Below are positions 1 to 64,000 of a DNA stretch of 64,000 nt, piece after piece (within the stretch, counting starts at the first letter, position 1; the number at the start of each line of letters is the position of its first letter). The DNA lies in NCBI GenBank assembly GCA_944393255.1, contig CALXZP010000010.1:1-64000 (forward strand). Reading direction: 5' to 3'. Both the position numbers and the translations under genes were made by a program. The stretch comes from an uncultured Clostridia bacterium (GTDB taxonomy: Bacteria > Bacillota > Clostridia > UBA1381). The notes below the pieces were generated by a model. That model did no database searches. It saw only the letters and a list, made by a program, of their open reading frames with translations, and had not been told where the DNA came from.

Positions 1-509
1 CCGGTATATTTTTTTGCAAGCCGCTGAGGAGTTTCATTTGTGACTATTACATTAGTCAAGCCTAAACGCTCTACATTTTCCGATAAGATTGCGGCGCGGC
101 TTTTTATTATTTCATTTGAAACAAGCACTCCGCTTCCGCAAAGCCTTGCGGCAGTCTGAGCTGTTTTTCCGCCGGGAGCTGCGCACAGATCAAGAACTTT
201 GTCACCGCTGACGATTGGAAGTCCGGCGGCGGCACACATTGCGGATGGCTCCTGAAAATAGAAAAGCCCCGCCATATGGTATGGATGCGTTCCGCGTATT
301 TTTTCCTTGTCAACATAAAAGCCAGAGCTGCACCATGGAACTTCTTTAAGGCTTCCGAATTCATTTAAGACCGCCTGTTTTGAGCCGGATTTGGTTTCAT
401 TTATAAGTATTCCGCGCTTATCGGAGCTGTCAAAGGCTTTTATAAACGCGTCATACTCGCTGCCGAGCAGAGCTTTCATTTTTTCACAGAATTTTTCGGG
501 CAGATTCAT
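1..509 (-). CDS. RsmF/RsmB-like rRNA (cytosine-5-)-methyltransferase, C-terminus cut by window edge
   Basis: The visible 169 codons read from an ATG at 509 to the window edge without a stop. The stretch YFQEPSAM (residues 84-91) and the SAM-binding motif DLCAAPGGKT (107-116) are hallmarks of the NOL1/NOP2/Sun family, which methylates cytosine-5 in rRNA with SAM. The first residues also look like the start of this family. The catalytic Cys motifs lie in the missing part, so the exact target (RsmB, RsmF or another) cannot be set. The start is supported by AGGAGG at 514-519. The stop codon of the upstream mscS gene falls inside this ribosome site, so the two are co-transcribed. Family assignment is firm; the substrate is open. 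Confidence 0.85.
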   Translation of the reverse strand, partial: MNLPEKFCEKMKALLGSEYDAFIKAFDSSDKRGILINETKSGSKQAVLNEFGSLKEVPWCSSGFYVDKEKIRGTHPYHMAGLFYFQEPSAMCAAAGLPIVSGDKVLDLCAAPGGKTAQTAARLCGSGVLVSNEIIKSRAAILSENVERLGLTNVIVTNETPQRLAKKYT

Positions 510-517
510 ATTTCCTC

Positions 518-1315
518 CTATGGCATAATGATATTGTTATCATCGAATGCAAGTTTGATTTCCTTTAATATTTCTCTTTTTACGCTGAACTGGTTTTCAT
601 GGTCACAGAATGCCGTCATCGATATTCTCACGGCAAAATCATTAAGCTCCGAAACACCTAAGACCTTTGGCGGCTCAAGCATATCGGACGAGCTTTCATA
701 AAGCGCGGCAAGAGTATCTTCTATTAAAGTCAATACCTTTCGAAGATCCTGCTTATAAGAAACCGACACGCTCAATATAATGCTTTTGTTTGTTTTTGAA
801 TGATTTATTATTTTGGTCATATTTCCGTTGGGAATTATAAGCTTATCGCCCTCAAAATTCTTTATAACAGTGGTGCGTATCGATATTTTTTCAACTGTTC
901 CCATAAAATTCTCAACTGTAACTATATCTCCAATGCTGTATTGGTTTTCAAGCAATACAAAAAATCCGCTTATTGCATCCTTTATAAGGCTTTGCGCGCC
1001 GAATGTCACCGCAACGCCGACGATTCCTGTAGCAGCGATCACAGATGAAGCGTTTATATTAAAATATATATGGATTATGTAAAGCGCGGCGAAGAAGTAT
1101 ATAATTACGGATAAAAGAGTTCTGAACACTCCGGCGTGGGTTTTATACCGCGCGTCGAGATTTTCCTCGACACGGCGGTCTATTCGCCTGACCTCGGAGC
1201 CGAGCTTTTTCATTATTATTCTGAGCACTACCTTGTCCGCAATAAGCGCGAGTATAATGCTTATGATTGCCCGGACAAGCTTTAAGGCAAAGAAATCGGT
1301 TATTATTTCAAGCAT
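518..1315 (-). CDS. MscS-family mechanosensitive ion channel
   Basis: A 265-residue small-conductance mechanosensitive channel of the inner membrane that releases solutes on osmotic downshock. Three hydrophobic N-terminal segments are followed by the pore-lining helix with AATGIVGVAVTFGAQ, then the beta domain with SIGDIVTVENFMGTVE and IPNGNM, all typical of MscS. The length fits the small MscS class. An in-frame upstream ATG at 1372 exists, but the start at 1315 has a good ribosome site (AAAGGAGA) directly before it. The gene is first in an operon with the rRNA methyltransferase and is transcribed from the promoter at 1387-1415. Confidence 0.9.
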   Translation of the reverse strand: MLEIITDFFALKLVRAIISIILALIADKVVLRIIMKKLGSEVRRIDRRVEENLDARYKTHAGVFRTLLSVIIYFFAALYIIHIYFNINASSVIAATGIVGVAVTFGAQSLIKDAISGFFVLLENQYSIGDIVTVENFMGTVEKISIRTTVIKNFEGDKLIIPNGNMTKIINHSKTNKSIILSVSVSYKQDLRKVLTLIEDTLAALYESSSDMLEPPKVLGVSELNDFAVRISMTAFCDHENQFSVKREILKEIKLAFDDNNIIMP

Positions 1316-1386
1316 GGTATCCTCTCCTTTCGAGCAGTATCCAAAATAAATGTATCTTAATTTTATTGGCATACTGTTACATATAT

Positions 1387-1415
1387 AGTATAAACTAAAA
1401 AATAAAATATGTCAA
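1387..1415 (-). promoter_or_regulatory. Sigma-A type promoter for mscS operon
   Basis: On the minus strand TTGACA (1410-1415) and TATACT (1387-1392) are separated by 17 bases, in an AT-rich stretch upstream of mscS. Near-consensus; no operator is obvious. Confidence 0.75.
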
Positions 1416-1502
1416 TGTGAATAATAATATTGTAAAATTGTTATAAAATCATCAAAGTTTTTGTGCAAAAAGAAGAAATAAATGTTAAATTTATATTTGC
1501 AC

Positions 1503-1531
1503 TTGTATATTGGCGGATTTTGAGGTACAAT
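1503..1531 (+). promoter_or_regulatory. Promoter for gap
   Basis: TTGTAT (1503-1508), 17-base spacer, TACAAT (1526-1531), about 60 bases before the gap start. The intergenic stretch 1316-1591 otherwise holds only AT-rich sequence and the divergent mscS promoter. Confidence 0.6.
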
Positions 1532-1591
1532 ATAGTAAAGGGATATGTATGCCCGAAAAAAAATTAATTAATTTTTTAGGAGGTAATTCCA

Positions 1592-2608
1592 ATGGCAGTA
1601 AAAGTTGCTATCAATGGTTTCGGCCGTATCGGACGTCTTGCGTTCAGACAGATGTTCGGCGCAGAGGGTTATGAGGTTGTAGCTATAAACGACCTTACAA
1701 GCCCGAAGATGCTTGCACATCTTTTAAAGTATGATTCATCACAGGGTAAGTACGCTCTTGCTGATAAGGTATCGGCAGGCGAGGATTCAATCACAGTTGA
1801 CGGTAAGGAAATCAAGATCTACGCATTTCCGGACGCTAACAACTGCCCGTGGGGCGATCTTGATGTAGACGTTGTTCTTGAGTGCTCAGGCTTCTATACA
1901 TCAAAGGCAAAGGCTCAGGCTCATATCAATGCAGGCGCTAAGAAGGTTGTTATTTCAGCTCCGGCAGGCAATGACCTTCCGACAATCGTTTACAATGTAA
2001 ACCATGAAACACTTAAGGCTGATGACACAATCATTTCAGCTGCTTCTTGTACAACAAACTGCTTGGCTCCGATGGCTGACGCTCTTAACAAGTATGCTCC
2101 TATCCAGTCAGGTATCATGTGCACAATTCACGCTTACACAGGCGACCAGATGACACTTGACGGTCCGCAGAGAAAGGGTGACTTGAGAAGATCAAGAGCT
2201 GCTGCTGTTAACATCGTTCCGAACTCAACAGGCGCTGCAAAGGCTATAGGTCTTGTTATACCGGAGCTTAACGGTAAGCTCATCGGTTCGGCTCAGAGAG
2301 TTCCGACTCCGACAGGCTCAACAACTATCCTTACAGCTGTTGTTAAGGGTGACAACGTTACTAAGGAAGGCATCAATGCCGCTATGAAGGCTGCCGCAAA
2401 CGAGTCGTTCGGTTACAACGAGGACGAGATCGTTTCATCGGATATCGTTGGTATGAGATACGGTTCGCTCTTCGACGCTACTCAGACAATGGTAGCTGAG
2501 ATCGGCGACGGTCTTTATGAAGTACAGGTAGTTTCATGGTATGACAACGAAAATTCATACACATCACAGATGGTAAGAACTATCAAGTATTTCTCAGAGC
2601 TTGGCTAA
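1592..2608 (+). CDS. gap: Type I glyceraldehyde-3-phosphate dehydrogenase
   Basis: A 338-residue NAD-dependent glycolytic enzyme that converts glyceraldehyde 3-phosphate and phosphate to 1,3-bisphosphoglycerate in the cytosol. The N-terminal Rossmann motif INGFGRIGR (residues 7-15) binds NAD. The catalytic cysteine is C153 in SCTTNC, and WYDNE lies near the C-terminus. Full length. The ribosome site AGGAGGTAA is strong. Codon use is noticeably different from the neighbours (many GCT, GTT and ACA codons), as expected for a highly expressed gene. The gene is monocistronic: own promoter upstream and a strong terminator at 2617. Confidence 0.98.
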
Positions 2609-2616
2609 TTCAACAG

Positions 2617-2663
2617 GATCAAAAAAAGAACGGGCCGCATATGCGGCTCGTCTTTTTTTGATC
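2617..2663. terminator. Bidirectional intrinsic terminator between gap and the CMD gene
   Basis: Long inverted repeat GATCAAAAAAAGA...TCTTTTTTTGATC enclosing a GC stem (GGGCCGCAT/ATGCGGCTC). It has A-tract and T-tract on both sides, so it works for gap (+) and for the convergent operon (-). Confidence 0.9.
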
Positions 2664-2679
2664 GATGAGATCTTCAGAT

Positions 2680-3006
2680 CTACTCCTCGCCGTACACATC
2701 CATAGCCATAGCGAATACCGCCCAGCCTTTAGGCCAGCCCGTATAAAAAGCCAGCTGTGTGATCATTTCTATAACCTCAGCTTTTGTTACGCCGTTTTCC
2801 TTTGCTTTTTCCAAATGTCCTTTCATAGACGCGTCTGTCATTCCGGATCCCATCAAAGCAGCGACAGTTATCATGCTGCGTTCACGCGGAGCAAGCTGCT
2901 GTTCACGGCTCCACACCTGTCCGAAAAGCACATCATCGTTGAACTCTGCAAACTGCGGTGCGAAATCTCCTAAATAATCACGTCCTGCTGTTATTTTTTT
3001 ACCCAT
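2680..3006 (-). CDS. Carboxymuconolactone decarboxylase (CMD/AhpD-like) family protein
   Basis: A 108-residue single-domain protein with the CMD-fold signature: LAPRERSMITVAAL, then a helix with GHLEKAKENGVTKAEVIEMI and a C-terminal FYTGWPKGW. The CXXC pair of AhpD peroxidase reductases is absent, so a thiol peroxidase role is unlikely. The usual position before HL carries MTDASMK rather than cysteines. It is the last gene of a marR-adh-CMD operon, which suggests a role linked to aldehyde, alcohol or aromatic stress. Its substrate cannot be read from sequence. Ribosome site AGGAGGGC precedes the ATG. Confidence 0.85.
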   Translation of the reverse strand: MGKKITAGRDYLGDFAPQFAEFNDDVLFGQVWSREQQLAPRERSMITVAALMGSGMTDASMKGHLEKAKENGVTKAEVIEMITQLAFYTGWPKGWAVFAMAMDVYGEE

Positions 3007-3063
3007 ATATATGCCCTCCTGTTACATTAGATCCTTATCATGGGATCATATACTTAAATTTTT

Positions 3064-4224
3064 TTATAAACAATCACGCAAAATACTCTCAACATCCTTT
3101 GCATCCAGCGGTACGTATGCATATCCGAGAGCTCCTGTTTCAACCGCATGCCATGACATTTTCTCGAAATATTCGTCATTTATATCAAGCTCGGAAAGAC
3201 TCATCGGCACCCCAAGGCTTTTAAAGAAATCCTCTGTAGCTGTTATGGCTTTATCTGCGATCTCATATTTATCAATCGACGGATCTATCCCCCACACGGC
3301 TGTTCCGTAATGTGCAAATCGTTCAGCCGTCCTATCGCTCAATATACGGCGCATCCAGCGGGGTGTAACTATAGCAAGACCTGTCCCATGAGTTATATCA
3401 TAATATGCCGACAACTCGTGCTCTATAGCATGACAGCTGAAAGCGCCTACTTGATTTCCCAAACACAGCAGTCCGTTATCTGCAATTGAGCTTGCCCACA
3501 TAAGCTGTCCGCGCGCTTCATAATCATCGGGTTTTTTTATCGCCTCCGGCGCATATTTAATGACTGTCCTCATGACCGCCTCGCAAAGCTGATCCGCTAT
3601 AAATACTGTTTTCGGGGAAAAATACTGTTCTAAAACATGTGACATGATATCTATAGACCCCGCGGCTGTCTGATAAGCCGGAACTGAAAATGTGTATGTC
3701 GGATCAAGTATCGAGACGGCGGGACGGATCAGCTCGCTGTCATACCCTCGCTTTTCCTTTGCTGCCGAATTTGAGATAACTGCTCCGGCGTCATATTCGC
3801 TGCCTGTCGCTGAAAGTGTAAGCACCGTTACAAGCGGCAGCGCTTTTTCAGTCTGCTCTGCCCGAACTATCATATCCCATGCGTCACCTTTATAAAATGC
3901 TGCCGCCGCTATCGTCTTGGCGCAGTCTATAACACTGCCACCGCCGACGGCAAGAACAACATCGATCTCATTTTCTCGGCAAAGCTCAACTCCTCTGCGT
4001 ACGCTTTCAATCTTCGGATTTGGCTCGATGCCCGAAACCTCATAGATCATATGATCCGCAAGCAGTGCTCTGACCGTTTCATACAATCCGATACTCTTTA
4101 TCGAACTGCCGCCGCAGCATAAGAGAACTCGCTTACCATAACCTTCAATAATTTCCGGTAGACTTCTTATCTGCCCTCTTCCGAATAACACTCTTGTGTT
4201 AGCGTAATAATCAAAGTTTTCCAT
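3064..4224 (-). CDS. Iron-containing alcohol dehydrogenase (butanol dehydrogenase type)
   Basis: A 386-residue group III alcohol dehydrogenase, NAD(P)-dependent and cytosolic, that interconverts aldehydes and alcohols. Motifs: FDYYANTRVLFGRG at the N-terminus, the nucleotide-binding GGGSVIDCAK near residue 100, and the metal-ligand region with D and H residues (AGSIDIMSHVLEQY, HAIEHELSAYYDITHG). These patterns match the BdhA/YqhD subgroup. Ribosome site AAAGGAGG precedes the start. It lies between marR and the CMD gene on the same strand and is probably under control of that MarR regulator. The physiological substrate is unknown. Confidence 0.93.
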   Translation of the reverse strand: MENFDYYANTRVLFGRGQIRSLPEIIEGYGKRVLLCCGGSSIKSIGLYETVRALLADHMIYEVSGIEPNPKIESVRRGVELCRENEIDVVLAVGGGSVIDCAKTIAAAAFYKGDAWDMIVRAEQTEKALPLVTVLTLSATGSEYDAGAVISNSAAKEKRGYDSELIRPAVSILDPTYTFSVPAYQTAAGSIDIMSHVLEQYFSPKTVFIADQLCEAVMRTVIKYAPEAIKKPDDYEARGQLMWASSIADNGLLCLGNQVGAFSCHAIEHELSAYYDITHGTGLAIVTPRWMRRILSDRTAERFAHYGTAVWGIDPSIDKYEIADKAITATEDFFKSLGVPMSLSELDINDEYFEKMSWHAVETGALGYAYVPLDAKDVESILRDCL

Positions 4225-4327
4225 ATTGAAGATCCTCCTTTAAATATTGTACCTTGTTAGGAATGTACTGTTATAGGACTATTAGGGTAAAACAATATCG
4301 CATAGCGCCGCTTCAAAGCTATACAGC

Positions 4328-4777
4328 TTATTTGCTCCCTGCGGGCATTGCTTTTTTAAACATCGCCGAATATATTCTCATGCTTTCTAACAGATTTTCA
4401 CGTTGTTGCGGAGTAAGCCTTTCCATAGCTTCATATTCCGCTCTGCGTATCTGAGGTATTACCTTATCCGCATACTTCTGTCCGTCTTTAGTAAGATGTA
4501 TGGTTTTATTGCGTCTGTCCTCCGGCAACTCGCGCAGCTCTACCAAGCCCCGTTTATAAAAGAAAGTTATCACGTTATTAACCGTTTGCTTCGGCAAAAA
4601 GGTGCGCTCGCATATTGCTCTTTGAGTACATTGATCTGTTTGAGTGATCAAATCAAGTATTTGCAGCGTTGTATATGGAATATCAACGCTTCTTGAATAA
4701 TCTTCATATATTCTGTTCAAACTGTGCAGACCGTCACAAAACTGCTTCATTTGCGCTTCAATAGTCTTGTCATTCAT
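4328..4777 (-). CDS. MarR-family transcriptional regulator
   Basis: A 149-residue winged-helix DNA-binding protein. The recognition region reads CTQRAICERTFLPKQTVNNVITFFYKRGLVEL, split as helix-turn-helix plus wing with RELPEDRRNKTIHLT, the classic MarR D-x-R-x4-L element. Such regulators sense small phenolic or oxidative ligands and usually repress their own operon. It is first in a three-gene operon with the alcohol dehydrogenase and the CMD protein, with a 103-base gap before the next gene. Its promoter is near-consensus, which fits a repressor-controlled unit. Ligand unknown. Confidence 0.92.
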   Translation of the reverse strand: MNDKTIEAQMKQFCDGLHSLNRIYEDYSRSVDIPYTTLQILDLITQTDQCTQRAICERTFLPKQTVNNVITFFYKRGLVELRELPEDRRNKTIHLTKDGQKYADKVIPQIRRAEYEAMERLTPQQRENLLESMRIYSAMFKKAMPAGSK

Positions 4778-4810
4778 ATTCGGCTCTCCTTTTAGTCCTG
4801 TATTAAGACC

Positions 4811-4839
4811 ATTATAACAGCAGACATTATTTTTGTCAA
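4811..4839 (-). promoter_or_regulatory. Near-consensus promoter for marR-adh-CMD operon
   Basis: On the minus strand TTGACA (4834-4839), exactly 17 bases, TATAAT (4811-4816). Downstream of the -10 lies TAGTCCTGTA (read on + at 4793-4802). A matching TAGTCCTATA lies 5' of the adh gene (minus strand, 4272-4281), a candidate shared operator. Confidence 0.85.
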
Positions 4840-4888
4840 TAGGTTTTCAATATTTTTAAAAAAATTTAATGTATAGTTAATACAGCAA

Positions 4889-4912
4889 AGCCGCCCATGT
4901 AAAAGGGCGGCT
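4889..4912 (-). terminator. Terminator of eno
   Basis: Perfect 8-base stem AGCCGCCC/GGGCGGCT with an 8-base loop, followed on the minus strand by a T-rich stretch. It lies just after the enolase stop codon. Confidence 0.7.
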
Positions 4913-4932
4913 GTTTCGTGCATTTTCAGAGT

Positions 4933-6234
<1,302 letters not shown>

Positions 6235-6311
6235 TTAAATGTCCGTATAATTATTTTTAACGCATAAGGCATTTTTATACTACCGGACAATGCTTTATTT
6301 ATGTGTTTTAC

Positions 6312-6329
6312 TTGGTTAGTTATAACCAA
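6312..6329. promoter_or_regulatory. Inverted repeat upstream of eno
   Basis: TTGGTTA, 4 bases, TAACCAA: a perfect dyad about 110 bases upstream of the eno start, in the 285-base space shared with the divergent nicotinamidase-like gene. No clean eno promoter hexamers were found. Operator function is only a guess. Confidence 0.3.
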
Positions 6330-6421
6330 CTATGTTTAGCATCGTATCGCGGCAAGATATTCTTGTAAAGACCTGATACTCCATTACAAGAAAAATTTAT
6401 ACTAAATCGTAAAAAAAGTTA

Positions 6422-6450
6422 TTTACATCGCATATGTTATATGCTAAAAT
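6422..6450 (+). promoter_or_regulatory. Promoter for the nicotinamidase-like gene / GH51 operon
   Basis: TTTACA (6422-6427), 17 bases, TAAAAT (6445-6450), 40 bases before the GTG start. Confidence 0.65.
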
Positions 6451-6489
6451 GTATGTGTTCCGGACGATGAACAGAAAGGATGTGATATT

Positions 6490-7002
6490 GTGAAAAAAAT
6501 ACTTGTTGTCGTGGATTACCAGAACGACTTCGTAAGCGGCGCGCTGGGCTTTGAAGAAGCCAAGCTCCTTGACGGCGCTATATGCGAAAAAATAAAGCAG
6601 TACCGCGGCGATGAAGTAGTCCACACGCTCGATACGCATGACGAAAGGTATATGGATACGCACGAAGGAAAACATCTGCCCATACCGCACTGTATAAAAG
6701 GCACTGCGGGGCATGAGAACTACGGCAGAACCGCGGAGCTTTTGAAGGGGACGCGCTGCTTTGAAAAACCGTCCTTCGGCTCGCCGGAGCTCGGCGAATA
6801 TCTCAGCCGCGGCGGCTATGACGTTGTAGAGCTGTGCGGACTGGTATCCAATATATGCGTTCTTTCAAATGCGGTTATCGCGCGCGCCGCGCTGCCGGAG
6901 GCGGAAATAATCGTTGATCAGCGGTGTACAGCGGCCGCGGACAAGGACATGAACGACGCGGCTCTTGCCGTGCTTAAAGGCATACATGTCACCGTCCTCT
7001 GA
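6490..7002 (+). CDS. Isochorismatase-fold cysteine hydrolase, nicotinamidase-like
   Basis: A 170-residue cytosolic hydrolase. The catalytic triad of the family is visible: D9 in VVDYQNDF, K93 in FEKPSFGS and C123 in [12 protein letters not shown]. The metal-site pattern [19 protein letters not shown] resembles the D-x-H...H site of nicotinamidase (PncA), which cleaves nicotinamide to nicotinate and ammonia for NAD salvage. Start is GTG with AGAAAGGA upstream. It precedes a GH51 enzyme by 61 bases on the same strand, perhaps as one transcript. Nicotinamidase is the best guess; other amidase substrates are possible. Confidence 0.8.
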
Positions 7003-7063
7003 AAACAGCACAAGCGGGATCACCGCTTTTAAGAGGACAATACTTTTATCAAGGAGGGTTATC

Positions 7064-8527
7064 ATGACAGAAATAAAGATAAATACAAAACGGCGCAAAG
7101 GCGTCATAAACAAAAATATATACGGTCAATTCGCCGAACATCTCGGACGCTGCATATATGAGGGCATATACGTTGAAGACGACGGCATCCCGAACGTCAA
7201 CGGCATGCGCTGCGATGTGGTAAATGCGCTCAAAGAGCTTGATATACCGGTCCTCAGATGGCCGGGCGGCTGCTTTGCCGACGATTACCACTGGCGCGAC
7301 GGCATAGGCGAAAAGGAAAGCCGTCCGTATATGGTAAACACAAACTGGGGCGGAGTTGTGGAAAACAACCATTTCGGTACGCATGAATTCTTCGAGCTGT
7401 GCTCACAGCTCGGCTGCGAACCGTACATAACCGGAAACGTAGGCTCCGGAACCGTGCAGGAAATGCGCGACTGGATAGAATACATGACCTTTGACGGCGA
7501 CTCTCCTCTTGCAAACGAAAGGCGCAGAAACGGCCGCGAGGAGCCGTTCAAGCTAAAATACTTCGGAGTGGGCAACGAGAACTGGGGCTGCGGCGGAAAC
7601 ATGCGCCCGGAATATTATTCAGATCTCTACAGACGCTTCGCTACGTTTATAAGAAATTACGGCGAAGAGCCGATATACAAGATAGGCTGCGGCCCGAATG
7701 CGGGAGACGTTGCCTGGACGGAAAGCGTGCTCAAAAACGCCGGACGGTTCATGCAGGGTCTGTCCTGGCATAACTATACCTCAGAGGGCGACTGGGAACA
7801 CAAGGGCAGCAGCTATGATTTTAATGAAAACGGCTGGTATTCCAATCTTGCCGAGGTAGAACGCATGAGGGACAAGCTCAAAAAGCATATCGCCGTTATG
7901 GACTGCTTCGATCCCGAAGGCAAGATAGATCTTATCGTAGACGAATGGGGCAACTGGTTTGAATGTATGCCCGGCACAAATCCCGGCTTCCTTTACCAGC
8001 AGAATACCATGCGCGACGCCGTTACGGGTATGGTGATACTCCACATGTTCCACGAGCACTGCGGCAGGGTACAGATGGCGAATATCGCTCAGATGGTGAA
8101 TGTGCTGCAGGCAATGGTGCTTACAGAGGGCGAAAAAATGGCGCTTACTCCGACCTATCACCTGTTCAGAATGATGAAGGGACACCAGGACGGCGAAAGA
8201 GTTGGCATAGTATACGATGAAGACCGCTACGAGGCATGCGGAGAAAAGATACCGTCGCTCAGCGTATCGGCGTCCGTCAAGGACGGCGCTCTCACCGTTA
8301 CCGCCGTAAATACGCGTCTTGACAGCGACAGAGAGCTTTCAATATCACTTGACGCAGACTATGCCGGCGTGTCCGGAGAGATACTTACCTCAGAGAATAT
8401 GTGCGACTTCAACAGCTTTGACGAGCCTGACAAGGTATCGCCCAAGCCGATAGATGCAAAGCTTTCGGGCGGCAGGCTTACAGTCAAGCTTCCGAAGATG
8501 AGCGTTATATCTCTCACTCTGAAATAA
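7064..8527 (+). CDS. GH51 alpha-L-arabinofuranosidase
   Basis: A 487-residue intracellular (no signal peptide) retaining enzyme that removes arabinofuranose from arabinan or arabinoxylan oligosaccharides. The N-terminal pattern [20 protein letters not shown] and [19 protein letters not shown] are GH51 hallmarks. The acid/base Glu is in [11 protein letters not shown] and the nucleophile Glu in [11 protein letters not shown]-terminal beta domain ends with MSVISLTLK. The longer open frame starts at 6965 but overlaps the previous gene; the ATG at 7064 has AAGGAGGG before it. The stop overlaps the next gene start (TAATG). It fits the pectin/arabinan theme of the window. Confidence 0.95.
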
Positions 8528-8781
8528 TGGCAAAATGCAAGCGATGCGCACTTAAAACAGCGCTGTCTGAGGCAGATATAGAAAAAATGGTCGGCGAGGT
8601 CAGAAGCATGCGCGGCATACGGCTCGCAGACGATGAAAAATACGCAGAACGGCTAAGAATATGCCAGGCCTGCGAAAAGTTTGAATACGGCTCTACCTGC
8701 GCGCTGTGCGGCTGCGTTATGCAGGTGCGCGCTATGCTCAGCGACGGACGCTGCCCGTATCCCTGCACGCCGAAGTGGTGA
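8527..8781 (+). CDS. Small Cys-rich protein (DUF6171-like)
   Basis: An 84-residue protein with C-x2-C at residues 4-7 and later pairs in ICQACEKF, TCALCGC and RCPYPC, so it probably binds zinc or another metal. The pattern resembles the small DUF6171 proteins of Clostridia, a recall-based match. It starts on the last base of the GH51 stop codon (TAATG), which implies translational coupling. No function is known. Confidence 0.7.
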   Translation: MAKCKRCALKTALSEADIEKMVGEVRSMRGIRLADDEKYAERLRICQACEKFEYGSTCALCGCVMQVRAMLSDGRCPYPCTPKW

Positions 8782-8840
8782 TGCCGCCATGTATGAATTC
8801 TCCGTATATGGAAACAATAATAATGCTTATGCACAGCCCC

Positions 8841-8869
8841 GGCGGGCGATCCTTAAAAAACCGCCCGCC
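8841..8869 (+). terminator. Hairpin between GH51 operon and sleB
   Basis: GGCGGGCG/CGCCCGCC, 8-base stem, 13-base loop, followed after 8 bases by TTTTT. A weak intrinsic terminator or a leader hairpin for sleB; no separate sleB promoter was seen. Confidence 0.45.
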
Positions 8870-8897
8870 GTATTCCATTTTTACGGAGGTAACGTAC

Positions 8898-9548
8898 ATG
8901 AAAAAGCTGTTTGTAATTTTTACACTGCTTGTCACTCTCTGCTGCGGCAGCGCTGCTGAAGCGCTCTCGAAAATAGGCTCGACCGGCAGCGAGGTCAGGA
9001 ATATCCAGACGCGGCTGAGATCGTGGGGATACTATTCCGGCTCGGTTGACGGTATCTACGGCTATAACACCGCAGAGGCGGTAAAGAGCTTCCAGAGAAA
9101 GCACGGGCTTACACCCGACGGCGTATGCGGACCGGCAACGCTCGCAAAGATAGGTCTGCCGTCCGGCAGCTCGCCATCATCGTCCTCGTCTACGTACTCA
9201 AGCAACGTAGAGCTGCTTGCGCGGATAATAAACGGCGAGGCGCGCGGAGAACCGTACACAGGACAGGTAGCAGTCGGCGCGGTAGTCCTCAACAGAGTAA
9301 AATCGCCGTCGTTCCCCAACACGATATCGGGAGTTATATACCAGTCCGGCGCATTCACCGCCGTAACCGACGGACAAATAAACGCCGCCGTTCAGGACAG
9401 CTGCTACAATGCAGCACGCGACGCACTGAACGGCTGGGATCCGACCGGAGGAGCGATATACTACTATAATCCCGCGACTGCCACAAGCAGCTGGATATGG
9501 TCGAGACCGGTGATCACTCAGATAGGCAAACACGTATTCTGCAAATAA
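8898..9548 (+). CDS. SleB-type spore cortex-lytic / cell wall hydrolase
   Basis: A 216-residue secreted hydrolase. A signal peptide (about residues 1-23, ends near SAAEA) is followed by a peptidoglycan-binding domain with GSTGSEVRNIQTRLRSWGYY and DGIYGYNTAEAVKSFQ. After a short Ser-rich linker comes the Hydrolase_2/SleB domain starting at ELLARIINGEARGEP, whose Glu is the expected catalytic residue, and ending with GKHVFCK. SleB degrades cortex peptidoglycan (muramic lactam) during germination, so the gene points to an endospore former. The longer open frame starts at 8706; the ATG at 8898 has ACGGAGG and begins the signal peptide. Confidence 0.92.
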   Translation: MKKLFVIFTLLVTLCCGSAAEALSKIGSTGSEVRNIQTRLRSWGYYSGSVDGIYGYNTAEAVKSFQRKHGLTPDGVCGPATLAKIGLPSGSSPSSSSSTYSSNVELLARIINGEARGEPYTGQVAVGAVVLNRVKSPSFPNTISGVIYQSGAFTAVTDGQINAAVQDSCYNAARDALNGWDPTGGAIYYYNPATATSSWIWSRPVITQIGKHVFCK

Positions 9549-9554
9549 AAAAAC

Positions 9555-9579
9555 GGGCGCTGTATCAACGGCAGCGCCC
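9555..9579. terminator. Hairpin downstream of sleB
   Basis: GGGCGCTG/CAGCGCCC with a 9-base loop. A seven-base A-run lies on its left, so the T-tail is on the minus strand only. On the plus strand it lacks a T-tail and may act as a 3' stabiliser before the small downstream gene. Confidence 0.5.
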
Positions 9580-9603
9580 CCATACATAAAGGGAGGGTCA
9601 GCC

Positions 9604-9702
9604 ATGACTTCAAAAATGATAGTTTTATCGGTACTTACCGCAATATTTCTTGTATTGGCTATAGCCGACACGGTAAGCAAGCTGCGCAGCCGGGATGAAT
9701 AA
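9604..9702 (+). CDS. 32-residue single-pass membrane peptide
   Basis: ATG with GGGAGG ribosome site 7 bases upstream, 32 codons, TAA. Residues 5-20 are hydrophobic (MIVLSVLTAIFLVLAI), followed by a charged tail (SKLRSRDE). It looks like a genuine small membrane protein, perhaps expressed with sleB. No homolog is recognised and no function is proposed. Confidence 0.5.
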   Translation: MTSKMIVLSVLTAIFLVLAIADTVSKLRSRDE

Positions 9703-9821
9703 CGCGCCCGGCAGACCGCTTATATACGGCTGATGCTGAATTATAAGCACGGCATCCGTTCCGATTTCGTGCATTTCAAAATACTCCAATAAAATTTTAT
9801 TCAGAAAAAACGACTTTTATA

Positions 9822-9850
9822 TTGACAAAACACCTGTGAGGTGGTAAAAT
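9822..9850 (+). promoter_or_regulatory. carAB promoter
   Basis: TTGACA (9822-9827), 17-base spacer, TAAAAT (9845-9850). A transcript starting near 9857 would carry the leader peptide and terminator described next. The stretch 9703-9821 holds nothing recognisable. Confidence 0.85.
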
Positions 9851-9880
9851 AGAATGGATAAAGAGAGGAGCGGATAATAC

Positions 9881-9970
9881 ATGCACACCGGTTTTATTTA
9901 TTTTAATGCGGCGACACCTGTTTCTTACCGGAACACAGTTCCTCTTTGTTTTCGTTTTATAAATTATTGA
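9881..9970 (+). CDS. Putative 29-residue car leader peptide
   Basis: ATG at 9881 with ribosome site GAGAGGAG 10 bases upstream; 29 codons; TGA at 9968-9970. The final third is encoded by U-rich RNA (about 9937-9967). The stop codon sits in the first bases of an intrinsic terminator stem. Two Arg codons (17 and 25) are present but not clustered. The layout resembles the pyrBI leader of enteric bacteria, where coupled translation through a U-rich pause region decides termination. A candidate pause hairpin (CTG...CAG, 9918-9938) lies inside the leader. Function is inferred from layout only. Confidence 0.6.
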   Translation: MHTGFIYFNAATPVSYRNTVPLCFRFINY

Positions 9971-10000
9971 CAATGAATTTTCCTCATTGTCTTTTTTTTT
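9969..10000 (+). terminator. Intrinsic terminator in car leader (attenuator)
   Basis: Stem GACAATGA/TCATTGTC, 7-base loop, then nine T. It lies 85 bases before carA and after the car promoter, so full-length carAB mRNA needs readthrough. The leader stop codon overlaps the 5' arm. Confidence 0.85.
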
Positions 10001-10085
10001 GAGCCGCACAGCGCAATATGGGCACGGCGGCGGGCTGTCATGAACAGCTCCGCGGCACGTATAGGATGAAAGGAGTTATAAACAC

Positions 10086-11138
10086 ATGAAAGGACAGTTG
10101 ATTCTGGAGAACGGGCAGCGCTTCACGGGTGAATTGTTCGGCGATATAAAGGACATAGTAGGCGAGATCGTTTTCACCACCAACATGACCGGGTATCAGG
10201 AAACGCTTACAGATCCTTCATATGCGGGACAAATCGTTACAATGACATTCCCGCTTATCGGAAACTACGGAATAAACCTTGACGACAACGAGGCCAGGCA
10301 CACGAACCTCAAGGGATTCGTTGTCCGCGAAAAGTGCGATTACCCTTCAAACTTCCGCAACGAGATGAATATAGACGATTTCCTTAAGGAAGAGGGCGTT
10401 GTCGGTCTTGAAGGAGTTGACACGCGCGCACTCACAAGGATAATACGCGATCACGGATGTATGAAGGCTGTTATAATGCAGGGCGAGCCTTCCGACGCGG
10501 AGATCCGCGCACTCATGGACACGCTCGACAACAGCAAGGTCATACTTTCCACTACGGCAAGCGAAAGCTATGTTATAAACCCCGGCGGCAAGCCGCACGT
10601 TGCATTTATCGATATGGGCGCGAAGGACGGTATTCTCCGCGACCTTCAGAAGCGCGGCTGCAAAATAACAGTGTTCCGCGCCGACGCCGGAGCGGCGGAT
10701 ATCGAGGCTGCAAAGCCTGATATGGTATTCCTGTCAAACGGACCCGGAGATCCGCTCGACGCCCCCGGCACGGTAGATACGGTAAAGGCTCTTATCGAAA
10801 AATTCCCGATCTGCGGCATTTGCATGGGACATCAGATAATAGGGCTTGCACTCGGCTGCAAGACGGCCAAGCTCAAATTCGGTCACCACGGCGGAAATCA
10901 CCCCGTTAAATATGCGGAGACCGGTATATGCTATATAACAAGCCAGAACCACAACTATATACTCACGGACTATCCCGAGGACGTAGAAGAATGGTTCACA
11001 AACGTAAACGATAAGACCTGCGAGGGAATACGCCACAAAACGCTCCCGATACTGAGCGTTCAGTTCCATCCCGAGGCTTCGCCCGGCCCGCTCGATTCGG
11101 GCTGGCTGTTCGACAGATTTTTAAAGGAGGTAAACTAA
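10086..11138 (+). CDS. carA: Carbamoyl-phosphate synthase, glutamine-hydrolysing small subunit
   Basis: A 350-residue glutaminase subunit that supplies ammonia to CarB. The N-terminal domain has [20 protein letters not shown]. The class I glutamine amidotransferase domain has FLSNGPGDP, the nucleophile Cys in [10 protein letters not shown], and the His-Glu pair in [11 protein letters not shown]. Full length. Ribosome site AAAGGAG. One base separates its stop from the carB start, so the two are co-translated. It feeds pyrimidine and arginine synthesis. Expression is probably set by the leader attenuator upstream. Confidence 0.98.
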
Positions 11139-11139
11139 A

Positions 11140-14100
11140 ATGCCTTTAGACAGATCGATCAAAAAGGTACTTGTAATAGGCTCCGGTCCTATAGTCATAG
11201 GTCAGGCCGCCGAATTTGACTATTCCGGCACACAGGCGTGCCGCGCTATAGAAGAAGAGGGCATAGAGGTAGTTCTCGTAAACTCCAACCCCGCTACGAT
11301 AATGACCGACAGAGGCATGGCGTCCGATACATATATCGAGCCGCTTACTGCCGATTATATAGAGAAGATCATAGAGCGCGAACGTCCCGACTCGGTCATC
11401 GCCGGTATGGGCGGACAGACAGGTCTCAATCTCGCCTGCGAGCTTTACGATAAGGGCGTTTTTGAAAAATACGGCGTAAACGTTATCGGCACTTCGATAG
11501 AGTCGATCAAGGAGGGCGAGGACAGAGATTCGTTCAAGCAGCTCATGGAACGCACAAACCAGCCGATAGCGCCCTCCGAAATAGTTACCACTATGGAGGA
11601 CGGAAGAAGATTTGCCGAGAAGATAGGCTATCCTGTCATAGTTCGTCCGGCATATACGCTCGGCGGTACCGGAGGCGGTATCGCGGAGACCCCGGAGGAG
11701 CTTGAGACCATACTTGCGCAGGGACTTCACCTTTCGCGCGTAGGTCAGGTGCTTCTTGAAAAGTCGATCGCAGGCTGGAAAGAGATAGAGTTTGAGGTAA
11801 TGCGCGACGGCGCGGGAAACTGTATAACAGTATGTCCTATGGAAAACCTTGATCCGGTAGGAGTGCACACGGGCGACTCCATAGTTGTTGCGCCCACGCT
11901 CACACTTGCGGACAAGGAGTTCCAGATGCTCAGAAAAGCCGCTATAGATATAATCAATTCAATAGAGATCAAGGGCGGCTGCAACGTACAGTTCGCGCTC
12001 AATCCCAAGAGCTTTGAATATGCGGTGATAGAGATCAACCCGAGAGTGAGCCGTTCTTCGGCGCTCGCTTCAAAGGCCACGGGCTACCCCATAGCAAAGA
12101 TCGCCGCAAAGATCGCGCTGGGCTATAATCTCGACGAGATAAAGAACGCCGTTACCGGCAAGACCTATGCGAGCTTTGAGCCTACGATAGACTATGTTGT
12201 AACAAAGATACCGAAATGGCCGTTCGACAAGTTCTTCAGCGCAAAGCGCAGGCTCGGAACGAAGATGATGGCGACCGGTGAGGTAATGGCTATAGCAAAC
12301 AGCTTTGAGGCGTCGCTTCTCAAGGGCGTACGCTCGCTTGAGATAAAGCAGTACACGCTTGAGCGCGAGTCGTCAAAAAAGCGTTCGATGAAAGAGCTGC
12401 GCGAAAGGGTCTGCGTTCCGGACGATGAAAGACTGTTCGATCTTGCAGAGCTTATAAGAAGAAGATATCATATAGAGATGATAAACGAGCTGACCGGCAT
12501 AGATATGTTCTTCCTCAAAAAGATAAGCAATATCGTAGAGGCCGAGGAAGCTCTTAAAAAGCTCACCATAGACAGCATAGACGCTGAGACCATGCGGCGC
12601 TATAAAAAGATGGGCTTCTCAGACAAGGGAATGGCGGAGCTCATGGGCTGCCACGCCAATGAGGTATACGAAAAGAGAGCGTCTTTCGGCATAACTCCCG
12701 TTTATAAAATGGTGGACACCTGTGCCGGAGAGTTCGAGGCCGTATCGCCATACTACTATTCTACCTACGACGAGGTGACCGAATCGGTTCGCTCCGACAA
12801 GAAAAAGGTCATAGTTATCGGTTCGGGTCCGATACGAATAGGTCAGGGCATAGAGTTCGACTACTGCTCAGTACACAGCGTTCTTTCGCTTGAAAAGGCA
12901 GACGTCGAGACCATAATCATAAACAATAACCCGGAAACGGTATCGACCGACTTTGACACCTCGGACAAGCTCTATTTCGAGCCGCTTACAGAGGAGGATG
13001 TCTACAATATAATCACGCTCGAAAAACCGGACGGCGTTATCCTGCAGTTCGGCGGGCAGACGGCTATCAAGCTCGCAAACTTCCTCGCCGACATGAACGT
13101 TCCCGTTCTAGGAACTCAGCCTAAGTATATAGACGAGGCGGAGGACCGCGAGAAGTTTGACGACATGCTTGAAAAGCTGAACATAAAGCGTCCGCAGGGA
13201 AAGGCTGTATGGACGGTACAGGAAGGTATCGACGAGGCGAACCGCCTTGAATATCCGCTGCTTGTGCGTCCTTCATACGTGCTCGGCGGTCAGGGCATGG
13301 AGATAACGCGGAACGAGGCGGATCTTGTCCGCTACCTCACCGACGCGTTCAATAAGGACAAGAAAAATCCGGTGCTGATAGACCGTTATCTCGGCGGGCG
13401 CGAAATTGAGGTCGATGCGATATGCGACGGAACAGACGTGCTTATCCCGGGCGTTATGGAGCATCTTGAAAGAGCCGGCATACACAGCGGCGACTCGATC
13501 TCGATCTATCCGCCGCAGCATATACCGGAGCACATAATCAAAAAGATAGAGGATGTGACCTACAGGATCGCGCTTGAGCTAAAGGTCATAGGCATGATAA
13601 ACATACAGTTCATCGAGTTCAAGGACGATCTTTATATCATAGAGGTCAATCCGCGCTCAAGCCGTACAGTGCCGTATATAACAAAGGTAACGAACGTACC
13701 TGTTATAGATATCGCAACACGTATCATGCTCGGCGAAAAGCTTGCCGATATGGGCTACAAATCGGGCATAGCGCCGATAACGAATACGGTAGCCGTCAAG
13801 GTCCCGGTCTTCTCAACGGAAAAACTTCCGAAGGTAGAGGTGACACTCGGACCCGAAATGCGCTCGACAGGTGAAGTTCTGGGTATAGGTCTCAGCTTTG
13901 AAGAGGCTATGTATAAGGGCTTCTTAGCCGCAAAGACCACGGTACCGAGACCCGGTTCGACTATTCTCGCAACGATCCGCGATTTCGATAAGGAAGACTT
14001 CCTACCGCTCGCAAAACGCTGCAGCGACTACGGCTGCAAGTTCATAGCGACAGCCGGTACTGCAAAGCTTCTTGAAGAAAACGGCATCTCATGCCAGACA

Positions 14101-14361
14101 GCAAAGAAGATAGCTGAGGGAGTACCCAACATCCTTGACGTCATACGCAGCGGCATCGTTGATATGATAATAGATATCCCGGCAAAAACAAACGATATCA
14201 ACTCGGATGGTTTCAAAATAAGACGTACAGCTATAGAAAGCGATATAACCCTTATGACGAGCCTTGACACATTCGGCGCGCTCGTAAAGGTCATGGAATC
14301 AGATTTCACAACAGACAAGCTGAATGTGATATCGCTCAACGACATAAAGATCAAAGGATAA
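11140..14361 (+). CDS. carB: Carbamoyl-phosphate synthase large subunit
   Basis: A 1073-residue synthetase that makes carbamoyl phosphate from bicarbonate, ammonia and two ATP. Two homologous halves each carry a GSGPIxIGQ start (near residues 14 and 560) and ATP-grasp motifs ([24 protein letters not shown]). A C-terminal MGS-like allosteric domain begins near residue 930 and has [10 protein letters not shown]. Full length, typical for the family. Ribosome site TAAAGGAGG overlaps the end of carA. Confidence 0.98.
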
Positions 14362-14378
14362 AACGGAGGGAACGAAAA

Positions 14379-14783
14379 ATGAAAGGACAAAAATATTTAA
14401 AAGTTACAGGCATACTCATGGTAATATTCGGGATCATCGGTATAATAGTATACGGTCTTCTTGACCTGATACTGAGTTCTGCCGTTATACTCGATAAGGA
14501 AACAGAGGGGCTCAGCGTAGTTCTTATAGGGATACTCTATCTGGCATGGTCAATACTTTATCTTGTCTCGGGCATATACGGCATCAAGCACTGCAATGAC
14601 GGCAGCAAAGCAAAGACCTGCTATATGCTTGGCACTCTTTCGATGATAGTCATAGTTTTCATAACCATGATCCAGTGCATCGGTCAGCCGGGAGCAGCTA
14701 TTGCAAGACAGTCTGTAATGACATTCATAACTGCGCTGATACCGAGCTTTTATATGTACGGCGCAATGCTTAATTCAAAATAA
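14379..14783 (+). CDS. Hypothetical four-helix membrane protein
   Basis: A 134-residue protein with four hydrophobic segments (about 10-32, 46-68, 80-98, 108-128) and no catalytic motif. Start ATG has a GGAGGG ribosome site; it follows carB by 17 bases, so it is likely in the same transcript. Not recognised; a link to carbamoyl phosphate is not implied by its sequence. Confidence 0.75.
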   Translation: MKGQKYLKVTGILMVIFGIIGIIVYGLLDLILSSAVILDKETEGLSVVLIGILYLAWSILYLVSGIYGIKHCNDGSKAKTCYMLGTLSMIVIVFITMIQCIGQPGAAIARQSVMTFITALIPSFYMYGAMLNSK

Positions 14784-14840
14784 AAATATAAATTCGCGGT
14801 CTATAGACTGTATGCGGCCGGGAGCATAAACAATGCATAC

Positions 14841-14880
14841 AAAAAGCTGAACACTCTTTAAAAGGAGTTTTCAGCTTTTT
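14841..14880. terminator. Bidirectional terminator after carAB operon and mog operon
   Basis: Arms AAAAAGCTGA and TCAGCTTTTT flank an inner CTC/GAG pairing. T-tracts lie on both strands, between convergent transcripts. Confidence 0.85.
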
Positions 14881-14925
14881 TATATTCACTTTAAATATCA
14901 AACCGCATTTTTGCGGCTCGGGCGC

Positions 14926-15399
14926 TCATTCCCCGCCGCCGCGGATGAGCTTCAGCGCATGAGGCAGCGCCGCTGCTATGCATTCAAGGTTTTCACGAAC
15001 CGCTTTCGGGCTTCCCGGCAGATTGATTATAAGCGTACTCTTTCTTATCACGCTCACGCCCCTGGACAGCATCGCATTCGGCGTTATGCTCATGCTGCGG
15101 GCTCGCATTGCTTCGGCTATTCCCGGCACATTCTTTTCAGCCACAGCCATAGTCGCTTCCGGAGTTACATCACGCGGCGCACAGCCCGTACCGCCCGTAG
15201 TTATCACAAGATCGACGCGCACATCGTCGCACAGGCGGATAAGCTCTTTCTTAAGCGCCTCTTTTTCATCCGGCATCAGGATGCAGCTTACCGTTTCAAA
15301 TCCTTCGCCGAGAAGCTCCCGTATCAGCGGTCCGCTTTTATCCTCATACTCTCCGGACGCAGCGCGGTCGGAGAGGGTTATGACAGCTGTTTTATACAT
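14926..15399 (-). CDS. mog: MogA/MoaB-family molybdopterin adenylyltransferase
   Basis: A 157-residue enzyme that adenylates molybdopterin before metal insertion. The MPT-binding motif VITTGGTGCAPRDVTPEAT and the downstream LPGSPKAVRE are family marks. The open frame extends upstream to 15456, but the ATG at 15399 has AGGAGGGAT before it and opens with the family start MYKTAVITLSD. It overlaps the moaC end by 8 bases. Last gene of the minus-strand molybdenum cofactor operon. Confidence 0.93.
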   Translation of the reverse strand: MYKTAVITLSDRAASGEYEDKSGPLIRELLGEGFETVSCILMPDEKEALKKELIRLCDDVRVDLVITTGGTGCAPRDVTPEATMAVAEKNVPGIAEAMRARSMSITPNAMLSRGVSVIRKSTLIINLPGSPKAVRENLECIAAALPHALKLIRGGGE

Positions 15400-15889
15400 C
15401 CGTATCCCTCCTGAACACTCCCGACTTGCCGCCCGATTTATATTCCAGCCGCACATCGGTTATCACCATTGACCTGTCCGCCGCCTTGCACATATCATAT
15501 ATGGTAAGCAGCGCTGCGCTCACGCCTGTGAGCGCTTCCATTTCTATACCCGTCTTGCCTTCGACCTTCGCCGTGCATTTCGCGCTTATCGAACAAGTGC
15601 TCTTGTCGGCTGTAAACTCGACTGAGCATTTTGTGAACGGCAGCGGATGACAAAGAGGTATTATATCAGAAGTACGCTTCGCCGCCATTATCCCGGCGAT
15701 ACGCGCGGCGGAGAGTACGTCTCCTTTCGGTACATTGCCGTTTATGACCGCATTGAATGCCTTTTCAGACATAAGTATCCTTCCCGACGCGACCGCCTCT
15801 CTGCTCGTTACCCTCTTGTCCGTAACATCCACCATAACAGCCGCTCCGTTTTCATCCAGATGTGATAATTTCTCCATGCTTATGACCAT
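15392..15889 (-). CDS. moaC: Cyclic pyranopterin monophosphate synthase accessory protein
   Basis: A 165-residue enzyme that with MoaA turns GTP into cyclic pyranopterin monophosphate. Family motifs: MVDVTDK, AGIMAAKRTSDIIPLCHPL, VEGKTGIEMEALTGVS, and the C-terminal LEYKSGGKSG. Typical length. An ATG at 15889 is preceded by AAAGGG; a second ATG lies four codons in. Overlaps mog; follows the moeA-like gene by 45 bases. Confidence 0.96.
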   Translation of the reverse strand: MVISMEKLSHLDENGAAVMVDVTDKRVTSREAVASGRILMSEKAFNAVINGNVPKGDVLSAARIAGIMAAKRTSDIIPLCHPLPFTKCSVEFTADKSTCSISAKCTAKVEGKTGIEMEALTGVSAALLTIYDMCKAADRSMVITDVRLEYKSGGKSGVFRRDTDV

Positions 15890-15934
15890 TAAACCCTTTC
15901 GACCATCGTTTTATATCCCGTTTCTATCCATAGC

Positions 15935-16948
15935 TCATTTACCGAAGCCGCAGTTCGGGAACGTACATATCTCGCAGTTCCTGCAAAAGCCGCCGGCGCC
16001 CAGCCTGACTATATCTTTCCGGCTGACCGGATCGTCCGCCGCTATCCTCGGCAGCAGCAGGTCAAAAACCGTCCTGCGTGCATACATAACGCAGCCCGGC
16101 AGACCTGCGACGGGTACGCCGTCAAGATATGCCAGCATGACCATCGCCCCCGGCAGTACGGGAGCGCCGTACGATATGATGTCCGCGCCCGTATTCCTTA
16201 TCGCAAGCGGCGTCTTGTCGTCCGGGTCCACGCTCATTCCTCCGGTACAGAATATCATATCAGTTCCGGCTTCGGCAAAACCGAGTATAGTATCGGTTAT
16301 ATACTTGCTGTCATCACCCGTGTATACGACCTCGTCTATACCGATGCCGTATTCTGCGAGCTTATTCCCGAGCGTCTCTGTAAATTTGTCCTTTACGATA
16401 CCGCTTTTTATCTCGTTTCCCGTCACAGCTACCCGCGCATGCTTTTTCACATACGGCAGGATATTGATAAGCGGCTTGCCGGTCACGGTCACGGCGCGCT
16501 CCATAAGCTCCTTTTTGACCGCAAGCGGTATCACTCTGACCCCGCATACCCTGTCCCCGGCTTTTACCGGGGTGTCGGTATGCACGGCCGCCGCACATAT
16601 GCTGCCAAGGCTGTTCAGTCTGTACAGCCCTTCCTCATCCACTTTCAGCAGACCGTCGCAGAGAGCTTTCATTTCGATCTTGCCCTCGCTCGGCTCGGTA
16701 TATTCAAGCCCCTTTCCGCAGCATATCCTGAGAAGTATCCGCGCCGCATCGTTTTCATGCAGCAGGGTGCCGTCGTTTTCCCACACGAACACATGCTCCT
16801 TGCCGAGCGATATGAGCACCGGGATATCCTCCTCGCGTATCACATGTCCCTTTTTGAACCTCGCGCCCTTGAATTTGCCCGGTATTATCTGAGTTATGTC
16901 ATGACAGAGGATATGTCCCGCCGCATTTACAGTTTCTATTTCTCTCAC
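15935..16948 (-). CDS. MoeA-like molybdopterin-binding protein
   Basis: A 337-residue protein with a central MoCF-binding domain: AVTGNEIKSG, then FCTGGMSVDPDDKTP and GAPVLPGAMVMLAY with GLPGCVMYARRTVF. These match the molybdopterin-binding domain of MoeA, the molybdenum insertase, but the full four-domain layout of MoeA is shortened. The C-terminus carries a Cys cluster (FCRNCEICTFPNCGFG), seen in clostridial proteins that accompany molybdenum hydroxylase maturation. It overlaps the xdhC-like gene by four bases (ATGA). Role as insertase or carrier is inferred. Confidence 0.85.
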   Translation of the reverse strand: MREIETVNAAGHILCHDITQIIPGKFKGARFKKGHVIREEDIPVLISLGKEHVFVWENDGTLLHENDAARILLRICCGKGLEYTEPSEGKIEMKALCDGLLKVDEEGLYRLNSLGSICAAAVHTDTPVKAGDRVCGVRVIPLAVKKELMERAVTVTGKPLINILPYVKKHARVAVTGNEIKSGIVKDKFTETLGNKLAEYGIGIDEVVYTGDDSKYITDTILGFAEAGTDMIFCTGGMSVDPDDKTPLAIRNTGADIISYGAPVLPGAMVMLAYLDGVPVAGLPGCVMYARRTVFDLLLPRIAADDPVSRKDIVRLGAGGFCRNCEICTFPNCGFGK

Positions 16949-17745
16949 AGTTCATCCACCTCAAATACTACATCTATCTCGCCGCCGCACATTGCATCCT
17001 CGGTATGCGACGTATATGTTTTTTTACTCAGCTCAGCTCCGCAGAGCACACGCTTTGCATCCTCTATTATATCGGCCTCCCATCTGCCGCCGCCCACCGT
17101 GCCTATAACGCTGCCGCTTTCACATACGAACAGGCACGCGCCCCTGTCACGCGGCGCACTGCCCCGCTTTTCCGTTATACGCGCGCAGACGGCCTTTCCG
17201 TGCTCCGATAAAAGCTTTTTTTCGTCCTCGCCGCTTATGATATATTCAGCGCGTTTTCCGGCAAGCGTCTTGATTATCTCGGCAGTTATGCTGACCGCTA
17301 TTTCCTTAGGCGTTTCCGAAGCTATCGGAACGCCGATAGGCGTATGCACCTTTTCCAGAACATCCTCCGGAAATCCCAGAGCCCGCATATGTCCGATCGC
17401 AGCGGCGGCTTTATTCCTGCTGCCCATCATACCCACATAGGCATTTTTTCTGCACAGAGCGGCCTTTAAGCACTCGTGATCATATTCGTGATCGGGAGTG
17501 GCTATAACTATGCATATATCATCGTTCTCAAGTCCTGCCAAAGCCTCGGCATATCCGCCGCATATGACCATGCATCCCGGAAACCTGTCCCTCAATGCAT
17601 ATTCCGGACGCGTATCTACGACCACCGTTTTCCAGTCCATAAATACACACAGTCTTGCAAGCTCATACCCGACATGCCCGCCTCCGCATATCACTATCTC
17701 CGGTCTGCCTCTCCCCTTTATTTTTTCCGCTATGCCCATAAACAA
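16945..17745 (-). CDS. XdhC/CoxI-family molybdenum hydroxylase maturation protein, domain order reversed
   Basis: A 266-residue protein. Residues about 15-170 form the Rossmann domain normally at the C-terminus of XdhC: VICGGGHVGYELARL, VVDTRPEYA, ATPDHEYDHECLKAAL, YVGMMGSRNKA, then HTPIGVPIASETPKEIAVSI. The XdhC_CoxI domain follows at the C-terminus: RGSAPRDRGACLFV and GTVGGGRWEADII. So the two domains are in the opposite order from classic XdhC. XdhC binds Moco, helps its sulfuration and delivers it to hydroxylases. First gene of its operon, promoter at 17793-17821. Confidence 0.88.
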   Translation of the reverse strand: MFMGIAEKIKGRGRPEIVICGGGHVGYELARLCVFMDWKTVVVDTRPEYALRDRFPGCMVICGGYAEALAGLENDDICIVIATPDHEYDHECLKAALCRKNAYVGMMGSRNKAAAAIGHMRALGFPEDVLEKVHTPIGVPIASETPKEIAVSITAEIIKTLAGKRAEYIISGEDEKKLLSEHGKAVCARITEKRGSAPRDRGACLFVCESGSVIGTVGGGRWEADIIEDAKRVLCGAELSKKTYTSHTEDAMCGGEIDVVFEVDEL

Positions 17746-17792
17746 ACCCTCCCGCGTCTTTTACGCCGCTGTATATCTTCCCTTTACTAAAG

Positions 17793-17821
17793 ATTTTACC
17801 ACATATTCTCTTGTTTTGCAA
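17793..17821 (-). promoter_or_regulatory. Promoter for xdhC-moeA-moaC-mog operon
   Basis: On the minus strand TTGCAA (17816-17821), 17 bases, TAAAAT (17793-17798). Divergent from the moaA promoter 57 bases away, so one regulator could act on both. Confidence 0.7.
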
Positions 17822-17877
17822 GTCCTCTGTTCACATACTAACGGCTTCGGTCTCAGGATATCCTCACTTTCCGCTGC

Positions 17878-17906
17878 TTGACGGCTGTGCAGAAAAGTGA
17901 TATAAT
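17878..17906 (+). promoter_or_regulatory. Promoter for moaA-selD-yedF-...-modC operon
   Basis: TTGACG (17878-17883), 17 bases, TATAAT (17901-17906), 46 bases before the moaA ATG. Confidence 0.85.
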
Positions 17907-17952
17907 ATTGTCATGACCAAAGCGCAGAAAACAGCAAAAACGGAGGTGCGTG

Positions 17953-18894
17953 ATGAAGGACAGATACGGACGCAAAATAGAATATCTGCGGCTTTCCATA
18001 ACACCTCGCTGCAACCTGCGCTGTATCTACTGCGCGCCGGAGGGCTGTACGGACAGCAGCGGCGCTCTCTCAGACGACGACATAGAGAATATAGGCAGAG
18101 CCTCCGCAAAAGCAGGGATCAGATACATAAAAATAACCGGAGGAGAACCTCTCATGCGCCGCAGCTGCACCGGTATAATACGCCGCCTAAAGGCGATAGA
18201 CGGCATTGAAGAAGTAACGCTCACGACAAACGGCACGCTCCTGCCGGAGTATGCGGAGGAGCTGGCGTCCGCCGGTACGGACTGCGTAAACGTCAGTCTT
18301 GATACTGCGGACGCTGAGCAGTATGCCGCTATGACCGGCTTCGATATGCTTGACCGCGTTGAAAGCGGCATTGAAGCGCTTTGCGGTGCAGGTATACCGG
18401 TAAGGCTCAACTGTGTTCTGCTGGGAGGCATAAACGACGGTGCATTCCGTGAACTTCTGCGTTTTCCGGAAACAAACAATATAGATCTGCGCTTCATCGA
18501 GCTTATGCCGATAGGACACGGCAAAGAGTTCAGCTTCATAAGCGGCGGCAGTATTTATCAAGAGATATCGCGCATACATCCGCTTTCCCCGTCCCGATAC
18601 AGGAGCCGAGGCCCGGCGGTCTACTTTGAAAGCACGGAACTGATCGGCAGGATCGGATTTATAAGCGCTGTAAGCCGAGACTTCTGCAAAAGCTGCAACA
18701 GGATACGGATAACCTCTGACGGAATACTTAAGCCCTGCCTCAGCCTGGGTATAGGCATTGATATCAAACCTTATCTGCATGATGAAACAAAGCTTTGCGA
18801 AGCCGTCAGAGACGCGGCGTATCAAAAGCCGCCCATGCACTGCTTCTGCGGAAGCAATGCGGAAACAGCCGCAATGAACACCATCGGCGGATGA
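17953..18894 (+). CDS. moaA: GTP 3',8-cyclase (molybdenum cofactor step 1)
   Basis: A 313-residue radical SAM enzyme. The N-terminal cluster motif is CNLRCIYC in TPRCNLRCIYCAPEGC; TGGEPL follows. The second Fe-S site is C-x2-C-(N)-...-C in FCKSCNRIRITSDGILKPC. The C-terminal double glycine needed by MoaA is present (NTIGG at the end). The ATG at 17953 has CGGAGG; a GTG one codon earlier is possible. First gene of the plus-strand molybdenum-selenium operon. Confidence 0.96.
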   Translation: MKDRYGRKIEYLRLSITPRCNLRCIYCAPEGCTDSSGALSDDDIENIGRASAKAGIRYIKITGGEPLMRRSCTGIIRRLKAIDGIEEVTLTTNGTLLPEYAEELASAGTDCVNVSLDTADAEQYAAMTGFDMLDRVESGIEALCGAGIPVRLNCVLLGGINDGAFRELLRFPETNNIDLRFIELMPIGHGKEFSFISGGSIYQEISRIHPLSPSRYRSRGPAVYFESTELIGRIGFISAVSRDFCKSCNRIRITSDGILKPCLSLGIGIDIKPYLHDETKLCEAVRDAAYQKPPMHCFCGSNAETAAMNTIGG

Positions 18895-18966
18895 ACGATT
18901 ATCACATCGTATAAATGCGAAACATTTCGCGATCACATATTACATTTCATGAAAGGAGCCGTTTCT

Positions 18967-19986
18967 ATGCCTGATAACATTATTTTCTGTTCCGGAGGAG
19001 GCTGCGGAGCAAAGCTCGGCGCGGGCGTTCTTTCCAGGATCCTGGGGCTGCTGCCGCGTCCGTCGGACAAAAATCTTCTCGTCGGCTTCGACAGCAGCGA
19101 CGACGCGGCCATATACAGGATCTCTGACGATACCGCCATAGTTTCAACGCTTGATTTTTTTCCGCCGATGACGGACGATCCCTGCATGTTCGGACAGATC
19201 GCCGCCGCCAACGCGCTCTCCGACATCTACGCCATGGGCGGAACCCCTGTCACCGCGCTTAACATCGTATGCTTTCCCGAAACCATGGATATCAACATCC
19301 TCGGCAAAATAATGCAGGGCGGCGCGGACAAGGTATCGGAGGCCGGCGCATCCCTCGTAGGCGGACATTCAATATCCGATGACAGCATCAAATACGGCCT
19401 AAGCGTTACCGGAGTTATAGATCCCAACCGCATACTCACCAATACCGGCTGCCGCACAGGCGATATGCTGATACTTACAAAGCCTATAGGGGTCGGGATA
19501 GTGAACGCGGCAAAAACAGTTGGAGAAGCGTCGCAGAGCTCTATAGACGAAGCTCTGAGCTCTATGACCTTCCTTAACAAATACGCCGCCGCGATATTCG
19601 GACGGTACAGCGGCATACACGCCTGTACAGACGTTACCGGCTTCGGACTTATATGCCATCTCTTGGAAATGCTTGCTTCTGAGCACGGCGCAGAGCTTTC
19701 CTTTGCGGACATCCCGCTTATAAACGGAGCATACGGTTATGCCCGCGATTTTCTCATAACCGGAGCGGGTCAGAAAAACCGCAGTCATGCCGGAGACAGG
19801 GTCACGTTCGAGCTTGACGACTTTGCGGCAGAGGAGCTTCTGTTCGATCCTCAGACCTCGGGAGGACTTCTCGCATCTGTAAGCGCGGCGGAAGCCGAAA
19901 GCATACTTGAAGATCTCAAGGACGAGGGTATAAAAGCCGCGATCATAGGCAAGGTGACAAACGGCAAAGGGATAATAGTAAAATAA
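18967..19986 (+). CDS. selD: Selenophosphate synthetase (Cys form)
   Basis: A 339-residue enzyme that makes selenophosphate from selenide and ATP. The active-site pair is C13 and K16 in SGGGCGAKL, so this is the Cys, not selenocysteine, version (codon TGC). Other marks are [25 protein letters not shown] and [10 protein letters not shown]. An earlier in-frame ATG at 18949 would contain its own ribosome site; the start at 18967 has AAAGGAG in place. It sits inside a molybdenum hydroxylase cluster, with no selA or selB in the window. This matches the orphan SelD type linked to selenium-dependent molybdenum hydroxylases. Confidence 0.95.
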
Positions 19987-20005
19987 ATAAACGGAGGATA
20001 TAAAT

Positions 20006-20629
20006 ATGCTAAAGATCAACGCGGCGGGCGACAAATGCCCGATACCTATAGTAAAAACCCGCAATGCGCTCAAGGCTATGAACTGGAACGGCACAGTAGA
20101 GATAACGGTTGACAACGCCGCCGCATCCCAGAACCTTGAAAAATTTGCTGTTCAGAACAAATGCAGATACAGCTGCACCGAAAACGGCGGCATGTACACC
20201 GTTACCGTAACTGCCGGCGAAGGCTCAGGAGCCGACGCAGCGGCGCAAACAGACGAACCGACCGTGGACTGCATAAGCTGCGGCAGGATCGCCCCGGGAA
20301 CAGTCGTGGCCATATCGTCTAAGGAGATGGGAAACGGCGATCCAAAGCTCGGAAAAATGCTCATGAAGAGCTTTATCTTCGCACTCGCAAACGCAGAGCA
20401 GCTGCCTGAAACGATACTTTTCTATAACGGCGGTGCGTTCGTCAGCGCAGACGGCTCGGAAAGCATCGGCGATATAAAGGCTATGGAGGAAGAAGGCACG
20501 GAGATCCTCACCTGCGGAACATGCATAGATTTTTACGGGCTTGACAAGACCCCGCCTGTCGGCTCGGTCACCAATATGTATACTATTGCAGAAAAAATGA
20601 CCTCGGCACGGAGGCTCGTTAAGCCGTGA
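20006..20629 (+). CDS. yedF: YedF-type selenium metabolism protein (TusA + DsrE-like)
   Basis: A 207-residue two-domain protein. Residues 1-70 form a TusA domain with the CPIP motif (DKCPIPIVKTRNAL). Residues about 95-200 form a DsrE-like domain with SKEMGNGDPKLGKMLMKSFI and TCGTCIDFYGL. This fusion travels with selD and yqeB/yqeC and is thought to carry sulfur or selenium as a persulfide or perselenide. Ribosome site GGAGG. It overlaps yqeC by four bases. Confidence 0.92.
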   Translation: MLKINAAGDKCPIPIVKTRNALKAMNWNGTVEITVDNAAASQNLEKFAVQNKCRYSCTENGGMYTVTVTAGEGSGADAAAQTDEPTVDCISCGRIAPGTVVAISSKEMGNGDPKLGKMLMKSFIFALANAEQLPETILFYNGGAFVSADGSESIGDIKAMEEEGTEILTCGTCIDFYGLDKTPPVGSVTNMYTIAEKMTSARRLVKP

Positions 20630-21330
20630 AAATAACGGAGCTTAGCTCTATGCGCGAGTCTAACCGGATAACGGAACTGCTGAGTCTCGGCGGCTGCCCC
20701 GTTATATCAGTCGTAGGCGCGGGCGGAAAGACCACAATCGTCAAGCAGCTTGCAGCCGAGCTTGGCAGAGCGGTGATAACCACGACGACGCATATGTTCA
20801 AAGAAGCAGCGCTTGCTGCATCCGCCGATGAGGCGATGAGCACAGACGGAATAGTATGGTGCGGAACTGACGAAGGGCTTAAGATCTCCGCGCCGCCGTT
20901 CCTTGACGAGCTGCAAAACATACCGCTCGTCATAGAAGCGGACGGCTCAAAGCATAAGCCGTTCAAAATACCCGCCGCACATGAGCCCGCTGTCTACAAA
21001 CGCTCCACCGCCGTTATAGGCGTTCTCGGACTGAACGCTCTCGGCATGAGCATACGCAGCGCCGCGTTCCGTCCTGCCGGCACAGCTTCGTTCCTCGGAA
21101 CGGACGAGGAACATAAACTCAGTATACATGACTTTTGCAAGGTCATCGTCTCGGAAAACGGACTTCGCAAAAATTCGCGCGGCGAGTTTTTTGCCGTGCT
21201 GACACACGCGGACACACCGGAACTTATGGATACAGCGCGGCAGATAGCGGAACGATGCGGAAGTATACGCGTTTACGCAATGAGCGCCGCGGAGCCGATA
21301 CAGAACGGAGGAGCTGAACATGGGACTTAA
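20626..21330 (+). CDS. yqeC: YqeC-like selenium-dependent hydroxylase accessory protein
   Basis: A 234-residue P-loop protein. The nucleotide-binding motif is VVGAGGKTTIVKQLA (residues about 29-43), and LVIEADGSKHKPFK is a further family mark. GTG start overlaps the yedF stop (GTGA). The family occurs with selD, yqeB and mocA in genomes that carry selenium-dependent molybdenum hydroxylases. Exact reaction unknown; an ATP or GTP driven step in cofactor loading is inferred. Confidence 0.9.
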   Translation: MKITELSSMRESNRITELLSLGGCPVISVVGAGGKTTIVKQLAAELGRAVITTTTHMFKEAALAASADEAMSTDGIVWCGTDEGLKISAPPFLDELQNIPLVIEADGSKHKPFKIPAAHEPAVYKRSTAVIGVLGLNALGMSIRSAAFRPAGTASFLGTDEEHKLSIHDFCKVIVSENGLRKNSRGEFFAVLTHADTPELMDTARQIAERCGSIRVYAMSAAEPIQNGGAEHGT

Positions 21331-22132
21331 AATATTGATCAAGGGCGCGGGAGATCTCGCCACAGGCATAGCCGTGCGGCTTTACAGAAGCGGTTTTACA
21401 GTCTGGATGACGGATATAGCCATGCCGACAACCGTGCGCAGAACAGTTGCCTTTTCTTCCTGCATAACAGAGGGCCGCTATGAGGTGGAAGGCATAGTCT
21501 CAGTCCATGCACACAGCGCGGACGAAGGCTTTAAAATAACGGAAAGCGGCGGTATACCGGTCTTTACGGATCCCAAAGCCGATATCGCGCACGAATTCAG
21601 ACCGGACGTTATTGTTGACGCTGTGATCGCTAAAAGGAACCTCGGCACAGCCATCACCGACGCTCCGTTCGTCATAGCGGCAGGGCCCGGCTTTACAGCC
21701 GGCATCGACTGTCATGCCGTTATAGAAACAAACCGCGGACACGATCTCGGCAGAGTCATGACCTCCGGCAGCGCCGCGCCAAATACAGGCGTCCCCGGAA
21801 ACATCGGAGGATATACATCGGAACGGATCATACGCGCCGAAAAGGACGGGATATTCCGTTCGGCAGTCTCTATAGGCGACAGCGTGGAATACGGCGATAC
21901 GGTAGCCGAGAGCGGCGGCGTATGCATAAATGCGCAGCTGTCCGGAACAGTCCGCGGTATGCTCTCCGACGGCATATCGGTGCATAAGGGCATGAAATGC
22001 GGAGATATAGACCCGCGCTGCAGCAGAGAAAACTGCTTTACGGTGTCGGATAAAGCGCGAGCTGTAGGCGGCGGAGTATTGGAGGCGGTGTGCGGATATG
22101 AGCACGGCACTTATCCTGCTTGCCGCAGGTAA
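21320..22132 (+). CDS. yqeB: YqeB-like selenium-dependent molybdenum hydroxylase maturation protein
   Basis: A 270-residue protein with an N-terminal Rossmann-like start (ILIKGAGDLATGIAVRL), then DVIVDAVIAKRN, GPGFTAGIDCHAVIETNRGH and GVPGNIGGYTSERI. These strings mark the EF2563/YqeB family, a core marker of the selenium-dependent molybdenum hydroxylase trait. A C-terminal part (GAVGGGVLEAV region) ends with Cys residues. It overlaps yqeC by 11 bases and mocA by 35 bases. Biochemical role is not established. Confidence 0.92.
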   Translation: MGLKILIKGAGDLATGIAVRLYRSGFTVWMTDIAMPTTVRRTVAFSSCITEGRYEVEGIVSVHAHSADEGFKITESGGIPVFTDPKADIAHEFRPDVIVDAVIAKRNLGTAITDAPFVIAAGPGFTAGIDCHAVIETNRGHDLGRVMTSGSAAPNTGVPGNIGGYTSERIIRAEKDGIFRSAVSIGDSVEYGDTVAESGGVCINAQLSGTVRGMLSDGISVHKGMKCGDIDPRCSRENCFTVSDKARAVGGGVLEAVCGYEHGTYPACRR

Positions 22133-22667
22133 TTCGGTGAGGTTCGGCGGAAATAAGCTTCTGTACAGGATAGACGGAAAGACCATGCTTGAACGGGCCG
22201 CCGAAACGGCCGCAGGCTCCGGGATAACGTTCGCCGCAGTCACCGGGAATAACGAAACGGCGCATATAATACGCAAATTCGGCGCGGAAGCGATCATTAA
22301 CCCGCATCCGGAGCGCGGTATATCCTCGTCTATTAAGCTCGGGATAATGCACTTTCCGAACGCGGACGCTTTCATGTTCATGGTCTGCGACCAGCCGTTT
22401 CTGAGACCTGAAACTCTCATAAGATTAGAGAACGAGTTCCGAAGCTCACCTAAGAGTATAGCCTGCCTTTCCTGCGGGAACATACGCGGCAATCCGGTCA
22501 TATTCGACAGCAGGTATACCGGCGAGCTGATGAGCCTTGAGGGCGATACAGGCGGGCGCAGCGTTATAAAAAAGCATCCCGGAGAGCTTCTGACCGTCGG
22601 CGCTCCCGCCGCCGAGCTTACTGATATAGACTACCGCCCGGGATCGGACAAGCTCCCGGGAAAGTGA
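22098..22667 (+). CDS. mocA: MocA/YgfJ-like molybdenum cofactor nucleotidyltransferase
   Basis: A 189-residue NTP-transferase fold protein. N-terminal ALILLAAGNSVRFGGNKLLY binds nucleotide; MVCDQPFL carries the metal Asp; GNPVIFD and GDTGGRSVIKKH follow. MocA cytidylates Mo-molybdopterin to MCD. In selenium-linked clusters the homolog YgfJ accompanies yqeB and yqeC. CTP or other nucleotide specificity cannot be read. It overlaps yqeB by 35 bases and ends 57 bases before modA. Confidence 0.9.
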   Translation: MSTALILLAAGNSVRFGGNKLLYRIDGKTMLERAAETAAGSGITFAAVTGNNETAHIIRKFGAEAIINPHPERGISSSIKLGIMHFPNADAFMFMVCDQPFLRPETLIRLENEFRSSPKSIACLSCGNIRGNPVIFDSRYTGELMSLEGDTGGRSVIKKHPGELLTVGAPAAELTDIDYRPGSDKLPGK

Positions 22668-22723
22668 CCGCTGAACTCATGTTTGGCAGTCATCAAAAAA
22701 TATCAATGAGAAAGGATATCATT

Positions 22724-23521
22724 ATGAACAAAAGGATTTTTACCGCATTATTTGCTGCGGCAGGAATACTTACAGCGGCAGGCTGCTCCGGAGGCAGCGA
22801 TACCGCCGCAGGACAGACGGAGGTAAACGTATTCATAGCCGCGAGCCTTTCAAATGCAATGAATGAGATCGCTGAAAAATACGAGGCGGAGAACAGCGGA
22901 GTAAAAATAATATACAACGCCGATTCCTCCGGCACGCTCCAGACACAGATAGAAGAGGGCGCGGAATGCGATATATTCTTCTCCGCAGCCGAAAAACAAA
23001 TGAACGAGCTGAATAATGAAGGCTTTATCAAGTCCGATACAATAACTCCGCTGCTGCAAAACAAGGTAGTTCTCATAAAGGCGGCAGGCAGCAGCGTTCC
23101 CGTTACCGGATTTGACAGCATAACGGAAGCGTCAAATCTTGCCCTTGCGGGCGAGGACGTGCCCGTCGGGAGCTATGCGCGCGAGATATTTGAAAACATG
23201 GGGATCACCGGCGATATCATGGCTATGGACATAAACGAGGGTGCAAACGTTACGGCGGTGCTCACGGCCGTTGCCGAGGGCGCGAACGAGGTCGGCATTG
23301 TCTATTCCACAGACGCGGCTTCCATGAAAGACAAGGTAGAGATCATAGCCGAAGCGCCCGAGGGCACGCTTGACACTCCGGTCATATATCCTGCCGCACT
23401 TACGGAAAACCCGAAGGCCGGCAGCGATGAAACGGAAGCCGCCGCAGCCTTTCTTGAATATCTTAAATCAGACAGTGCAAAAGCGGTATTTGCCGAATAC
23501 GGCTTTGACGTGCAGTCATGA
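22724..23521 (+). CDS. modA: Molybdate ABC transporter substrate-binding lipoprotein
   Basis: A 265-residue lipoprotein. The signal with lipobox LTAAGC (Cys about 21) shows anchoring to the outer face of the membrane. The ModA fold begins with NVFIAASLSNAMNEIAEKYE, then NADSSGTLQTQIEEGAECDIFFSA and EGANEVGIVYSTDA. It captures molybdate (or tungstate). The ATG at 22724 has AGAAAGGA upstream; earlier in-frame starts would place the lipobox unusually deep. Overlaps modB by four bases. Confidence 0.95.
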   Translation: MNKRIFTALFAAAGILTAAGCSGGSDTAAGQTEVNVFIAASLSNAMNEIAEKYEAENSGVKIIYNADSSGTLQTQIEEGAECDIFFSAAEKQMNELNNEGFIKSDTITPLLQNKVVLIKAAGSSVPVTGFDSITEASNLALAGEDVPVGSYAREIFENMGITGDIMAMDINEGANVTAVLTAVAEGANEVGIVYSTDAASMKDKVEIIAEAPEGTLDTPVIYPAALTENPKAGSDETEAAAAFLEYLKSDSAKAVFAEYGFDVQS

Positions 23522-24216
23522 GAGAAGCTTTGGAGAACATAGATCTCAGTCCGCTTTTCATAACAATGAAGACCGGCATAGTATCAATCGTATTCGTATT
23601 CATACTCGGGCTTGCCGCCGCCGCGGCTGTTATGTATCTTCCCGGGAGAGTGAAATGGGTCATAGATGCGGTGCTCACAATGCCGCTCGTCCTGCCCCCT
23701 ACCGTCGCGGGCTATCTGCTGCTGCTCCTGTTCAGTCTCAGACGGCCTGTCGGGATCTTCCTTGACTCCGGATTTGATATACGGTTCGTACAGACCTGGG
23801 CGGGCTGCGTTCTCGCGGCGTCGGTCATAGCGTTCCCGCTTATGTACCGCAGCGCTCGGGCAGCGTTTGAGCAGGTCGATCCGCAGCTCATATATGCGGG
23901 AAGGACTCTCGGGATGTCAGAGACCGCGGTCATGCTGAAAGTGATCGTTCCTGAAGCCGCACCCGGATTGATATCCGGCGGTATCCTCGCTTTTGCCCGC
24001 GCCATAGGCGAATACGGCGCTACTTCCATGCTCGCCGGAAACGTGCTCGGCAAAACGCGCACCATCGCGGTGGCTATCGCATCGGAGGTATCGGCAGGCA
24101 ATTTTGATACTGCGGGCTTCTGGACCGCAGTCATAACCGCCATTGCCTTTATAGTGATCTTATCGGTTAACCTGATAACGGGCAAGGGCATGAAGAAGAT
24201 ATCGGGGTGGCTGTAA
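23518..24216 (+). CDS. modB: Molybdate ABC transporter permease
   Basis: A 232-residue inner membrane protein with five or six hydrophobic spans. MPLVLPPTVAGYLLLLLF is typical of ModB. The EAA loop that docks to ModC is AGRTLGMSETAVMLKVIVPEAAPGLISGG, followed by ARAIGEYGAT. Its start overlaps the modA stop (ATGA) and its stop overlaps the modC start (TAATG). Confidence 0.96.
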   Translation: MREALENIDLSPLFITMKTGIVSIVFVFILGLAAAAAVMYLPGRVKWVIDAVLTMPLVLPPTVAGYLLLLLFSLRRPVGIFLDSGFDIRFVQTWAGCVLAASVIAFPLMYRSARAAFEQVDPQLIYAGRTLGMSETAVMLKVIVPEAAPGLISGGILAFARAIGEYGATSMLAGNVLGKTRTIAVAIASEVSAGNFDTAGFWTAVITAIAFIVILSVNLITGKGMKKISGWL

Positions 24217-25247
24217 TGATAGATATATCCATACAAAAACAGCTCGGCAGCTTCCGCCTCGATGTGCGGTTCAGATCGGATCGGCATACTACAGGCATCC
24301 TGGGCGCCTCCGGCAGCGGGAAAAGCATGACGCTTAAATGCATAGCCGGGATAGAGCGGCCCGACAGCGGACACATAATAATAAACGGACGAACGCTTTT
24401 CAGCTCAGACGAAAGAACCGATCTCAAACCGCAGAAAAGACGCGTAGGCTATCTCTTTCAAAGCTACGCACTGTTCGGAGCCATGACTGTAGAAAAAAAT
24501 ATAATGGCGGGCGCAAAGGGCAGCCGCGCCGAAAGACGCGAAAGGGCGGCGGAGCTGATACGTCTGCTTGAGCTGGACGGGCTTGAAAAGAAGCTGCCTC
24601 AGCAGCTTTCGGGCGGACAGCAGCAGCGGACTGCTCTTGCACGGCTGCTTGCCTCGCAGCCGGAGATCATACTGCTTGACGAAGCGTTTTCAGCGCTTGA
24701 CACACCCTTAAAGGAACGGCTTCAATATGAAATGCTCAATATCCTTTCAGACTTTGATATACCTGCGGTCATAGTGTCCCATGACAGGGATGAGATATAT
24801 AAAATGACGGAGGACACCGTTATAATGCACGGCGGCCGTGTCTGCGCTCACGGAGATACAAAAGAACTGTTCGAACACCCTAAAGAGCTTGAAACGGCAA
24901 AACTGACGGGCTGCAAAAACATATCCCCGGCAGTACGCACCGGCAGCCGCACCGTTTACGCCTCCGGCTGGGGATGCAGTCTGGAAACCTCGTACGAAGT
25001 AAGCAGCACTGTCAAATTCGTTGGAATACGCGCCCACGATATAGAAGCTTGCGACGGCTCTGCGGTAAATTCCGTGCGCGTGACCGAAGAACGTACGCTG
25101 GAATCACCGTTTGAGGTCACAAAGATACTGCGCACAGACAGCGGAGGCGAGCTGTGGCGCAAGATATCACGAGATGAAAGACTCGGCGTATTCCCGAAAA
25201 CGGAATACGTGCGGCTTCCGCCCGAATGTCTGCTGCTCCTGGAATAA
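24216..25247 (+). CDS. modC: Molybdate ABC transporter ATP-binding protein
   Basis: A 343-residue ATPase. Walker A GASGSGKS, Q-loop LFQSYALFG, signature LSGGQQQR, Walker B IILLDEAFSALD and switch His in VSHDRDE are all present. The C-terminal part (about 250-343) has a TOBE/MOP-like region. A GTG at 24207 is possible, but the ATG at 24216 is coupled to the modB stop. Last gene of the molybdenum operon. Confidence 0.96.
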   Translation: MIDISIQKQLGSFRLDVRFRSDRHTTGILGASGSGKSMTLKCIAGIERPDSGHIIINGRTLFSSDERTDLKPQKRRVGYLFQSYALFGAMTVEKNIMAGAKGSRAERRERAAELIRLLELDGLEKKLPQQLSGGQQQRTALARLLASQPEIILLDEAFSALDTPLKERLQYEMLNILSDFDIPAVIVSHDRDEIYKMTEDTVIMHGGRVCAHGDTKELFEHPKELETAKLTGCKNISPAVRTGSRTVYASGWGCSLETSYEVSSTVKFVGIRAHDIEACDGSAVNSVRVTEERTLESPFEVTKILRTDSGGELWRKISRDERLGVFPKTEYVRLPPECLLLLE

Positions 25248-25252
25248 TAAAA

Positions 25253-25291
25253 AGCGATACGGCAGACGCCTTTTTCGCCTGCCGTATCGCT
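25253..25291 (-). terminator. Terminator of the SLH-protein gene
   Basis: 13-base arms AGCGATACGGCAG/CTGCCGTATCGCT. On the minus strand it is followed by TTTTTATTATT, which suits the convergent SLH gene. Confidence 0.75.
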
Positions 25292-25306
25292 CGTACAATT
25301 CTAAGT

Positions 25307-25330
25307 ACAGGCATTTTCCGCCTGTTTTTT
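25307..25330 (+). terminator. Terminator of mod operon
   Basis: ACAGGC/GCCTGT stem, 7-base loop, six T follow on the plus strand. Abuts the SLH-gene stop codon. Confidence 0.75.
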
Positions 25331-28300
25331 ATTGCTCGGTTATCTCATTTATGAAGAAATAAAGCTGATCCCTGCCGTCGGGCTGTGAGCTGTGCATATC
25401 TTCCGCCTCTACCGCCGATGCGGTAAGCTCGCTCACCTTATCTATCCATATAGTCGGATTTGACGCAGACTCGCTGTCATTCCTGAGAACTGCGTTCACA
25501 GTGAGCTTCGGAGCGGTTTCAGCATCCGCTCCCTTAGACACCTCTATGCCGCCGAACTCGTTGCCGCTAACGTCTGCGCTTCCTTCAAGCACGGCTTCCG
25601 CACCGTTTACAAGAATGCCTCCGTCCGCTCCCGTTACGGCAATATCCTTAAACGTGACTTTTGAAGCGCCGTACGCCTGAATTCCGTAAAGTCCCTGCCA
25701 GCCTTCCTCGTTGTTCGATATCTCTACCTTTATATTCTCAAAGCTGACCTCTCCGGCATTCACTATCTCTATACCGTCGATATTGTCAAACGTCACCGAC
25801 GCTCCGTCTGCGCCGATAAATGCTACGGCTCTTGATACCGTAAGCGTCTTATCAGCCGCTATATTTCCTTCGATCCTGATAGTTTCGATCTTTTCATCCG
25901 CCAGCGCCGCTTCAAGCCCTTCAATATCGGTCACCTCCGCTTCGGTATCGTCCTTCACCTCAGCAAGGAAATAATACATCTGATCCTTTTCGGGTCTTTC
26001 AGACCTGTTAAGTCCCGCTACGTCCACTACCGCTTCTGTAAGCACGCTTACCTTGTCTATCCACACTGTCGGCTCTGTTTCCGTTTCCGTATCGTTCCTG
26101 AGATTTTCGGCAGTACCGCTGAGCAGCGGCGCCGCTTCAAGCTCCGCGCCTCTTGATACCTCTATACCGCCGAACTCGTTTCCGCTCACATCCACAATGC
26201 CGCTGAGCGCCGCTTTAGCACCGTTTATCAGGATACCTCCGTCTGCGCCCGTCACCGTTACATTGTCGAATACCACATTGGAAGCGCCGTATGCCTGAAC
26301 TCCGTAAAGCCCCTGCCAGCCTTCTCCGTTGTTTATGACCTCGATCCTTATATCCTCAAGCGTTACATTGCCCGCGTTCACTATCTCTATACCGTCTGTA
26401 TTGTCAAAAATTATCCCGGCTCCGGCTCTCGCCGTATCCCGGCCCTTTATTAATATGCTTCTGTCTATAGACATCACTTCGCCGGCCTCTATCTCTCCGG
26501 TAACCGTTACGACCTTGACCTCGGGGTCTGCAAGCGCATCGCTAAGCTCCTCCGCAGTTGCGGCGTCCGCCGTCATTGTCTCAGGTATACCGTTTATGAA
26601 GTAATACTCCTGATCCTTTTCGGACATATCCACTCTTTCAAGACCGCTGACCTCGACCGCTGCCGCTGTAAGCTCGCTCACCTTGTCTATCCATACAGTC
26701 GGATTTGAAGCCGACTCGGTATCGTTTCTGAGATTTGACGCCGCTCCCGTAAGCTTCGGCGCTGACTCTGCGTCAGCTCCCTTGGACACCTCTATACCGC
26801 CGAACTCATTGCCGCTCACGTCCACAACGCCGCTGAGCGCCGCTTCGGCTCCGTTTACGAGAATACCGGCGTCAGCTCCGGTAACCGTCACATTTCTGAA
26901 TGTCACTCTTGAAGCGCCGTAAGCTTGAACTCCGTAAAGTCCCTGCCAGCCCTCCGCGTCGTTTGTTATCTCTATTTTTATATTTTCAAACGTCACATTT
27001 CCGGCATTCACGACCTCTATACCGTCTGTATTGTCGTATACGACCGCCGCATCATCCGAAGCGCCTATGATGCTTACGGCTCTCGCCACATTCAGCGTGC
27101 CTTCCGCATCTATGCGTCCGGATACGTTTATTACCTTGATGTTTTCATCGGCAAGCGCAGCCTCAAGCTCCGCCATATCCGCCGCCTCTGCTGAGGCGCC
27201 GCTGTTCTTTGCCGACAGATAATAATACATCTGGTCTTTTTCAGTCTTTTCTATCTGAGTAAGCCCTGTCACCTCTACCGCTGCGTCAGTAAGCTCGCTC
27301 ACCTTATCTATCCATATTGTCGGAGCTGTTTCTGACTCCGTGTCGTTTTTAAGATTTGACGCATCGCCCGTGAGCTTCGGAGCCGTCTCAACGCCGCTGC
27401 CCTTCGACACCTCTATACCGCCGAACTCATTGCCGCTAACGTCCACAACGCCTTCGAGAGCGACCTCAGCGCCGTTTACAAGAACCGCTGCATCGGCTCC
27501 GGATACCGAAACATCGGCAAGAGACAATTCGGCGCCGTACGCCTGTATGCCGTAGGAACCGTTCCATTTCCCGGTCTCATCCTGCAGCTTCATGCTGAGA
27601 GCCTTTACGGAAACGCCCTTGGCTCCTATTACCTGTATACCGTCCTTAACGCCTTCCGCAAATTCTATCGTATACTTTCCTCCGTCAAGAGTAAGCTCAT
27701 CGCTCGTTATCTCAATGGTCTCGTCTGCTGACAGGTTGCCGAGAAGCTTTATCTGTGCAGCCTTTCCGAGCTCCTCCGCCTTGGCAGCAGCGGCTTTCAG
27801 AGTTCCGAACGCATTTTTGCCTATGGTATAACGTTTTCTGTTCGATACAACGTTCCCTGTTCTGCCCTCATAGCTGCTGTTGACGATGATCTCCGTTTCA
27901 GCCGCGGTCGTTACGGAAGAACCGCCGCCTCCTCCGGAGCTGCCGCCCGAACTGCCGCCGCTGCCTCCGCCGGGAGCCGATGTAGGCGCGGGCGCATCGT
28001 CAGTCTCGCCGCCGTCCGAACCGCCGCTGTTATCCTCATACACGCTTCCGCCCTGCGTTATTATTTCGCCGGAAACAGTTGTGTTTTTCAGCGTAACAAC
28101 TCCGTCGCCAACTCCCGGAGTGAGGAAGAGATCTCCGTCTATTTCCATGTTTTCAAGCACTACATCGCCGGTATTTACTATTACGATACCGCTGAGCTTT
28201 TCTTCCGAGGTATATGTGCCCGGTTTATTGAAAAAGCCCTTTACGGCATTATTCACTACCGTAACGAACTCCGCCCTGCTCATATTGTTCTGCGGACGGA

Positions 28301-28832
28301 ACGAGCTGTCCTCAAATCCGTTCACATATCCCTTATCGGCAAGCGCATAGACCGCCTCCGCCGCCCATTCGCTTATGCTGTCGGCGTCGGTGAAAGACGG
28401 CGCTTCTTCATCCTTGAACACTATATCAAGCGCACGCGCCAGCATGACCACTACCTCCTCGCGGGTGACAGGCTCCTCCGGTCTCATTTCGCCTTCATAG
28501 CCCTGCATTATCCCGCTTGCCGCCAGCTTCAGCACCGCGTCCGTATACCATGTATCGCCGAGGTCGGAATATTCGTTATCAGCCTTATCGCCGTAGCTCA
28601 TTATGCGGTCAAGCATGACCGCCAGCTCTCCGCGGGTCATTGTATCATCGGGACGGAACATTCCTTCATAGCCGTGTATCACTTCATGACCCGACCATGT
28701 GCCTATAGCACCCGAGGCCCAATGTCCGTCTGTATCGTTAAAGCCGGCCGCAAACGCACCCGCCGTGCTCGACGCGATGACGGACAGGCAGATCGACTGC
28801 AAAATTGCCATTTTACGCATTTTATTATTCAT
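25329..28832 (-). CDS. S-layer-anchored repeat protein with beta-helix (pectate lyase-like) domains
   Basis: A 1167-residue surface protein. A signal peptide (to about residue 29) is followed by three SLH domains (about 30-205; e.g. FNDTDGHWASGAIG, FRPDDTMTRGELAVMLDRIM, FRPQNNMSRAEFV), which bind pyruvylated wall polymer. A Gly/Ser/Pro linker lies near 272-312. The rest is four tandem units of about 205 residues, each with a VDVSGNEFGGIEVSKG-like core and an NDT/NDSES...WIDKVSELT segment. The pattern suggests a right-handed beta-helix of parallel strands, but no lyase catalytic residues are recognised. Binding or adhesion is as likely as catalysis. The start is set at 28832, where AGGAG has correct spacing. 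Confidence 0.85.
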   Translation of the reverse strand: MNNKMRKMAILQSICLSVIASSTAGAFAAGFNDTDGHWASGAIGTWSGHEVIHGYEGMFRPDDTMTRGELAVMLDRIMSYGDKADNEYSDLGDTWYTDAVLKLAASGIMQGYEGEMRPEEPVTREEVVVMLARALDIVFKDEEAPSFTDADSISEWAAEAVYALADKGYVNGFEDSSFRPQNNMSRAEFVTVVNNAVKGFFNKPGTYTSEEKLSGIVIVNTGDVVLENMEIDGDLFLTPGVGDGVVTLKNTTVSGEIITQGGSVYEDNSGGSDGGETDDAPAPTSAPGGGSGGSSGGSSGGGGGSSVTTAAETEIIVNSSYEGRTGNVVSNRKRYTIGKNAFGTLKAAAAKAEELGKAAQIKLLGNLSADETIEITSDELTLDGGKYTIEFAEGVKDGIQVIGAKGVSVKALSMKLQDETGKWNGSYGIQAYGAELSLADVSVSGADAAVLVNGAEVALEGVVDVSGNEFGGIEVSKGSGVETAPKLTGDASNLKNDTESETAPTIWIDKVSELTDAAVEVTGLTQIEKTEKDQMYYYLSAKNSGASAEAADMAELEAALADENIKVINVSGRIDAEGTLNVARAVSIIGASDDAAVVYDNTDGIEVVNAGNVTFENIKIEITNDAEGWQGLYGVQAYGASRVTFRNVTVTGADAGILVNGAEAALSGVVDVSGNEFGGIEVSKGADAESAPKLTGAASNLRNDTESASNPTVWIDKVSELTAAAVEVSGLERVDMSEKDQEYYFINGIPETMTADAATAEELSDALADPEVKVVTVTGEIEAGEVMSIDRSILIKGRDTARAGAGIIFDNTDGIEIVNAGNVTLEDIRIEVINNGEGWQGLYGVQAYGASNVVFDNVTVTGADGGILINGAKAALSGIVDVSGNEFGGIEVSRGAELEAAPLLSGTAENLRNDTETETEPTVWIDKVSVLTEAVVDVAGLNRSERPEKDQMYYFLAEVKDDTEAEVTDIEGLEAALADEKIETIRIEGNIAADKTLTVSRAVAFIGADGASVTFDNIDGIEIVNAGEVSFENIKVEISNNEEGWQGLYGIQAYGASKVTFKDIAVTGADGGILVNGAEAVLEGSADVSGNEFGGIEVSKGADAETAPKLTVNAVLRNDSESASNPTIWIDKVSELTASAVEAEDMHSSQPDGRDQLYFFINEITEQ
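25340..27880 (-). repeat. Four tandem ~615-630 bp coding repeats in the SLH gene
   Basis: The DNA for the NEFGGIEV core recurs at about 25550, 26170, 26800 and 27420, a period of 615-630 bases. The inner units are most alike; the first (N-terminal) unit has diverged. Expansion by unequal crossing over is likely. Confidence 0.85.
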
Positions 28833-28908
28833 GATCATTCTCCTTTAAAGCTTAGTCGCCGGCGCCGGCAGCGCCGCATATGTTCGCAATAATTCCTATT
28901 ACTCCGAT

Positions 28909-28937
28909 ATGATAACATGAATATGCATTCGTGTCAA
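28909..28937 (-). promoter_or_regulatory. Promoter for the SLH-protein gene
   Basis: On the minus strand TTGACA (28932-28937), 17 bases, TATCAT (28909-28914), then a leader of about 70 bases with a GGCGCC-rich patch. Confidence 0.8.
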
Positions 28938-29048
28938 TAGTAATTACTGCTTGCTTCGGCAGAGGCTGCATAATACGGCGTGTTTCTGAGCTATAATGGA
29001 CAGGTTGACATAAATTGACCACAAAAGCAAAAATCACAGCTTCGCCTC

Positions 29049-29077
29049 TTGACATGACCGCCTCTGTGTGTTATCAT
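29049..29077 (+). promoter_or_regulatory. Promoter for the ABC-F gene and its leader
   Basis: TTGACA (29049-29054), 17 bases, TATCAT (29072-29077). Start of transcription near 29084, leaving a leader of about 245 bases. Confidence 0.8.
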
Positions 29078-29144
29078 ATCAATAGACGGCTGTAAAACAT
29101 GCGTTCAGCGGTCAGCTATTCATATCAAAGAACGGAGGCGGAGC

Positions 29145-29165
29145 ATGTATAACTTTTCTTGCTGA
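29145..29165 (+). CDS. Six-residue leader peptide (MYNFSC) upstream of ABC-F gene
   Basis: ATG at 29145 with GGAGG six bases upstream, six codons, TGA. A second, 17-codon frame begins at 29099 without a clear ribosome site and overlaps it. Short translated leaders of this kind precede inducible ribosome-protection and Erm genes. Expression is inferred from the strong ribosome site. Confidence 0.55.
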   Translation: MYNFSC

Positions 29166-29168
29166 AAA

Positions 29169-29259
29169 AGGCGTAACAAAATATAAAAATGCGGTCATAT
29201 GCCGCTTTATTGTTATGCCTGTACAAGGCGGGAAAGGCTGTACAGGTTCTGTATTTTTT
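29169..29259 (+). terminator. Attenuator-like hairpins before the ABC-F gene
   Basis: Hairpin 1 pairs AGGCGTAACAA (29169-29179) with TTGTTATGCCT (29210-29220). Hairpin 2 pairs CCTGTACA (29218-29225) with TGTACAGG (29239-29246) and is followed by TTTTTT (29254-29259), an intrinsic terminator. The two share three bases, so they compete. A ribosome at the end of the leader peptide would cover the 5' arm of hairpin 1. Confidence 0.6.
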
Positions 29260-29328
29260 ATTCATACTTTTTTTATACTGCATTTGCGCTTTCCTGCCGG
29301 ATCATTATAAATTCGGGAGGCGATATAT

Positions 29329-30792
29329 ATGTCTTTAATAAACGTTAAGGATCTTACTTTTTCATACGATGGCAGCTTTGACAACATATTCGAAAACGTC
29401 AGTTTTTGTATCGATACCGGCTACAAGCTCGGTCTTATCGGCAGAAACGGGCGGGGCAAGACGACCTTTCTGTCTCTTTTGCTCGGCAAATACGAATATT
29501 CCGGAAAAATAGAGGCAAACGTCGATTTTGAATACTTTCCGTACGAGATCGGAAACGACCGGGAACTGACGATCGATATTGCTTCCGAAAAGAATCCCGG
29601 ACTTGAATATTGGCGGCTGGCAAAGGAGCTGAATCTTCTCGGCGTACCGGAGGACGTTTTGTACAGACCCTTCAATACTCTCAGCCACGGCGAGCGCGTG
29701 AAGGTGATGATAGCGGTTCTGTTCACGAAAGAAAACAGCTTCCTGCTGATAGACGAGCCCACAGACCATCTGGATGCGGACGGCAGAAAGCTCCTTGCCG
29801 GATATCTGAATTCCAAAAAGGGATTTATCCTCGTATCTCATGACAGAGACCTATTAGACGGCTGTGTTGACCACATCCTGTCAATAAACAGAACGAATAT
29901 AGAGCTGCAGCGCGGAAACTTCTCAGCATGGTCGGAAAACTTCGAGCGGAGGCAAGCATTCGAGCTGTCCGAAAATGAACGGCTGCAGAAGGATATCGAC
30001 AGGCTTCAGGACTCGGCAAAACGCACGGGAGCGTGGTCCGGCCGTGCCGAAAAAGCAAAGTTCGGCTCAGGCCCGGTGGACAGGGGCTTTATCGGACACA
30101 AAGCGGCTAAAATGATGCAGCGCTCAAAGGCTATCGAACGCCGGCGCAGCGCCGCGGTCAGAGAAAAGCAGTCGCTTCTGAAAAACACCGAGCGCACGGA
30201 CGCGCTTAAGCTCTCCCCGATACCATCGGGAGGAACGCTGCTTGAGCTCAGGGATACAGAAATATTTATAGGCGAAAAAAAGATATGCGGCCCGGTATCG
30301 TTTTCGCTGAACGGAGGCGAACGCCTGCTGCTGTCCGGTAAAAACGGCTCAGGCAAATCGAGCATATTGAAGCTCATACTGGGCACGGAGCTCAAATACA
30401 GCGGCACGCTCTACAGCCGCAGCGGTCTCATTTTCTCATATGTGCCGCAGGATGCTTCATCTCTTTCCGGCAGCATAGCGGACTATGCGCTGAGCCGCGG
30501 GATCGACGAAAGCAGACTTAAAACCATACTGAGAAAACTCGGCTTTGAACGCGTACAGTTTGAAAAGGATATGAGCGTGCTCAGCCGCGGACAGCAAAAG
30601 AAAGTGCTTATAGCATCAAGCCTCTGCGAGAGCGCGCACATATACGTCTGGGACGAACCGATGAACTATATGGATGTGATATCAAGGATCCAGATAGAAC
30701 AGCTCATAAGAGAATATTCCCCGGCAATGCTCCTGGTAGAGCACGATGCAGCTTTCTGCCGCAGTATCAACGCAAAGACTGTAACGATATAA
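29329..30792 (+). CDS. Lsa-like ABC-F ribosomal protection protein
   Basis: A 487-residue ABC protein with two ATPase domains and no membrane segment. Domain 1: Walker A GRNGRGKT, signature LSHGE, Walker B LLIDEPTDHLD. Domain 2: GKNGSGKS, LSRGQ, YVWDEPMNYMDV. The inter-domain linker (about 190-300) is the part that reaches the ribosomal P-site in this class. From recall it resembles Lsa proteins (start, IGRNGRGKTT, RPFNTLSHGE, WDEP-NY-D), which protect against lincosamides, streptogramin A and pleuromutilins. Resistance is inferred, not shown. Ribosome site GGGAGG. Expression probably depends on the leader upstream. Confidence 0.88.
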   Translation: MSLINVKDLTFSYDGSFDNIFENVSFCIDTGYKLGLIGRNGRGKTTFLSLLLGKYEYSGKIEANVDFEYFPYEIGNDRELTIDIASEKNPGLEYWRLAKELNLLGVPEDVLYRPFNTLSHGERVKVMIAVLFTKENSFLLIDEPTDHLDADGRKLLAGYLNSKKGFILVSHDRDLLDGCVDHILSINRTNIELQRGNFSAWSENFERRQAFELSENERLQKDIDRLQDSAKRTGAWSGRAEKAKFGSGPVDRGFIGHKAAKMMQRSKAIERRRSAAVREKQSLLKNTERTDALKLSPIPSGGTLLELRDTEIFIGEKKICGPVSFSLNGGERLLLSGKNGSGKSSILKLILGTELKYSGTLYSRSGLIFSYVPQDASSLSGSIADYALSRGIDESRLKTILRKLGFERVQFEKDMSVLSRGQQKKVLIASSLCESAHIYVWDEPMNYMDVISRIQIEQLIREYSPAMLLVEHDAAFCRSINAKTVTI

Positions 30793-30804
30793 GCTTTCAA
30801 ACGC

Positions 30805-30843
30805 AAATACAGGACAGCGGTCAGACCGCCGTCCTGTATTTTT
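30805..30843. terminator. Bidirectional terminator between ABC-F gene and the pectin operon
   Basis: Arms AAATACAGGAC/GTCCTGTATTT with an inner GCGGTC/GACCGC stem; T-rich on both strands. Confidence 0.85.
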
Positions 30844-30880
30844 GTGATATTTATGTGTTAAAGCAAGGCAATCCCCGGCT

Positions 30881-33800
30881 TTATTCCGCTGCCTTTTCCT
30901 TCGTGGATACCGGCTTCATCTCGCTCAGCGAAGTCCATACGAACGCCTTCTGATTTGAGTTGACCTCGATATCCTGAACTATTTCGTCAGCTTCTACCTC
31001 TCCTCTGAATTCGATCTTTTCCAAAGCTCCGTTTGCCGCATAGGTCGCAACGATTATAATACCGTCCTCCGCATATACGGAAACCTTGCCCGGATCCTGA
31101 GTAGGCTCGTCGGTTATCGTTCCTCTGTCGTTATGTCCTACGATATCCAAACCGCTGTTAAGCTCCTCGTCAAACGAACAGCAGCTCAGGGTCCCGAGCG
31201 ACAGATAACCTACTACGCCGCCTGCGAAATCGCCTTCGCTCGTGACAAGTCCGTCGTTGCGGCAATTTGAGATATCGCTCTTATTATAGCCCACGATACC
31301 GCCCGCATAGTCGCCGGCGGAAACGGGACCGCTGTTATTGCAGTTGCTTACCGTATCGCCGTACTGCAGATAGCCCGCGATACCGCCCGCATAATATACA
31401 GCGTTGTGCACAGTGCCGCTGTTATTGCTGTCCTTGATTGTACCGCCTTCACTGTAGCCTGTGATACCGCCGACATAGTTATCCGTTACATCTCCGGTAT
31501 AAGAAGCTTTCTCAGCATTGCTTACTACGCTTCCGGAGTTATTGCTGCCCGTTATCGTACCTGAATTGAGATAACCCACGATACCGCCGAGCTTGTTTCT
31601 AAATCCGTCCATGCCGTTTTCTATCTTACCCGAGTTCGTGCAGCCGATAACTGAACCGCGGATGTTCTGACCTGCGATACCGCCGGCATAGGTCTCCTTA
31701 TTGGTTACTGTAATATCTCCGGTGTTTTCACAGTTTTCGATAACGCCGCCGTTTGCAAGAGTTCCGGCGATACCGCCCGCCTCTCTGAGCGCGTTTATTA
31801 CAACATTACTGCGGCAATTTTCGATCCTGCCGTAGTTCCAGCCTGCTATACCTCCTACTGCTGAGCTTGCCGTTATCTCGCCGGATACCGTAAGCCCGCG
31901 GACTGTGCCGGAAACCACACCGAACAAGCCCTGGCTCTTGCCGCTGTTATTGATATAGAGTCCTGTCACACTGTGACCGCCGCCCTCAAATACTCCGCCG
32001 AACGGATGTTTTCCGCCGATATCCTCGCAGCCTATCGCTGTCCAAGATATACCGCTTTCCGCGCTGCATACAGACGACAGGTCGATATCATTGGCAAGCG
32101 TTACTGTCTTGCCCTTATATTCGTTTCCGCCGTTTACTATCTCTGCAAATCTTACAAGATCCTCCGCCGACGCGATCTCTGTTACAAGCTCGCTGTCCGG
32201 CAGATACTGAGCCGACTCGGTGATAGTAAGAGACGGTCTCTGCGCCAGCTCGGCTGCGGACTGGACTGAGTACGCATCGTTTCCGCCGCCGGCGCTGTAG
32301 ATCATAAATGTGAGGATACCGTCCTCGCTGTCCTCAAGCGCCGATCTTACCGCGTCTGTAACGCTGATAGTCGAAGTCTTTGAAGTACCGGTCGAAGCCG
32401 CATAATAATCCTTCAATATACCCTCAGCCGCATTTGACGCATCATCTTCATCCGCACCGTTCGGGATGATACGGCCCGCCACATTCGCGCCGTTGAGCAG
32501 CGATACGGTATCACCGTCCGGCGTCGCAAATGCTGATATATTTGTAGCAGATGTTCCGTCAAGCATGAAGCTCTTTTCTATGCCGCTCTCGTCCCAATCG
32601 TTATTAGGAACATAGAACACAGCCTTTGTATTCGCAGTATTCCACGAATCGAATTTCAGCTCCGCATCAGATATTATGCCCTCGTTATAGCCTGACAGGT
32701 CAAACTTAACGAACGTAACTCTTCCGGCTCCGATAACGATATTCGGAGAGCTTCCGTAGCCCTGCTTGGAACCGTCGGTCTTGAACGAAACGCTGTTTAT
32801 CGCCGCTATCCTCGTTGTTCCGAACGTCTTCTTTGAATACTCTATAGATACCTCTGCATCGCCGTTCGGCATGGTGAAGGTACCGTCCGCATTTGCTGCA
32901 ACCTCTTCCTCCGTACCGGCCTTTTTGACCGTCACCAGCGCCTCATAGCCCGTGTTTGCGCCGCCGTTGACCGAGAACACGCCGCCCGGCACCGCATAGG
33001 CTGTGCCGTCGGTATATGTCTTTCCTGCCGACGTTACGGAAGGCTCGCCCTTGGGGTTCTTTGTCACATCGAATGTTATCGTATTCGCCTTTGTATATTC
33101 GACGGGAACATTTACAACACGCGAATATTCCGCTGTTTCTTCGCCCACGGTCTTTGTAACTGTGAGCGTAACGTTTGCAGACTCTTCATCACCCACGTAA
33201 TCGCTGTTATATACGAGCTGCTGTCCGTCAGCCTTTGCGGGAGCTGAGGAATCGCCGTATATCCCGAGAGTAACGGTACTTCCGTTTGCTGCCGCGCCCA
33301 AGGTGATGCCGCTGTTTTCCGTGACCTTTCCCGTACTTAAGGTCTCGTATGCGCTGATAAAATCATCATATGCGCTCTTGTATACCTCGCTGTCGGTATA
33401 CGTGAACACTATCTGAGGATAGACCCATTTGGTGTAGTCTGTCACGCCGCCGTTGTAAAGAAACGGTATAGCATTTCCGTTCAGTCTGGCGTTTTTGTCA
33501 GCATTCGTTGTCGCATACTCGGTCTTATTGTCCGTGCTGCCTCCGCTCGCATACTCTATATCAAGCGACAAAGTGCCGTTCTCCGCCGTTACCGCACTGC
33601 CTGTTATGTCTATATCTGTCTGCCATGTTTTGAGCGCGCCCGGATATTCGTTGAGTCCGTCCGCTTTGAGCGATGTGACAGAGCTGTCTTTGTTCATATC
33701 ATTGTTTCCGCCGCGCGGAACTGTATACTGCGCTGCGGGAACTTTACCCTCTATCGTTGTGAACGCATTGTCTATCACATACAGGGTGTGCTGAACGCCC

Positions 33801-34168
33801 GATCTGCTGACCACAGGAGTAAGGCGCAGCTTAGCGCTCTTTACGGTCTTGCCGCTCGCCGCGTCGTTTGTCATCATCGTTGACAGGTCGAACTGGAACT
33901 GTCCGCCTATCTCGTTGCTTCCATTCACTTCAACAACGCCGTTGCCCGACGCATCCTGGATAGCCGTTCCGGTTCTCCCTATCCTTGTCGAGCCGGCCTT
34001 TGACGCATAGATCGACCACTCGCCGCCGTTTGAGACAGAGCCTACGGCTCCGGTATCCGGCGCCGGCGCATCCGCCGCTGCCGCCATAGGCGGCATTACA
34101 GCAAAGCCTGCTGTAATTGCCGCCGCAGCCATAACTGCCGTCAGCTTTTTTTCAAATATATTTTTCAA
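30881..34168 (-). CDS. Large secreted GLUG-repeat protein with two DNRLRE/CBM96-like domains
   Basis: A 1095-residue secreted protein; TTG start with GGGAGG upstream; signal peptide about 1-31. Residues about 45-250 and 445-650 look like DNRLRE/CBM96-type beta-sandwich domains (TRIGRTG...; VTFVKFDLSGYNEG...). Between them is an immunoglobulin-like stretch with a linker. From about 665 to 1010 run GLUG motifs (GGIAGWNYGRIENC, GGIVGYLNSGTI and so on), seen in surface adhesins. The last 60 residues carry VYAEDGIIIVATY and a KAFVWTSLSEMKPVS element shared with other proteins in the window. It is the last gene of a four-gene operon and pairs with the GH28-like gene 23 bases upstream. No catalytic site is seen. 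Confidence 0.8.
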   Translation of the reverse strand: MKNIFEKKLTAVMAAAAITAGFAVMPPMAAAADAPAPDTGAVGSVSNGGEWSIYASKAGSTRIGRTGTAIQDASGNGVVEVNGSNEIGGQFQFDLSTMMTNDAASGKTVKSAKLRLTPVVSRSGVQHTLYVIDNAFTTIEGKVPAAQYTVPRGGNNDMNKDSSVTSLKADGLNEYPGALKTWQTDIDITGSAVTAENGTLSLDIEYASGGSTDNKTEYATTNADKNARLNGNAIPFLYNGGVTDYTKWVYPQIVFTYTDSEVYKSAYDDFISAYETLSTGKVTENSGITLGAAANGSTVTLGIYGDSSAPAKADGQQLVYNSDYVGDEESANVTLTVTKTVGEETAEYSRVVNVPVEYTKANTITFDVTKNPKGEPSVTSAGKTYTDGTAYAVPGGVFSVNGGANTGYEALVTVKKAGTEEEVAANADGTFTMPNGDAEVSIEYSKKTFGTTRIAAINSVSFKTDGSKQGYGSSPNIVIGAGRVTFVKFDLSGYNEGIISDAELKFDSWNTANTKAVFYVPNNDWDESGIEKSFMLDGTSATNISAFATPDGDTVSLLNGANVAGRIIPNGADEDDASNAAEGILKDYYAASTGTSKTSTISVTDAVRSALEDSEDGILTFMIYSAGGGNDAYSVQSAAELAQRPSLTITESAQYLPDSELVTEIASAEDLVRFAEIVNGGNEYKGKTVTLANDIDLSSVCSAESGISWTAIGCEDIGGKHPFGGVFEGGGHSVTGLYINNSGKSQGLFGVVSGTVRGLTVSGEITASSAVGGIAGWNYGRIENCRSNVVINALREAGGIAGTLANGGVIENCENTGDITVTNKETYAGGIAGQNIRGSVIGCTNSGKIENGMDGFRNKLGGIVGYLNSGTITGSNNSGSVVSNAEKASYTGDVTDNYVGGITGYSEGGTIKDSNNSGTVHNAVYYAGGIAGYLQYGDTVSNCNNSGPVSAGDYAGGIVGYNKSDISNCRNDGLVTSEGDFAGGVVGYLSLGTLSCCSFDEELNSGLDIVGHNDRGTITDEPTQDPGKVSVYAEDGIIIVATYAANGALEKIEFRGEVEADEIVQDIEVNSNQKAFVWTSLSEMKPVSTKEKAAE

Positions 34169-34191
34169 TTTGACATCCTCCCTTCATACCA

Positions 34192-37100
34192 TCACGGTTC
34201 CGCATCGCCCAGGATCTCCAGACTGGCAATATCGAGCCTTGTGCCTGAAAGCGGGATTATCTTTACATACTGTCCTATGATATGATCCTGACCCATCTCC
34301 GGATCGTGCTGGTTTGCAAACCATGTTGTCTTTACACGTTTGTTGAATTCGGCCGCCGCCTTGTCGTTGACTGCTCCGACTCCATGCTCGTCCGTATGTC
34401 CTGCGCTCCAGTCCGTTCCGTCCTTGGAAACATAGATACGGTACGCATGGGTAGGCGCGGGATCCTCCCAGGTGATCCTTACGCCTTTGATATGGCGCTG
34501 CGCACCAAGGTTTACAGTGATACCATCGCCTGTGAGCGAATTATCTTCCCAGTTATATACAGGATTTGTATCGCTCAGAGCCGAATACCATACCGTGCTT
34601 TCATCGCCGTCTATCGCATAGGAAGGATCCGAATCTTCCTCAGATACCTCCGCACTTGCCGAAGCTCCCTCAACTCTTGCGTAATCATAGAATTCCGGCC
34701 ATATATCCTCCGGCACAACATTCGGATCGTACACATAGCTCGATCCGCCGGACGCTACAAAATTGATATTCTTCGTATTGTTTCCGATACGGATATTTGC
34801 GTCCTCTGCACTCAGAGCGACCTCGCCGTTAATCTTAAGATTTTCAAATGTGACGTTCTGCGTCATTCCTTCTACGCCGTCGCTTGTTGAATAGCCCTCA
34901 ACTCTTCCGTCGAACGCGCTGCTGTTCTTATAGTCGATATCCTTAAAGTAAACGTTATTTATACCCTTGCCCGGATATGTCCATGTGCCGTATCTGTCCT
35001 GAGTTGTTATGAACAGCTCGCATATCTTGTTAGCCGCGCCGTCCTGTATACGTATATCATTGAAATAGATATTCGTTACCGTATTACCCTCTGAAACGTC
35101 CATTCGTATCGCCTGAGGCATGGAGCTTCCGTCGGCCTTAAACGCGTACTTGTTATACGTAAGGATATCTATATCCTCAAAGCTGCAGTTGTCGATAACA
35201 CGTCCGCCGTTCGGCGACGAGCTGTCGCCGTGGGTAGCAAAGTGGATCGGTCTTGCCAGATCCGGCATGAGCACGCAGTTTCTTACCTTGATATTCCTTA
35301 CATTTCCTGTGTCGCCCCAATGGTCGCCGTTCCAGCGCGGGCCGTAGATAGCGATACAGTCGTCGTTGCCGCGGAAGTAGCAGCCCTCTACCGTAACGTC
35401 CTCGGAGCAGAATATATCCATAGTGTCGCCCCACTTATGACGGCCGATAGATTTCAGATTTTTGACATATACATTTTTACTGTTCGCCACATTGAGGAAG
35501 TAACCGCCGTTATCGCCCCAGCCGTGGTTCAGACCCATAACACCTTCAATATAAACATTCTTCGTTTCATTTATGTTCATAGACGCATGACCCGGTCTGT
35601 ATATCAGTCCGTGTCCTATCAGCTTAGCGTTTATCGTGTTATCCAGAACAAGCTGACCGTTTATTACCGCGCCCGGCTCAAAATACCATGTCTGGTTGCT
35701 CTTTACGAACATCTGCCGCCATGCGTTTCCGTTAGCATAAAATCCCTGCTTTACATACACAACGTCTGTATTGTAGCTGGTGTCGATCACATCGCCTTTT
35801 GCCGCGTCCACTACGGTCACCGTCTCGCCCGCTGCCTTGATCTCATCCTCAGTCGGGATATCTATAGGATAGTCCGCCCAAATATGGATGTTGCGCCTTG
35901 TATCGCCGTTCGGATCCAGTACCACTCTCTGACCCGGTTCTACAACAAGCGTTATTATGTTTCCGCCGATCTCATAATCAAGATCTATACCGTAGCTTTC
36001 CGGATATACTTTTGTTTCGGCGTTAAGTCCGTTTTCTATATTATCTATACCGTCGCCGCCGCCTGTGCAGATGACCTTTACCTCAGTCGGTCCCGTGCAG
36101 TCGAAATAGACCATACCGGCCTGTCTTGTACCGTTGCTCATTACCTGCACCCTGTGGACGCCGATATCCTGCCAGCTGCTGTCATCCGAGCCGACCGGAC
36201 GCGCTTTTACCTTATATGTTCCGCTTATCTCAACACCGGACGGTATCGGATATGTCTTAAGACGCTCGTCGCTGGTAGGATCGGGATCCGGCTCATCCTT
36301 ACCCCTTAAAGTTCCGTAAAACTTCAGTTCGGAAAGAGAAAGCATTGTGCTATGATCGGACTGAAGGATTATATATCTGTAGCTCTTAACACCGTCTATC
36401 TCATGGTTGCCTCTTTCAGCATCTCCGCTGCCGCCGTTATCGCCGTCCCATGAACCTGTTCCGTAGAACGCCTCTCCGCCGTCGTGAGTTATGGACTGCA
36501 AGAGCGGGCTTGAGCTGTTAGCGCCGTCAGCGGCCGTGAACATTTCCGCCGTGAGAGGCTCGTTCGTACCGTACACCTTAAAGTGCGCTCTGTCCGGACG
36601 GTCTGCGTTCGCATACGCCACGATACGGCTCAATGCATACTTACTCTCCTCGCCCGCATCAAAGATGACCATTCCCGGATATGCAAGAAAATCACCGGAG
36701 GTAGTGAGGTTATTATCGCTCCATTCCTCGGGCATTGTCCCGTAAGACGCTACGGTCGTCAGCTCCGCAGGCTTTTCCGTAAGCTCGTTCATCTCAAGCT
36801 TGCCCTCGGGATCAGCCCATGCGTTGACGCTGATGGTCTTCGGCGCGTTCTCTACTGTATATGACGCAGATTTTCCATCCTCGGCTATCTCCGCGTCAAC
36901 TGTTCTGCCGTTTAAATTAAGCTTGGCAAATTCATAGCCGTCATTCGCCGTAACGGTTATTGTTACAGTACCGCCCTCATTGAACGGCTCGGTATACGAC
37001 ACTGTACAGCGCGACTGCGTGCCAACGGATACCGTGCCCTGCTCAGGCTCAGGCTCCTGATCTGCCGTTCTTACCGTACCGTAGAACTTAAGCTCTCCGA

Positions 37101-38397
37101 GTGAAAGCATATTCTGATTATCCGACTGCAGTATGATATATCTGTAGCCTCTGCTGCCGTCTATCTCATAATCACCCCTCGCGGCGTCTTTGCCGCCGCC
37201 GGAATTATCGCTCCATGAACCTGTTCCGAAAGCCCCGTCTCCGTCGTGCGTGAGCTCGGAAAGCTCCAGACTGCCGCTCGCGCCCGCTCCGGCTGTGAAC
37301 ATATCCGCCGTAAGCTCGCTGTTAGTGCCGAAAAGTCTGAAATGCGCCCTGCCCGGCATATCCTTTCTCGCATAGGCTATAACACGTTCCAAAGCGTATC
37401 TGTTCCCTTCTCCGGCGTCGAATACCGTCATTCCGGGAGCTGCTGCTAAATCGCCGCTGGTGAGGATATCGTTATCGCTCCACTCTGACGGCATTGACAC
37501 ATAGCTGTTGGGAAGGTCCGCCGGAGCTTCCGCTATCTCGGTCATATCAAGTTTACCGTCTATAGGATCGGCCCATGCATCCACAATGATCCTTACCGGA
37601 GCGTCTGCCACGATATATTCCGCCGTACCGTCGCCGGTCTGCGAAAGCTCAACCGTCTCGCCGTCTACATTCAGCTTGCTGACCTCATAGCCGGCCTCCG
37701 GCGTTACGGTGATGGTCACCTCACCGCCTACCTCAAATTCTTCAGTATAGCTTACAGTACAATTCTCCTGCGTCTCTGCCTCTACCCAGCCTGCGGGAGC
37801 ATGCATGAGCTTCATTTCTTTAAGAGTTGTATCTGTCTGCCATCTCGGGGAGCCTATATACAGGTAACGGTAATCGAGCCTACCTACTATATTTCTTCCC
37901 CAATATACCTTATCGCTGTCCTGATACCAGCCTACCTCAGCCGTGCTTATCAGCTCGACCTCTATACCCAGTGTCTCGGAATTAAAATTCGCATAGTTAT
38001 TTCCGCTGCCGCAGAGATCGCTGGCGCTTGACTGGGCTATAGCTTCCTGGATATTATCATTTGAAGCGAATATGTAAAGATCATCGCCGTTCACGCAGGT
38101 GAAATCTATAGCATTTACCTCAGCAAAGGTATTGCCTTCCCCCGCGTCCAGCACAAAGCCGCCAAGATACGGCTCTGTTTTTCTATTGATAACGACGCCT
38201 GAATCAACGTCGCCGTCAAACAGAGTTTCCCAATCTCCGTCCATGTCATAGGTGCCTATCACCGTCGGAGAGATATCGGCTGTGATATCCGTATATCCCA
38301 GCTCGTCGATCTGCGGCGTTGCGCCGGCTGTTATCGGCAGCAGTGAAACCGCCAATGCCGCGGCGGTGAACATTGCCGCTGCTCTTTTTTTGATCAT
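34192..38397 (-). CDS. Secreted multidomain GH28-like pectinase, two-module form
   Basis: A 1401-residue secreted protein; signal peptide about 1-26. After an N-terminal discoidin-like region come two modules of about 245 residues, each an InlB-B-like beta domain (ENCTVSYTEEFEVGGEVTIT) plus a discoidin-like domain ending in LGELKFYGTVR. A right-handed beta-helix (about 710-1230) follows. It has GH28-like strings: GDTMDIFCSEDVTVEGC, GNDDCIAIYGP (compare GDDCIAIKSG) and ATHGDSSSPNGG, with the usual GHG and RIK motifs altered. The C-terminus is an F5/8 type C domain with HAYRIYVSKDGTDW. Polygalacturonase or rhamnogalacturonase activity is inferred; the changed motifs make it an odd GH28 relative. 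Confidence 0.75.
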   Translation of the reverse strand: MIKKRAAAMFTAAALAVSLLPITAGATPQIDELGYTDITADISPTVIGTYDMDGDWETLFDGDVDSGVVINRKTEPYLGGFVLDAGEGNTFAEVNAIDFTCVNGDDLYIFASNDNIQEAIAQSSASDLCGSGNNYANFNSETLGIEVELISTAEVGWYQDSDKVYWGRNIVGRLDYRYLYIGSPRWQTDTTLKEMKLMHAPAGWVEAETQENCTVSYTEEFEVGGEVTITVTPEAGYEVSKLNVDGETVELSQTGDGTAEYIVADAPVRIIVDAWADPIDGKLDMTEIAEAPADLPNSYVSMPSEWSDNDILTSGDLAAAPGMTVFDAGEGNRYALERVIAYARKDMPGRAHFRLFGTNSELTADMFTAGAGASGSLELSELTHDGDGAFGTGSWSDNSGGGKDAARGDYEIDGSRGYRYIILQSDNQNMLSLGELKFYGTVRTADQEPEPEQGTVSVGTQSRCTVSYTEPFNEGGTVTITVTANDGYEFAKLNLNGRTVDAEIAEDGKSASYTVENAPKTISVNAWADPEGKLEMNELTEKPAELTTVASYGTMPEEWSDNNLTTSGDFLAYPGMVIFDAGEESKYALSRIVAYANADRPDRAHFKVYGTNEPLTAEMFTAADGANSSSPLLQSITHDGGEAFYGTGSWDGDNGGSGDAERGNHEIDGVKSYRYIILQSDHSTMLSLSELKFYGTLRGKDEPDPDPTSDERLKTYPIPSGVEISGTYKVKARPVGSDDSSWQDIGVHRVQVMSNGTRQAGMVYFDCTGPTEVKVICTGGGDGIDNIENGLNAETKVYPESYGIDLDYEIGGNIITLVVEPGQRVVLDPNGDTRRNIHIWADYPIDIPTEDEIKAAGETVTVVDAAKGDVIDTSYNTDVVYVKQGFYANGNAWRQMFVKSNQTWYFEPGAVINGQLVLDNTINAKLIGHGLIYRPGHASMNINETKNVYIEGVMGLNHGWGDNGGYFLNVANSKNVYVKNLKSIGRHKWGDTMDIFCSEDVTVEGCYFRGNDDCIAIYGPRWNGDHWGDTGNVRNIKVRNCVLMPDLARPIHFATHGDSSSPNGGRVIDNCSFEDIDILTYNKYAFKADGSSMPQAIRMDVSEGNTVTNIYFNDIRIQDGAANKICELFITTQDRYGTWTYPGKGINNVYFKDIDYKNSSAFDGRVEGYSTSDGVEGMTQNVTFENLKINGEVALSAEDANIRIGNNTKNINFVASGGSSYVYDPNVVPEDIWPEFYDYARVEGASASAEVSEEDSDPSYAIDGDESTVWYSALSDTNPVYNWEDNSLTGDGITVNLGAQRHIKGVRITWEDPAPTHAYRIYVSKDGTDWSAGHTDEHGVGAVNDKAAAEFNKRVKTTWFANQHDPEMGQDHIIGQYVKIIPLSGTRLDIASLEILGDAEP
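36290..37800 (-). repeat. Two tandem InlB-B-like + discoidin modules (~245 aa each)
   Basis: Each module begins with a QENCTVSY- or QSRCTVSY-like strand (near 37760 and 37005) and ends at ELKFYGT. The equivalent protein upstream has three such modules. Confidence 0.8.
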
Positions 38398-38421
38398 ATT
38401 CGTTTACCTCCTTAAAATATT

Positions 38422-38470
38422 TTCCGGCGGGCGGAGTATAAGCATAAGCTCCGCGCTCCGCCCGGCGGAA
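38422..38470 (-). promoter_or_regulatory. Strong intercistronic hairpin inside the pectin operon
   Basis: TTCCGGCGGGCGGAG and CTCCGCCCGGCGGAA pair with one short mismatch around a 19-base loop, in the 115-base gap between the two gene pairs. On the minus strand it is followed by AAAATATTTT, a poor T-tail, so it may attenuate or stabilise mRNA rather than end it. Confidence 0.6.
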
Positions 38471-38512
38471 TTGCTGCAAAATACTTCTGTATTCCGCAGA
38501 TACTGTACCGTC

Positions 38513-39964
38513 TTATTCGGCGTCCTTCTCTATAACAGATACCGGTTTCATCTCCTCAAAGGACGTCCATATGAACGCTTTCTGACCTGTTTCGAGATCA
38601 AGCTCACGGACTTCTTCATTCGCCCTGACCTCGCCTCTGATCTCGACCCTTGACAAGGCTTCATTTTCATCATACGTTGCAACGATGATGATACCGTCCT
38701 CAGCATATACAGATATCTTTTCCGTACCGCCGCCGTCCGGAGGCGTCGTGGGAGATACCGGAGGCGCCGTCGGCTTTTCCGCCTCGGCGGTTATTATTTT
38801 TCCCATCTCCTTGCCGCCCACGATCTCCAGATTGTCATTATTGGTATAAGTACAGTTATTTATCATACCGGATGACAGGTAGGCCGCAACGCCCCCGGCA
38901 TAGCCGTCCTCGCTTGAAGCCGTCACCTTTCCGGTGTTCTCGCAGACCGCTATGTCCGCTCTGCTGTATGCCGCGATACCTCCGGCATATGTGCCGCCCG
39001 TTACCGCGCCGCTGTTGCTGCAGTACATCACATTATCGCGGCTCTGTAAATAGCCCGCAACGCCGCCGGCATAATTCACCGCATTATGCACCATACCGCT
39101 GTTATCGCTGTATATCACCGTGCCGCCCTCGCTGTAGCCAACGATACCGCCGACGTAGTTATGCGTTGTGTCCGCCGTATACGATGCAACGGTCTCATAG
39201 CTTACAACATCGCCGGAATTATCGCCGTTTTCGATCTTTCCCGAGTTAAGGTATCCGACGATGCCGCCTATCTTGTTTCTGAAAGCGTCCTGAGTTTCCG
39301 CAGAGCCGTTCTCGATCTTTCCCGAGTTTTTGCAGTTGAGCACAAAGCCCCTGTTGTTCTGACCCGCGATACCGCCCGCATATGTCTCCTTATTGGTGAT
39401 GGTTATATCGCCCTTGTTCTCGCAGGCTTCGATGTACCCGCCGCTGCTGAGCGTTCCTGCAATGCCTCCGGCTTCTCTGCGCGCAGTTATGTCTACATTG
39501 CTGGTACAGTTGATGATACTGCCGTAGCTCCAGCCGGCGATACCGCCGGCTGCCGAGCTTGCCGTTATCTCACCCTCTACCGTCAAATTCTTTACCGTAC
39601 CGGAAACTATACCGAACAGCCCCTGCTCCTTGCCGCTCGAGCTGCTGATATGAAGTCCCTTTATGCTGTGACCGCCGCCGTCAAACGTGCCCGCAAACGC
39701 ATTTATTTTAAAACCATCGCTGTCCTGAGAGCCGATAGGCGTCCATTCCGTTCCCGACAGATCTATATCATTGGCAAGCTTCACTGTTCTGCCCTCATAG
39801 CTGTCGCCGCCGTTTACGGCTGCGGCAAGACTTACAAGCTCGGCCGCCGTTGTGATCTCCGCGTCCTCCGCCGATGCGCTCAGCGCGGGCATTACTGCAG
39901 CGCCCGCGCTGACTGCCGCGGCAGCGGCAAACGCAGTCAGCTTTCTTCCAAAAATATTCTTCAA
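38513..39964 (-). CDS. Secreted GLUG-repeat protein (short form)
   Basis: A 483-residue secreted protein; TTG start with AAGGAGGAC upstream, as in its paralog at 30881. Signal peptide about 1-32. From 35 to about 390 it follows the GLUG half of the 1095-residue paralog nearly segment by segment (GGIAGWSYGSIINC, NKETYAGGIAGQNNRG, GGVAGYLQSRDN). A Pro/Thr linker leads to the same C-terminal module (VYAEDGIIIVATY and KAFIWTSFEEMKPVS). The CBM96-like domains of the paralog are absent. It sits 27 bases after the 1684-residue GH28-like gene. Probable cell-surface or secreted binding partner of that enzyme; function not known. Confidence 0.8.
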   Translation of the reverse strand: MKNIFGRKLTAFAAAAAVSAGAAVMPALSASAEDAEITTAAELVSLAAAVNGGDSYEGRTVKLANDIDLSGTEWTPIGSQDSDGFKINAFAGTFDGGGHSIKGLHISSSSGKEQGLFGIVSGTVKNLTVEGEITASSAAGGIAGWSYGSIINCTSNVDITARREAGGIAGTLSSGGYIEACENKGDITITNKETYAGGIAGQNNRGFVLNCKNSGKIENGSAETQDAFRNKIGGIVGYLNSGKIENGDNSGDVVSYETVASYTADTTHNYVGGIVGYSEGGTVIYSDNSGMVHNAVNYAGGVAGYLQSRDNVMYCSNSGAVTGGTYAGGIAAYSRADIAVCENTGKVTASSEDGYAGGVAAYLSSGMINNCTYTNNDNLEIVGGKEMGKIITAEAEKPTAPPVSPTTPPDGGGTEKISVYAEDGIIIVATYDENEALSRVEIRGEVRANEEVRELDLETGQKAFIWTSFEEMKPVSVIEKDAE

Positions 39965-39991
39965 TTTAAAGTCCTCCTTCCCCGTTCACGA

Positions 39992-42900
39992 TCACCTGTT
40001 GTTCGGATCGACGTCCGGTGCAAGCTCGCCCAGTATCTCCAGGCTCGCAATATCCATTTTTGTACCTTCCTGAGGAATGATCTTTACATACTGTCCTATG
40101 ATCCAATCCGATCCGCCCTTCGGGTCGTATTGGTTCATGAACCATGTTGTTTTTACGCGCTTATTGTATTCCGCCCTCGATTTCGAGTTGACCGCGCCTA
40201 CGGAGTGCTCATCAGTATGACCTACGCTCCAGTCCGTTCCGTCCTTGGATACGTAGATACGGTAATCATGCCTGAGCGACGAATCGGCCCATGTTATCCT
40301 TACCGCGTTTATCAAGCGCTGCGTGCCGAGATCGACCGTTATGCCCTCTCCGGTCACTGTCTTTTTCTCATAGTCATATACCGAGCTGCCCGTACTCATG
40401 ATCGAGCTCCACGCGGTGCTCGTGTCACCGTCTATAGCATAGTTGGGATCTCCCGTTCCGTCAAGATCCGCCGAAGCCGATGTTTTTACTCCTTCTGCAG
40501 TAGCATAATCGTAGTATTCGGGCCAGATATCCTCCGGCACTATCTCCGGATTGTATCTGTATTCCGATGCGCCCGACTCAACGAAATTGATATTTCGTAC
40601 TCTTCCTTCGCTTCTTGTGCCCAGCTGCATATGCGCGGCTTCCGCATCAAGAGCTACCTCTCCGTTTATCGTCAGGTTCTCGAAAGTGATATTTTGTGAA
40701 AGAGCGCCGTTATAGTGGTTCACAGCTCCGTCTATCTGTCCGTTAAAGTCATTTTCGTTCATATACTGAACGTCCTTGAAGTATACGTTGTTTATTCCCT
40801 TGCCGTTTACCGTATTCGTGCCGTATCTGCCCTGTACCGTTACCTGGAAGTCCACAAGCTTGTTCGCCCGTCCGTCCTGAATACGGATATCGTCAAAGTA
40901 GATATTGCTTATCATATTGCCGTCCGCAGGATTCATCAGTATCCCCTGCGGGCCCGGCGCATATTTGCTGTATGTAAGAATATCGATATTCTCAAAACTG
41001 CAGTTGTCTATCACTCGTCCGCCGTTAGGCGATGTGCTGTCTCCGTGGACGCCGAGATGGATGGGTCTTGCAACGTCCGGCATGAGCACGCAGTCTCTCA
41101 CCTTTATATTCCTTACATTTCCCGTCTCGCCCCAGTAGTTGCCTGTCCAGCGCGGACCGTAGATAGCGATACAGTCGTCGTTGCCGCGGAAGAAGCATCC
41201 CTCTACCGTAACGTCCTCGGAACAGAATATGTCCATCGTGTCGCCCCACTTATGGCGTCCGATAGATTTCAGGTTCTTAACGTAAATGTTCTTACTGTTG
41301 GCTATATTGATAAAATATCCGCCGTTGTCATAAAAGCCGTGATTCAGACCCATCATGCCCTCTATGTGCGCGTCCGTAGCGTCGTTTACCGTTATAGACG
41401 CAAACAGCGGTCTGTATATAAGCCCTCGTCCTATGAGCTTTGCATTCGACGTATAATCCATGTTCATCATACCGTTTACGACTGCTCCGCCCTCAAAATA
41501 CCATGTCTGGTCGCTCTTAACGTAATGCGGGGTCTCCTGCCAGCCCTCGCTGTACCAGCCTTTCTTTACATATACCACATCGCTGTCATAGCTTTCGGCG
41601 AGGTTCTCGCCCTTTGACGCGTCTACTACCGTCACGGTCTTGCCTTCCGCTTCAAGCTCCTCCACTGTCGGCAGCTCTATCGGCTCATCAGCCCATATAT
41701 GCAGATTTCGCCTTGAATCATCGTTCGGATCGAGCACTATCCTCTGACCGGGCTTCATTACAAAAGTTATTATCTCTCCGCCCTCTTCGTAATCAAGGTC
41801 TATGCCGTAGCTTGCGGGATAGATGGATGTACTGCTGTTCAAGCCGTTTTCCATATCGTCGAAGCCGGCGCCCTTGCCAGTGCACATTACCTGTACCTCG
41901 GTTTCACCGGTGCAGTCAAAGAACGCCACGCTCGCATCTCTTGTATTGCTGCTCATTACCTGCACAACGTAGGTATCCACGATCTGCCATTCATCGTCTC
42001 CGGCTCCCACAGGACGGGCTTTCACTCTGTATGTCGTGTTGCGCGCCACTTCGTCCGGAAGATCGTATGTGATAAGGCGCGGATCGGTCACCTCAGAAGG
42101 ATCCTTGGGATCCGGATCGTCCTTGTCTCTTATCTCTCCGTAGAACTTGAGCTCCGCAAGCGACAGGGAATTCGTATTGTCCGCCTGGATGATTATATAT
42201 CTGTAGCCCTTGCCGCCCTGAACGTCGTAATACTGTCTTACGGCGTCTCCGTTGCCGCCGCCGTTGCCGTCCCATGAGCCTGTTCCGTAGAAGTCGCTCT
42301 CGTCGTTCGTGAGAACCTCCAGCTTTCCGGCTTTCGCTCCCTCCGATTCGGAGAACATATCGGCCGTCAGCTCGTCGTTCGTGCCGAACACCTTAAAGTG
42401 CGCTCTGCCCGGATAATATGCATTTGCATATGTTACAACACGGCTCAGCGCGTACTTATGATCCGCGCCCGCGTCGTATATAACCAGTCCCGGATACTTT
42501 GCTATATCTCCTACAGTCGTAGCGTCGTTATCGCTCCACTCCGCCGGCGGCGTCGAGAACGACGTTACCGTATCCAGTCCGTCGGGCTTTTCCGTAAGCG
42601 CGGTCATTGTCAGCCTGCCCTCAACAGCGTCCGCCCATGCTTTTATCGTGAGGTTTTTCGGAGCATACGCCAAAACGTACGTCGCAGTTTTTCTGTCCTC
42701 CGATACGACAGCCTTAACGGTCTTGTCATTGAGATTAAGCTTGCTTATCTCATAGCCTTCGTTAGCGGTCACCTTGACAGTTACGCTGTCGCCTTCATTG
42801 AAATCGGCTACAGGCTCTACCGTACAGTGTGAATGTACGCTGACAGTCGCTGTTCCCGGCTCTGCCGCCGGCTCATTCGGATCTCCGTCCTGCCTTACGG

Positions 42901-45046
42901 TACCGTAAAGCTTGAGCTCGCCGAGCGACATCATATTGGCATGGTCCGCCTGGATAACTATGTATCTGTAGCTTCTCTGCGTATCGATATCATACTCTCC
43001 TCGTACGGCGTCGATACCGCCTTTGCCGTTATCATAAAACGCGCCTGTTCCGAAGAATGCATTGTCATCATGTGTAAGCTCGGTAAATACCAGACCTCCG
43101 TTAGCTCCGTTCGCGTCCGTGAAATATTCGGATGTGAGCGGGTTCGCATTTGTACCGAAGATCTTGAAATGTGCTCTTCCGTTCATATCCTGTCTTGCAT
43201 AGGATATTACCTTGCTCAGCGCGTATCTGTATCCCTCGCCCGCGTCGAGCACCGCCAGTCCCGGATAATTTCTGAAATCGGCTGAGGATGTAACGTCGCC
43301 GTCGCTCCACGCCTCCGGAAGCGTTCCAAGCGCGTTGACTCCCGTAAGCTCACCGGCGGTAAGCTGTTTGATCTCTCTCAGATCGAACATGTTTTCCGTG
43401 GGATCCGCCCATGCATCGACCGTTATCTTTTCCTCTGCTCCCGTTACAGTCGCAGACGCTGTGTTATCTTCATCGTTCTTTGTAAGCTTGACAGTCCTGC
43501 CGTTAACGTTGACCTTTGCAGGCTCATAGCCTTCGTCAGCCGCAACCGTGATCTCCACAGCGCCGCCCACATAATATTCATCCGGTACGGTTACCGTACA
43601 ATTCTCCTGTGTGTTTACCGTTATATCCGTGCTCTTAGGCGGCTCCGGCGTCGGTTCCGGAGTCGGATCCGGCTCATCCGCGCCTCTTACGGAGCCGTAA
43701 AATTTGAGCTCCGAAAGCGCCATCATATGGGCATGATCGGCATGGATTATGATGTATCTGTAGCTCGTATCGCCGTCCACTTCATATTCGCCCCTCACGG
43801 AGTCGATGCCGCCGCCTCGGTTATTGTCGTATGAACCTGTTCCGAAGAATGCGTCATTGTCATGAGTGAGCGCGGTAAGCTTGCTGCTGCCGCTGTTCGC
43901 GCCGTCGCTGGCGGTGAACATATCCGCCGAAAGCTCCTCGTTCGTGCCGAAGATCTTGAAGTGGGCTCGGCCGTTCATATCCTGTGCCGCATACGATATA
44001 ACGCGGTCTATCTTGTACCTGTCGCCCTCATTGCCGTCTCCGCTCTCGGCGTCGAATATAGCCATGCCTCCATAATTCCTGAAGTCATATCTGCCTGTGG
44101 TATCGCCGTCGCTCCACTCAGACGGCAGAGTTCCGAAATTCGTTATCGTATCTATGTCCGGCTTTTCCGTGAGCGCGTTCATTGTCAGTCTGCCTTCGAG
44201 CGGGTCGGCCCATGCATCGACCGTTATCAGTGGGGAAGCACTGTCTATTGTATATGCAGCCGCTCCGGCTTCGCCGTCCTCTTTCGTCAGTCGCACTGTC
44301 TTGCCGTCTATATTCAGCTTGGCCGCTTCATATCCCTCATCCGGGATAACGGTTATGGTCACGCTTTCGCCGGCGTTGAACGTATCGGGATATTCAACAG
44401 TACAGTTCTGCTGCGTATTCACTGTCACCGAGCCTGCCGGCGCATGCATAAGCTTCATTTCATTAAGGACTGTTGCACCTTTGTTCCAGTTGGGAGTACC
44501 GATATAAACATAGCGGTAGTCAAGCCCATTGACTATGTTCCGTCCCCAAGGTACATTGTTGCTGTCCCAATAAAAACCCACCTCGGCAGTGCTTATCAGT
44601 TCAACGTCGATGCCCAGCTTTTCATCGTTAAACTCCGCATAGTTACTTCCGCAGAGGTCTGTAACGCCTTCGTCTACCTTTGTCTGCACAGCTTCCGCTA
44701 TATCGCTGTCTGATGCGAAAATATAGAGATTATCGCCCAATGAGCAGTTGAAATCTATCGCATCCACCTCTGCAAAGGTATTGCCCTCTCCCGCGTCCAT
44801 AACAAATCCGCCCAGATACGGCTGTGCGTTTCTGTCGATAGAAACGCTTGTATCCAAATCGCCGTCAAGCAATGCAGACGTGTCTCCGGTGAGACAGTAT
44901 ACAGCCGTGATCTGCGGCGCAATATCGGCTGTTATATCCGTATAGCCCGCTTCCGCTATCTGATTTGAAGCCCCGGCCGGTATCGGTATAACAGAAGCCG
45001 CCATTGCCGCAGCGGTAATAAATGTCGCTGCTCTTTTTTTGATCAT
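39992..45046 (-). CDS. Secreted multidomain GH28-like pectinase, three-module form
   Basis: A 1684-residue secreted protein. Start at 45046 follows AGGAGG; an upstream in-frame ATG (45097) lacks support. Signal peptide about 1-26. Layout as in the 34192 paralog but with three InlB-B-like + discoidin modules. The beta-helix (about 985-1510) carries GDTMDIFCSEDVTVEGC, GNDDCIAIYGP and GVHGDSTSPNGG. A C-terminal F5/8 type C domain has HDYRIYVSKDGTDW. First gene of the four-gene operon from the promoter at 45228-45256. Catalytic activity on pectin backbone is inferred from the fold and context. Confidence 0.75.
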   Translation of the reverse strand: MIKKRAATFITAAAMAASVIPIPAGASNQIAEAGYTDITADIAPQITAVYCLTGDTSALLDGDLDTSVSIDRNAQPYLGGFVMDAGEGNTFAEVDAIDFNCSLGDNLYIFASDSDIAEAVQTKVDEGVTDLCGSNYAEFNDEKLGIDVELISTAEVGFYWDSNNVPWGRNIVNGLDYRYVYIGTPNWNKGATVLNEMKLMHAPAGSVTVNTQQNCTVEYPDTFNAGESVTITVIPDEGYEAAKLNIDGKTVRLTKEDGEAGAAAYTIDSASPLITVDAWADPLEGRLTMNALTEKPDIDTITNFGTLPSEWSDGDTTGRYDFRNYGGMAIFDAESGDGNEGDRYKIDRVISYAAQDMNGRAHFKIFGTNEELSADMFTASDGANSGSSKLTALTHDNDAFFGTGSYDNNRGGGIDSVRGEYEVDGDTSYRYIIIHADHAHMMALSELKFYGSVRGADEPDPTPEPTPEPPKSTDITVNTQENCTVTVPDEYYVGGAVEITVAADEGYEPAKVNVNGRTVKLTKNDEDNTASATVTGAEEKITVDAWADPTENMFDLREIKQLTAGELTGVNALGTLPEAWSDGDVTSSADFRNYPGLAVLDAGEGYRYALSKVISYARQDMNGRAHFKIFGTNANPLTSEYFTDANGANGGLVFTELTHDDNAFFGTGAFYDNGKGGIDAVRGEYDIDTQRSYRYIVIQADHANMMSLGELKLYGTVRQDGDPNEPAAEPGTATVSVHSHCTVEPVADFNEGDSVTVKVTANEGYEISKLNLNDKTVKAVVSEDRKTATYVLAYAPKNLTIKAWADAVEGRLTMTALTEKPDGLDTVTSFSTPPAEWSDNDATTVGDIAKYPGLVIYDAGADHKYALSRVVTYANAYYPGRAHFKVFGTNDELTADMFSESEGAKAGKLEVLTNDESDFYGTGSWDGNGGGNGDAVRQYYDVQGGKGYRYIIIQADNTNSLSLAELKFYGEIRDKDDPDPKDPSEVTDPRLITYDLPDEVARNTTYRVKARPVGAGDDEWQIVDTYVVQVMSSNTRDASVAFFDCTGETEVQVMCTGKGAGFDDMENGLNSSTSIYPASYGIDLDYEEGGEIITFVMKPGQRIVLDPNDDSRRNLHIWADEPIELPTVEELEAEGKTVTVVDASKGENLAESYDSDVVYVKKGWYSEGWQETPHYVKSDQTWYFEGGAVVNGMMNMDYTSNAKLIGRGLIYRPLFASITVNDATDAHIEGMMGLNHGFYDNGGYFINIANSKNIYVKNLKSIGRHKWGDTMDIFCSEDVTVEGCFFRGNDDCIAIYGPRWTGNYWGETGNVRNIKVRDCVLMPDVARPIHLGVHGDSTSPNGGRVIDNCSFENIDILTYSKYAPGPQGILMNPADGNMISNIYFDDIRIQDGRANKLVDFQVTVQGRYGTNTVNGKGINNVYFKDVQYMNENDFNGQIDGAVNHYNGALSQNITFENLTINGEVALDAEAAHMQLGTRSEGRVRNINFVESGASEYRYNPEIVPEDIWPEYYDYATAEGVKTSASADLDGTGDPNYAIDGDTSTAWSSIMSTGSSVYDYEKKTVTGEGITVDLGTQRLINAVRITWADSSLRHDYRIYVSKDGTDWSVGHTDEHSVGAVNSKSRAEYNKRVKTTWFMNQYDPKGGSDWIIGQYVKIIPQEGTKMDIASLEILGELAPDVDPNNR
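42110..44440 (-). repeat. Three tandem InlB-B-like + discoidin modules
   Basis: Modules start near 44410, 43610 and 42830, each about 735-790 bases. Sequence such as WSDxDxT, RAHFKxFGTN and YRYIIIQADHxxM recurs in all. Confidence 0.85.
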
Positions 45047-45148
45047 GTTCGTTTCCTCCTCGAAAAATTGAAGCTTGTATTTTATGATATATTCCACTCA
45101 GAGCAGGCGTATGAAACAAACGTATTTCATGCCCTTGCTAAGGAGGTA

Positions 45149-45202
45149 TCAAGGAGCCTCAAGCCCGAAGTCTCCTTTGACATCGGCAACATCGGTCCGC
45201 AT
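45149..45202 (-). CDS. Possible 17-residue uORF in pectin operon leader
   Basis: ATG at 45202 with AAAGGG eight bases upstream, 17 codons, TGA at 45149-45151, inside the ~175-base leader. A hairpin (CAAAGGAG/CTCCTTG, about 45150-45179) overlaps its end. It could be a leader peptide or the remnant of an intergenic repeat. No stalling motif is evident. Confidence 0.3.
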   Translation of the reverse strand: MRTDVADVKGDFGLEAP

Positions 45203-45227
45203 TGACATTGCCCTTTTGCTAAATAAT

Positions 45228-45256
45228 ATTCTATCAAATAAATCTCCAAGTATCAA
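45228..45256 (-). promoter_or_regulatory. Promoter for the four-gene pectin operon
   Basis: On the minus strand TTGATA (45251-45256), 17 bases, TAGAAT (45228-45233). The 11-mer AGTTGATACTT that holds the -35 recurs 55 bases upstream (plus coordinates 45303-45313), either a second weak promoter or an activator site. Confidence 0.65.
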
Positions 45257-45519
45257 CTTCAAAATTTAAATGTTTTAGTGTGTTTTTAACAATTAAACTT
45301 CTAAGTATCAACTCTTGTTTTTTAATATTTTCATGTATTTTTAACAATTTTCACGATTTTTTCACTATTATTTTTCATTTTATACAAAGCATTTCCACTA
45401 TCTATTGTGAAATTTGCTATCGCTTGATCCTGCGTATCTTGTACTAAAATACGGAATATGTGTCATTATCATCTATTTTGAAGATTAAAATATATACCGT
45501 AAATATTTCTAATTCTCCA
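45257..45519. other. AT-rich non-coding spacer
   Basis: Very AT-rich stretch between the divergent pectin operon and AIM24 gene. Apart from the repeated AGTTGATACTT no structured element was seen. Confidence 0.6.
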
Positions 45520-45548
45520 TTGACATTTTGCATTAAAAATGTTAGTAT
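45520..45548 (+). promoter_or_regulatory. Promoter for AIM24-family gene
   Basis: TTGACA (45520-45525), 17 bases, TAGTAT (45543-45548). Confidence 0.7.
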
Positions 45549-45624
45549 ATTATTATACCGGCAGCTGCGGAACGAATATATCACAGCTGTCGAAGCTCAC
45601 CGCAGATAAAAGGAGGCATCTAAT

Positions 45625-46302
45625 ATGAAGTATGAGATAAAGGGCGGCAGCTTTCCGGTCGTGACCTGCCGGCTTGAGGACGGAGAAGCTATGATAACGG
45701 AAAGCGGCTCGATGGTATGGCAGACGCCGAACATAAAAATGGAAACGCGCGGCGGAGGCATAGGCAAAATGTTTTCAAAAGCGCTCTCGGGGGAATCGAT
45801 CTTTCAGAACATCTTTACGGCCGACGGCGCAGGTATGATCACCTTCGGTTCAAGCTTTCCGGGCAAGATCCTGCCTTTGGAGATAGGTCCGGGCAGAGAA
45901 ATGATCCTTCAAAAGGGCTCGTTCCTTGCCGCGCAGACGAGCGTGGAGCTGAGCGTACATTTCAATAAAAAGCTCGGCGCCGGCTTTTTCGGCGGCGAAG
46001 GCTTTATAATGCAGCGGCTCTCAGGACACGGCGTCGCCTTTGCTGAAATAGACGGCGAGCTTGTGGAATACAGACTTGCCGACGGCGAAAAGCTGTACGT
46101 GGACACAGGGAACGTGGCAGGCTTTGAGGCAAGCGTTTCTATGGATATAAAGCAGGTGCCGGGACTTAAAAACAAGCTCCTCGGCGGCGAAGGCTTCTTT
46201 CACACAGTCCTTACCGGGCCGGGCAATGTTTGGCTGCAAACAATGCCTATATCAAATGTAGCGCGGGCTGTAAGCAGATTTATCCCGGCAAAAACGCAGT
46301 GA
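45625..46302 (+). CDS. TIGR00266/AIM24-family protein
   Basis: A 225-residue cytosolic protein of the AIM24/TIGR00266 family: MKYEIKGGSFPVVTCRLEDGE, GESIFQNIFTA, GSFLAAQTSVEL, GGEGFIMQRLSGHG and LTGPGNVWLQT. The family forms a beta-rich fold of unknown function and is widespread in Firmicutes. Ribosome site AAGGAGG. Possibly co-transcribed with azlCD, 71 bases downstream. Confidence 0.9.
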   Translation: MKYEIKGGSFPVVTCRLEDGEAMITESGSMVWQTPNIKMETRGGGIGKMFSKALSGESIFQNIFTADGAGMITFGSSFPGKILPLEIGPGREMILQKGSFLAAQTSVELSVHFNKKLGAGFFGGEGFIMQRLSGHGVAFAEIDGELVEYRLADGEKLYVDTGNVAGFEASVSMDIKQVPGLKNKLLGGEGFFHTVLTGPGNVWLQTMPISNVARAVSRFIPAKTQ

Positions 46303-46373
46303 CGTTCTCAAAACCGATGCCGCCGCGCGGTATCGGTTTTCTTAATATAATAAAACACGAAAGGCTTTTATTG

Positions 46374-47105
46374 ATGAAAAAGACACTTTTTATTGCCGGA
46401 CTGACCGACGGCATACCCATAGCCGCAGGATATTTCGCCGTGTCGTTCTCCTTCGGCATAGCCGCAGTCGCAGCCGGACTTGCTCCGCTCGAGGCGCTTA
46501 TAATATCCATGACAAATCTCACCTCTGCGGGACAGTTCGCCGCTATAGGAATTATCTCCGGAGGCGGCTCATATATAGAAATGGCTCTTTCCCAGCTCGT
46601 TATAAATCTCAGATATTCGCTTATGGGTCTTTCCCTGTCACAGAAGCTGGACAGCTCGTTTTCACGGCTCCATTCGCTTCTGCTCGGACATGCCGTTACC
46701 GATGAGATATTTGCCGTAGCGATGAGCCGACCGAAAAAAATACGTCCGCTGTATTTTCTCGGGCTTACGGCTCTGCCGTACATAGGCTGGTCGGCAGGCA
46801 CGGCCGCGGGCGCTTTTCTCGGCGCACTGCTCCCTGACGCGCTCCGCTCGGCGCTTTCGGTCTCGCTTTACGGCATGTTCATCGCCATAATAGTTCCGGC
46901 GGCAAAAAAGGAACGCCCGATACTTATAGTTACCGCCGCAGCGATAGCAATAAGCTGTATTATACGGTATGTTCCGGCGTTCAGCTTCATAAGCAGCGGA
47001 TTTTCCATCATAATATGCGCCGTTGCGGCTTCTGCGATAGGTGCTTGCCTCTTCCCGGCCGATGAGGACGAACAAAACGGACAAGGAGCTGAAAAACAGA
47101 TATGA
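46374..47105 (+). CDS. azlC: AzlC-family branched-chain amino acid exporter, large subunit
   Basis: A 243-residue membrane protein with six to eight spans. AAGYFAVSFSFGIAA, NLTSAGQFAAIG and NLRYSLMGLSLSQ are AzlC marks. With AzlD it exports branched-chain amino acids or analogues. The open frame begins at 46230, overlapping the previous gene; the ATG at 46374 has GAAAGG upstream and opens the first hydrophobic segment. Overlaps azlD by four bases. Confidence 0.9.
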   Translation: MKKTLFIAGLTDGIPIAAGYFAVSFSFGIAAVAAGLAPLEALIISMTNLTSAGQFAAIGIISGGGSYIEMALSQLVINLRYSLMGLSLSQKLDSSFSRLHSLLLGHAVTDEIFAVAMSRPKKIRPLYFLGLTALPYIGWSAGTAAGAFLGALLPDALRSALSVSLYGMFIAIIVPAAKKERPILIVTAAAIAISCIIRYVPAFSFISSGFSIIICAVAASAIGACLFPADEDEQNGQGAEKQI

Positions 47106-47404
47106 ACCATGCGATATATCTTCTGATAATGTTCGGCGTTACCTATATCATAAGAGTGCTGCCGCTTACGGCTGTTCGGAAAAAAATAAAAAATCGGTAT
47201 ATAAGCTCGTTTCTCGCCTATATACCGTATACAGTTCTTGGCGCGATGACCTTTCCGGCGATCTTTTATTCTGTAGAAAACGGCACGGCTGCCGCCGCAG
47301 GAGCCGCCGCCGCCCTCGCTGCCGCATTTTTCGGACGCGGGCTGTGCACCGTAGCCGCCTGCGCCAGCGCAGCGGTATATATAGTAATGCTCATCGCCGG
47401 ATAA
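47102..47404 (+). CDS. azlD: AzlD-family branched-chain amino acid exporter, small subunit
   Basis: A 100-residue membrane protein with three or four spans. TYIIRVLPLTAVRKKIKN and SFLAYIPYTVLGAMTFPAIF are AzlD marks. ATGA overlap with azlC shows coupling. Confidence 0.9.
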   Translation: MNHAIYLLIMFGVTYIIRVLPLTAVRKKIKNRYISSFLAYIPYTVLGAMTFPAIFYSVENGTAAAAGAAAALAAAFFGRGLCTVAACASAAVYIVMLIAG

Positions 47405-47485
47405 CGCCCGGCATTACTTTCGTCACGCTCGCTCCGTTATTTTATCTGCGCCGCGGCAATATTGAAAACTTTTATGTGAAAGGTC

Positions 47486-47514
47486 TTGACTTTGCATAAA
47501 AACTATGGTATAAT
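47486..47514 (+). promoter_or_regulatory. tRNA-Leu promoter
   Basis: TTGACT (47486-47491), 17 bases, TATAAT (47509-47514), 17 bases before the tRNA. Confidence 0.85.
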
Positions 47515-47530
47515 TTTTATTGTTTCAAAC

Positions 47531-47617
47531 GCCGATGTGGTGGAATTGGCAGACGCGCTGGACTCAAAATCCAGTGGAGTAAAATCCGTACCGGTTCGAC
47601 CCCGGTCATCGGCACCA
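47531..47617 (+). tRNA. tRNA-Leu (anticodon CAA)
   Basis: Acceptor stem GCCGATG/CATCGGC, T-arm with GGTTCGACC, a long class II variable arm, and anticodon stem CTGGA/TCCAG around loop CTCAAAA, giving CAA (reads UUG). The 3' CCA is encoded. The frame predicted across it is spurious. Confidence 0.97.
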
Positions 47618-47627
47618 TCCCATAAGA

Positions 47628-47660
47628 ACAGCCCGAGAATCGGTTTTCGGGCTGTTTTTG
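47628..47660 (+). terminator. tRNA-Leu terminator
   Basis: ACAGCCCGA/TCGGGCTGT stem followed by TTTTT. Confidence 0.85.
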
Positions 47661-47801
47661 TATATTATATGATTTTTTATGGACTTTTAACGTATTATGT
47701 GTTATAATAAATACAATTTAGGAAGAAAAGCTGCTTTGCCGCTTTTTTTCAGCATGTATTTATTGTAACGGTGTGTAATAATGCTATACGCATTATACTT
47801 A

Positions 47802-47810
47802 TGTTATAAT
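47802..47810 (+). promoter_or_regulatory. Possible extended -10 promoter for hslO operon
   Basis: TGTTATAAT, an extended -10 with no convincing -35, 84 bases before hslO. The stretch 47661-47801 shows nothing else. Confidence 0.45.
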
Positions 47811-47893
47811 TGGGTATGAACGGCCGGCAGCGCAAGTACCGGACCGGTCACGCGCCTGTTTATACGGGCGCGGCACGAAAGGAATGTAATGCA

Positions 47894-48772
47894 ATGGACA
47901 AATTAGTAAGAGGAAACAGCACAGACGGCTCGATCCGTGTTTTCTCGGCTATAACTACAGATACCGTAAATGAGGCGCACAGAATACACTCATCCTCAGC
48001 GACCGCCTCGGCCGCGCTCGGAAGGCTGCTCACTGCTGCGGCGATGATGGGAGCGCAGCTGAAAAACGACACGGATTCGGTCACGCTGCAAATAAACGGC
48101 GATGGTCCGCTGGGCGTCATGATAGCCGTTACCGACAGCAATTCGCACGTTCGCGGCTATGCGTCAAACCCGAAAGCAGATCTTCCGCCCAACGCCAAGG
48201 GCAAGCTCGACGTAGGCGGCGCTGTCGGCGGCGGATTTCTGAGCGTTATCCGCGATCTGGGGCTCAAGGAGCCGTACATAGGCAGAACGCCGCTGATAAG
48301 CGGAGAGATAGCTGAAGATCTGACATACTATTATGCAAAGAGCGAACAGATACCCACGGCGGTAGCGCTCGGCGTACTCGTCGATACCGACCTTTCCGTA
48401 AAAGCTGCGGGAGGATATATGATCCAGCTCATGCCGGAGGCTTCCGAGGAAACAGCCGAACGTCTCACGAAGATAGTTGAGACTGCGCCGCCCGTAACGG
48501 ATATGATAACAAGCGGCATGAGCGCGGAGGATATAGCCTTTGCAGTCACCAACGGATTTGACATGCTGCTTGAAAACAGCTGTCCCGACCCCGCATACGA
48601 ATGCAAATGCTCGCGCGAACGTATGGAGCGCGCGCTCATCTCTATCGGGAAGCAGGAGATACGCGAAATAATAGACGAGCAGGGCGGAGCCGAAATGGGC
48701 TGCCAGTTCTGCGATAAAGTATATAAATTCAGCCGTGAGGAGCTTGAGGCTCTTTATGAAAAGGCTAAATAA
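47894..48772 (+). CDS. hslO: Hsp33 redox-regulated chaperone
   Basis: A 292-residue cytosolic holdase that is activated by oxidation. The zinc-binding C-terminus has C-x-C (ECKCSRERM) and C-x2-C (GCQFCDKVY) separated by about 30 residues. The N-terminal domain has SSATASAALGRLLTAAAMMG and INGDGPLG. The open frame starts at 47810, but the ATG at 47894 has GAAAGGA upstream and begins the typical MDKLVRG. First gene before the glycosyltransferase set. Confidence 0.95.
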   Translation: MDKLVRGNSTDGSIRVFSAITTDTVNEAHRIHSSSATASAALGRLLTAAAMMGAQLKNDTDSVTLQINGDGPLGVMIAVTDSNSHVRGYASNPKADLPPNAKGKLDVGGAVGGGFLSVIRDLGLKEPYIGRTPLISGEIAEDLTYYYAKSEQIPTAVALGVLVDTDLSVKAAGGYMIQLMPEASEETAERLTKIVETAPPVTDMITSGMSAEDIAFAVTNGFDMLLENSCPDPAYECKCSRERMERALISIGKQEIREIIDEQGGAEMGCQFCDKVYKFSREELEALYEKAK

Positions 48773-48795
48773 TAAGGAGAACAGAGGTAAATAAG

Positions 48796-49755
48796 ATGGA
48801 CAAGAAGATCAAAGCTTACGTAGTACTTCCCTGTTACAACGAAGAGGAAGTCCTTCATGAAACGTGCAGACAGCTTTTGGGCGTTTTCGATGAAATGAAG
48901 TCGGAAGGACTTATAACCGATTCAAGCCGTATCGTCTTTGTTGACGACGGCAGCAGGGACAGAACATGGCCCATTATCGACGAGCTGCAGGAGCAGTATA
49001 AAGAGGTAGAAGGAGTTAAGCTCGCGCATAACGTCGGACACCAGAACGCACTGTTCGGCGGACTGATGACGGTGCGCGGCGAATGCGACTGCGCTATATC
49101 TATAGACGCCGATCTGCAGGATGATATCCACGTCATACCCGACATGATACGCAAATTCCGCGACGAGGGCTGTGAAATAGTTTACGGCGTGCGCAGCAAG
49201 CGCGACACAGACACATTTTTCAAGCGAACCACCGCTCTCGGCTTTTATAAGATCATGAAGGTCATGGGCGTGGACATGGTATACAACCATGCCGATTACC
49301 GGCTCATGGGCAGCCGCGCGCTCGAGGGGCTTTCCGAATTTAAGGAACGCAACCTGTTCCTGCGCGGAATGGTGCCTCTTATAGGCTATAAGTCCGGCTG
49401 CGTTTACTATGAGAGGAACGAGCGTTTTGCCGGGGAGTCAAAATACCCGCTCAAAAAGATGATCTCGTTCGCTTTCGACGGTATAACGTCTTTCAGTATA
49501 AATCCCATACGCATGATCTCCACGGTCGGCACACTCGCATGTATATTCGCCGTGATAATGGCCGTATACGCTATAGTTCAGAAGATACTCGGCCACGCCG
49601 GCTCCGGCTGGGCGTCGCTTATGTGCTCGATATGGTTCATAGGCGGACTTCAGCTGTTAGGAGTAGGGCTTATAGGCGAATATATCGGAAAGATGTACAA
49701 GGAGGTAAAGCGCAGACCGCGCTATATTGTAGAAAAATATACCGGAAAGGAATAA
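48796..49755 (+). CDS. GT2 family, GtrB/DPM-like polyprenyl-phosphate glycosyltransferase
   Basis: A 319-residue membrane-bound transferase. The GT-A domain has VVLPCYNEEEVL, FVDDGSRDRT and the metal motif SIDADLQDD. Two C-terminal membrane segments lie near 232-256 and 270-292. Such enzymes make undecaprenyl-phosphate sugar on the inner face for use by outer-face GT-C enzymes. Followed after 7 bases by a second, similar enzyme. Sugar unknown. Confidence 0.88.
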   Translation: MDKKIKAYVVLPCYNEEEVLHETCRQLLGVFDEMKSEGLITDSSRIVFVDDGSRDRTWPIIDELQEQYKEVEGVKLAHNVGHQNALFGGLMTVRGECDCAISIDADLQDDIHVIPDMIRKFRDEGCEIVYGVRSKRDTDTFFKRTTALGFYKIMKVMGVDMVYNHADYRLMGSRALEGLSEFKERNLFLRGMVPLIGYKSGCVYYERNERFAGESKYPLKKMISFAFDGITSFSINPIRMISTVGTLACIFAVIMAVYAIVQKILGHAGSGWASLMCSIWFIGGLQLLGVGLIGEYIGKMYKEVKRRPRYIVEKYTGKE

Positions 49756-49762
49756 GGGACGG

Positions 49763-50728
49763 ATGACTATGGAATTGATAAGCATAATCGTTCCTTGCTA
49801 TAACGAGGAAGAAACTATTCCGATATTTTACAACACAGTATCAGGCGTATCATCACAGATGAATAAAAAATACGGAGTGGTTTTCGAATATATATTTGTA
49901 GATGACGGCTCATCAGATAACACACTCAAGATAGTCAAATCTCTTGCAGAAAATGACGATAGGGTAAAATATATATCCTTTTCGCGCAATTTTGGAAAAG
50001 AAGCTGCATTGCTCGCAGGTCTTGAGCAGGCATCCGGCGAGCTCACCGCCGTTATGGACGCCGACCTTCAGGATCCACCTGAGCTTTTGGAAGAGATGTA
50101 TACTGCAATAAAAAACGATGGCTTTGACTGTGCCGCTGCACGGCGCACCTCGAGAAAAGGAGAACCGCCTGTTCGCTCTTTCTTTGCAAAGCTCTTCTAT
50201 AAACTGATAAATAAAATATCAAATGCCGAAATAACAGACGGCGCACGCGATTACCGTCTTATGAAACGGTGTGTTATAGACGCAATATTATCTATGAGAG
50301 AATTCAACCGCTTCTCCAAGGGAATATTCGGCTGGGTAGGCTTCAAAACAAAATGGATAGAGTATACTCACACAGACCGAGCGGCCGGTCAGACAAAATG
50401 GTCTTTCTGGAAGCTTTTAATATACTCGATCGACGGTATAGTTGCATTTTCCACAATCCCGCTCTCTATCGCGGCATTTGCCGGTATACTGTTCTGCTTC
50501 GCAGCATTCGTTATGATATTGGTGATAATAATAAAAACGATCATATGGGGCGATCCTGTAGCAGGATATCCATCTCTGGTATGTATACTGTTCCTTGTTT
50601 CCGGTGTACAAATGTTCACTATAGGGATACTCGGTCAGTACATATCCAAATCATATATGGAAACAAAACGCAGACCGCATTATATAATACGTGAAACAAA
50701 TAATAACACAGTGAAAGGACATCCGTAA
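49763..50728 (+). CDS. GT2 family, GtrB/DPM-like polyprenyl-phosphate glycosyltransferase (second copy)
   Basis: A 321-residue relative of the preceding protein: IIVPCYNEEETIP, FVDDGSSDNT, VMDADLQDPPEL, RAAGQTKWSFWKL, then two membrane segments near 235-260 and 270-292. The divergence suggests a different sugar donor or acceptor. Start may be at 49763 or two codons later. Its stop is one base before the next start. Confidence 0.88.
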   Translation: MTMELISIIVPCYNEEETIPIFYNTVSGVSSQMNKKYGVVFEYIFVDDGSSDNTLKIVKSLAENDDRVKYISFSRNFGKEAALLAGLEQASGELTAVMDADLQDPPELLEEMYTAIKNDGFDCAAARRTSRKGEPPVRSFFAKLFYKLINKISNAEITDGARDYRLMKRCVIDAILSMREFNRFSKGIFGWVGFKTKWIEYTHTDRAAGQTKWSFWKLLIYSIDGIVAFSTIPLSIAAFAGILFCFAAFVMILVIIIKTIIWGDPVAGYPSLVCILFLVSGVQMFTIGILGQYISKSYMETKRRPHYIIRETNNNTVKGHP

Positions 50729-50729
50729 A

Positions 50730-52022
50730 ATGCTTATTTCTTTTCTGTCAAGTATTCTTATATGGGGAGCCGCAGCAGTGCTTATCGTGCGCATACTCTC
50801 CGCCTCCGGGCTTAGCACAGGCAGAAGCAAGACTGTTTCTGTCCTTACCGCTGACAGAGCGCTCGGCGGCGGCTTTGAGGTAACTACGGCTGACACGGCA
50901 AAGGTCTTTGGCATAGCCATGGCTTTCAGAGCGGCAGTATTCCTTATCTCGATATGCGCGATATACCTTTTTAAGGATCATGATTTTTCATGGAAGGATC
51001 TATGGAACACATATCTTCAATGGGACGCAAATAACTATCAGCGAATAGCGATAGGCGGCTACACATACCATACGGAGAACGGCGATTTTACGACTCTCGC
51101 CTTCTTTCCTCTCTATCCGTGGATGATACGCGCGCTGACGCTGATACTGCGCAGCGAGATAATAAGCGGTATCGTTCTTTCAGCGCTGCTGTACGCCGGT
51201 TCCTGCTGCTATATGTATAAGCTTATGGCAATGGACTACAGCAGAGCCTCTGCTGTACGCGCGATCATATATATGTCGGTATTTCCGCACGCGCTGTTCT
51301 TCGGGGTTATGATGAATGAAAGCACGCTGCTCTTTATGTCAATGGCGTCTCTCTATTATATACGTAAGCATGACTGGATGAAAGCCGGCATATTCGGCGC
51401 TCTGGCGGCGCTTTCAAGGATGGCGGGTATCCTTCTCGCGATCCCGGCAGCTGTAGAGTGGCTTGAGCACTACGAAATATTTGGCAAGCTCAAGGAGAAA
51501 AGGATAGGCGAAGTATGGAGGCTTTTTTATTCAAAAGGCTTATGGATATTTCTTATGCTGCTGGGTACGGGAATATATCTTTTCTGCAACTTCAAGGTCA
51601 CCGGAGATTGGTTTAAGTTCCTCGAATATCAGGATAAATACTGGTCGAACGGCTCATGTTATTTCGGTACAGGGATAGCCGGCATATTTGACCGCGCCGT
51701 TACTGAAACAAACTTTACTAAGTTCGCTATATGGATCCCGGAGGCAGTGTCGATAGCCTTTGTTACAGCAGCACTTATATACGGACTGAGAAGAAACAGA
51801 AATATGTATTCAGCATATCTGCTTATATATATAATAATAAATACCGGCTTCGACTGGCCGATAAGCATAGCGCGGTATATGACCTGCGCTGCACCGGCAT
51901 TCATGTTCCTCTCTGATTTTTCGGAACGCCATAAATGGACGGAGCCGCTTATAACGGCTTCTATGGCGGTCGCAATGGGAGTTTATCTAACAGCATACTT
52001 TATGTCGAAGCAAATTCTGTGA
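50730..52022 (+). CDS. PIG-V-like polytopic mannosyltransferase (GT-C)
   Basis: A 430-residue protein with about ten membrane spans. The loop LQWDANNYQRIAIGGY, then AFFPLYPWMIR, and ALSRMAGILL resemble bacterial relatives of GPI mannosyltransferase PIG-V. The Asp in the first outer loop is the usual GT-C acid. It likely takes a lipid-linked sugar and adds it to an extracytoplasmic glycan. Acceptor unknown. It follows the GT2 gene at one base. Confidence 0.8.
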   Translation: MLISFLSSILIWGAAAVLIVRILSASGLSTGRSKTVSVLTADRALGGGFEVTTADTAKVFGIAMAFRAAVFLISICAIYLFKDHDFSWKDLWNTYLQWDANNYQRIAIGGYTYHTENGDFTTLAFFPLYPWMIRALTLILRSEIISGIVLSALLYAGSCCYMYKLMAMDYSRASAVRAIIYMSVFPHALFFGVMMNESTLLFMSMASLYYIRKHDWMKAGIFGALAALSRMAGILLAIPAAVEWLEHYEIFGKLKEKRIGEVWRLFYSKGLWIFLMLLGTGIYLFCNFKVTGDWFKFLEYQDKYWSNGSCYFGTGIAGIFDRAVTETNFTKFAIWIPEAVSIAFVTAALIYGLRRNRNMYSAYLLIYIIINTGFDWPISIARYMTCAAPAFMFLSDFSERHKWTEPLITASMAVAMGVYLTAYFMSKQIL

Positions 52023-52039
52023 TAACGGAGGTGTAACGA

Positions 52040-53278
52040 TTGAAAAATAATACGGCAAGATCACCGCTTCCGGCAAATCCGGCTGCGGAATACGGCAGTC
52101 TTGCGGCGGTATGCCTCGCGGCAGCCGCGGCACTGTTTATAATATGGACATTCACCGGAAAATGGCCCTGGATCTCTCAGCCTTATAATTCGTACATACT
52201 GCAGGCTCAGTCCTGGCTAGACGGCAGGCTTGACCTCGGTCAAAATTATTCGCATCTTGAGATAGCGGTATTCGACGGGAAATACTATATAAGCTTTCCG
52301 CCGTTCCCGTCGTATCTCATGCTTCCGTTCGTGCTTATAGGCTGGGATACCTGCGATGGGTTTATCGCATTTGTATCGGCTATGGCAGCAGCGGCTTACG
52401 CATTTAAGATACTTGAACATTTCGGTATAGAAAAGGACAGAGCCGTATTTTTCTCACTGTTTTTAACAGTCGGCTCCAACTGGCTTTTTACGGCTCAGGT
52501 GGCATGGGTATGGTTTATAGCCCAGAATATGGCGTTCACGCTCTCGCTTATGGCTGTATACTATGCTCTTAAAGGGAAAGCAGGTATGTCCCTGTTCGTT
52601 TGGGCATGCGCAGTCGGCTGCCGTCCGTTTCAGGCAGTATATATCCCCGTACTGCTGTATCTCATATACAGAGCGCATATGACTGAATACCCCGGGGATA
52701 AGTCGGCAGATATAATAAAAAAGCGATGGACGGCGCTCATACCTATGGCGGCGGTCGCAGTTTCGTATATGGCGCTCAACCTCGCCCGGTTCGGAGACCC
52801 GCTCGAGTTCGGACACAACTACCTTCCTGAGTTTACCGAAGCAGAAAACGGACAGTTCCACCTGTCATACATATTCGATAATCTGCCTTCGCTTTTCAGA
52901 CTTCCGGATGTATCGTTCAGCGAGGCATGGGAATATCAGGCATTCAACGGAACATGCATGTTTATAGTAAGTCCTGTATTTATATCATATACCGTATATA
53001 CGGCACGGTATATTGCAAAAACCAAAGGTTCCGGACGTATACTTCCAGTAATTATCGCCGCTGCGATAATTGCACAGCTGATAGTTATAACGGCACATAA
53101 AACAATGGGCGGTTCGCAGTTCGGGAATCGGTATACAAACGACGTACTGCCCATGGCATTCCTGGGTCTGGCGCTGTCATTGCCCAAGGACGGCAAATGG
53201 GACAAATACAACTATATTCTGTTCGTGATAGGTCTCACGCTGAACGCTGTCGGCTCAGTGCTGTATTACGCGCAATGA
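52040..53278 (+). CDS. Polytopic membrane protein, putative GT-C glycosyltransferase
   Basis: A 412-residue protein with about nine or ten spans. TTG start after CGGAGG. The first outer loop has SYILQAQSWLDGRLDLGQNY and YISFPPFPSYLMLP, which resembles dolichol-type GT-C enzymes (PMT/ArnT-like), but no family is certain. Last gene of the set; ends at the terminator 53281-53314. Operon context suggests work on the same surface glycan. Confidence 0.7.
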   Translation: MKNNTARSPLPANPAAEYGSLAAVCLAAAAALFIIWTFTGKWPWISQPYNSYILQAQSWLDGRLDLGQNYSHLEIAVFDGKYYISFPPFPSYLMLPFVLIGWDTCDGFIAFVSAMAAAAYAFKILEHFGIEKDRAVFFSLFLTVGSNWLFTAQVAWVWFIAQNMAFTLSLMAVYYALKGKAGMSLFVWACAVGCRPFQAVYIPVLLYLIYRAHMTEYPGDKSADIIKKRWTALIPMAAVAVSYMALNLARFGDPLEFGHNYLPEFTEAENGQFHLSYIFDNLPSLFRLPDVSFSEAWEYQAFNGTCMFIVSPVFISYTVYTARYIAKTKGSGRILPVIIAAAIIAQLIVITAHKTMGGSQFGNRYTNDVLPMAFLGLALSLPKDGKWDKYNYILFVIGLTLNAVGSVLYYAQ

Positions 53279-53280
53279 TA

Positions 53281-53314
53281 ACAAAAAAAGCATCCCGGCG
53301 GATGCTTTTTTTGT
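53281..53314. terminator. Bidirectional terminator between glycan operon and folE
   Basis: ACAAAAAAAGCATCC/GGATGCTTTTTTTGT around a CGGC loop, T-tracts on both strands. Confidence 0.92.
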
Positions 53315-53892
53315 TATCTCAGTAAATTATATACCTCGTTCCTCAGCTCGTGATCGGTATCGAACAGCCCGCGTATCGCGCTCGTTCGTGTTTTCGCGCC
53401 TCGCGATCTTATCCCGCGCGCCGTCATGCAGCTGTGCTCGCCCTCGACTATGACTATAACATCCTCTGTGCCGCACACCTTCTGTATTATCTCGGCTATG
53501 TCAGAGCATATGCGCTCCTGCAGCTGGAGCCGCTTGCAGACCATGTCGCATATACGCGCTATCTTTGAAAGACCTATGACCCGTCCGTTCGGGATATATC
53601 CGACATGGCATTTCATATTATACATAAGCGCCAGATGATGCTCACAGTAGCTGAACACCTCTATATCCTTTACAAGCACAAGATCGCTTGAGCTCACGTC
53701 TTCAAAGCATTTGCCGAACATCTCCGCTATCTCATCGTTCGTATAGCGCATACCCTCAAATACCTCGCCGTACATCCTTGCGACCCTGTCCGGCGTCTCT
53801 TTGAGCCCCTCCCTGTCGGGATCGTCGCCCAGCTCCGTTATTATAGTGCGTATCGCTTCTTTTATCTTTTCGTGGTCAAAGCTTTTTTTCAT
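53314..53892 (-). CDS. folE: GTP cyclohydrolase I
   Basis: A 192-residue enzyme that converts GTP to dihydroneopterin triphosphate for folate. Zinc ligands are in [13 protein letters not shown] and [28 protein letters not shown] and QLQERI are family marks. An upstream in-frame ATG at 53928 lies inside coaX; the ATG at 53892 starts [10 protein letters not shown] and lies one base after the coaX stop, with GGAG 10 bases ahead. Confidence 0.96.
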
Positions 53893-53893
53893 C

Positions 53894-54676
53894 TCAGTTT
53901 TTCTCCGATCTTTCCTTATTCTTTTCATATAGGATCATAAGTCCCTTCAAAAGGAGGTCGTCATCAAAGATTATCTCCCTGCGGCAAAGCGGCGTTACAA
54001 CGCCCGCAAGACCGCCCGTTGCGACAACGGTGCATTTCTCACCGAGTTCTTCCTCTATCCTCTCTATCATCCCGTCTATGCCGCAGGCGGTGAAAAGCAT
54101 GATGCCGTTATTCATGCACTCCGGCGAATTCCTGCCTATCACGCGCTTAGGCGGCTCCAGCGAGACCTTCGGCAGCTGCGCCGCTCCGCTTACCAGAGCC
54201 TCAAGGGATGTGCGCATTCCGGGGATTATATCCGTGCCCAGATAGCTGTGATCCCTATCCACCACGGACATGGTAGTGGCCGTACCCATATCTATTATAA
54301 TGAGCGGCAGTTCATAATAGTGTATTCCCGCTACCGCATCGACCACCAGATCGCTGCCGAGCTGCGCCGGATTATCCGTGAGTATTTTCAGCCCCGTTTT
54401 TATGCCCGGTCCGACGATTATAGGCTCGGTATGGATAAGCTTGCGTATCGCACGCCTGAATATCCCGGTTACCGACGGAACGACCGACGACATTACCGCA
54501 CCCTCTATACGGCCGGTATCCGTTTTGTGTATCTCAAAAATATTTTTAAGCTGTATAGCATATTCAAGATCGGTCGCACGGTGATCCGTCGAAACTCTTT
54601 CGTTAAACAATATCTTATCCTTTTCAATACAGCCTATAACTATATTGGTGTTTCCAACATCTATGGCAAGTATCAT
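53894..54676 (-). CDS. coaX: Type III pantothenate kinase
   Basis: A 260-residue enzyme of coenzyme A synthesis, ATP-dependent phosphorylation of pantothenate. Motifs: [54 protein letters not shown] and GGLAG. The start is taken at 54676 (GAGG upstream and [10 protein letters not shown] as in the family) rather than 54694. Operon with folE. Confidence 0.94.
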
Positions 54677-54722
54677 AGCAAACATCCTCTTCACTGAATT
54701 AATATTAGCTCATCACAACATA

Positions 54723-54751
54723 AGTATAGCACGTTTTCCCCGGTTTTGCAA
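54723..54751 (-). promoter_or_regulatory. coaX-folE promoter
   Basis: On the minus strand TTGCAA (54746-54751), 17 bases, TATACT (54723-54728). The -35 and spacer lie inside the palindrome 54739-54762. Confidence 0.75.
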
Positions 54752-54769
54752 GCAAAACCGGGATTTTTT
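54739..54769 (+). terminator. Palindrome over coaX promoter, terminator-like on + strand
   Basis: CCCGGTTTTGC, AA, GCAAAACCGGG: 11-base perfect arms, followed on the plus strand by ATTTTTT. No plus-strand gene ends here. It may terminate antisense transcripts or serve as an operator, as it covers the -35 of coaX. The stretch 54770-54921 shows no gene. Confidence 0.55.
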
Positions 54770-54921
54770 AATGCATATAGCCCGTGCAAGTCTCTCAGAC
54801 AGGGGATATCCTTCATCATTTCAACGAAAAATATGATGTGCCGAGAAACCGGCATTACCTCTGCCGGCATAGCTTTCAGACTTCGCTTAAAACCGGCAAA
54901 TGCATTGCCGCTATGCAAAAG

Positions 54922-54953
54922 ATCCCCGGCTCTGCACCGCGGAGACCGGGGAT
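54922..54953 (-). terminator. ridA terminator
   Basis: ATCCCCGG/CCGGGGAT stem just after the ridA stop codon on the minus strand, followed by CTTTTGC; short T-tail. Confidence 0.65.
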
Positions 54954-54959
54954 AATGTC

Positions 54960-55331
54960 TTAAAGCTCTGCTATTGCTTCGACCTCGAGCAAAACTTCCT
55001 TCGGGAGTCTTGCCACCTCAACGCAGGAGCGCGCCGGGAACGGCTCTGTGAAATATTTTGCGTATATCTCGTTTATCTTCCCGAAATCGTCCATATTCTT
55101 TATGAACACAGTGGTTTTTATAACATTTTCAATACTTCCTCCGGCAGCCGCGATCAGGTTCTTCACATTCGTGAGCGCCTGCTCCGCCTGAGCCTCCACT
55201 CCCTCGGGAATAATGCCCGTTTCCGGATCCAGAGGGATCTGTCCGGAACAGAATAATGTACTGCCTGATATGATCGCCTGAGAATACGGTCCTATCGCCG
55301 ACGGAGCCTTGTCCGTTGATATCTGTTTCAT
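54960..55331 (-). CDS. ridA: RidA-family enamine/imine deaminase
   Basis: A 123-residue protein that hydrolyses reactive enamines from PLP enzymes such as threonine dehydratase. Motifs: KAPSAIGPYSQAI, LFCSGQIPLDPETG, QAEQALTNVKNLIAAAG, and the Arg-containing ARSCVEVARLPKEVLLEVE. Full length. Promoter at 55405-55433. Confidence 0.95.
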   Translation of the reverse strand: MKQISTDKAPSAIGPYSQAIISGSTLFCSGQIPLDPETGIIPEGVEAQAEQALTNVKNLIAAAGGSIENVIKTTVFIKNMDDFGKINEIYAKYFTEPFPARSCVEVARLPKEVLLEVEAIAEL

Positions 55332-55404
55332 TTATAAGTCATTCCTTTCTTACAGGGGCTTTAGCCCCGCAGTTTATTTTGACACCGGTTTCCGGTCTAA
55401 ATAC

Positions 55405-55433
55405 ATTTTACTACAAACCGAACGATATATCAA
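55405..55433 (-). promoter_or_regulatory. ridA promoter
   Basis: On the minus strand TTGATA (55428-55433), 17 bases, TAAAAT (55405-55410). The leader holds a small GGGGC/GCCCC hairpin (55355-55368) just ahead of the ribosome site. Confidence 0.65.
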
Positions 55434-55455
55434 GCAGTAATCTCGTTTTTTTTAC

Positions 55456-56397
55456 TCAAAACCCTATGCTTTCCGCACAATCCTTCAGCATTTTTCCGCT
55501 CCCGCGCAGTCCTGCCATTTCGCTTTCGGAAAATCCGACCTCCGGGATCCAGCCGACACCCTCGCCGCAGACCTTTGCCGGAACGCTCAGCGCTATATCC
55601 GAAAGTCCGTACTGACCGTCGAGCACGCCCGAGACGGTGAGCATTGAGTTCTCTTCACCGGCTATACATGAGGTTATGCGCTTCACCGCAAGGGCTATCG
55701 CGTAAAACGTCGCTCCCTTCTTTTCAATTATCTCATATGCCGAATTTTTCACGGCGTTATACATCCTGTCCCGATCCGCCTCCGTGCATTTTCCGGTCTG
55801 TGCGGCAAACTCGTCCATCGTCATTCCTGCGATATTCGTTACGCTCCACGCCGCCACCTCGCTGTCGCCGTGCTCGCCTATTATATAGGTATGGCATGAC
55901 CGCGCGTCTATACCGGTAAGCTCGGAAAGCATATACTTGAGCCGCGCCGTGTCAAGCACCGTACCGGAGCCGAGCACCTGTTTCTTAGGCAGTCCGGACA
56001 GCTTGTACGCCGTATAGGTCAGCACGTCCACCGGGTTTGAAACAACGAGCAGTATCACATCCGACGGCGCATACTTCATTATCTCGCCTATCACAGATCT
56101 GAATATCGTCACATTTTTATTGATAAGCTCGAGCCTTGTTTCTCCGGGCTTCTGGTTTGCCCCTGCGGTTATCACGATAATGTCCGCGTCCCTGCACTCT
56201 TCATAGCCGCCGCTGTAAACACAGCACGGCTTTACAAACGCTTCGCCGTGCGCCATGTCCATAGCGTCGCCCTCGGCCTTATCGCGGTTGATGTCTATGA
56301 GCACTATCTCATTGAAAACTCCGCCTGTCATTATCGCAAATGCCGATGTAGAGCCTACAAGCCCCGCGCCCACAACAACTATTTTTCCTCTGAACAT
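55456..56397 (-). CDS. ldh: L-lactate dehydrogenase
   Basis: A 313-residue NAD-dependent enzyme reducing pyruvate to L-lactate. Rossmann start KIVVVGAGLVGSTSAFA, DINRDKAEGDAMDMAHG (NAD choice Asp), coenzyme-loop TAGANQKPGETRLELINKN, VSNPVDVLTY, and the catalytic His in IIGEHGDSEVAAWS. The QKPGETR loop with Q supports lactate rather than malate dehydrogenase. Ribosome site AGGAGG. No clear promoter or Rex-type site was found upstream. Confidence 0.96.
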   Translation of the reverse strand: MFRGKIVVVGAGLVGSTSAFAIMTGGVFNEIVLIDINRDKAEGDAMDMAHGEAFVKPCCVYSGGYEECRDADIIVITAGANQKPGETRLELINKNVTIFRSVIGEIMKYAPSDVILLVVSNPVDVLTYTAYKLSGLPKKQVLGSGTVLDTARLKYMLSELTGIDARSCHTYIIGEHGDSEVAAWSVTNIAGMTMDEFAAQTGKCTEADRDRMYNAVKNSAYEIIEKKGATFYAIALAVKRITSCIAGEENSMLTVSGVLDGQYGLSDIALSVPAKVCGEGVGWIPEVGFSESEMAGLRGSGKMLKDCAESIGF

Positions 56398-56542
56398 GAT
56401 AATTTACCTCCTGTAATATGAATTGCTGTATGATTGCACATTTATTATGCCACGTATTTTGCCGAATTTTCCATTAAAATAAGCGTTTGGTCAAATAATT
56501 TTATTCAATTCCACAAAATGCTTGAACGCTCATAAAAAAACA

Positions 56543-56571
56543 TTGACAAAGCGCAAAAAATATTGTATTAT
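56543..56571 (+). promoter_or_regulatory. leuA promoter
   Basis: TTGACA (56543-56548), 17 bases, TATTAT (56566-56571). Confidence 0.85.
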
Positions 56572-56608
56572 ATTTTTATAGAATATAAAATTGCTGAGGT
56601 GCATATTT

Positions 56609-56665
56609 ATGAAAACGAATATACATATATCTGCACAAATGAATACTCTGCTACTAACAGACTGA
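56609..56665 (+). CDS. leu leader peptide with three consecutive Leu codons
   Basis: 18 codons with GAGGT ribosome site; CTG CTA CTA at 56648-56656, then Thr-Asp-stop. Leucine starvation would stall a ribosome on these codons. The stop lies in the first arm of hairpin 1 (AGACTGA). It precedes leuA and an attenuator, the classic arrangement for amino acid controlled operons. Confidence 0.85.
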   Translation: MKTNIHISAQMNTLLLTD

Positions 56666-56740
56666 ACCGGCAATGTGGTCGTCAGTCTTTTTCCCGCGTT
56701 CAGCGCGGTATTGTCGAACCACAAACGGTTCGATTTTTTT
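56659..56740 (+). terminator. leuA attenuator (1:2, 2:3 and 3:4 structures)
   Basis: Hairpin 1:2 pairs AGACTGA (56659-56665) with TCAGTCT (56682-56688). The antiterminator 2:3 pairs GTGGTCG (56675-56681) with CGAACCAC (56715-56722). The terminator 3:4 pairs TCGAACC (56714-56720) with GGTTCGA (56727-56733), followed by seven T. The 2:3 and 3:4 forms exclude each other. Confidence 0.85.
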
Positions 56741-56785
56741 GTTATTAGGAATAAATTTATAAGACATATATGAGGAGGGTCAGCT

Positions 56786-58456
56786 ATGAACTACAAGAAG
56801 TATAAGAGGATGTATCATCCTGTCCATCTTGAACACAGGGACTGGTGCGACAACGAGATAACGCACGCCCCCATATGGTGCAGCGTGGATCTGCGCGACG
56901 GGAACCAGGCGCTGTATTCACCGATGACGATAGACGAAAAGATAGAGTTTTTTGAATATCTCGTAAAGCTCGGCTTCAAGGAGATCGAAATAGGATTTCC
57001 CGCTGCTTCGGGCACGGAGTTTGATTTTGCAAGAAGGCTCATAGACGAGGACAGGATACCCGACGACGTTTCTATCCAGGTCCTCACCCAGGCGCGTGAG
57101 CATATAATCGAAAAAACAATAGAAGCGCTCGACGGCGCAAAAAACGCGATCGTGCATCTGTACAATTCGACCTCCACTCTCCAGCGCCGCGTAGTTTTTA
57201 ACAAGAGCAAGGACGAGATAAAGCAGCTCGCCGTTGATGGCGCAAAGCTCGTTAAGGAGCTTGTGGATTCAAAGCTCAGCGGCAATATACGCTATGAATA
57301 TTCTCCGGAAAGCTTTACATGCACCGAACCCGAATATGCGGTAGAGGTCGTAAACGCTGTAAATGAGATATTCCGCCCCACGCCGGACAGGAAGGTCATC
57401 ATAAACCTTCCCTCTACCATTGAGGTCGCTACAGCAAACGTTTATGCGGATCAGATAGAGTATATGTGCAAAAACCTCAATAACCGCGAAAGCCTCATAA
57501 TAAGCGTTCATGCGCACAACGACAGAGGCACCGGAGTGGCCTCAAGCGAGCTTGCACTGCTTGCCGGAGCGGACAGGGTAGAGGGAACGCTGTTCGGCAA
57601 CGGCGAACGCACAGGCAATACGGACATTGTTACCGTGGCGCTCAATATGTTTGCGCAGGGCATTGATCCGAAGCTCGACCTCAGCAATATCGACGAGGCT
57701 ATAGCCATGTTCGAGAAATGCAATAAAATGACTATCAATTCGCGTCATCCGTATGCCGGAGATATGGCGTACGTTGCATTCTCGGGCAGTCACCAGGACG
57801 CTATCAAAAAGAGCTTCGACCTCTTCGAGCAGGAAGGCTCAAAGACCTGGGCAAATCCGTATCTGACGATAGATCCCTCGGACATAGGCAGAAAGTACGA
57901 GCCTATCATGATAAACAGCCAGTCGGGCAAGGGCGGAGTAAACTATGTTATGGAAAACAAATACGGCTACACGCTCCCGAAGGCTATGCTTACGGAATTT
58001 GCGTCCATTATCAACGATATGTCAGACGAAAAGCATACAGTTCTCCAAAACGAGGAGATACACCGGGCGTTCAAGGATATATATATGAATCTTGCCGCAC
58101 CGATAAAAACGTATTCGTACCGTTCAAACAATGATGATGACTCCACGACCGTACACGCAAATATCGAGTATAACGGCAGAGTATCAGCTATATCCGGGAC
58201 AGGTAACGGCCCGCTTGACGCGCTCTGCTCAGGGCTCAGGAAATTCCTCGGCATTGACTTTGAGATATGCGAATACACCGAGCACGCCCTCGAACGCTCG
58301 TCCTCGTCGAAGGCTGCAACATATATCGCAATAAAGGATAACGACGACCACGAAAGGGTATTCTGGGGCGTTGGCGTACACGAGAATATAAATACAGCGT
58401 CGATATACGCGCTCATGAGCGCCGTGAACAGAATGCTCGATACAGAACTGGGCTGA
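56786..58456 (+). CDS. leuA: 2-isopropylmalate synthase (type 2 length)
   Basis: A 556-residue enzyme that condenses acetyl-CoA and 2-oxoisovalerate, the first step of leucine synthesis. DLRDGNQALYSPM and the metal HXH site in VHAHNDRGTG (with GNGERTGNTD) are family marks. The C-terminal allosteric domain has GTGNGPLDALCSGLRKFLG. The longer form fits the LeuA type with N-terminal MNYKKYKRMYHP. Ribosome site GAGGAGGG. Regulated by the leucine leader upstream. Confidence 0.96.
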   Translation: MNYKKYKRMYHPVHLEHRDWCDNEITHAPIWCSVDLRDGNQALYSPMTIDEKIEFFEYLVKLGFKEIEIGFPAASGTEFDFARRLIDEDRIPDDVSIQVLTQAREHIIEKTIEALDGAKNAIVHLYNSTSTLQRRVVFNKSKDEIKQLAVDGAKLVKELVDSKLSGNIRYEYSPESFTCTEPEYAVEVVNAVNEIFRPTPDRKVIINLPSTIEVATANVYADQIEYMCKNLNNRESLIISVHAHNDRGTGVASSELALLAGADRVEGTLFGNGERTGNTDIVTVALNMFAQGIDPKLDLSNIDEAIAMFEKCNKMTINSRHPYAGDMAYVAFSGSHQDAIKKSFDLFEQEGSKTWANPYLTIDPSDIGRKYEPIMINSQSGKGGVNYVMENKYGYTLPKAMLTEFASIINDMSDEKHTVLQNEEIHRAFKDIYMNLAAPIKTYSYRSNNDDDSTTVHANIEYNGRVSAISGTGNGPLDALCSGLRKFLGIDFEICEYTEHALERSSSSKAATYIAIKDNDDHERVFWGVGVHENINTASIYALMSAVNRMLDTELG

Positions 58457-58513
58457 GTTTGAAACACGCCGTGATTAGAATTTTGTTCCGATATGATCAT
58501 ACGATAAAAAACA

Positions 58514-58552
58514 GCGGCAAGACCGTTTATACGGTCTTGCCGCCGTTTTTTT
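58514..58552. terminator. leuA terminator (bidirectional)
   Basis: GCGGCAAGACCGT/ACGGTCTTGCCGC around TTAT, seven T on the plus side and six on the minus side. Confidence 0.9.
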
Positions 58553-58586
58553 GTGCCGCCGCAAAAGTTCGCGGCGGCACATTTTT
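58553..58586. terminator. Second terminator hairpin
   Basis: GTGCCGCCGC/GCGGCGGCAC around an 8-base loop, T-rich on both sides. With the previous hairpin it forms a double terminator between convergent leuA and GH95-CE8 genes. Confidence 0.85.
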
Positions 58587-58618
58587 GAAGGGTACTTTCT
58601 TCTAACGAATAAAGACTG

Positions 58619-61600
58619 TTATTCAAAATCCTGGTACTCAAGCGTTATATTATCGATATAATATTCCATCTTGTTTTCGGTATTCTCCCTCTTATCCATA
58701 TAGATATTGAAGTAGAGTGCATCAAGACCCGCTTCTGTCGGATATTCGGCGTTTGATCCTTCATCGTTTGGCTCTGCGATAACGAACGGCTTTCCGTTCA
58801 GCATTTCCATCCCGTTATCCCTGTCGTAGACTGTAACGGTTATAGTCTCGTTTTCCAAATCGATATGCTCAACTATCCTGTACCATTTGTTCGCCATTGC
58901 ATTGTTCTTGTCAAACTGCGTCTTATCTCCGTTTACACGCGTATTTTTTGCGGTAAAGAAGTTGAGCTGCTTCCAGCCCTGGTGAACGCCGCAGCGTACA
59001 AATCTCGTCTGATCCTCTTTGTCGTTTCCACCGTTATCCTTACTTGATGCAAGATCGAAATATGTGTACTCCGAAGGCAGATAGTCTATGCTCTCCATGA
59101 GCAGGTCAAAACTGAATGTGAGCGTCTTTGTGTTGTCAAAGGACGATCCCTCCGGAAGCATACCTATGACGTCAAAGCTCACTCCCGTATTCTTGGAAAC
59201 AGTCTTTCCCGCTTCCTTCGTCAGCTTATATACAACATTTCCGCTGCCGAGATTTGCTGTTTCGTCGCCTGACGCAGTGTATATCCCGGCGCTGAAACCG
59301 TCCGCTGCCGTTATCACAGGATCGCTGTAGCCCTGAGCGTCAAAATCCGGACTTTCGACCGTAATGCTCTTCATCTTATTTATCGCAACGTCATAAGTCT
59401 TAGTATCTCCGACCGCTCCGGTTATCTCCTCCGGCTGAGTGCTGATGTTGTATTCAGCGTTTGCTGTGGACGGATATACCGTATACGTGCCCGCCGGGAT
59501 ATTCTCAGCAATATATGCCTTTTCGGTCTCTCCCGGCTCAAATACAACATTTTGGGTCTTTATTACAGCATTTCCGCGTTTGATCTGTATCGATACCGTC
59601 TGCTCGTTCTCGCTTGGCGAGGAAAGCGTCACTGTTCCCGACAGGGTAAATACGTTCTCGGTGTCCGACGTAGGCTGGATATTAAACTTTATCGCCTTTT
59701 CAGCTCCTATCTCACGGTTTGACGTTTCTCTTGCATACAGCTTGATCTCAGCCTGTATGGGAGCCTCGCCGTATGCCGGGCGGATCAGGCTTATGCTCCT
59801 GCCATCGCTGTTTACTACGGCAAATTCGCTGCTGCTTTCCCATTTGAACTCATAGCCCTCCGGCGCCTCCGGAAGCTCTATCTCATTCGTTTCGGAATCA
59901 CTCGTGTCTATCACAGTCGTATCAAGGACGTTCTTTACTCCCGAGTATGTATCGCTCAGTCCGGCCGGATCCCATCCGTCAGCGCCCTCAGTGAACACCA
60001 GCGGGTTATATCTAAGCATTGTCCACTCGTCAAGAAGTGTCGATTTGGGTCTGCCCGATGTGCTCACCGCACCGCCGGAAGAATTTCTGCTTCCGTATTC
60101 ATGGAACCGCGCATCATTAGGATCAACACCTCCCATTACTGTCCATCCGGTATCGGATATAAGAAGCTTGTCGCTCCCATTGCAGTTCTCTATTACAGTG
60201 TTGATATAATTCGCGCTCGCATTTACGCCGCTCCACGGTCTGCCGAAAATGCCCTGCGCGGCGTCCTCTGAACCCGTAACACGGCAGTTATAGAAAAGGT
60301 ATCCGTCCGAGTCAGCAGGATTTGACGGAGCCGTTATGGTAGCGGAATCACCGCTGCCGGACGCGTTCGCATAAAGCTCGCAGCTGTCAAACACAGCCGT
60401 TGCGCTTCCGCAGATATAGTCGGTAGTTCCTCCCAGCACGCAGTCCTTGAAATACATCCTGCCGCTGTTTATGCCTATGGTATCTTGGGTAGACATTATC
60501 TTGCAGCCGATAAATACCGCCTTGTCAGCTGAGCAGTGAAGCGCGGCGCAGCGCTCTCTCGGACTGGCTGTAACGCCCTGATAGGTTATATTTTCCCTCG
60601 TCTTAAGATAGGCATTGATCTCATCATCGCTTACGCCCTTTGATATCTGCTCCTTTATCCAGTCCACTCTTCTGAAATCACTGTTGTTAGTATCCGGATC
60701 ATAGCCCGTTATATCCGTAAGCTCCTCCTCGGTATAATACATATTATATGAGTTCTCTAAAGTCAAATCTTCAGCCGTAAATCCTACGGCGTTCTTATCC
60801 ACCTTAAGAGCCGCTCCCCAATCTTCGGGAACATTTGATTTTCCATCGCCTATGACCGAAGGATCATAATATCCTTTGTCATTGCAGCTGTCATACAGCG
60901 AACCGATACCGTAATACCATGTTATTTTTGCTTCGCCGTTCGTGTCCGGCATTTTTCTCATTGTCACATACGGCACCGAAACAACTACCTGCTCACGGTA
61001 CGTGCCCGGCATGATGTCGATATATACGCGCTCATCCTCGCCAGACGGCGGATCAGCCGCGGCCGCGGCAACAGCCGCGTTTATCGTATCATATTTTTCC
61101 GAACCTATGTATACCGCATTTCCCGACGGCTGCTCCGTGGGAGTTTCTGTCGCGGGCGCGGCGGTCACAGGCGCGGTCACAGCCTTGCCCAGAGGCTCAA
61201 TACTGTCGAGACCGTCCCAGATAAACACCTTGACCGTACCGTTTTCCGGCTCGCGGATATCATCCATTGTTCCCTTATAGCCGCCGCTTATGCTCTTGGT
61301 CTGTATACCTGTAAGCACTCCTGCTCCGTCATACGCGGCCGCTGTCAGAGTTGCCGGCTCAGTTCCGCCTTTCACTCCTACATTAAGCACGCCGTCGGCG
61401 CCGAAATATGCCTCCGTTATTTCATATTCTTCATCCTCTGCGGGATCGTCAGTCGCGGGAGTATCTATTATCTTCTTATAGCTTCCCGTGAGATCACCGG
61501 CGTTAGCAAGGTATTTATCATCATCTGCATAAGGATCTCTGTAATAGAGGATGTATATCTTATGCAGTCCTGTAACGCCGTCCGTATTCTTCAGCTCAAG

Positions 61601-64000
61601 CTTGTTGTCTCCGGTAGATATAAGCTGGTTTGCTATTTCTGTACCATCGGGAGCATCAAGCGTTACAGACACATATGTATTGCTTTTTCTGACTTTAGGC
61701 ATATTCAGCGTGAGCGCCTGAAGTCCGTCAAAATCCACATCGTTTACAGCGTAGCCTACCTTTACATTTTCACGGTTGTAGAGATATCCTATCTCAACTC
61801 CGTTGTCGTCTATCTTCGGCTTCTGTCCGTCGTCGCTTGCATAGAACTCAGTTACGTCCGCCGCTTTATATACCTTATCGCCCTCTATAACGTTCGTTCC
61901 GAAACTGTTTATGGTATATGTCTTGCCCTCTTCAACTTCAAATGTCAGCAGATCTCTGTCTGCATTGAGAGACGTTTCAACTTCTGCGCCGGTCTCGTCA
62001 TAAACCTTGGCTTCCGATACATACTTGGTGCGTACATTCATTTCGCCGCTTTCTCTTACATGGAGCTTCGCCTCTGTCGGCTGTCCGTCCGCCCATGCAA
62101 GATCGACCGTCGCTCCCTCTCGGGTATTGAAGCCCTCAAACGAGCCGCTCTTCCACTGATCCGGAAGCGCCGGAAGAAGAGCTATCGAACCGTCGTGGCT
62201 CTGTATCAGCATTTCTATTATGCCCGATGTTGCGCCGTAGTTTCCGTCTATCTGGAAGTTCGGATGCTGGTCGAACAGGTTAGGCGAAGTCCTCGTTGTG
62301 AACAGCTGCTCGAGCATTGCCGATGCATTGTTTCCGTCGAGAGCTCTTGCATTGAGGTTTATTCTCCATGCAAGTCCCCAGCCCTGACCGCTTCCGGTGC
62401 CCTTTGCGGAGGTCGTTTTCTGGAACGCCTCAAACAACGCCTGTTCCGCCGGATCCTCGCTGTATGCGCTCAGATGAGTTCCCGGGAACAGTTCCCAAAG
62501 ATGCGAGCAGTGTCTGTGTCCTCGGGCATTGCTCGCGCCGTGATCGTAGACCTTCACCGTTTCGTCTGTAAACGGGTTGGTGACCGTCCACTGTCCGCTG
62601 TCGCGTTCGCTTATGTCAAAGGTAACGTCGCCTCTTGCCCATTCCTGTATAAATCCGTTTTCATCTATAAGGTTCGGAGCAAGCTTTCCTTCTTCGTCCG
62701 CAAAGTAGGAGGAAGGCATCTGCTCAGCTATTTTTGCCAGCAGCTCCGCGTCCTCGTCTGTCTTGCCGAGTATCTCCGCCGCCTGCTGTACCATGTCGTA
62801 GAGGTTTCTCACAAGCTGCGTGTCCATAGCCGGGCCCGGCTGTACTCCGCCCTGCTCCGGCGAGCACGACGCCGCGGTTATAAGATAACCCGTCTGAGGA
62901 TCTCTCACAAGGAACTGCGTGAAGAACCGTGCAGCGCCGGCCATATAAGGATAGATCTCCGCAAGATACTCCGTGTCCTTATTGAACTGATAATACTGCC
63001 ATGCATGATCGAGCAGCCATATGCCGCCCGTAGGCCAAAGCCCTGCGGTAGCATTGTCTATAGGCTGCGTACCCCTCCAAAGATCGTAGTTATGGTGCAT
63101 TACCCACGGATCTCCCGGCTGATACGTATCGTCGCCGCGGTCATTATAAACAGCATACTGGTTTTTTGCCGTTATGCTTCCGCTCTCTGCAAGATCGTCA
63201 AAGGTGTCTATCAACGGCTTCTCGCTGTCGCCGATGTTCAGCGGCTGCGCTGCCCAATAGTTCATTTCAGTGTTGATGTTTATAGTATACTTGCCGTTCC
63301 ACGACGCCGAGAACGCCGCGTTCCACTTGCCCGTAAGATTAAGCGGCTGACTTTCCTGTATCGCTATCTCTTTTCCGTCGGCTTCACGTCCGGCTCTTGA
63401 CCCGCTTATTATCAGGTATTTGCCGTAATTGAATTCCAGTGCGGCAAGCTGGTTATCGCCCTCGGAATACGTAGAATACACTCCGTTTTTGTTCGCGTCC
63501 GAGGTCTTTGAGGACGCGCCCGTGAGAAATCCCGATTTGCCGTCTATATTCTTGCGGACGCGCTGCTCTGTAGGAGTATCGCTGTAATCTGCGCCGGCGG
63601 AATTGTCAAGATTGAGGTCTGTTCTGCCGAACTGTTCCGTGAAGTCCTCCAGATGCCGCTCTTTTATCTCTTCATAGGTCCTGCTCTTTACATTCGCCTC
63701 ATACCTGTCGCAGTCCGCACCCTGCTTCGTATTGTCAAGCGTCAGATAATCCACGTAGTTTGTCGCTCCGACTACGTATATGTTCGCTTCTCTTCCGCCG
63801 CTTACGGTCACAGTCCTGTTATCATCGGATACGGAGAACTGAGCGCCGTCGCCGTCAAGGAACATACGCGCCTCAAACTTTATGGCGTTTACCGTACCCG
63901 GATCGTTATTGTCCTTGCTGCCGTTAGAGATAGCCGCAGTAAGCTTCACCTCGTTATCAGCGACCTTTTCATAGCTGTAATATCCGTCCTTTTCGTGATA
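58619..64000 (-). CDS. Giant secreted GH95 - CE8 fusion (fucosidase/L-galactosidase + pectin methylesterase), 5' end cut
   Basis: 1793 codons are visible, open to the right edge, so signal peptide and N-terminus are missing. Residues about 1-700: GH95 catalytic region with NINTEMNYW, ITAASCSPEQGG, HRHCSHLWELFPG and FQIDGNYGATSG, which hold the expected Asn, Glu and Asp of the family. About 720-960: a CBM6-like piece (GLHKIYILYYRDPY) and an internal KVFIWDGLDSIEPLG module. About 960-1360: CE8 pectin methylesterase with STQDTIGINSGRMYF, TTDYICGSATAVF and IFGRPWSG (two Asp and Arg of the active site). Beta-sandwich domains follow; a final domain (about 1540-1793) resembles a carbohydrate-binding or LamG-like fold. 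It would remove terminal L-fucose or L-galactose and methyl esters from pectin. Confidence 0.85.
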   Translation of the reverse strand, partial: YHEKDGYYSYEKVADNEVKLTAAISNGSKDNNDPGTVNAIKFEARMFLDGDGAQFSVSDDNRTVTVSGGREANIYVVGATNYVDYLTLDNTKQGADCDRYEANVKSRTYEEIKERHLEDFTEQFGRTDLNLDNSAGADYSDTPTEQRVRKNIDGKSGFLTGASSKTSDANKNGVYSTYSEGDNQLAALEFNYGKYLIISGSRAGREADGKEIAIQESQPLNLTGKWNAAFSASWNGKYTININTEMNYWAAQPLNIGDSEKPLIDTFDDLAESGSITAKNQYAVYNDRGDDTYQPGDPWVMHHNYDLWRGTQPIDNATAGLWPTGGIWLLDHAWQYYQFNKDTEYLAEIYPYMAGAARFFTQFLVRDPQTGYLITAASCSPEQGGVQPGPAMDTQLVRNLYDMVQQAAEILGKTDEDAELLAKIAEQMPSSYFADEEGKLAPNLIDENGFIQEWARGDVTFDISERDSGQWTVTNPFTDETVKVYDHGASNARGHRHCSHLWELFPGTHLSAYSEDPAEQALFEAFQKTTSAKGTGSGQGWGLAWRINLNARALDGNNASAMLEQLFTTRTSPNLFDQHPNFQIDGNYGATSGIIEMLIQSHDGSIALLPALPDQWKSGSFEGFNTREGATVDLAWADGQPTEAKLHVRESGEMNVRTKYVSEAKVYDETGAEVETSLNADRDLLTFEVEEGKTYTINSFGTNVIEGDKVYKAADVTEFYASDDGQKPKIDDNGVEIGYLYNRENVKVGYAVNDVDFDGLQALTLNMPKVRKSNTYVSVTLDAPDGTEIANQLISTGDNKLELKNTDGVTGLHKIYILYYRDPYADDDKYLANAGDLTGSYKKIIDTPATDDPAEDEEYEITEAYFGADGVLNVGVKGGTEPATLTAAAYDGAGVLTGIQTKSISGGYKGTMDDIREPENGTVKVFIWDGLDSIEPLGKAVTAPVTAAPATETPTEQPSGNAVYIGSEKYDTINAAVAAAAADPPSGEDERVYIDIMPGTYREQVVVSVPYVTMRKMPDTNGEAKITWYYGIGSLYDSCNDKGYYDPSVIGDGKSNVPEDWGAALKVDKNAVGFTAEDLTLENSYNMYYTEEELTDITGYDPDTNNSDFRRVDWIKEQISKGVSDDEINAYLKTRENITYQGVTASPRERCAALHCSADKAVFIGCKIMSTQDTIGINSGRMYFKDCVLGGTTDYICGSATAVFDSCELYANASGSGDSATITAPSNPADSDGYLFYNCRVTGSEDAAQGIFGRPWSGVNASANYINTVIENCNGSDKLLISDTGWTVMGGVDPNDARFHEYGSRNSSGGAVSTSGRPKSTLLDEWTMLRYNPLVFTEGADGWDPAGLSDTYSGVKNVLDTTVIDTSDSETNEIELPEAPEGYEFKWESSSEFAVVNSDGRSISLIRPAYGEAPIQAEIKLYARETSNREIGAEKAIKFNIQPTSDTENVFTLSGTVTLSSPSENEQTVSIQIKRGNAVIKTQNVVFEPGETEKAYIAENIPAGTYTVYPSTANAEYNISTQPEEITGAVGDTKTYDVAINKMKSITVESPDFDAQGYSDPVITAADGFSAGIYTASGDETANLGSGNVVYKLTKEAGKTVSKNTGVSFDVIGMLPEGSSFDNTKTLTFSFDLLMESIDYLPSEYTYFDLASSKDNGGNDKEDQTRFVRCGVHQGWKQLNFFTAKNTRVNGDKTQFDKNNAMANKWYRIVEHIDLENETITVTVYDRDNGMEMLNGKPFVIAEPNDEGSNAEYPTEAGLDALYFNIYMDKRENTENKMEYYIDNITLEYQDFE

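What the first reader, a model, noticed from the sequence alone, without database searches (positions are those of the whole stretch)
30881..45046. Tandem duplication of a two-gene unit: modular GH28-like enzyme plus GLUG surface protein
Two adjacent gene pairs on the minus strand have the same order and matching ends. Both GH28-like genes begin MIKKRAA, and both GLUG genes begin MKNIF with a TTG start. The pairs differ by whole domains: one GLUG protein gained two CBM96-like domains, and one enzyme has three modules where the other has two. An obligate enzyme-partner pair that diversifies by domain gain may be an uncharacterised pectin-attack system in which a GLUG protein acts with a beta-helix enzyme.
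Basis: partly seen in the sequence, partly recalled or inferred. Interest (0 to 1): 0.75.

Follow-up and report, generated by a model that had tools for sequence, protein, structure and literature searches.

The report
Enzyme–GLUG gene pair, tandemly duplicated
Gut bacteria of the Ornithomonoglobus group carry a two-gene cassette, present twice here, in which a secreted beta-helix sugar-polymer hydrolase is always followed by the same GLUG-solenoid partner protein (fused to it in one species), so the two very probably work together on a polysaccharide; the partner's job and the exact substrate are still unknown.

Summary
On the minus strand lie ENZ2 (39992-45046), GLUG2 (38513-39964), ENZ1 (34192-38397) and GLUG1 (30881-34168). 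The enzymes are 59% identical over 1213 aa, the GLUG proteins 59% over 457 aa.

All ten enzyme copies found, in three bacterial families, have a GLUG gene directly downstream, once fused in frame. In 391 Clostridia genomes, enzyme and full-length GLUG partner occur in the same four. Enzyme and GLUG distances correlate (Mantel r 0.80). Paired GLUGs share charged and aromatic residues that unpaired GLUGs mostly lack.

Corrections: the duplication is old; GLUG2 lost the CBM96 block rather than GLUG1 gaining it; generic GLUG domains are common without this enzyme.

The enzyme has the GH28/GH49 (clan GH-N) fold. Its sequence is GH28-like, below the Pfam cut-off in the window; sandwich plus helix resemble GH49; the GHG and RIK motifs are not kept. 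Pectin is plausible, not shown.

The GLUG solenoid most resembles the substrate-gating beta-helix of Gram-positive IgA1 proteases. I infer a non-catalytic substrate-holding or tethering partner; a second enzyme is not excluded. AlphaFold on the natural fusion gave no confident docking.

The parts
39992..45046 (-). ENZ2, 1684-aa secreted enzyme: signal peptide, N-terminal module, three repeated InlB-plus-sandwich modules, sandwich plus beta-helix catalytic region and C-terminal F5/8C domain (40025-42073)
38513..39964 (-). GLUG2, 483-aa partner without the CBM96 block; TTG start 27 nt after the ENZ2 stop
34192..38397 (-). ENZ1, 1401-aa secreted enzyme with two repeated InlB-plus-sandwich modules; catalytic region with F5/8C domain 34207-36258
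30881..34168 (-). GLUG1, 1095-aa partner: CBM96-like block, GLUG solenoid, C-terminal domain; TTG start 23 nt after the ENZ1 stop
32216..32821 (-). CBM96 domain in GLUG1 (PF24517, 39.4 bits, cut-off 26)
31121..32179 (-). GLUG solenoid of GLUG1 (residues 664-1016) with the pair-specific residues R795 E796 / K824 E825 / E850 N851 / F856 R857 / N922 A923
34747..35847 (-). ENZ1 right-handed beta-helix (model residues 138-504), with the conserved acids D278, D281, D299, D300 (numbering of the catalytic segment, which starts at protein residue 714)
35848..36258 (-). N-terminal beta-sandwich of the ENZ1 catalytic region, aligned with the N-terminal part of GH49 enzymes
34237..34662 (-). C-terminal F5/8 type C domain of ENZ1
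38398..38512 (-). intergenic stretch between the two pairs, folding into two strong hairpins (-44.8 kcal/mol, z -4.55); in Ornithomonoglobus this gap is only 26 nt

Best explanation
It is a two-gene cassette, duplicated in tandem long ago, that makes a secreted two-protein polysaccharide-degrading unit. The first gene encodes a clan GH-N (GH28/GH49-like) beta-helix glycoside hydrolase, probably inverting, with a C-terminal F5/8C domain and in some copies extra N-terminal modules. The second gene, about 20-35 nt downstream, encodes a partner built of CBM96-like domains, a GLUG beta-solenoid and a C-terminal domain (a dockerin in the Lachnospiraceae copy). I infer that the partner does not cut but binds the same polymer along one face of its solenoid, through a conserved charged and aromatic ladder, and helps to hold or tether the enzyme at its substrate. 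Shown: gene pairing, co-inheritance, the natural fusion, folds at model level, pair-specific residues. Inferred: catalysis, substrate (a pectic polymer at about even odds), the partner's binding role, any physical contact.
For: Every enzyme copy is directly followed by the GLUG gene: window (2), Ornithomonoglobus (2, one fused in frame, 2223 aa, no N), G069 (2), G009, G047, Ca. Roslinia and a Lachnospiraceae genome. Flanking genes differ from place to place. In 391 class genomes the enzyme and the full-length GLUG (over 1400 bits; next best 157) occur in the same four. The ENZ and GLUG trees agree in their main clades; Mantel r 0.80, p 5e-5, and 0.77, p 1e-4 within the family. D278, D281, D299, D300 are invariant across the enzymes and the standalone GH28 relatives. 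Fold: GH49 3wwg Z 29.9 over sandwich and helix, GH28 1bhe Z 25.9 over the helix. GLUG solenoid pLDDT mostly above 90; its best solved matches are the beta-helices of IgA1 proteases, Z 28.6, a domain that gates substrate (PMC7695701). R795, E796, K824, E850, N851, F856, R857, N922, A923 are invariant in paired GLUGs and at 15% or less in unpaired ones. Dockerin over the cut-off in the Lachnospiraceae GLUG (25.4 vs 22.9).
Against: No confident docking in the AlphaFold model of the natural fusion (pTM 0.58). The GH28 GHG and RIK motifs are not conserved. The window enzymes score below the Pfam GH28 cut-off (19-20 vs 22.9 for ENZ1). One carrier genome has no pectate lyase match. No characterised member of either protein family turned up in the papers searched.
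Confidence: 0.55

Rival explanations
1. The GLUG partner is itself catalytic: a second beta-helix enzyme whose active site is the conserved R-E / K-E / E-N / F-R ladder, so the pair is two enzymes acting on one polymer.
For: Pair-specific acidic and basic residues sit just before the (A/V)GG turn of successive coils and are mostly absent from unpaired GLUGs. The solenoid is the only candidate catalytic domain in a protein that also carries CBM96.
Against: No GLUG domain with enzymatic activity was found in the papers searched; the nearest solved solenoids are gating beta-helices of IgA1 proteases. Ligand binding would select the same kind of ladder.
Confidence: 0.18
2. The GLUG partner is a docking or surface-tethering subunit that binds the enzyme directly; the ladder is a protein-protein interface.
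For: Strict adjacency, natural fusion, co-inheritance; in the Lachnospiraceae pair the dockerin sits on GLUG and not on the enzyme.
Against: The fusion model shows no confident relative placement and a low-confidence linker.
Confidence: 0.2
3. The two genes are only neighbours, moved together by chance or shared regulation: a generic surface GLUG adhesin beside a glycan hydrolase.
For: GLUG domains are common in these bacteria (63 of 70 genomes).
Against: 10 of 10 adjacency in different flanking contexts and three families, strict co-occurrence, fusion, pair-specific residues.
Confidence: 0.07

Closest known systems
GH28 (polygalacturonase, rhamnogalacturonase, xylogalacturonan hydrolase)
   Same: Beta-helix fold; Pfam GH28 matched at some level in 14 of 14 aligned members (best E 1e-15); first acid and DD pair 21 residues apart, which is the GH28 spacing from my own knowledge.
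   Different: Window members fall below the Pfam cut-off; GHG and RIK motifs not kept; extra N-terminal sandwich; GLUG partner.
GH49 (isopullulanase, dextranase)
   Same: N-terminal beta-sandwich followed by beta-helix aligns over model residues 1-502, Z 27-30.
   Different: Almost no sequence match (1 of 14 members, E 0.069).
GLUG beta-helix of Gram-positive IgA1 metalloproteases
   Same: Same solenoid fold, Z 27-29 over about 270 residues, 20-21% identity.
   Different: There a gating domain inside a protease (PMC7695701); here a separate protein (or a fusion) paired with a glycan hydrolase and carrying CBM96 domains.
CBM96 (alginate-binding module; DNRLRE domain)
   Same: The second N-terminal domain of GLUG1 scores over the Pfam cut-off.
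   Different: Here attached to a GLUG solenoid, not to an alginate lyase; ligand unknown.

Membership tests
GH28 | Pfam PF00295 score at or above 22.9 bits | tested here: inconclusive
   Window ENZ1 19.2 bits (20.2 as segment), ENZ2 no hit at E 0.01; orthologues L060 24.0 and G069 27.6 pass
GH28 | Three catalytic aspartates (NTD ... DD) | tested here: met
   WGD278 and D299, D300 invariant in A3, spacing 21; the reference motif is from my own knowledge
GH28 | GHG and RIK motifs | tested here: not met
   Replaced by DLA/DVA and non-conserved residues by inspection of A3
GH28 | Hydrolysis of galacturonan-type polymers | not testable with these tools
   needs an assay
GH49 | N-terminal sandwich plus beta-helix fold | tested here: met
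   3wwg, 1wmr, 6nzs, 1ogm aligned over model residues 1-502, Z 27-30; with the fusion model GH28 and GH49 tie
GH49 | Pfam PF03718 sequence match | tested here: not met
   1 of 14 members at E 0.069
GLUG domain (PF07581) | score over 20.5 bits | tested here: met
   75.1 and 59.7 bits
CBM96 (PF24517) | score over 26 bits | tested here: met
   second N-terminal domain of GLUG1, 39.4 bits; the first domain has no match
F5/8 type C | score over 28.2 bits | tested here: met
   C-terminal domain of both enzymes, 40.4 and 42.8 bits; three N-terminal ENZ1 segments scanned alone had no Pfam match
Pectin utilisation system | Substrate is pectic | tested here: inconclusive
   GH95-CE8 protein in the window; other GH28 genes in six of seven carrier genomes, pectate lyase over the cut-off in three of seven

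The most novel reading that the evidence does not exclude
The GLUG solenoid of the pair is a catalytic beta-helix of a new family, its active site formed by the pair-specific charged ladder, so that the cassette encodes two different polysaccharide-cutting beta-helices made as an obligate pair.
Probability: 0.18. Interest if true: 0.75.

Novelty: new variant of a known kind. Interest (0 to 1): 0.55.

Why it matters
GLUG domains are widespread in gut Firmicutes and have almost no described role in glycan breakdown in the papers I could search. A cassette in which a GLUG protein is strictly tied to one hydrolase, with a natural fusion and pair-specific residues, gives a concrete, testable case for what a GLUG solenoid does.

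Tried and rejected
Sequence search of solved structures: no relative of the GLUG proteins, and of the enzyme only its F5/8C domain and a very weak 5olp match (E 0.29). The first alignment of the fusion with enzyme and GLUG rows misplaced the GLUG rows; a stop-read-through row of the window, used only as an alignment anchor, and a smaller row set fixed it. A riboswitch or other known RNA upstream: none in Rfam over the gathering score. GH49 homologues for a profile comparison: none over the cut-off in 249 genomes. A recent duplication: rejected, since the two window pairs fall on branches separated by pairs of other genomes. Chance neighbours: rejected on adjacency, co-occurrence, fusion and correlated distances. 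Fold search of the GLUG part by itself was not run; it was seen only within the fusion model.

Full report
Check of the observation. The four genes are as described and sit in one run on the minus strand: ENZ2 39992-45046, GLUG2 38513-39964, ENZ1 34192-38397, GLUG1 30881-34168. ENZ1 and ENZ2 share 59% over 1213 aa, GLUG1 and GLUG2 59% over 457 aa, with matching DNA repeats across the unit. The searches of the window's genome showed GLUG hits only in these two proteins and no third full copy of the enzyme; a module-only protein lies on another contig.

Obligate pairing. In 70 family genomes strong enzyme hits occur in five genomes, and strong GLUG hits in the same five, next to the enzyme. Named relatives include Ca. 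Ornithomonoglobus merdipullorum, Ca. Roslinia caecavium and a rabbit Lachnospiraceae. Counting the window, ten enzyme copies with downstream sequence all have the GLUG gene directly behind. In Ornithomonoglobus one pair is a single 2223-aa ORF without ambiguous bases. Among 391 class genomes the enzyme and the full-length GLUG occur in the same four. Three of these four are of one family, so the co-occurrence is not four independent events; the Roslinia and Lachnospiraceae loci add two further families. Flanking genes differ from place to place, among them (by eye) clpC, gyrase or topoisomerase genes and uvrC. Generic GLUG domains without the enzyme are common (63 of 70 genomes), so the pairing is a property of this GLUG type, not of the GLUG domain.

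History. The enzyme and GLUG trees agree in their main clades and their distance matrices correlate (r 0.80, p 5e-5; r 0.77, p 1e-4 within the family). The G069a and Ornithomonoglobus fusion pairs fall between the two window pairs, so the duplication is old. The CBM96 block is present in GLUG1 and the G069a copy but missing in GLUG2 and the fusion, which are sisters (100/99 support): it was lost. The N-terminal enzyme modules occur in ENZ1, ENZ2, the fusion and G069a and not in the other complete copies, so they were probably gained in that group, although the branch that joins ENZ1 to it is only 85/87 and the G009 copy is cut at its contig end. The GLUG start codon is TTG in all seven unfused copies of the family and ATG in Roslinia and Lachnospiraceae.

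The enzyme. Pfam gives F5/8C and InlB repeats, and GH28 below the cut-off in the window but over it in some orthologues. Distant relatives are standalone GH28 proteins of about 480 aa in large-genome bacteria that look like Paenibacillaceae (my guess; the records are unnamed), one of them beside GH43, GH88 and GH76 genes. D278, D281, D299 and D300 are invariant; GHG and RIK are not kept. The AlphaFold model (pLDDT 82.6, pTM 0.79) matches GH49 over sandwich plus helix (Z 29.9) and GH28 over the helix (Z 25.9); with the fusion model the two tie. GH28 and GH49 form clan GH-N (PMC7939477).

The partner. The solenoid is predicted with high confidence; the fusion as a whole has pTM 0.58, so no docking is shown. 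Its best solved matches are the beta-helices of Gram-positive IgA1 proteases (Z 27-29), which gate substrate (PMC7695701). All ten paired GLUGs keep R795, E796, K824, E850, N851, F856, R857, N922 and A923, which unpaired GLUG domains carry at 15% or less; E825, N858, S889, Y890, D893, N897 and Y898 are also invariant in the pairs, but partly present, or too thinly sampled, in the unpaired ones. The glycine, cysteine and asparagine core is common to both. These residues sit mostly just before the (A/V)GG turn of successive coils; that they form one face is my inference. CBM96 is confirmed for the second N-terminal domain (CBM96 described in PMC9971899). The Lachnospiraceae partner ends in a dockerin.

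Verdict. The pairing and its co-inheritance are well supported; the enzyme is a divergent clan GH-N hydrolase; the partner's role as substrate holder or tether, and the pectic substrate, are inferences.

Noticed in passing
window 58619-63949: A 1776-aa protein combines a GH95 catalytic domain with a pectinesterase (CE8) domain.
   Followed up: partly
window 25329-28838: A 1169-aa protein with three SLH domains and Pectate_lyase_5 / beta-helix repeats, likely a cell-surface protein.
   Followed up: no
L044 5653-7392: In the same genome, a 579-aa protein resembles the N-terminal modules of ENZ1 but has no catalytic part, and lies beside an AraC-like regulator (4556-5395) that looks related to one next to the Ornithomonoglobus pairs (L046 13112-13972).
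   Followed up: partly
window 38398-38512: The gap between the two pairs folds into two strong hairpins (z -4.55) and may set different expression of the second pair; the Ornithomonoglobus gap is too short for it.
   Followed up: partly
L060 14112-14363: The Lachnospiraceae GLUG partner ends in a dockerin, hinting at a cellulosome-like attachment.
   Followed up: partly
L047 279-1850: A 523-aa module-only protein sits directly upstream of the G069 enzyme.
   Followed up: no
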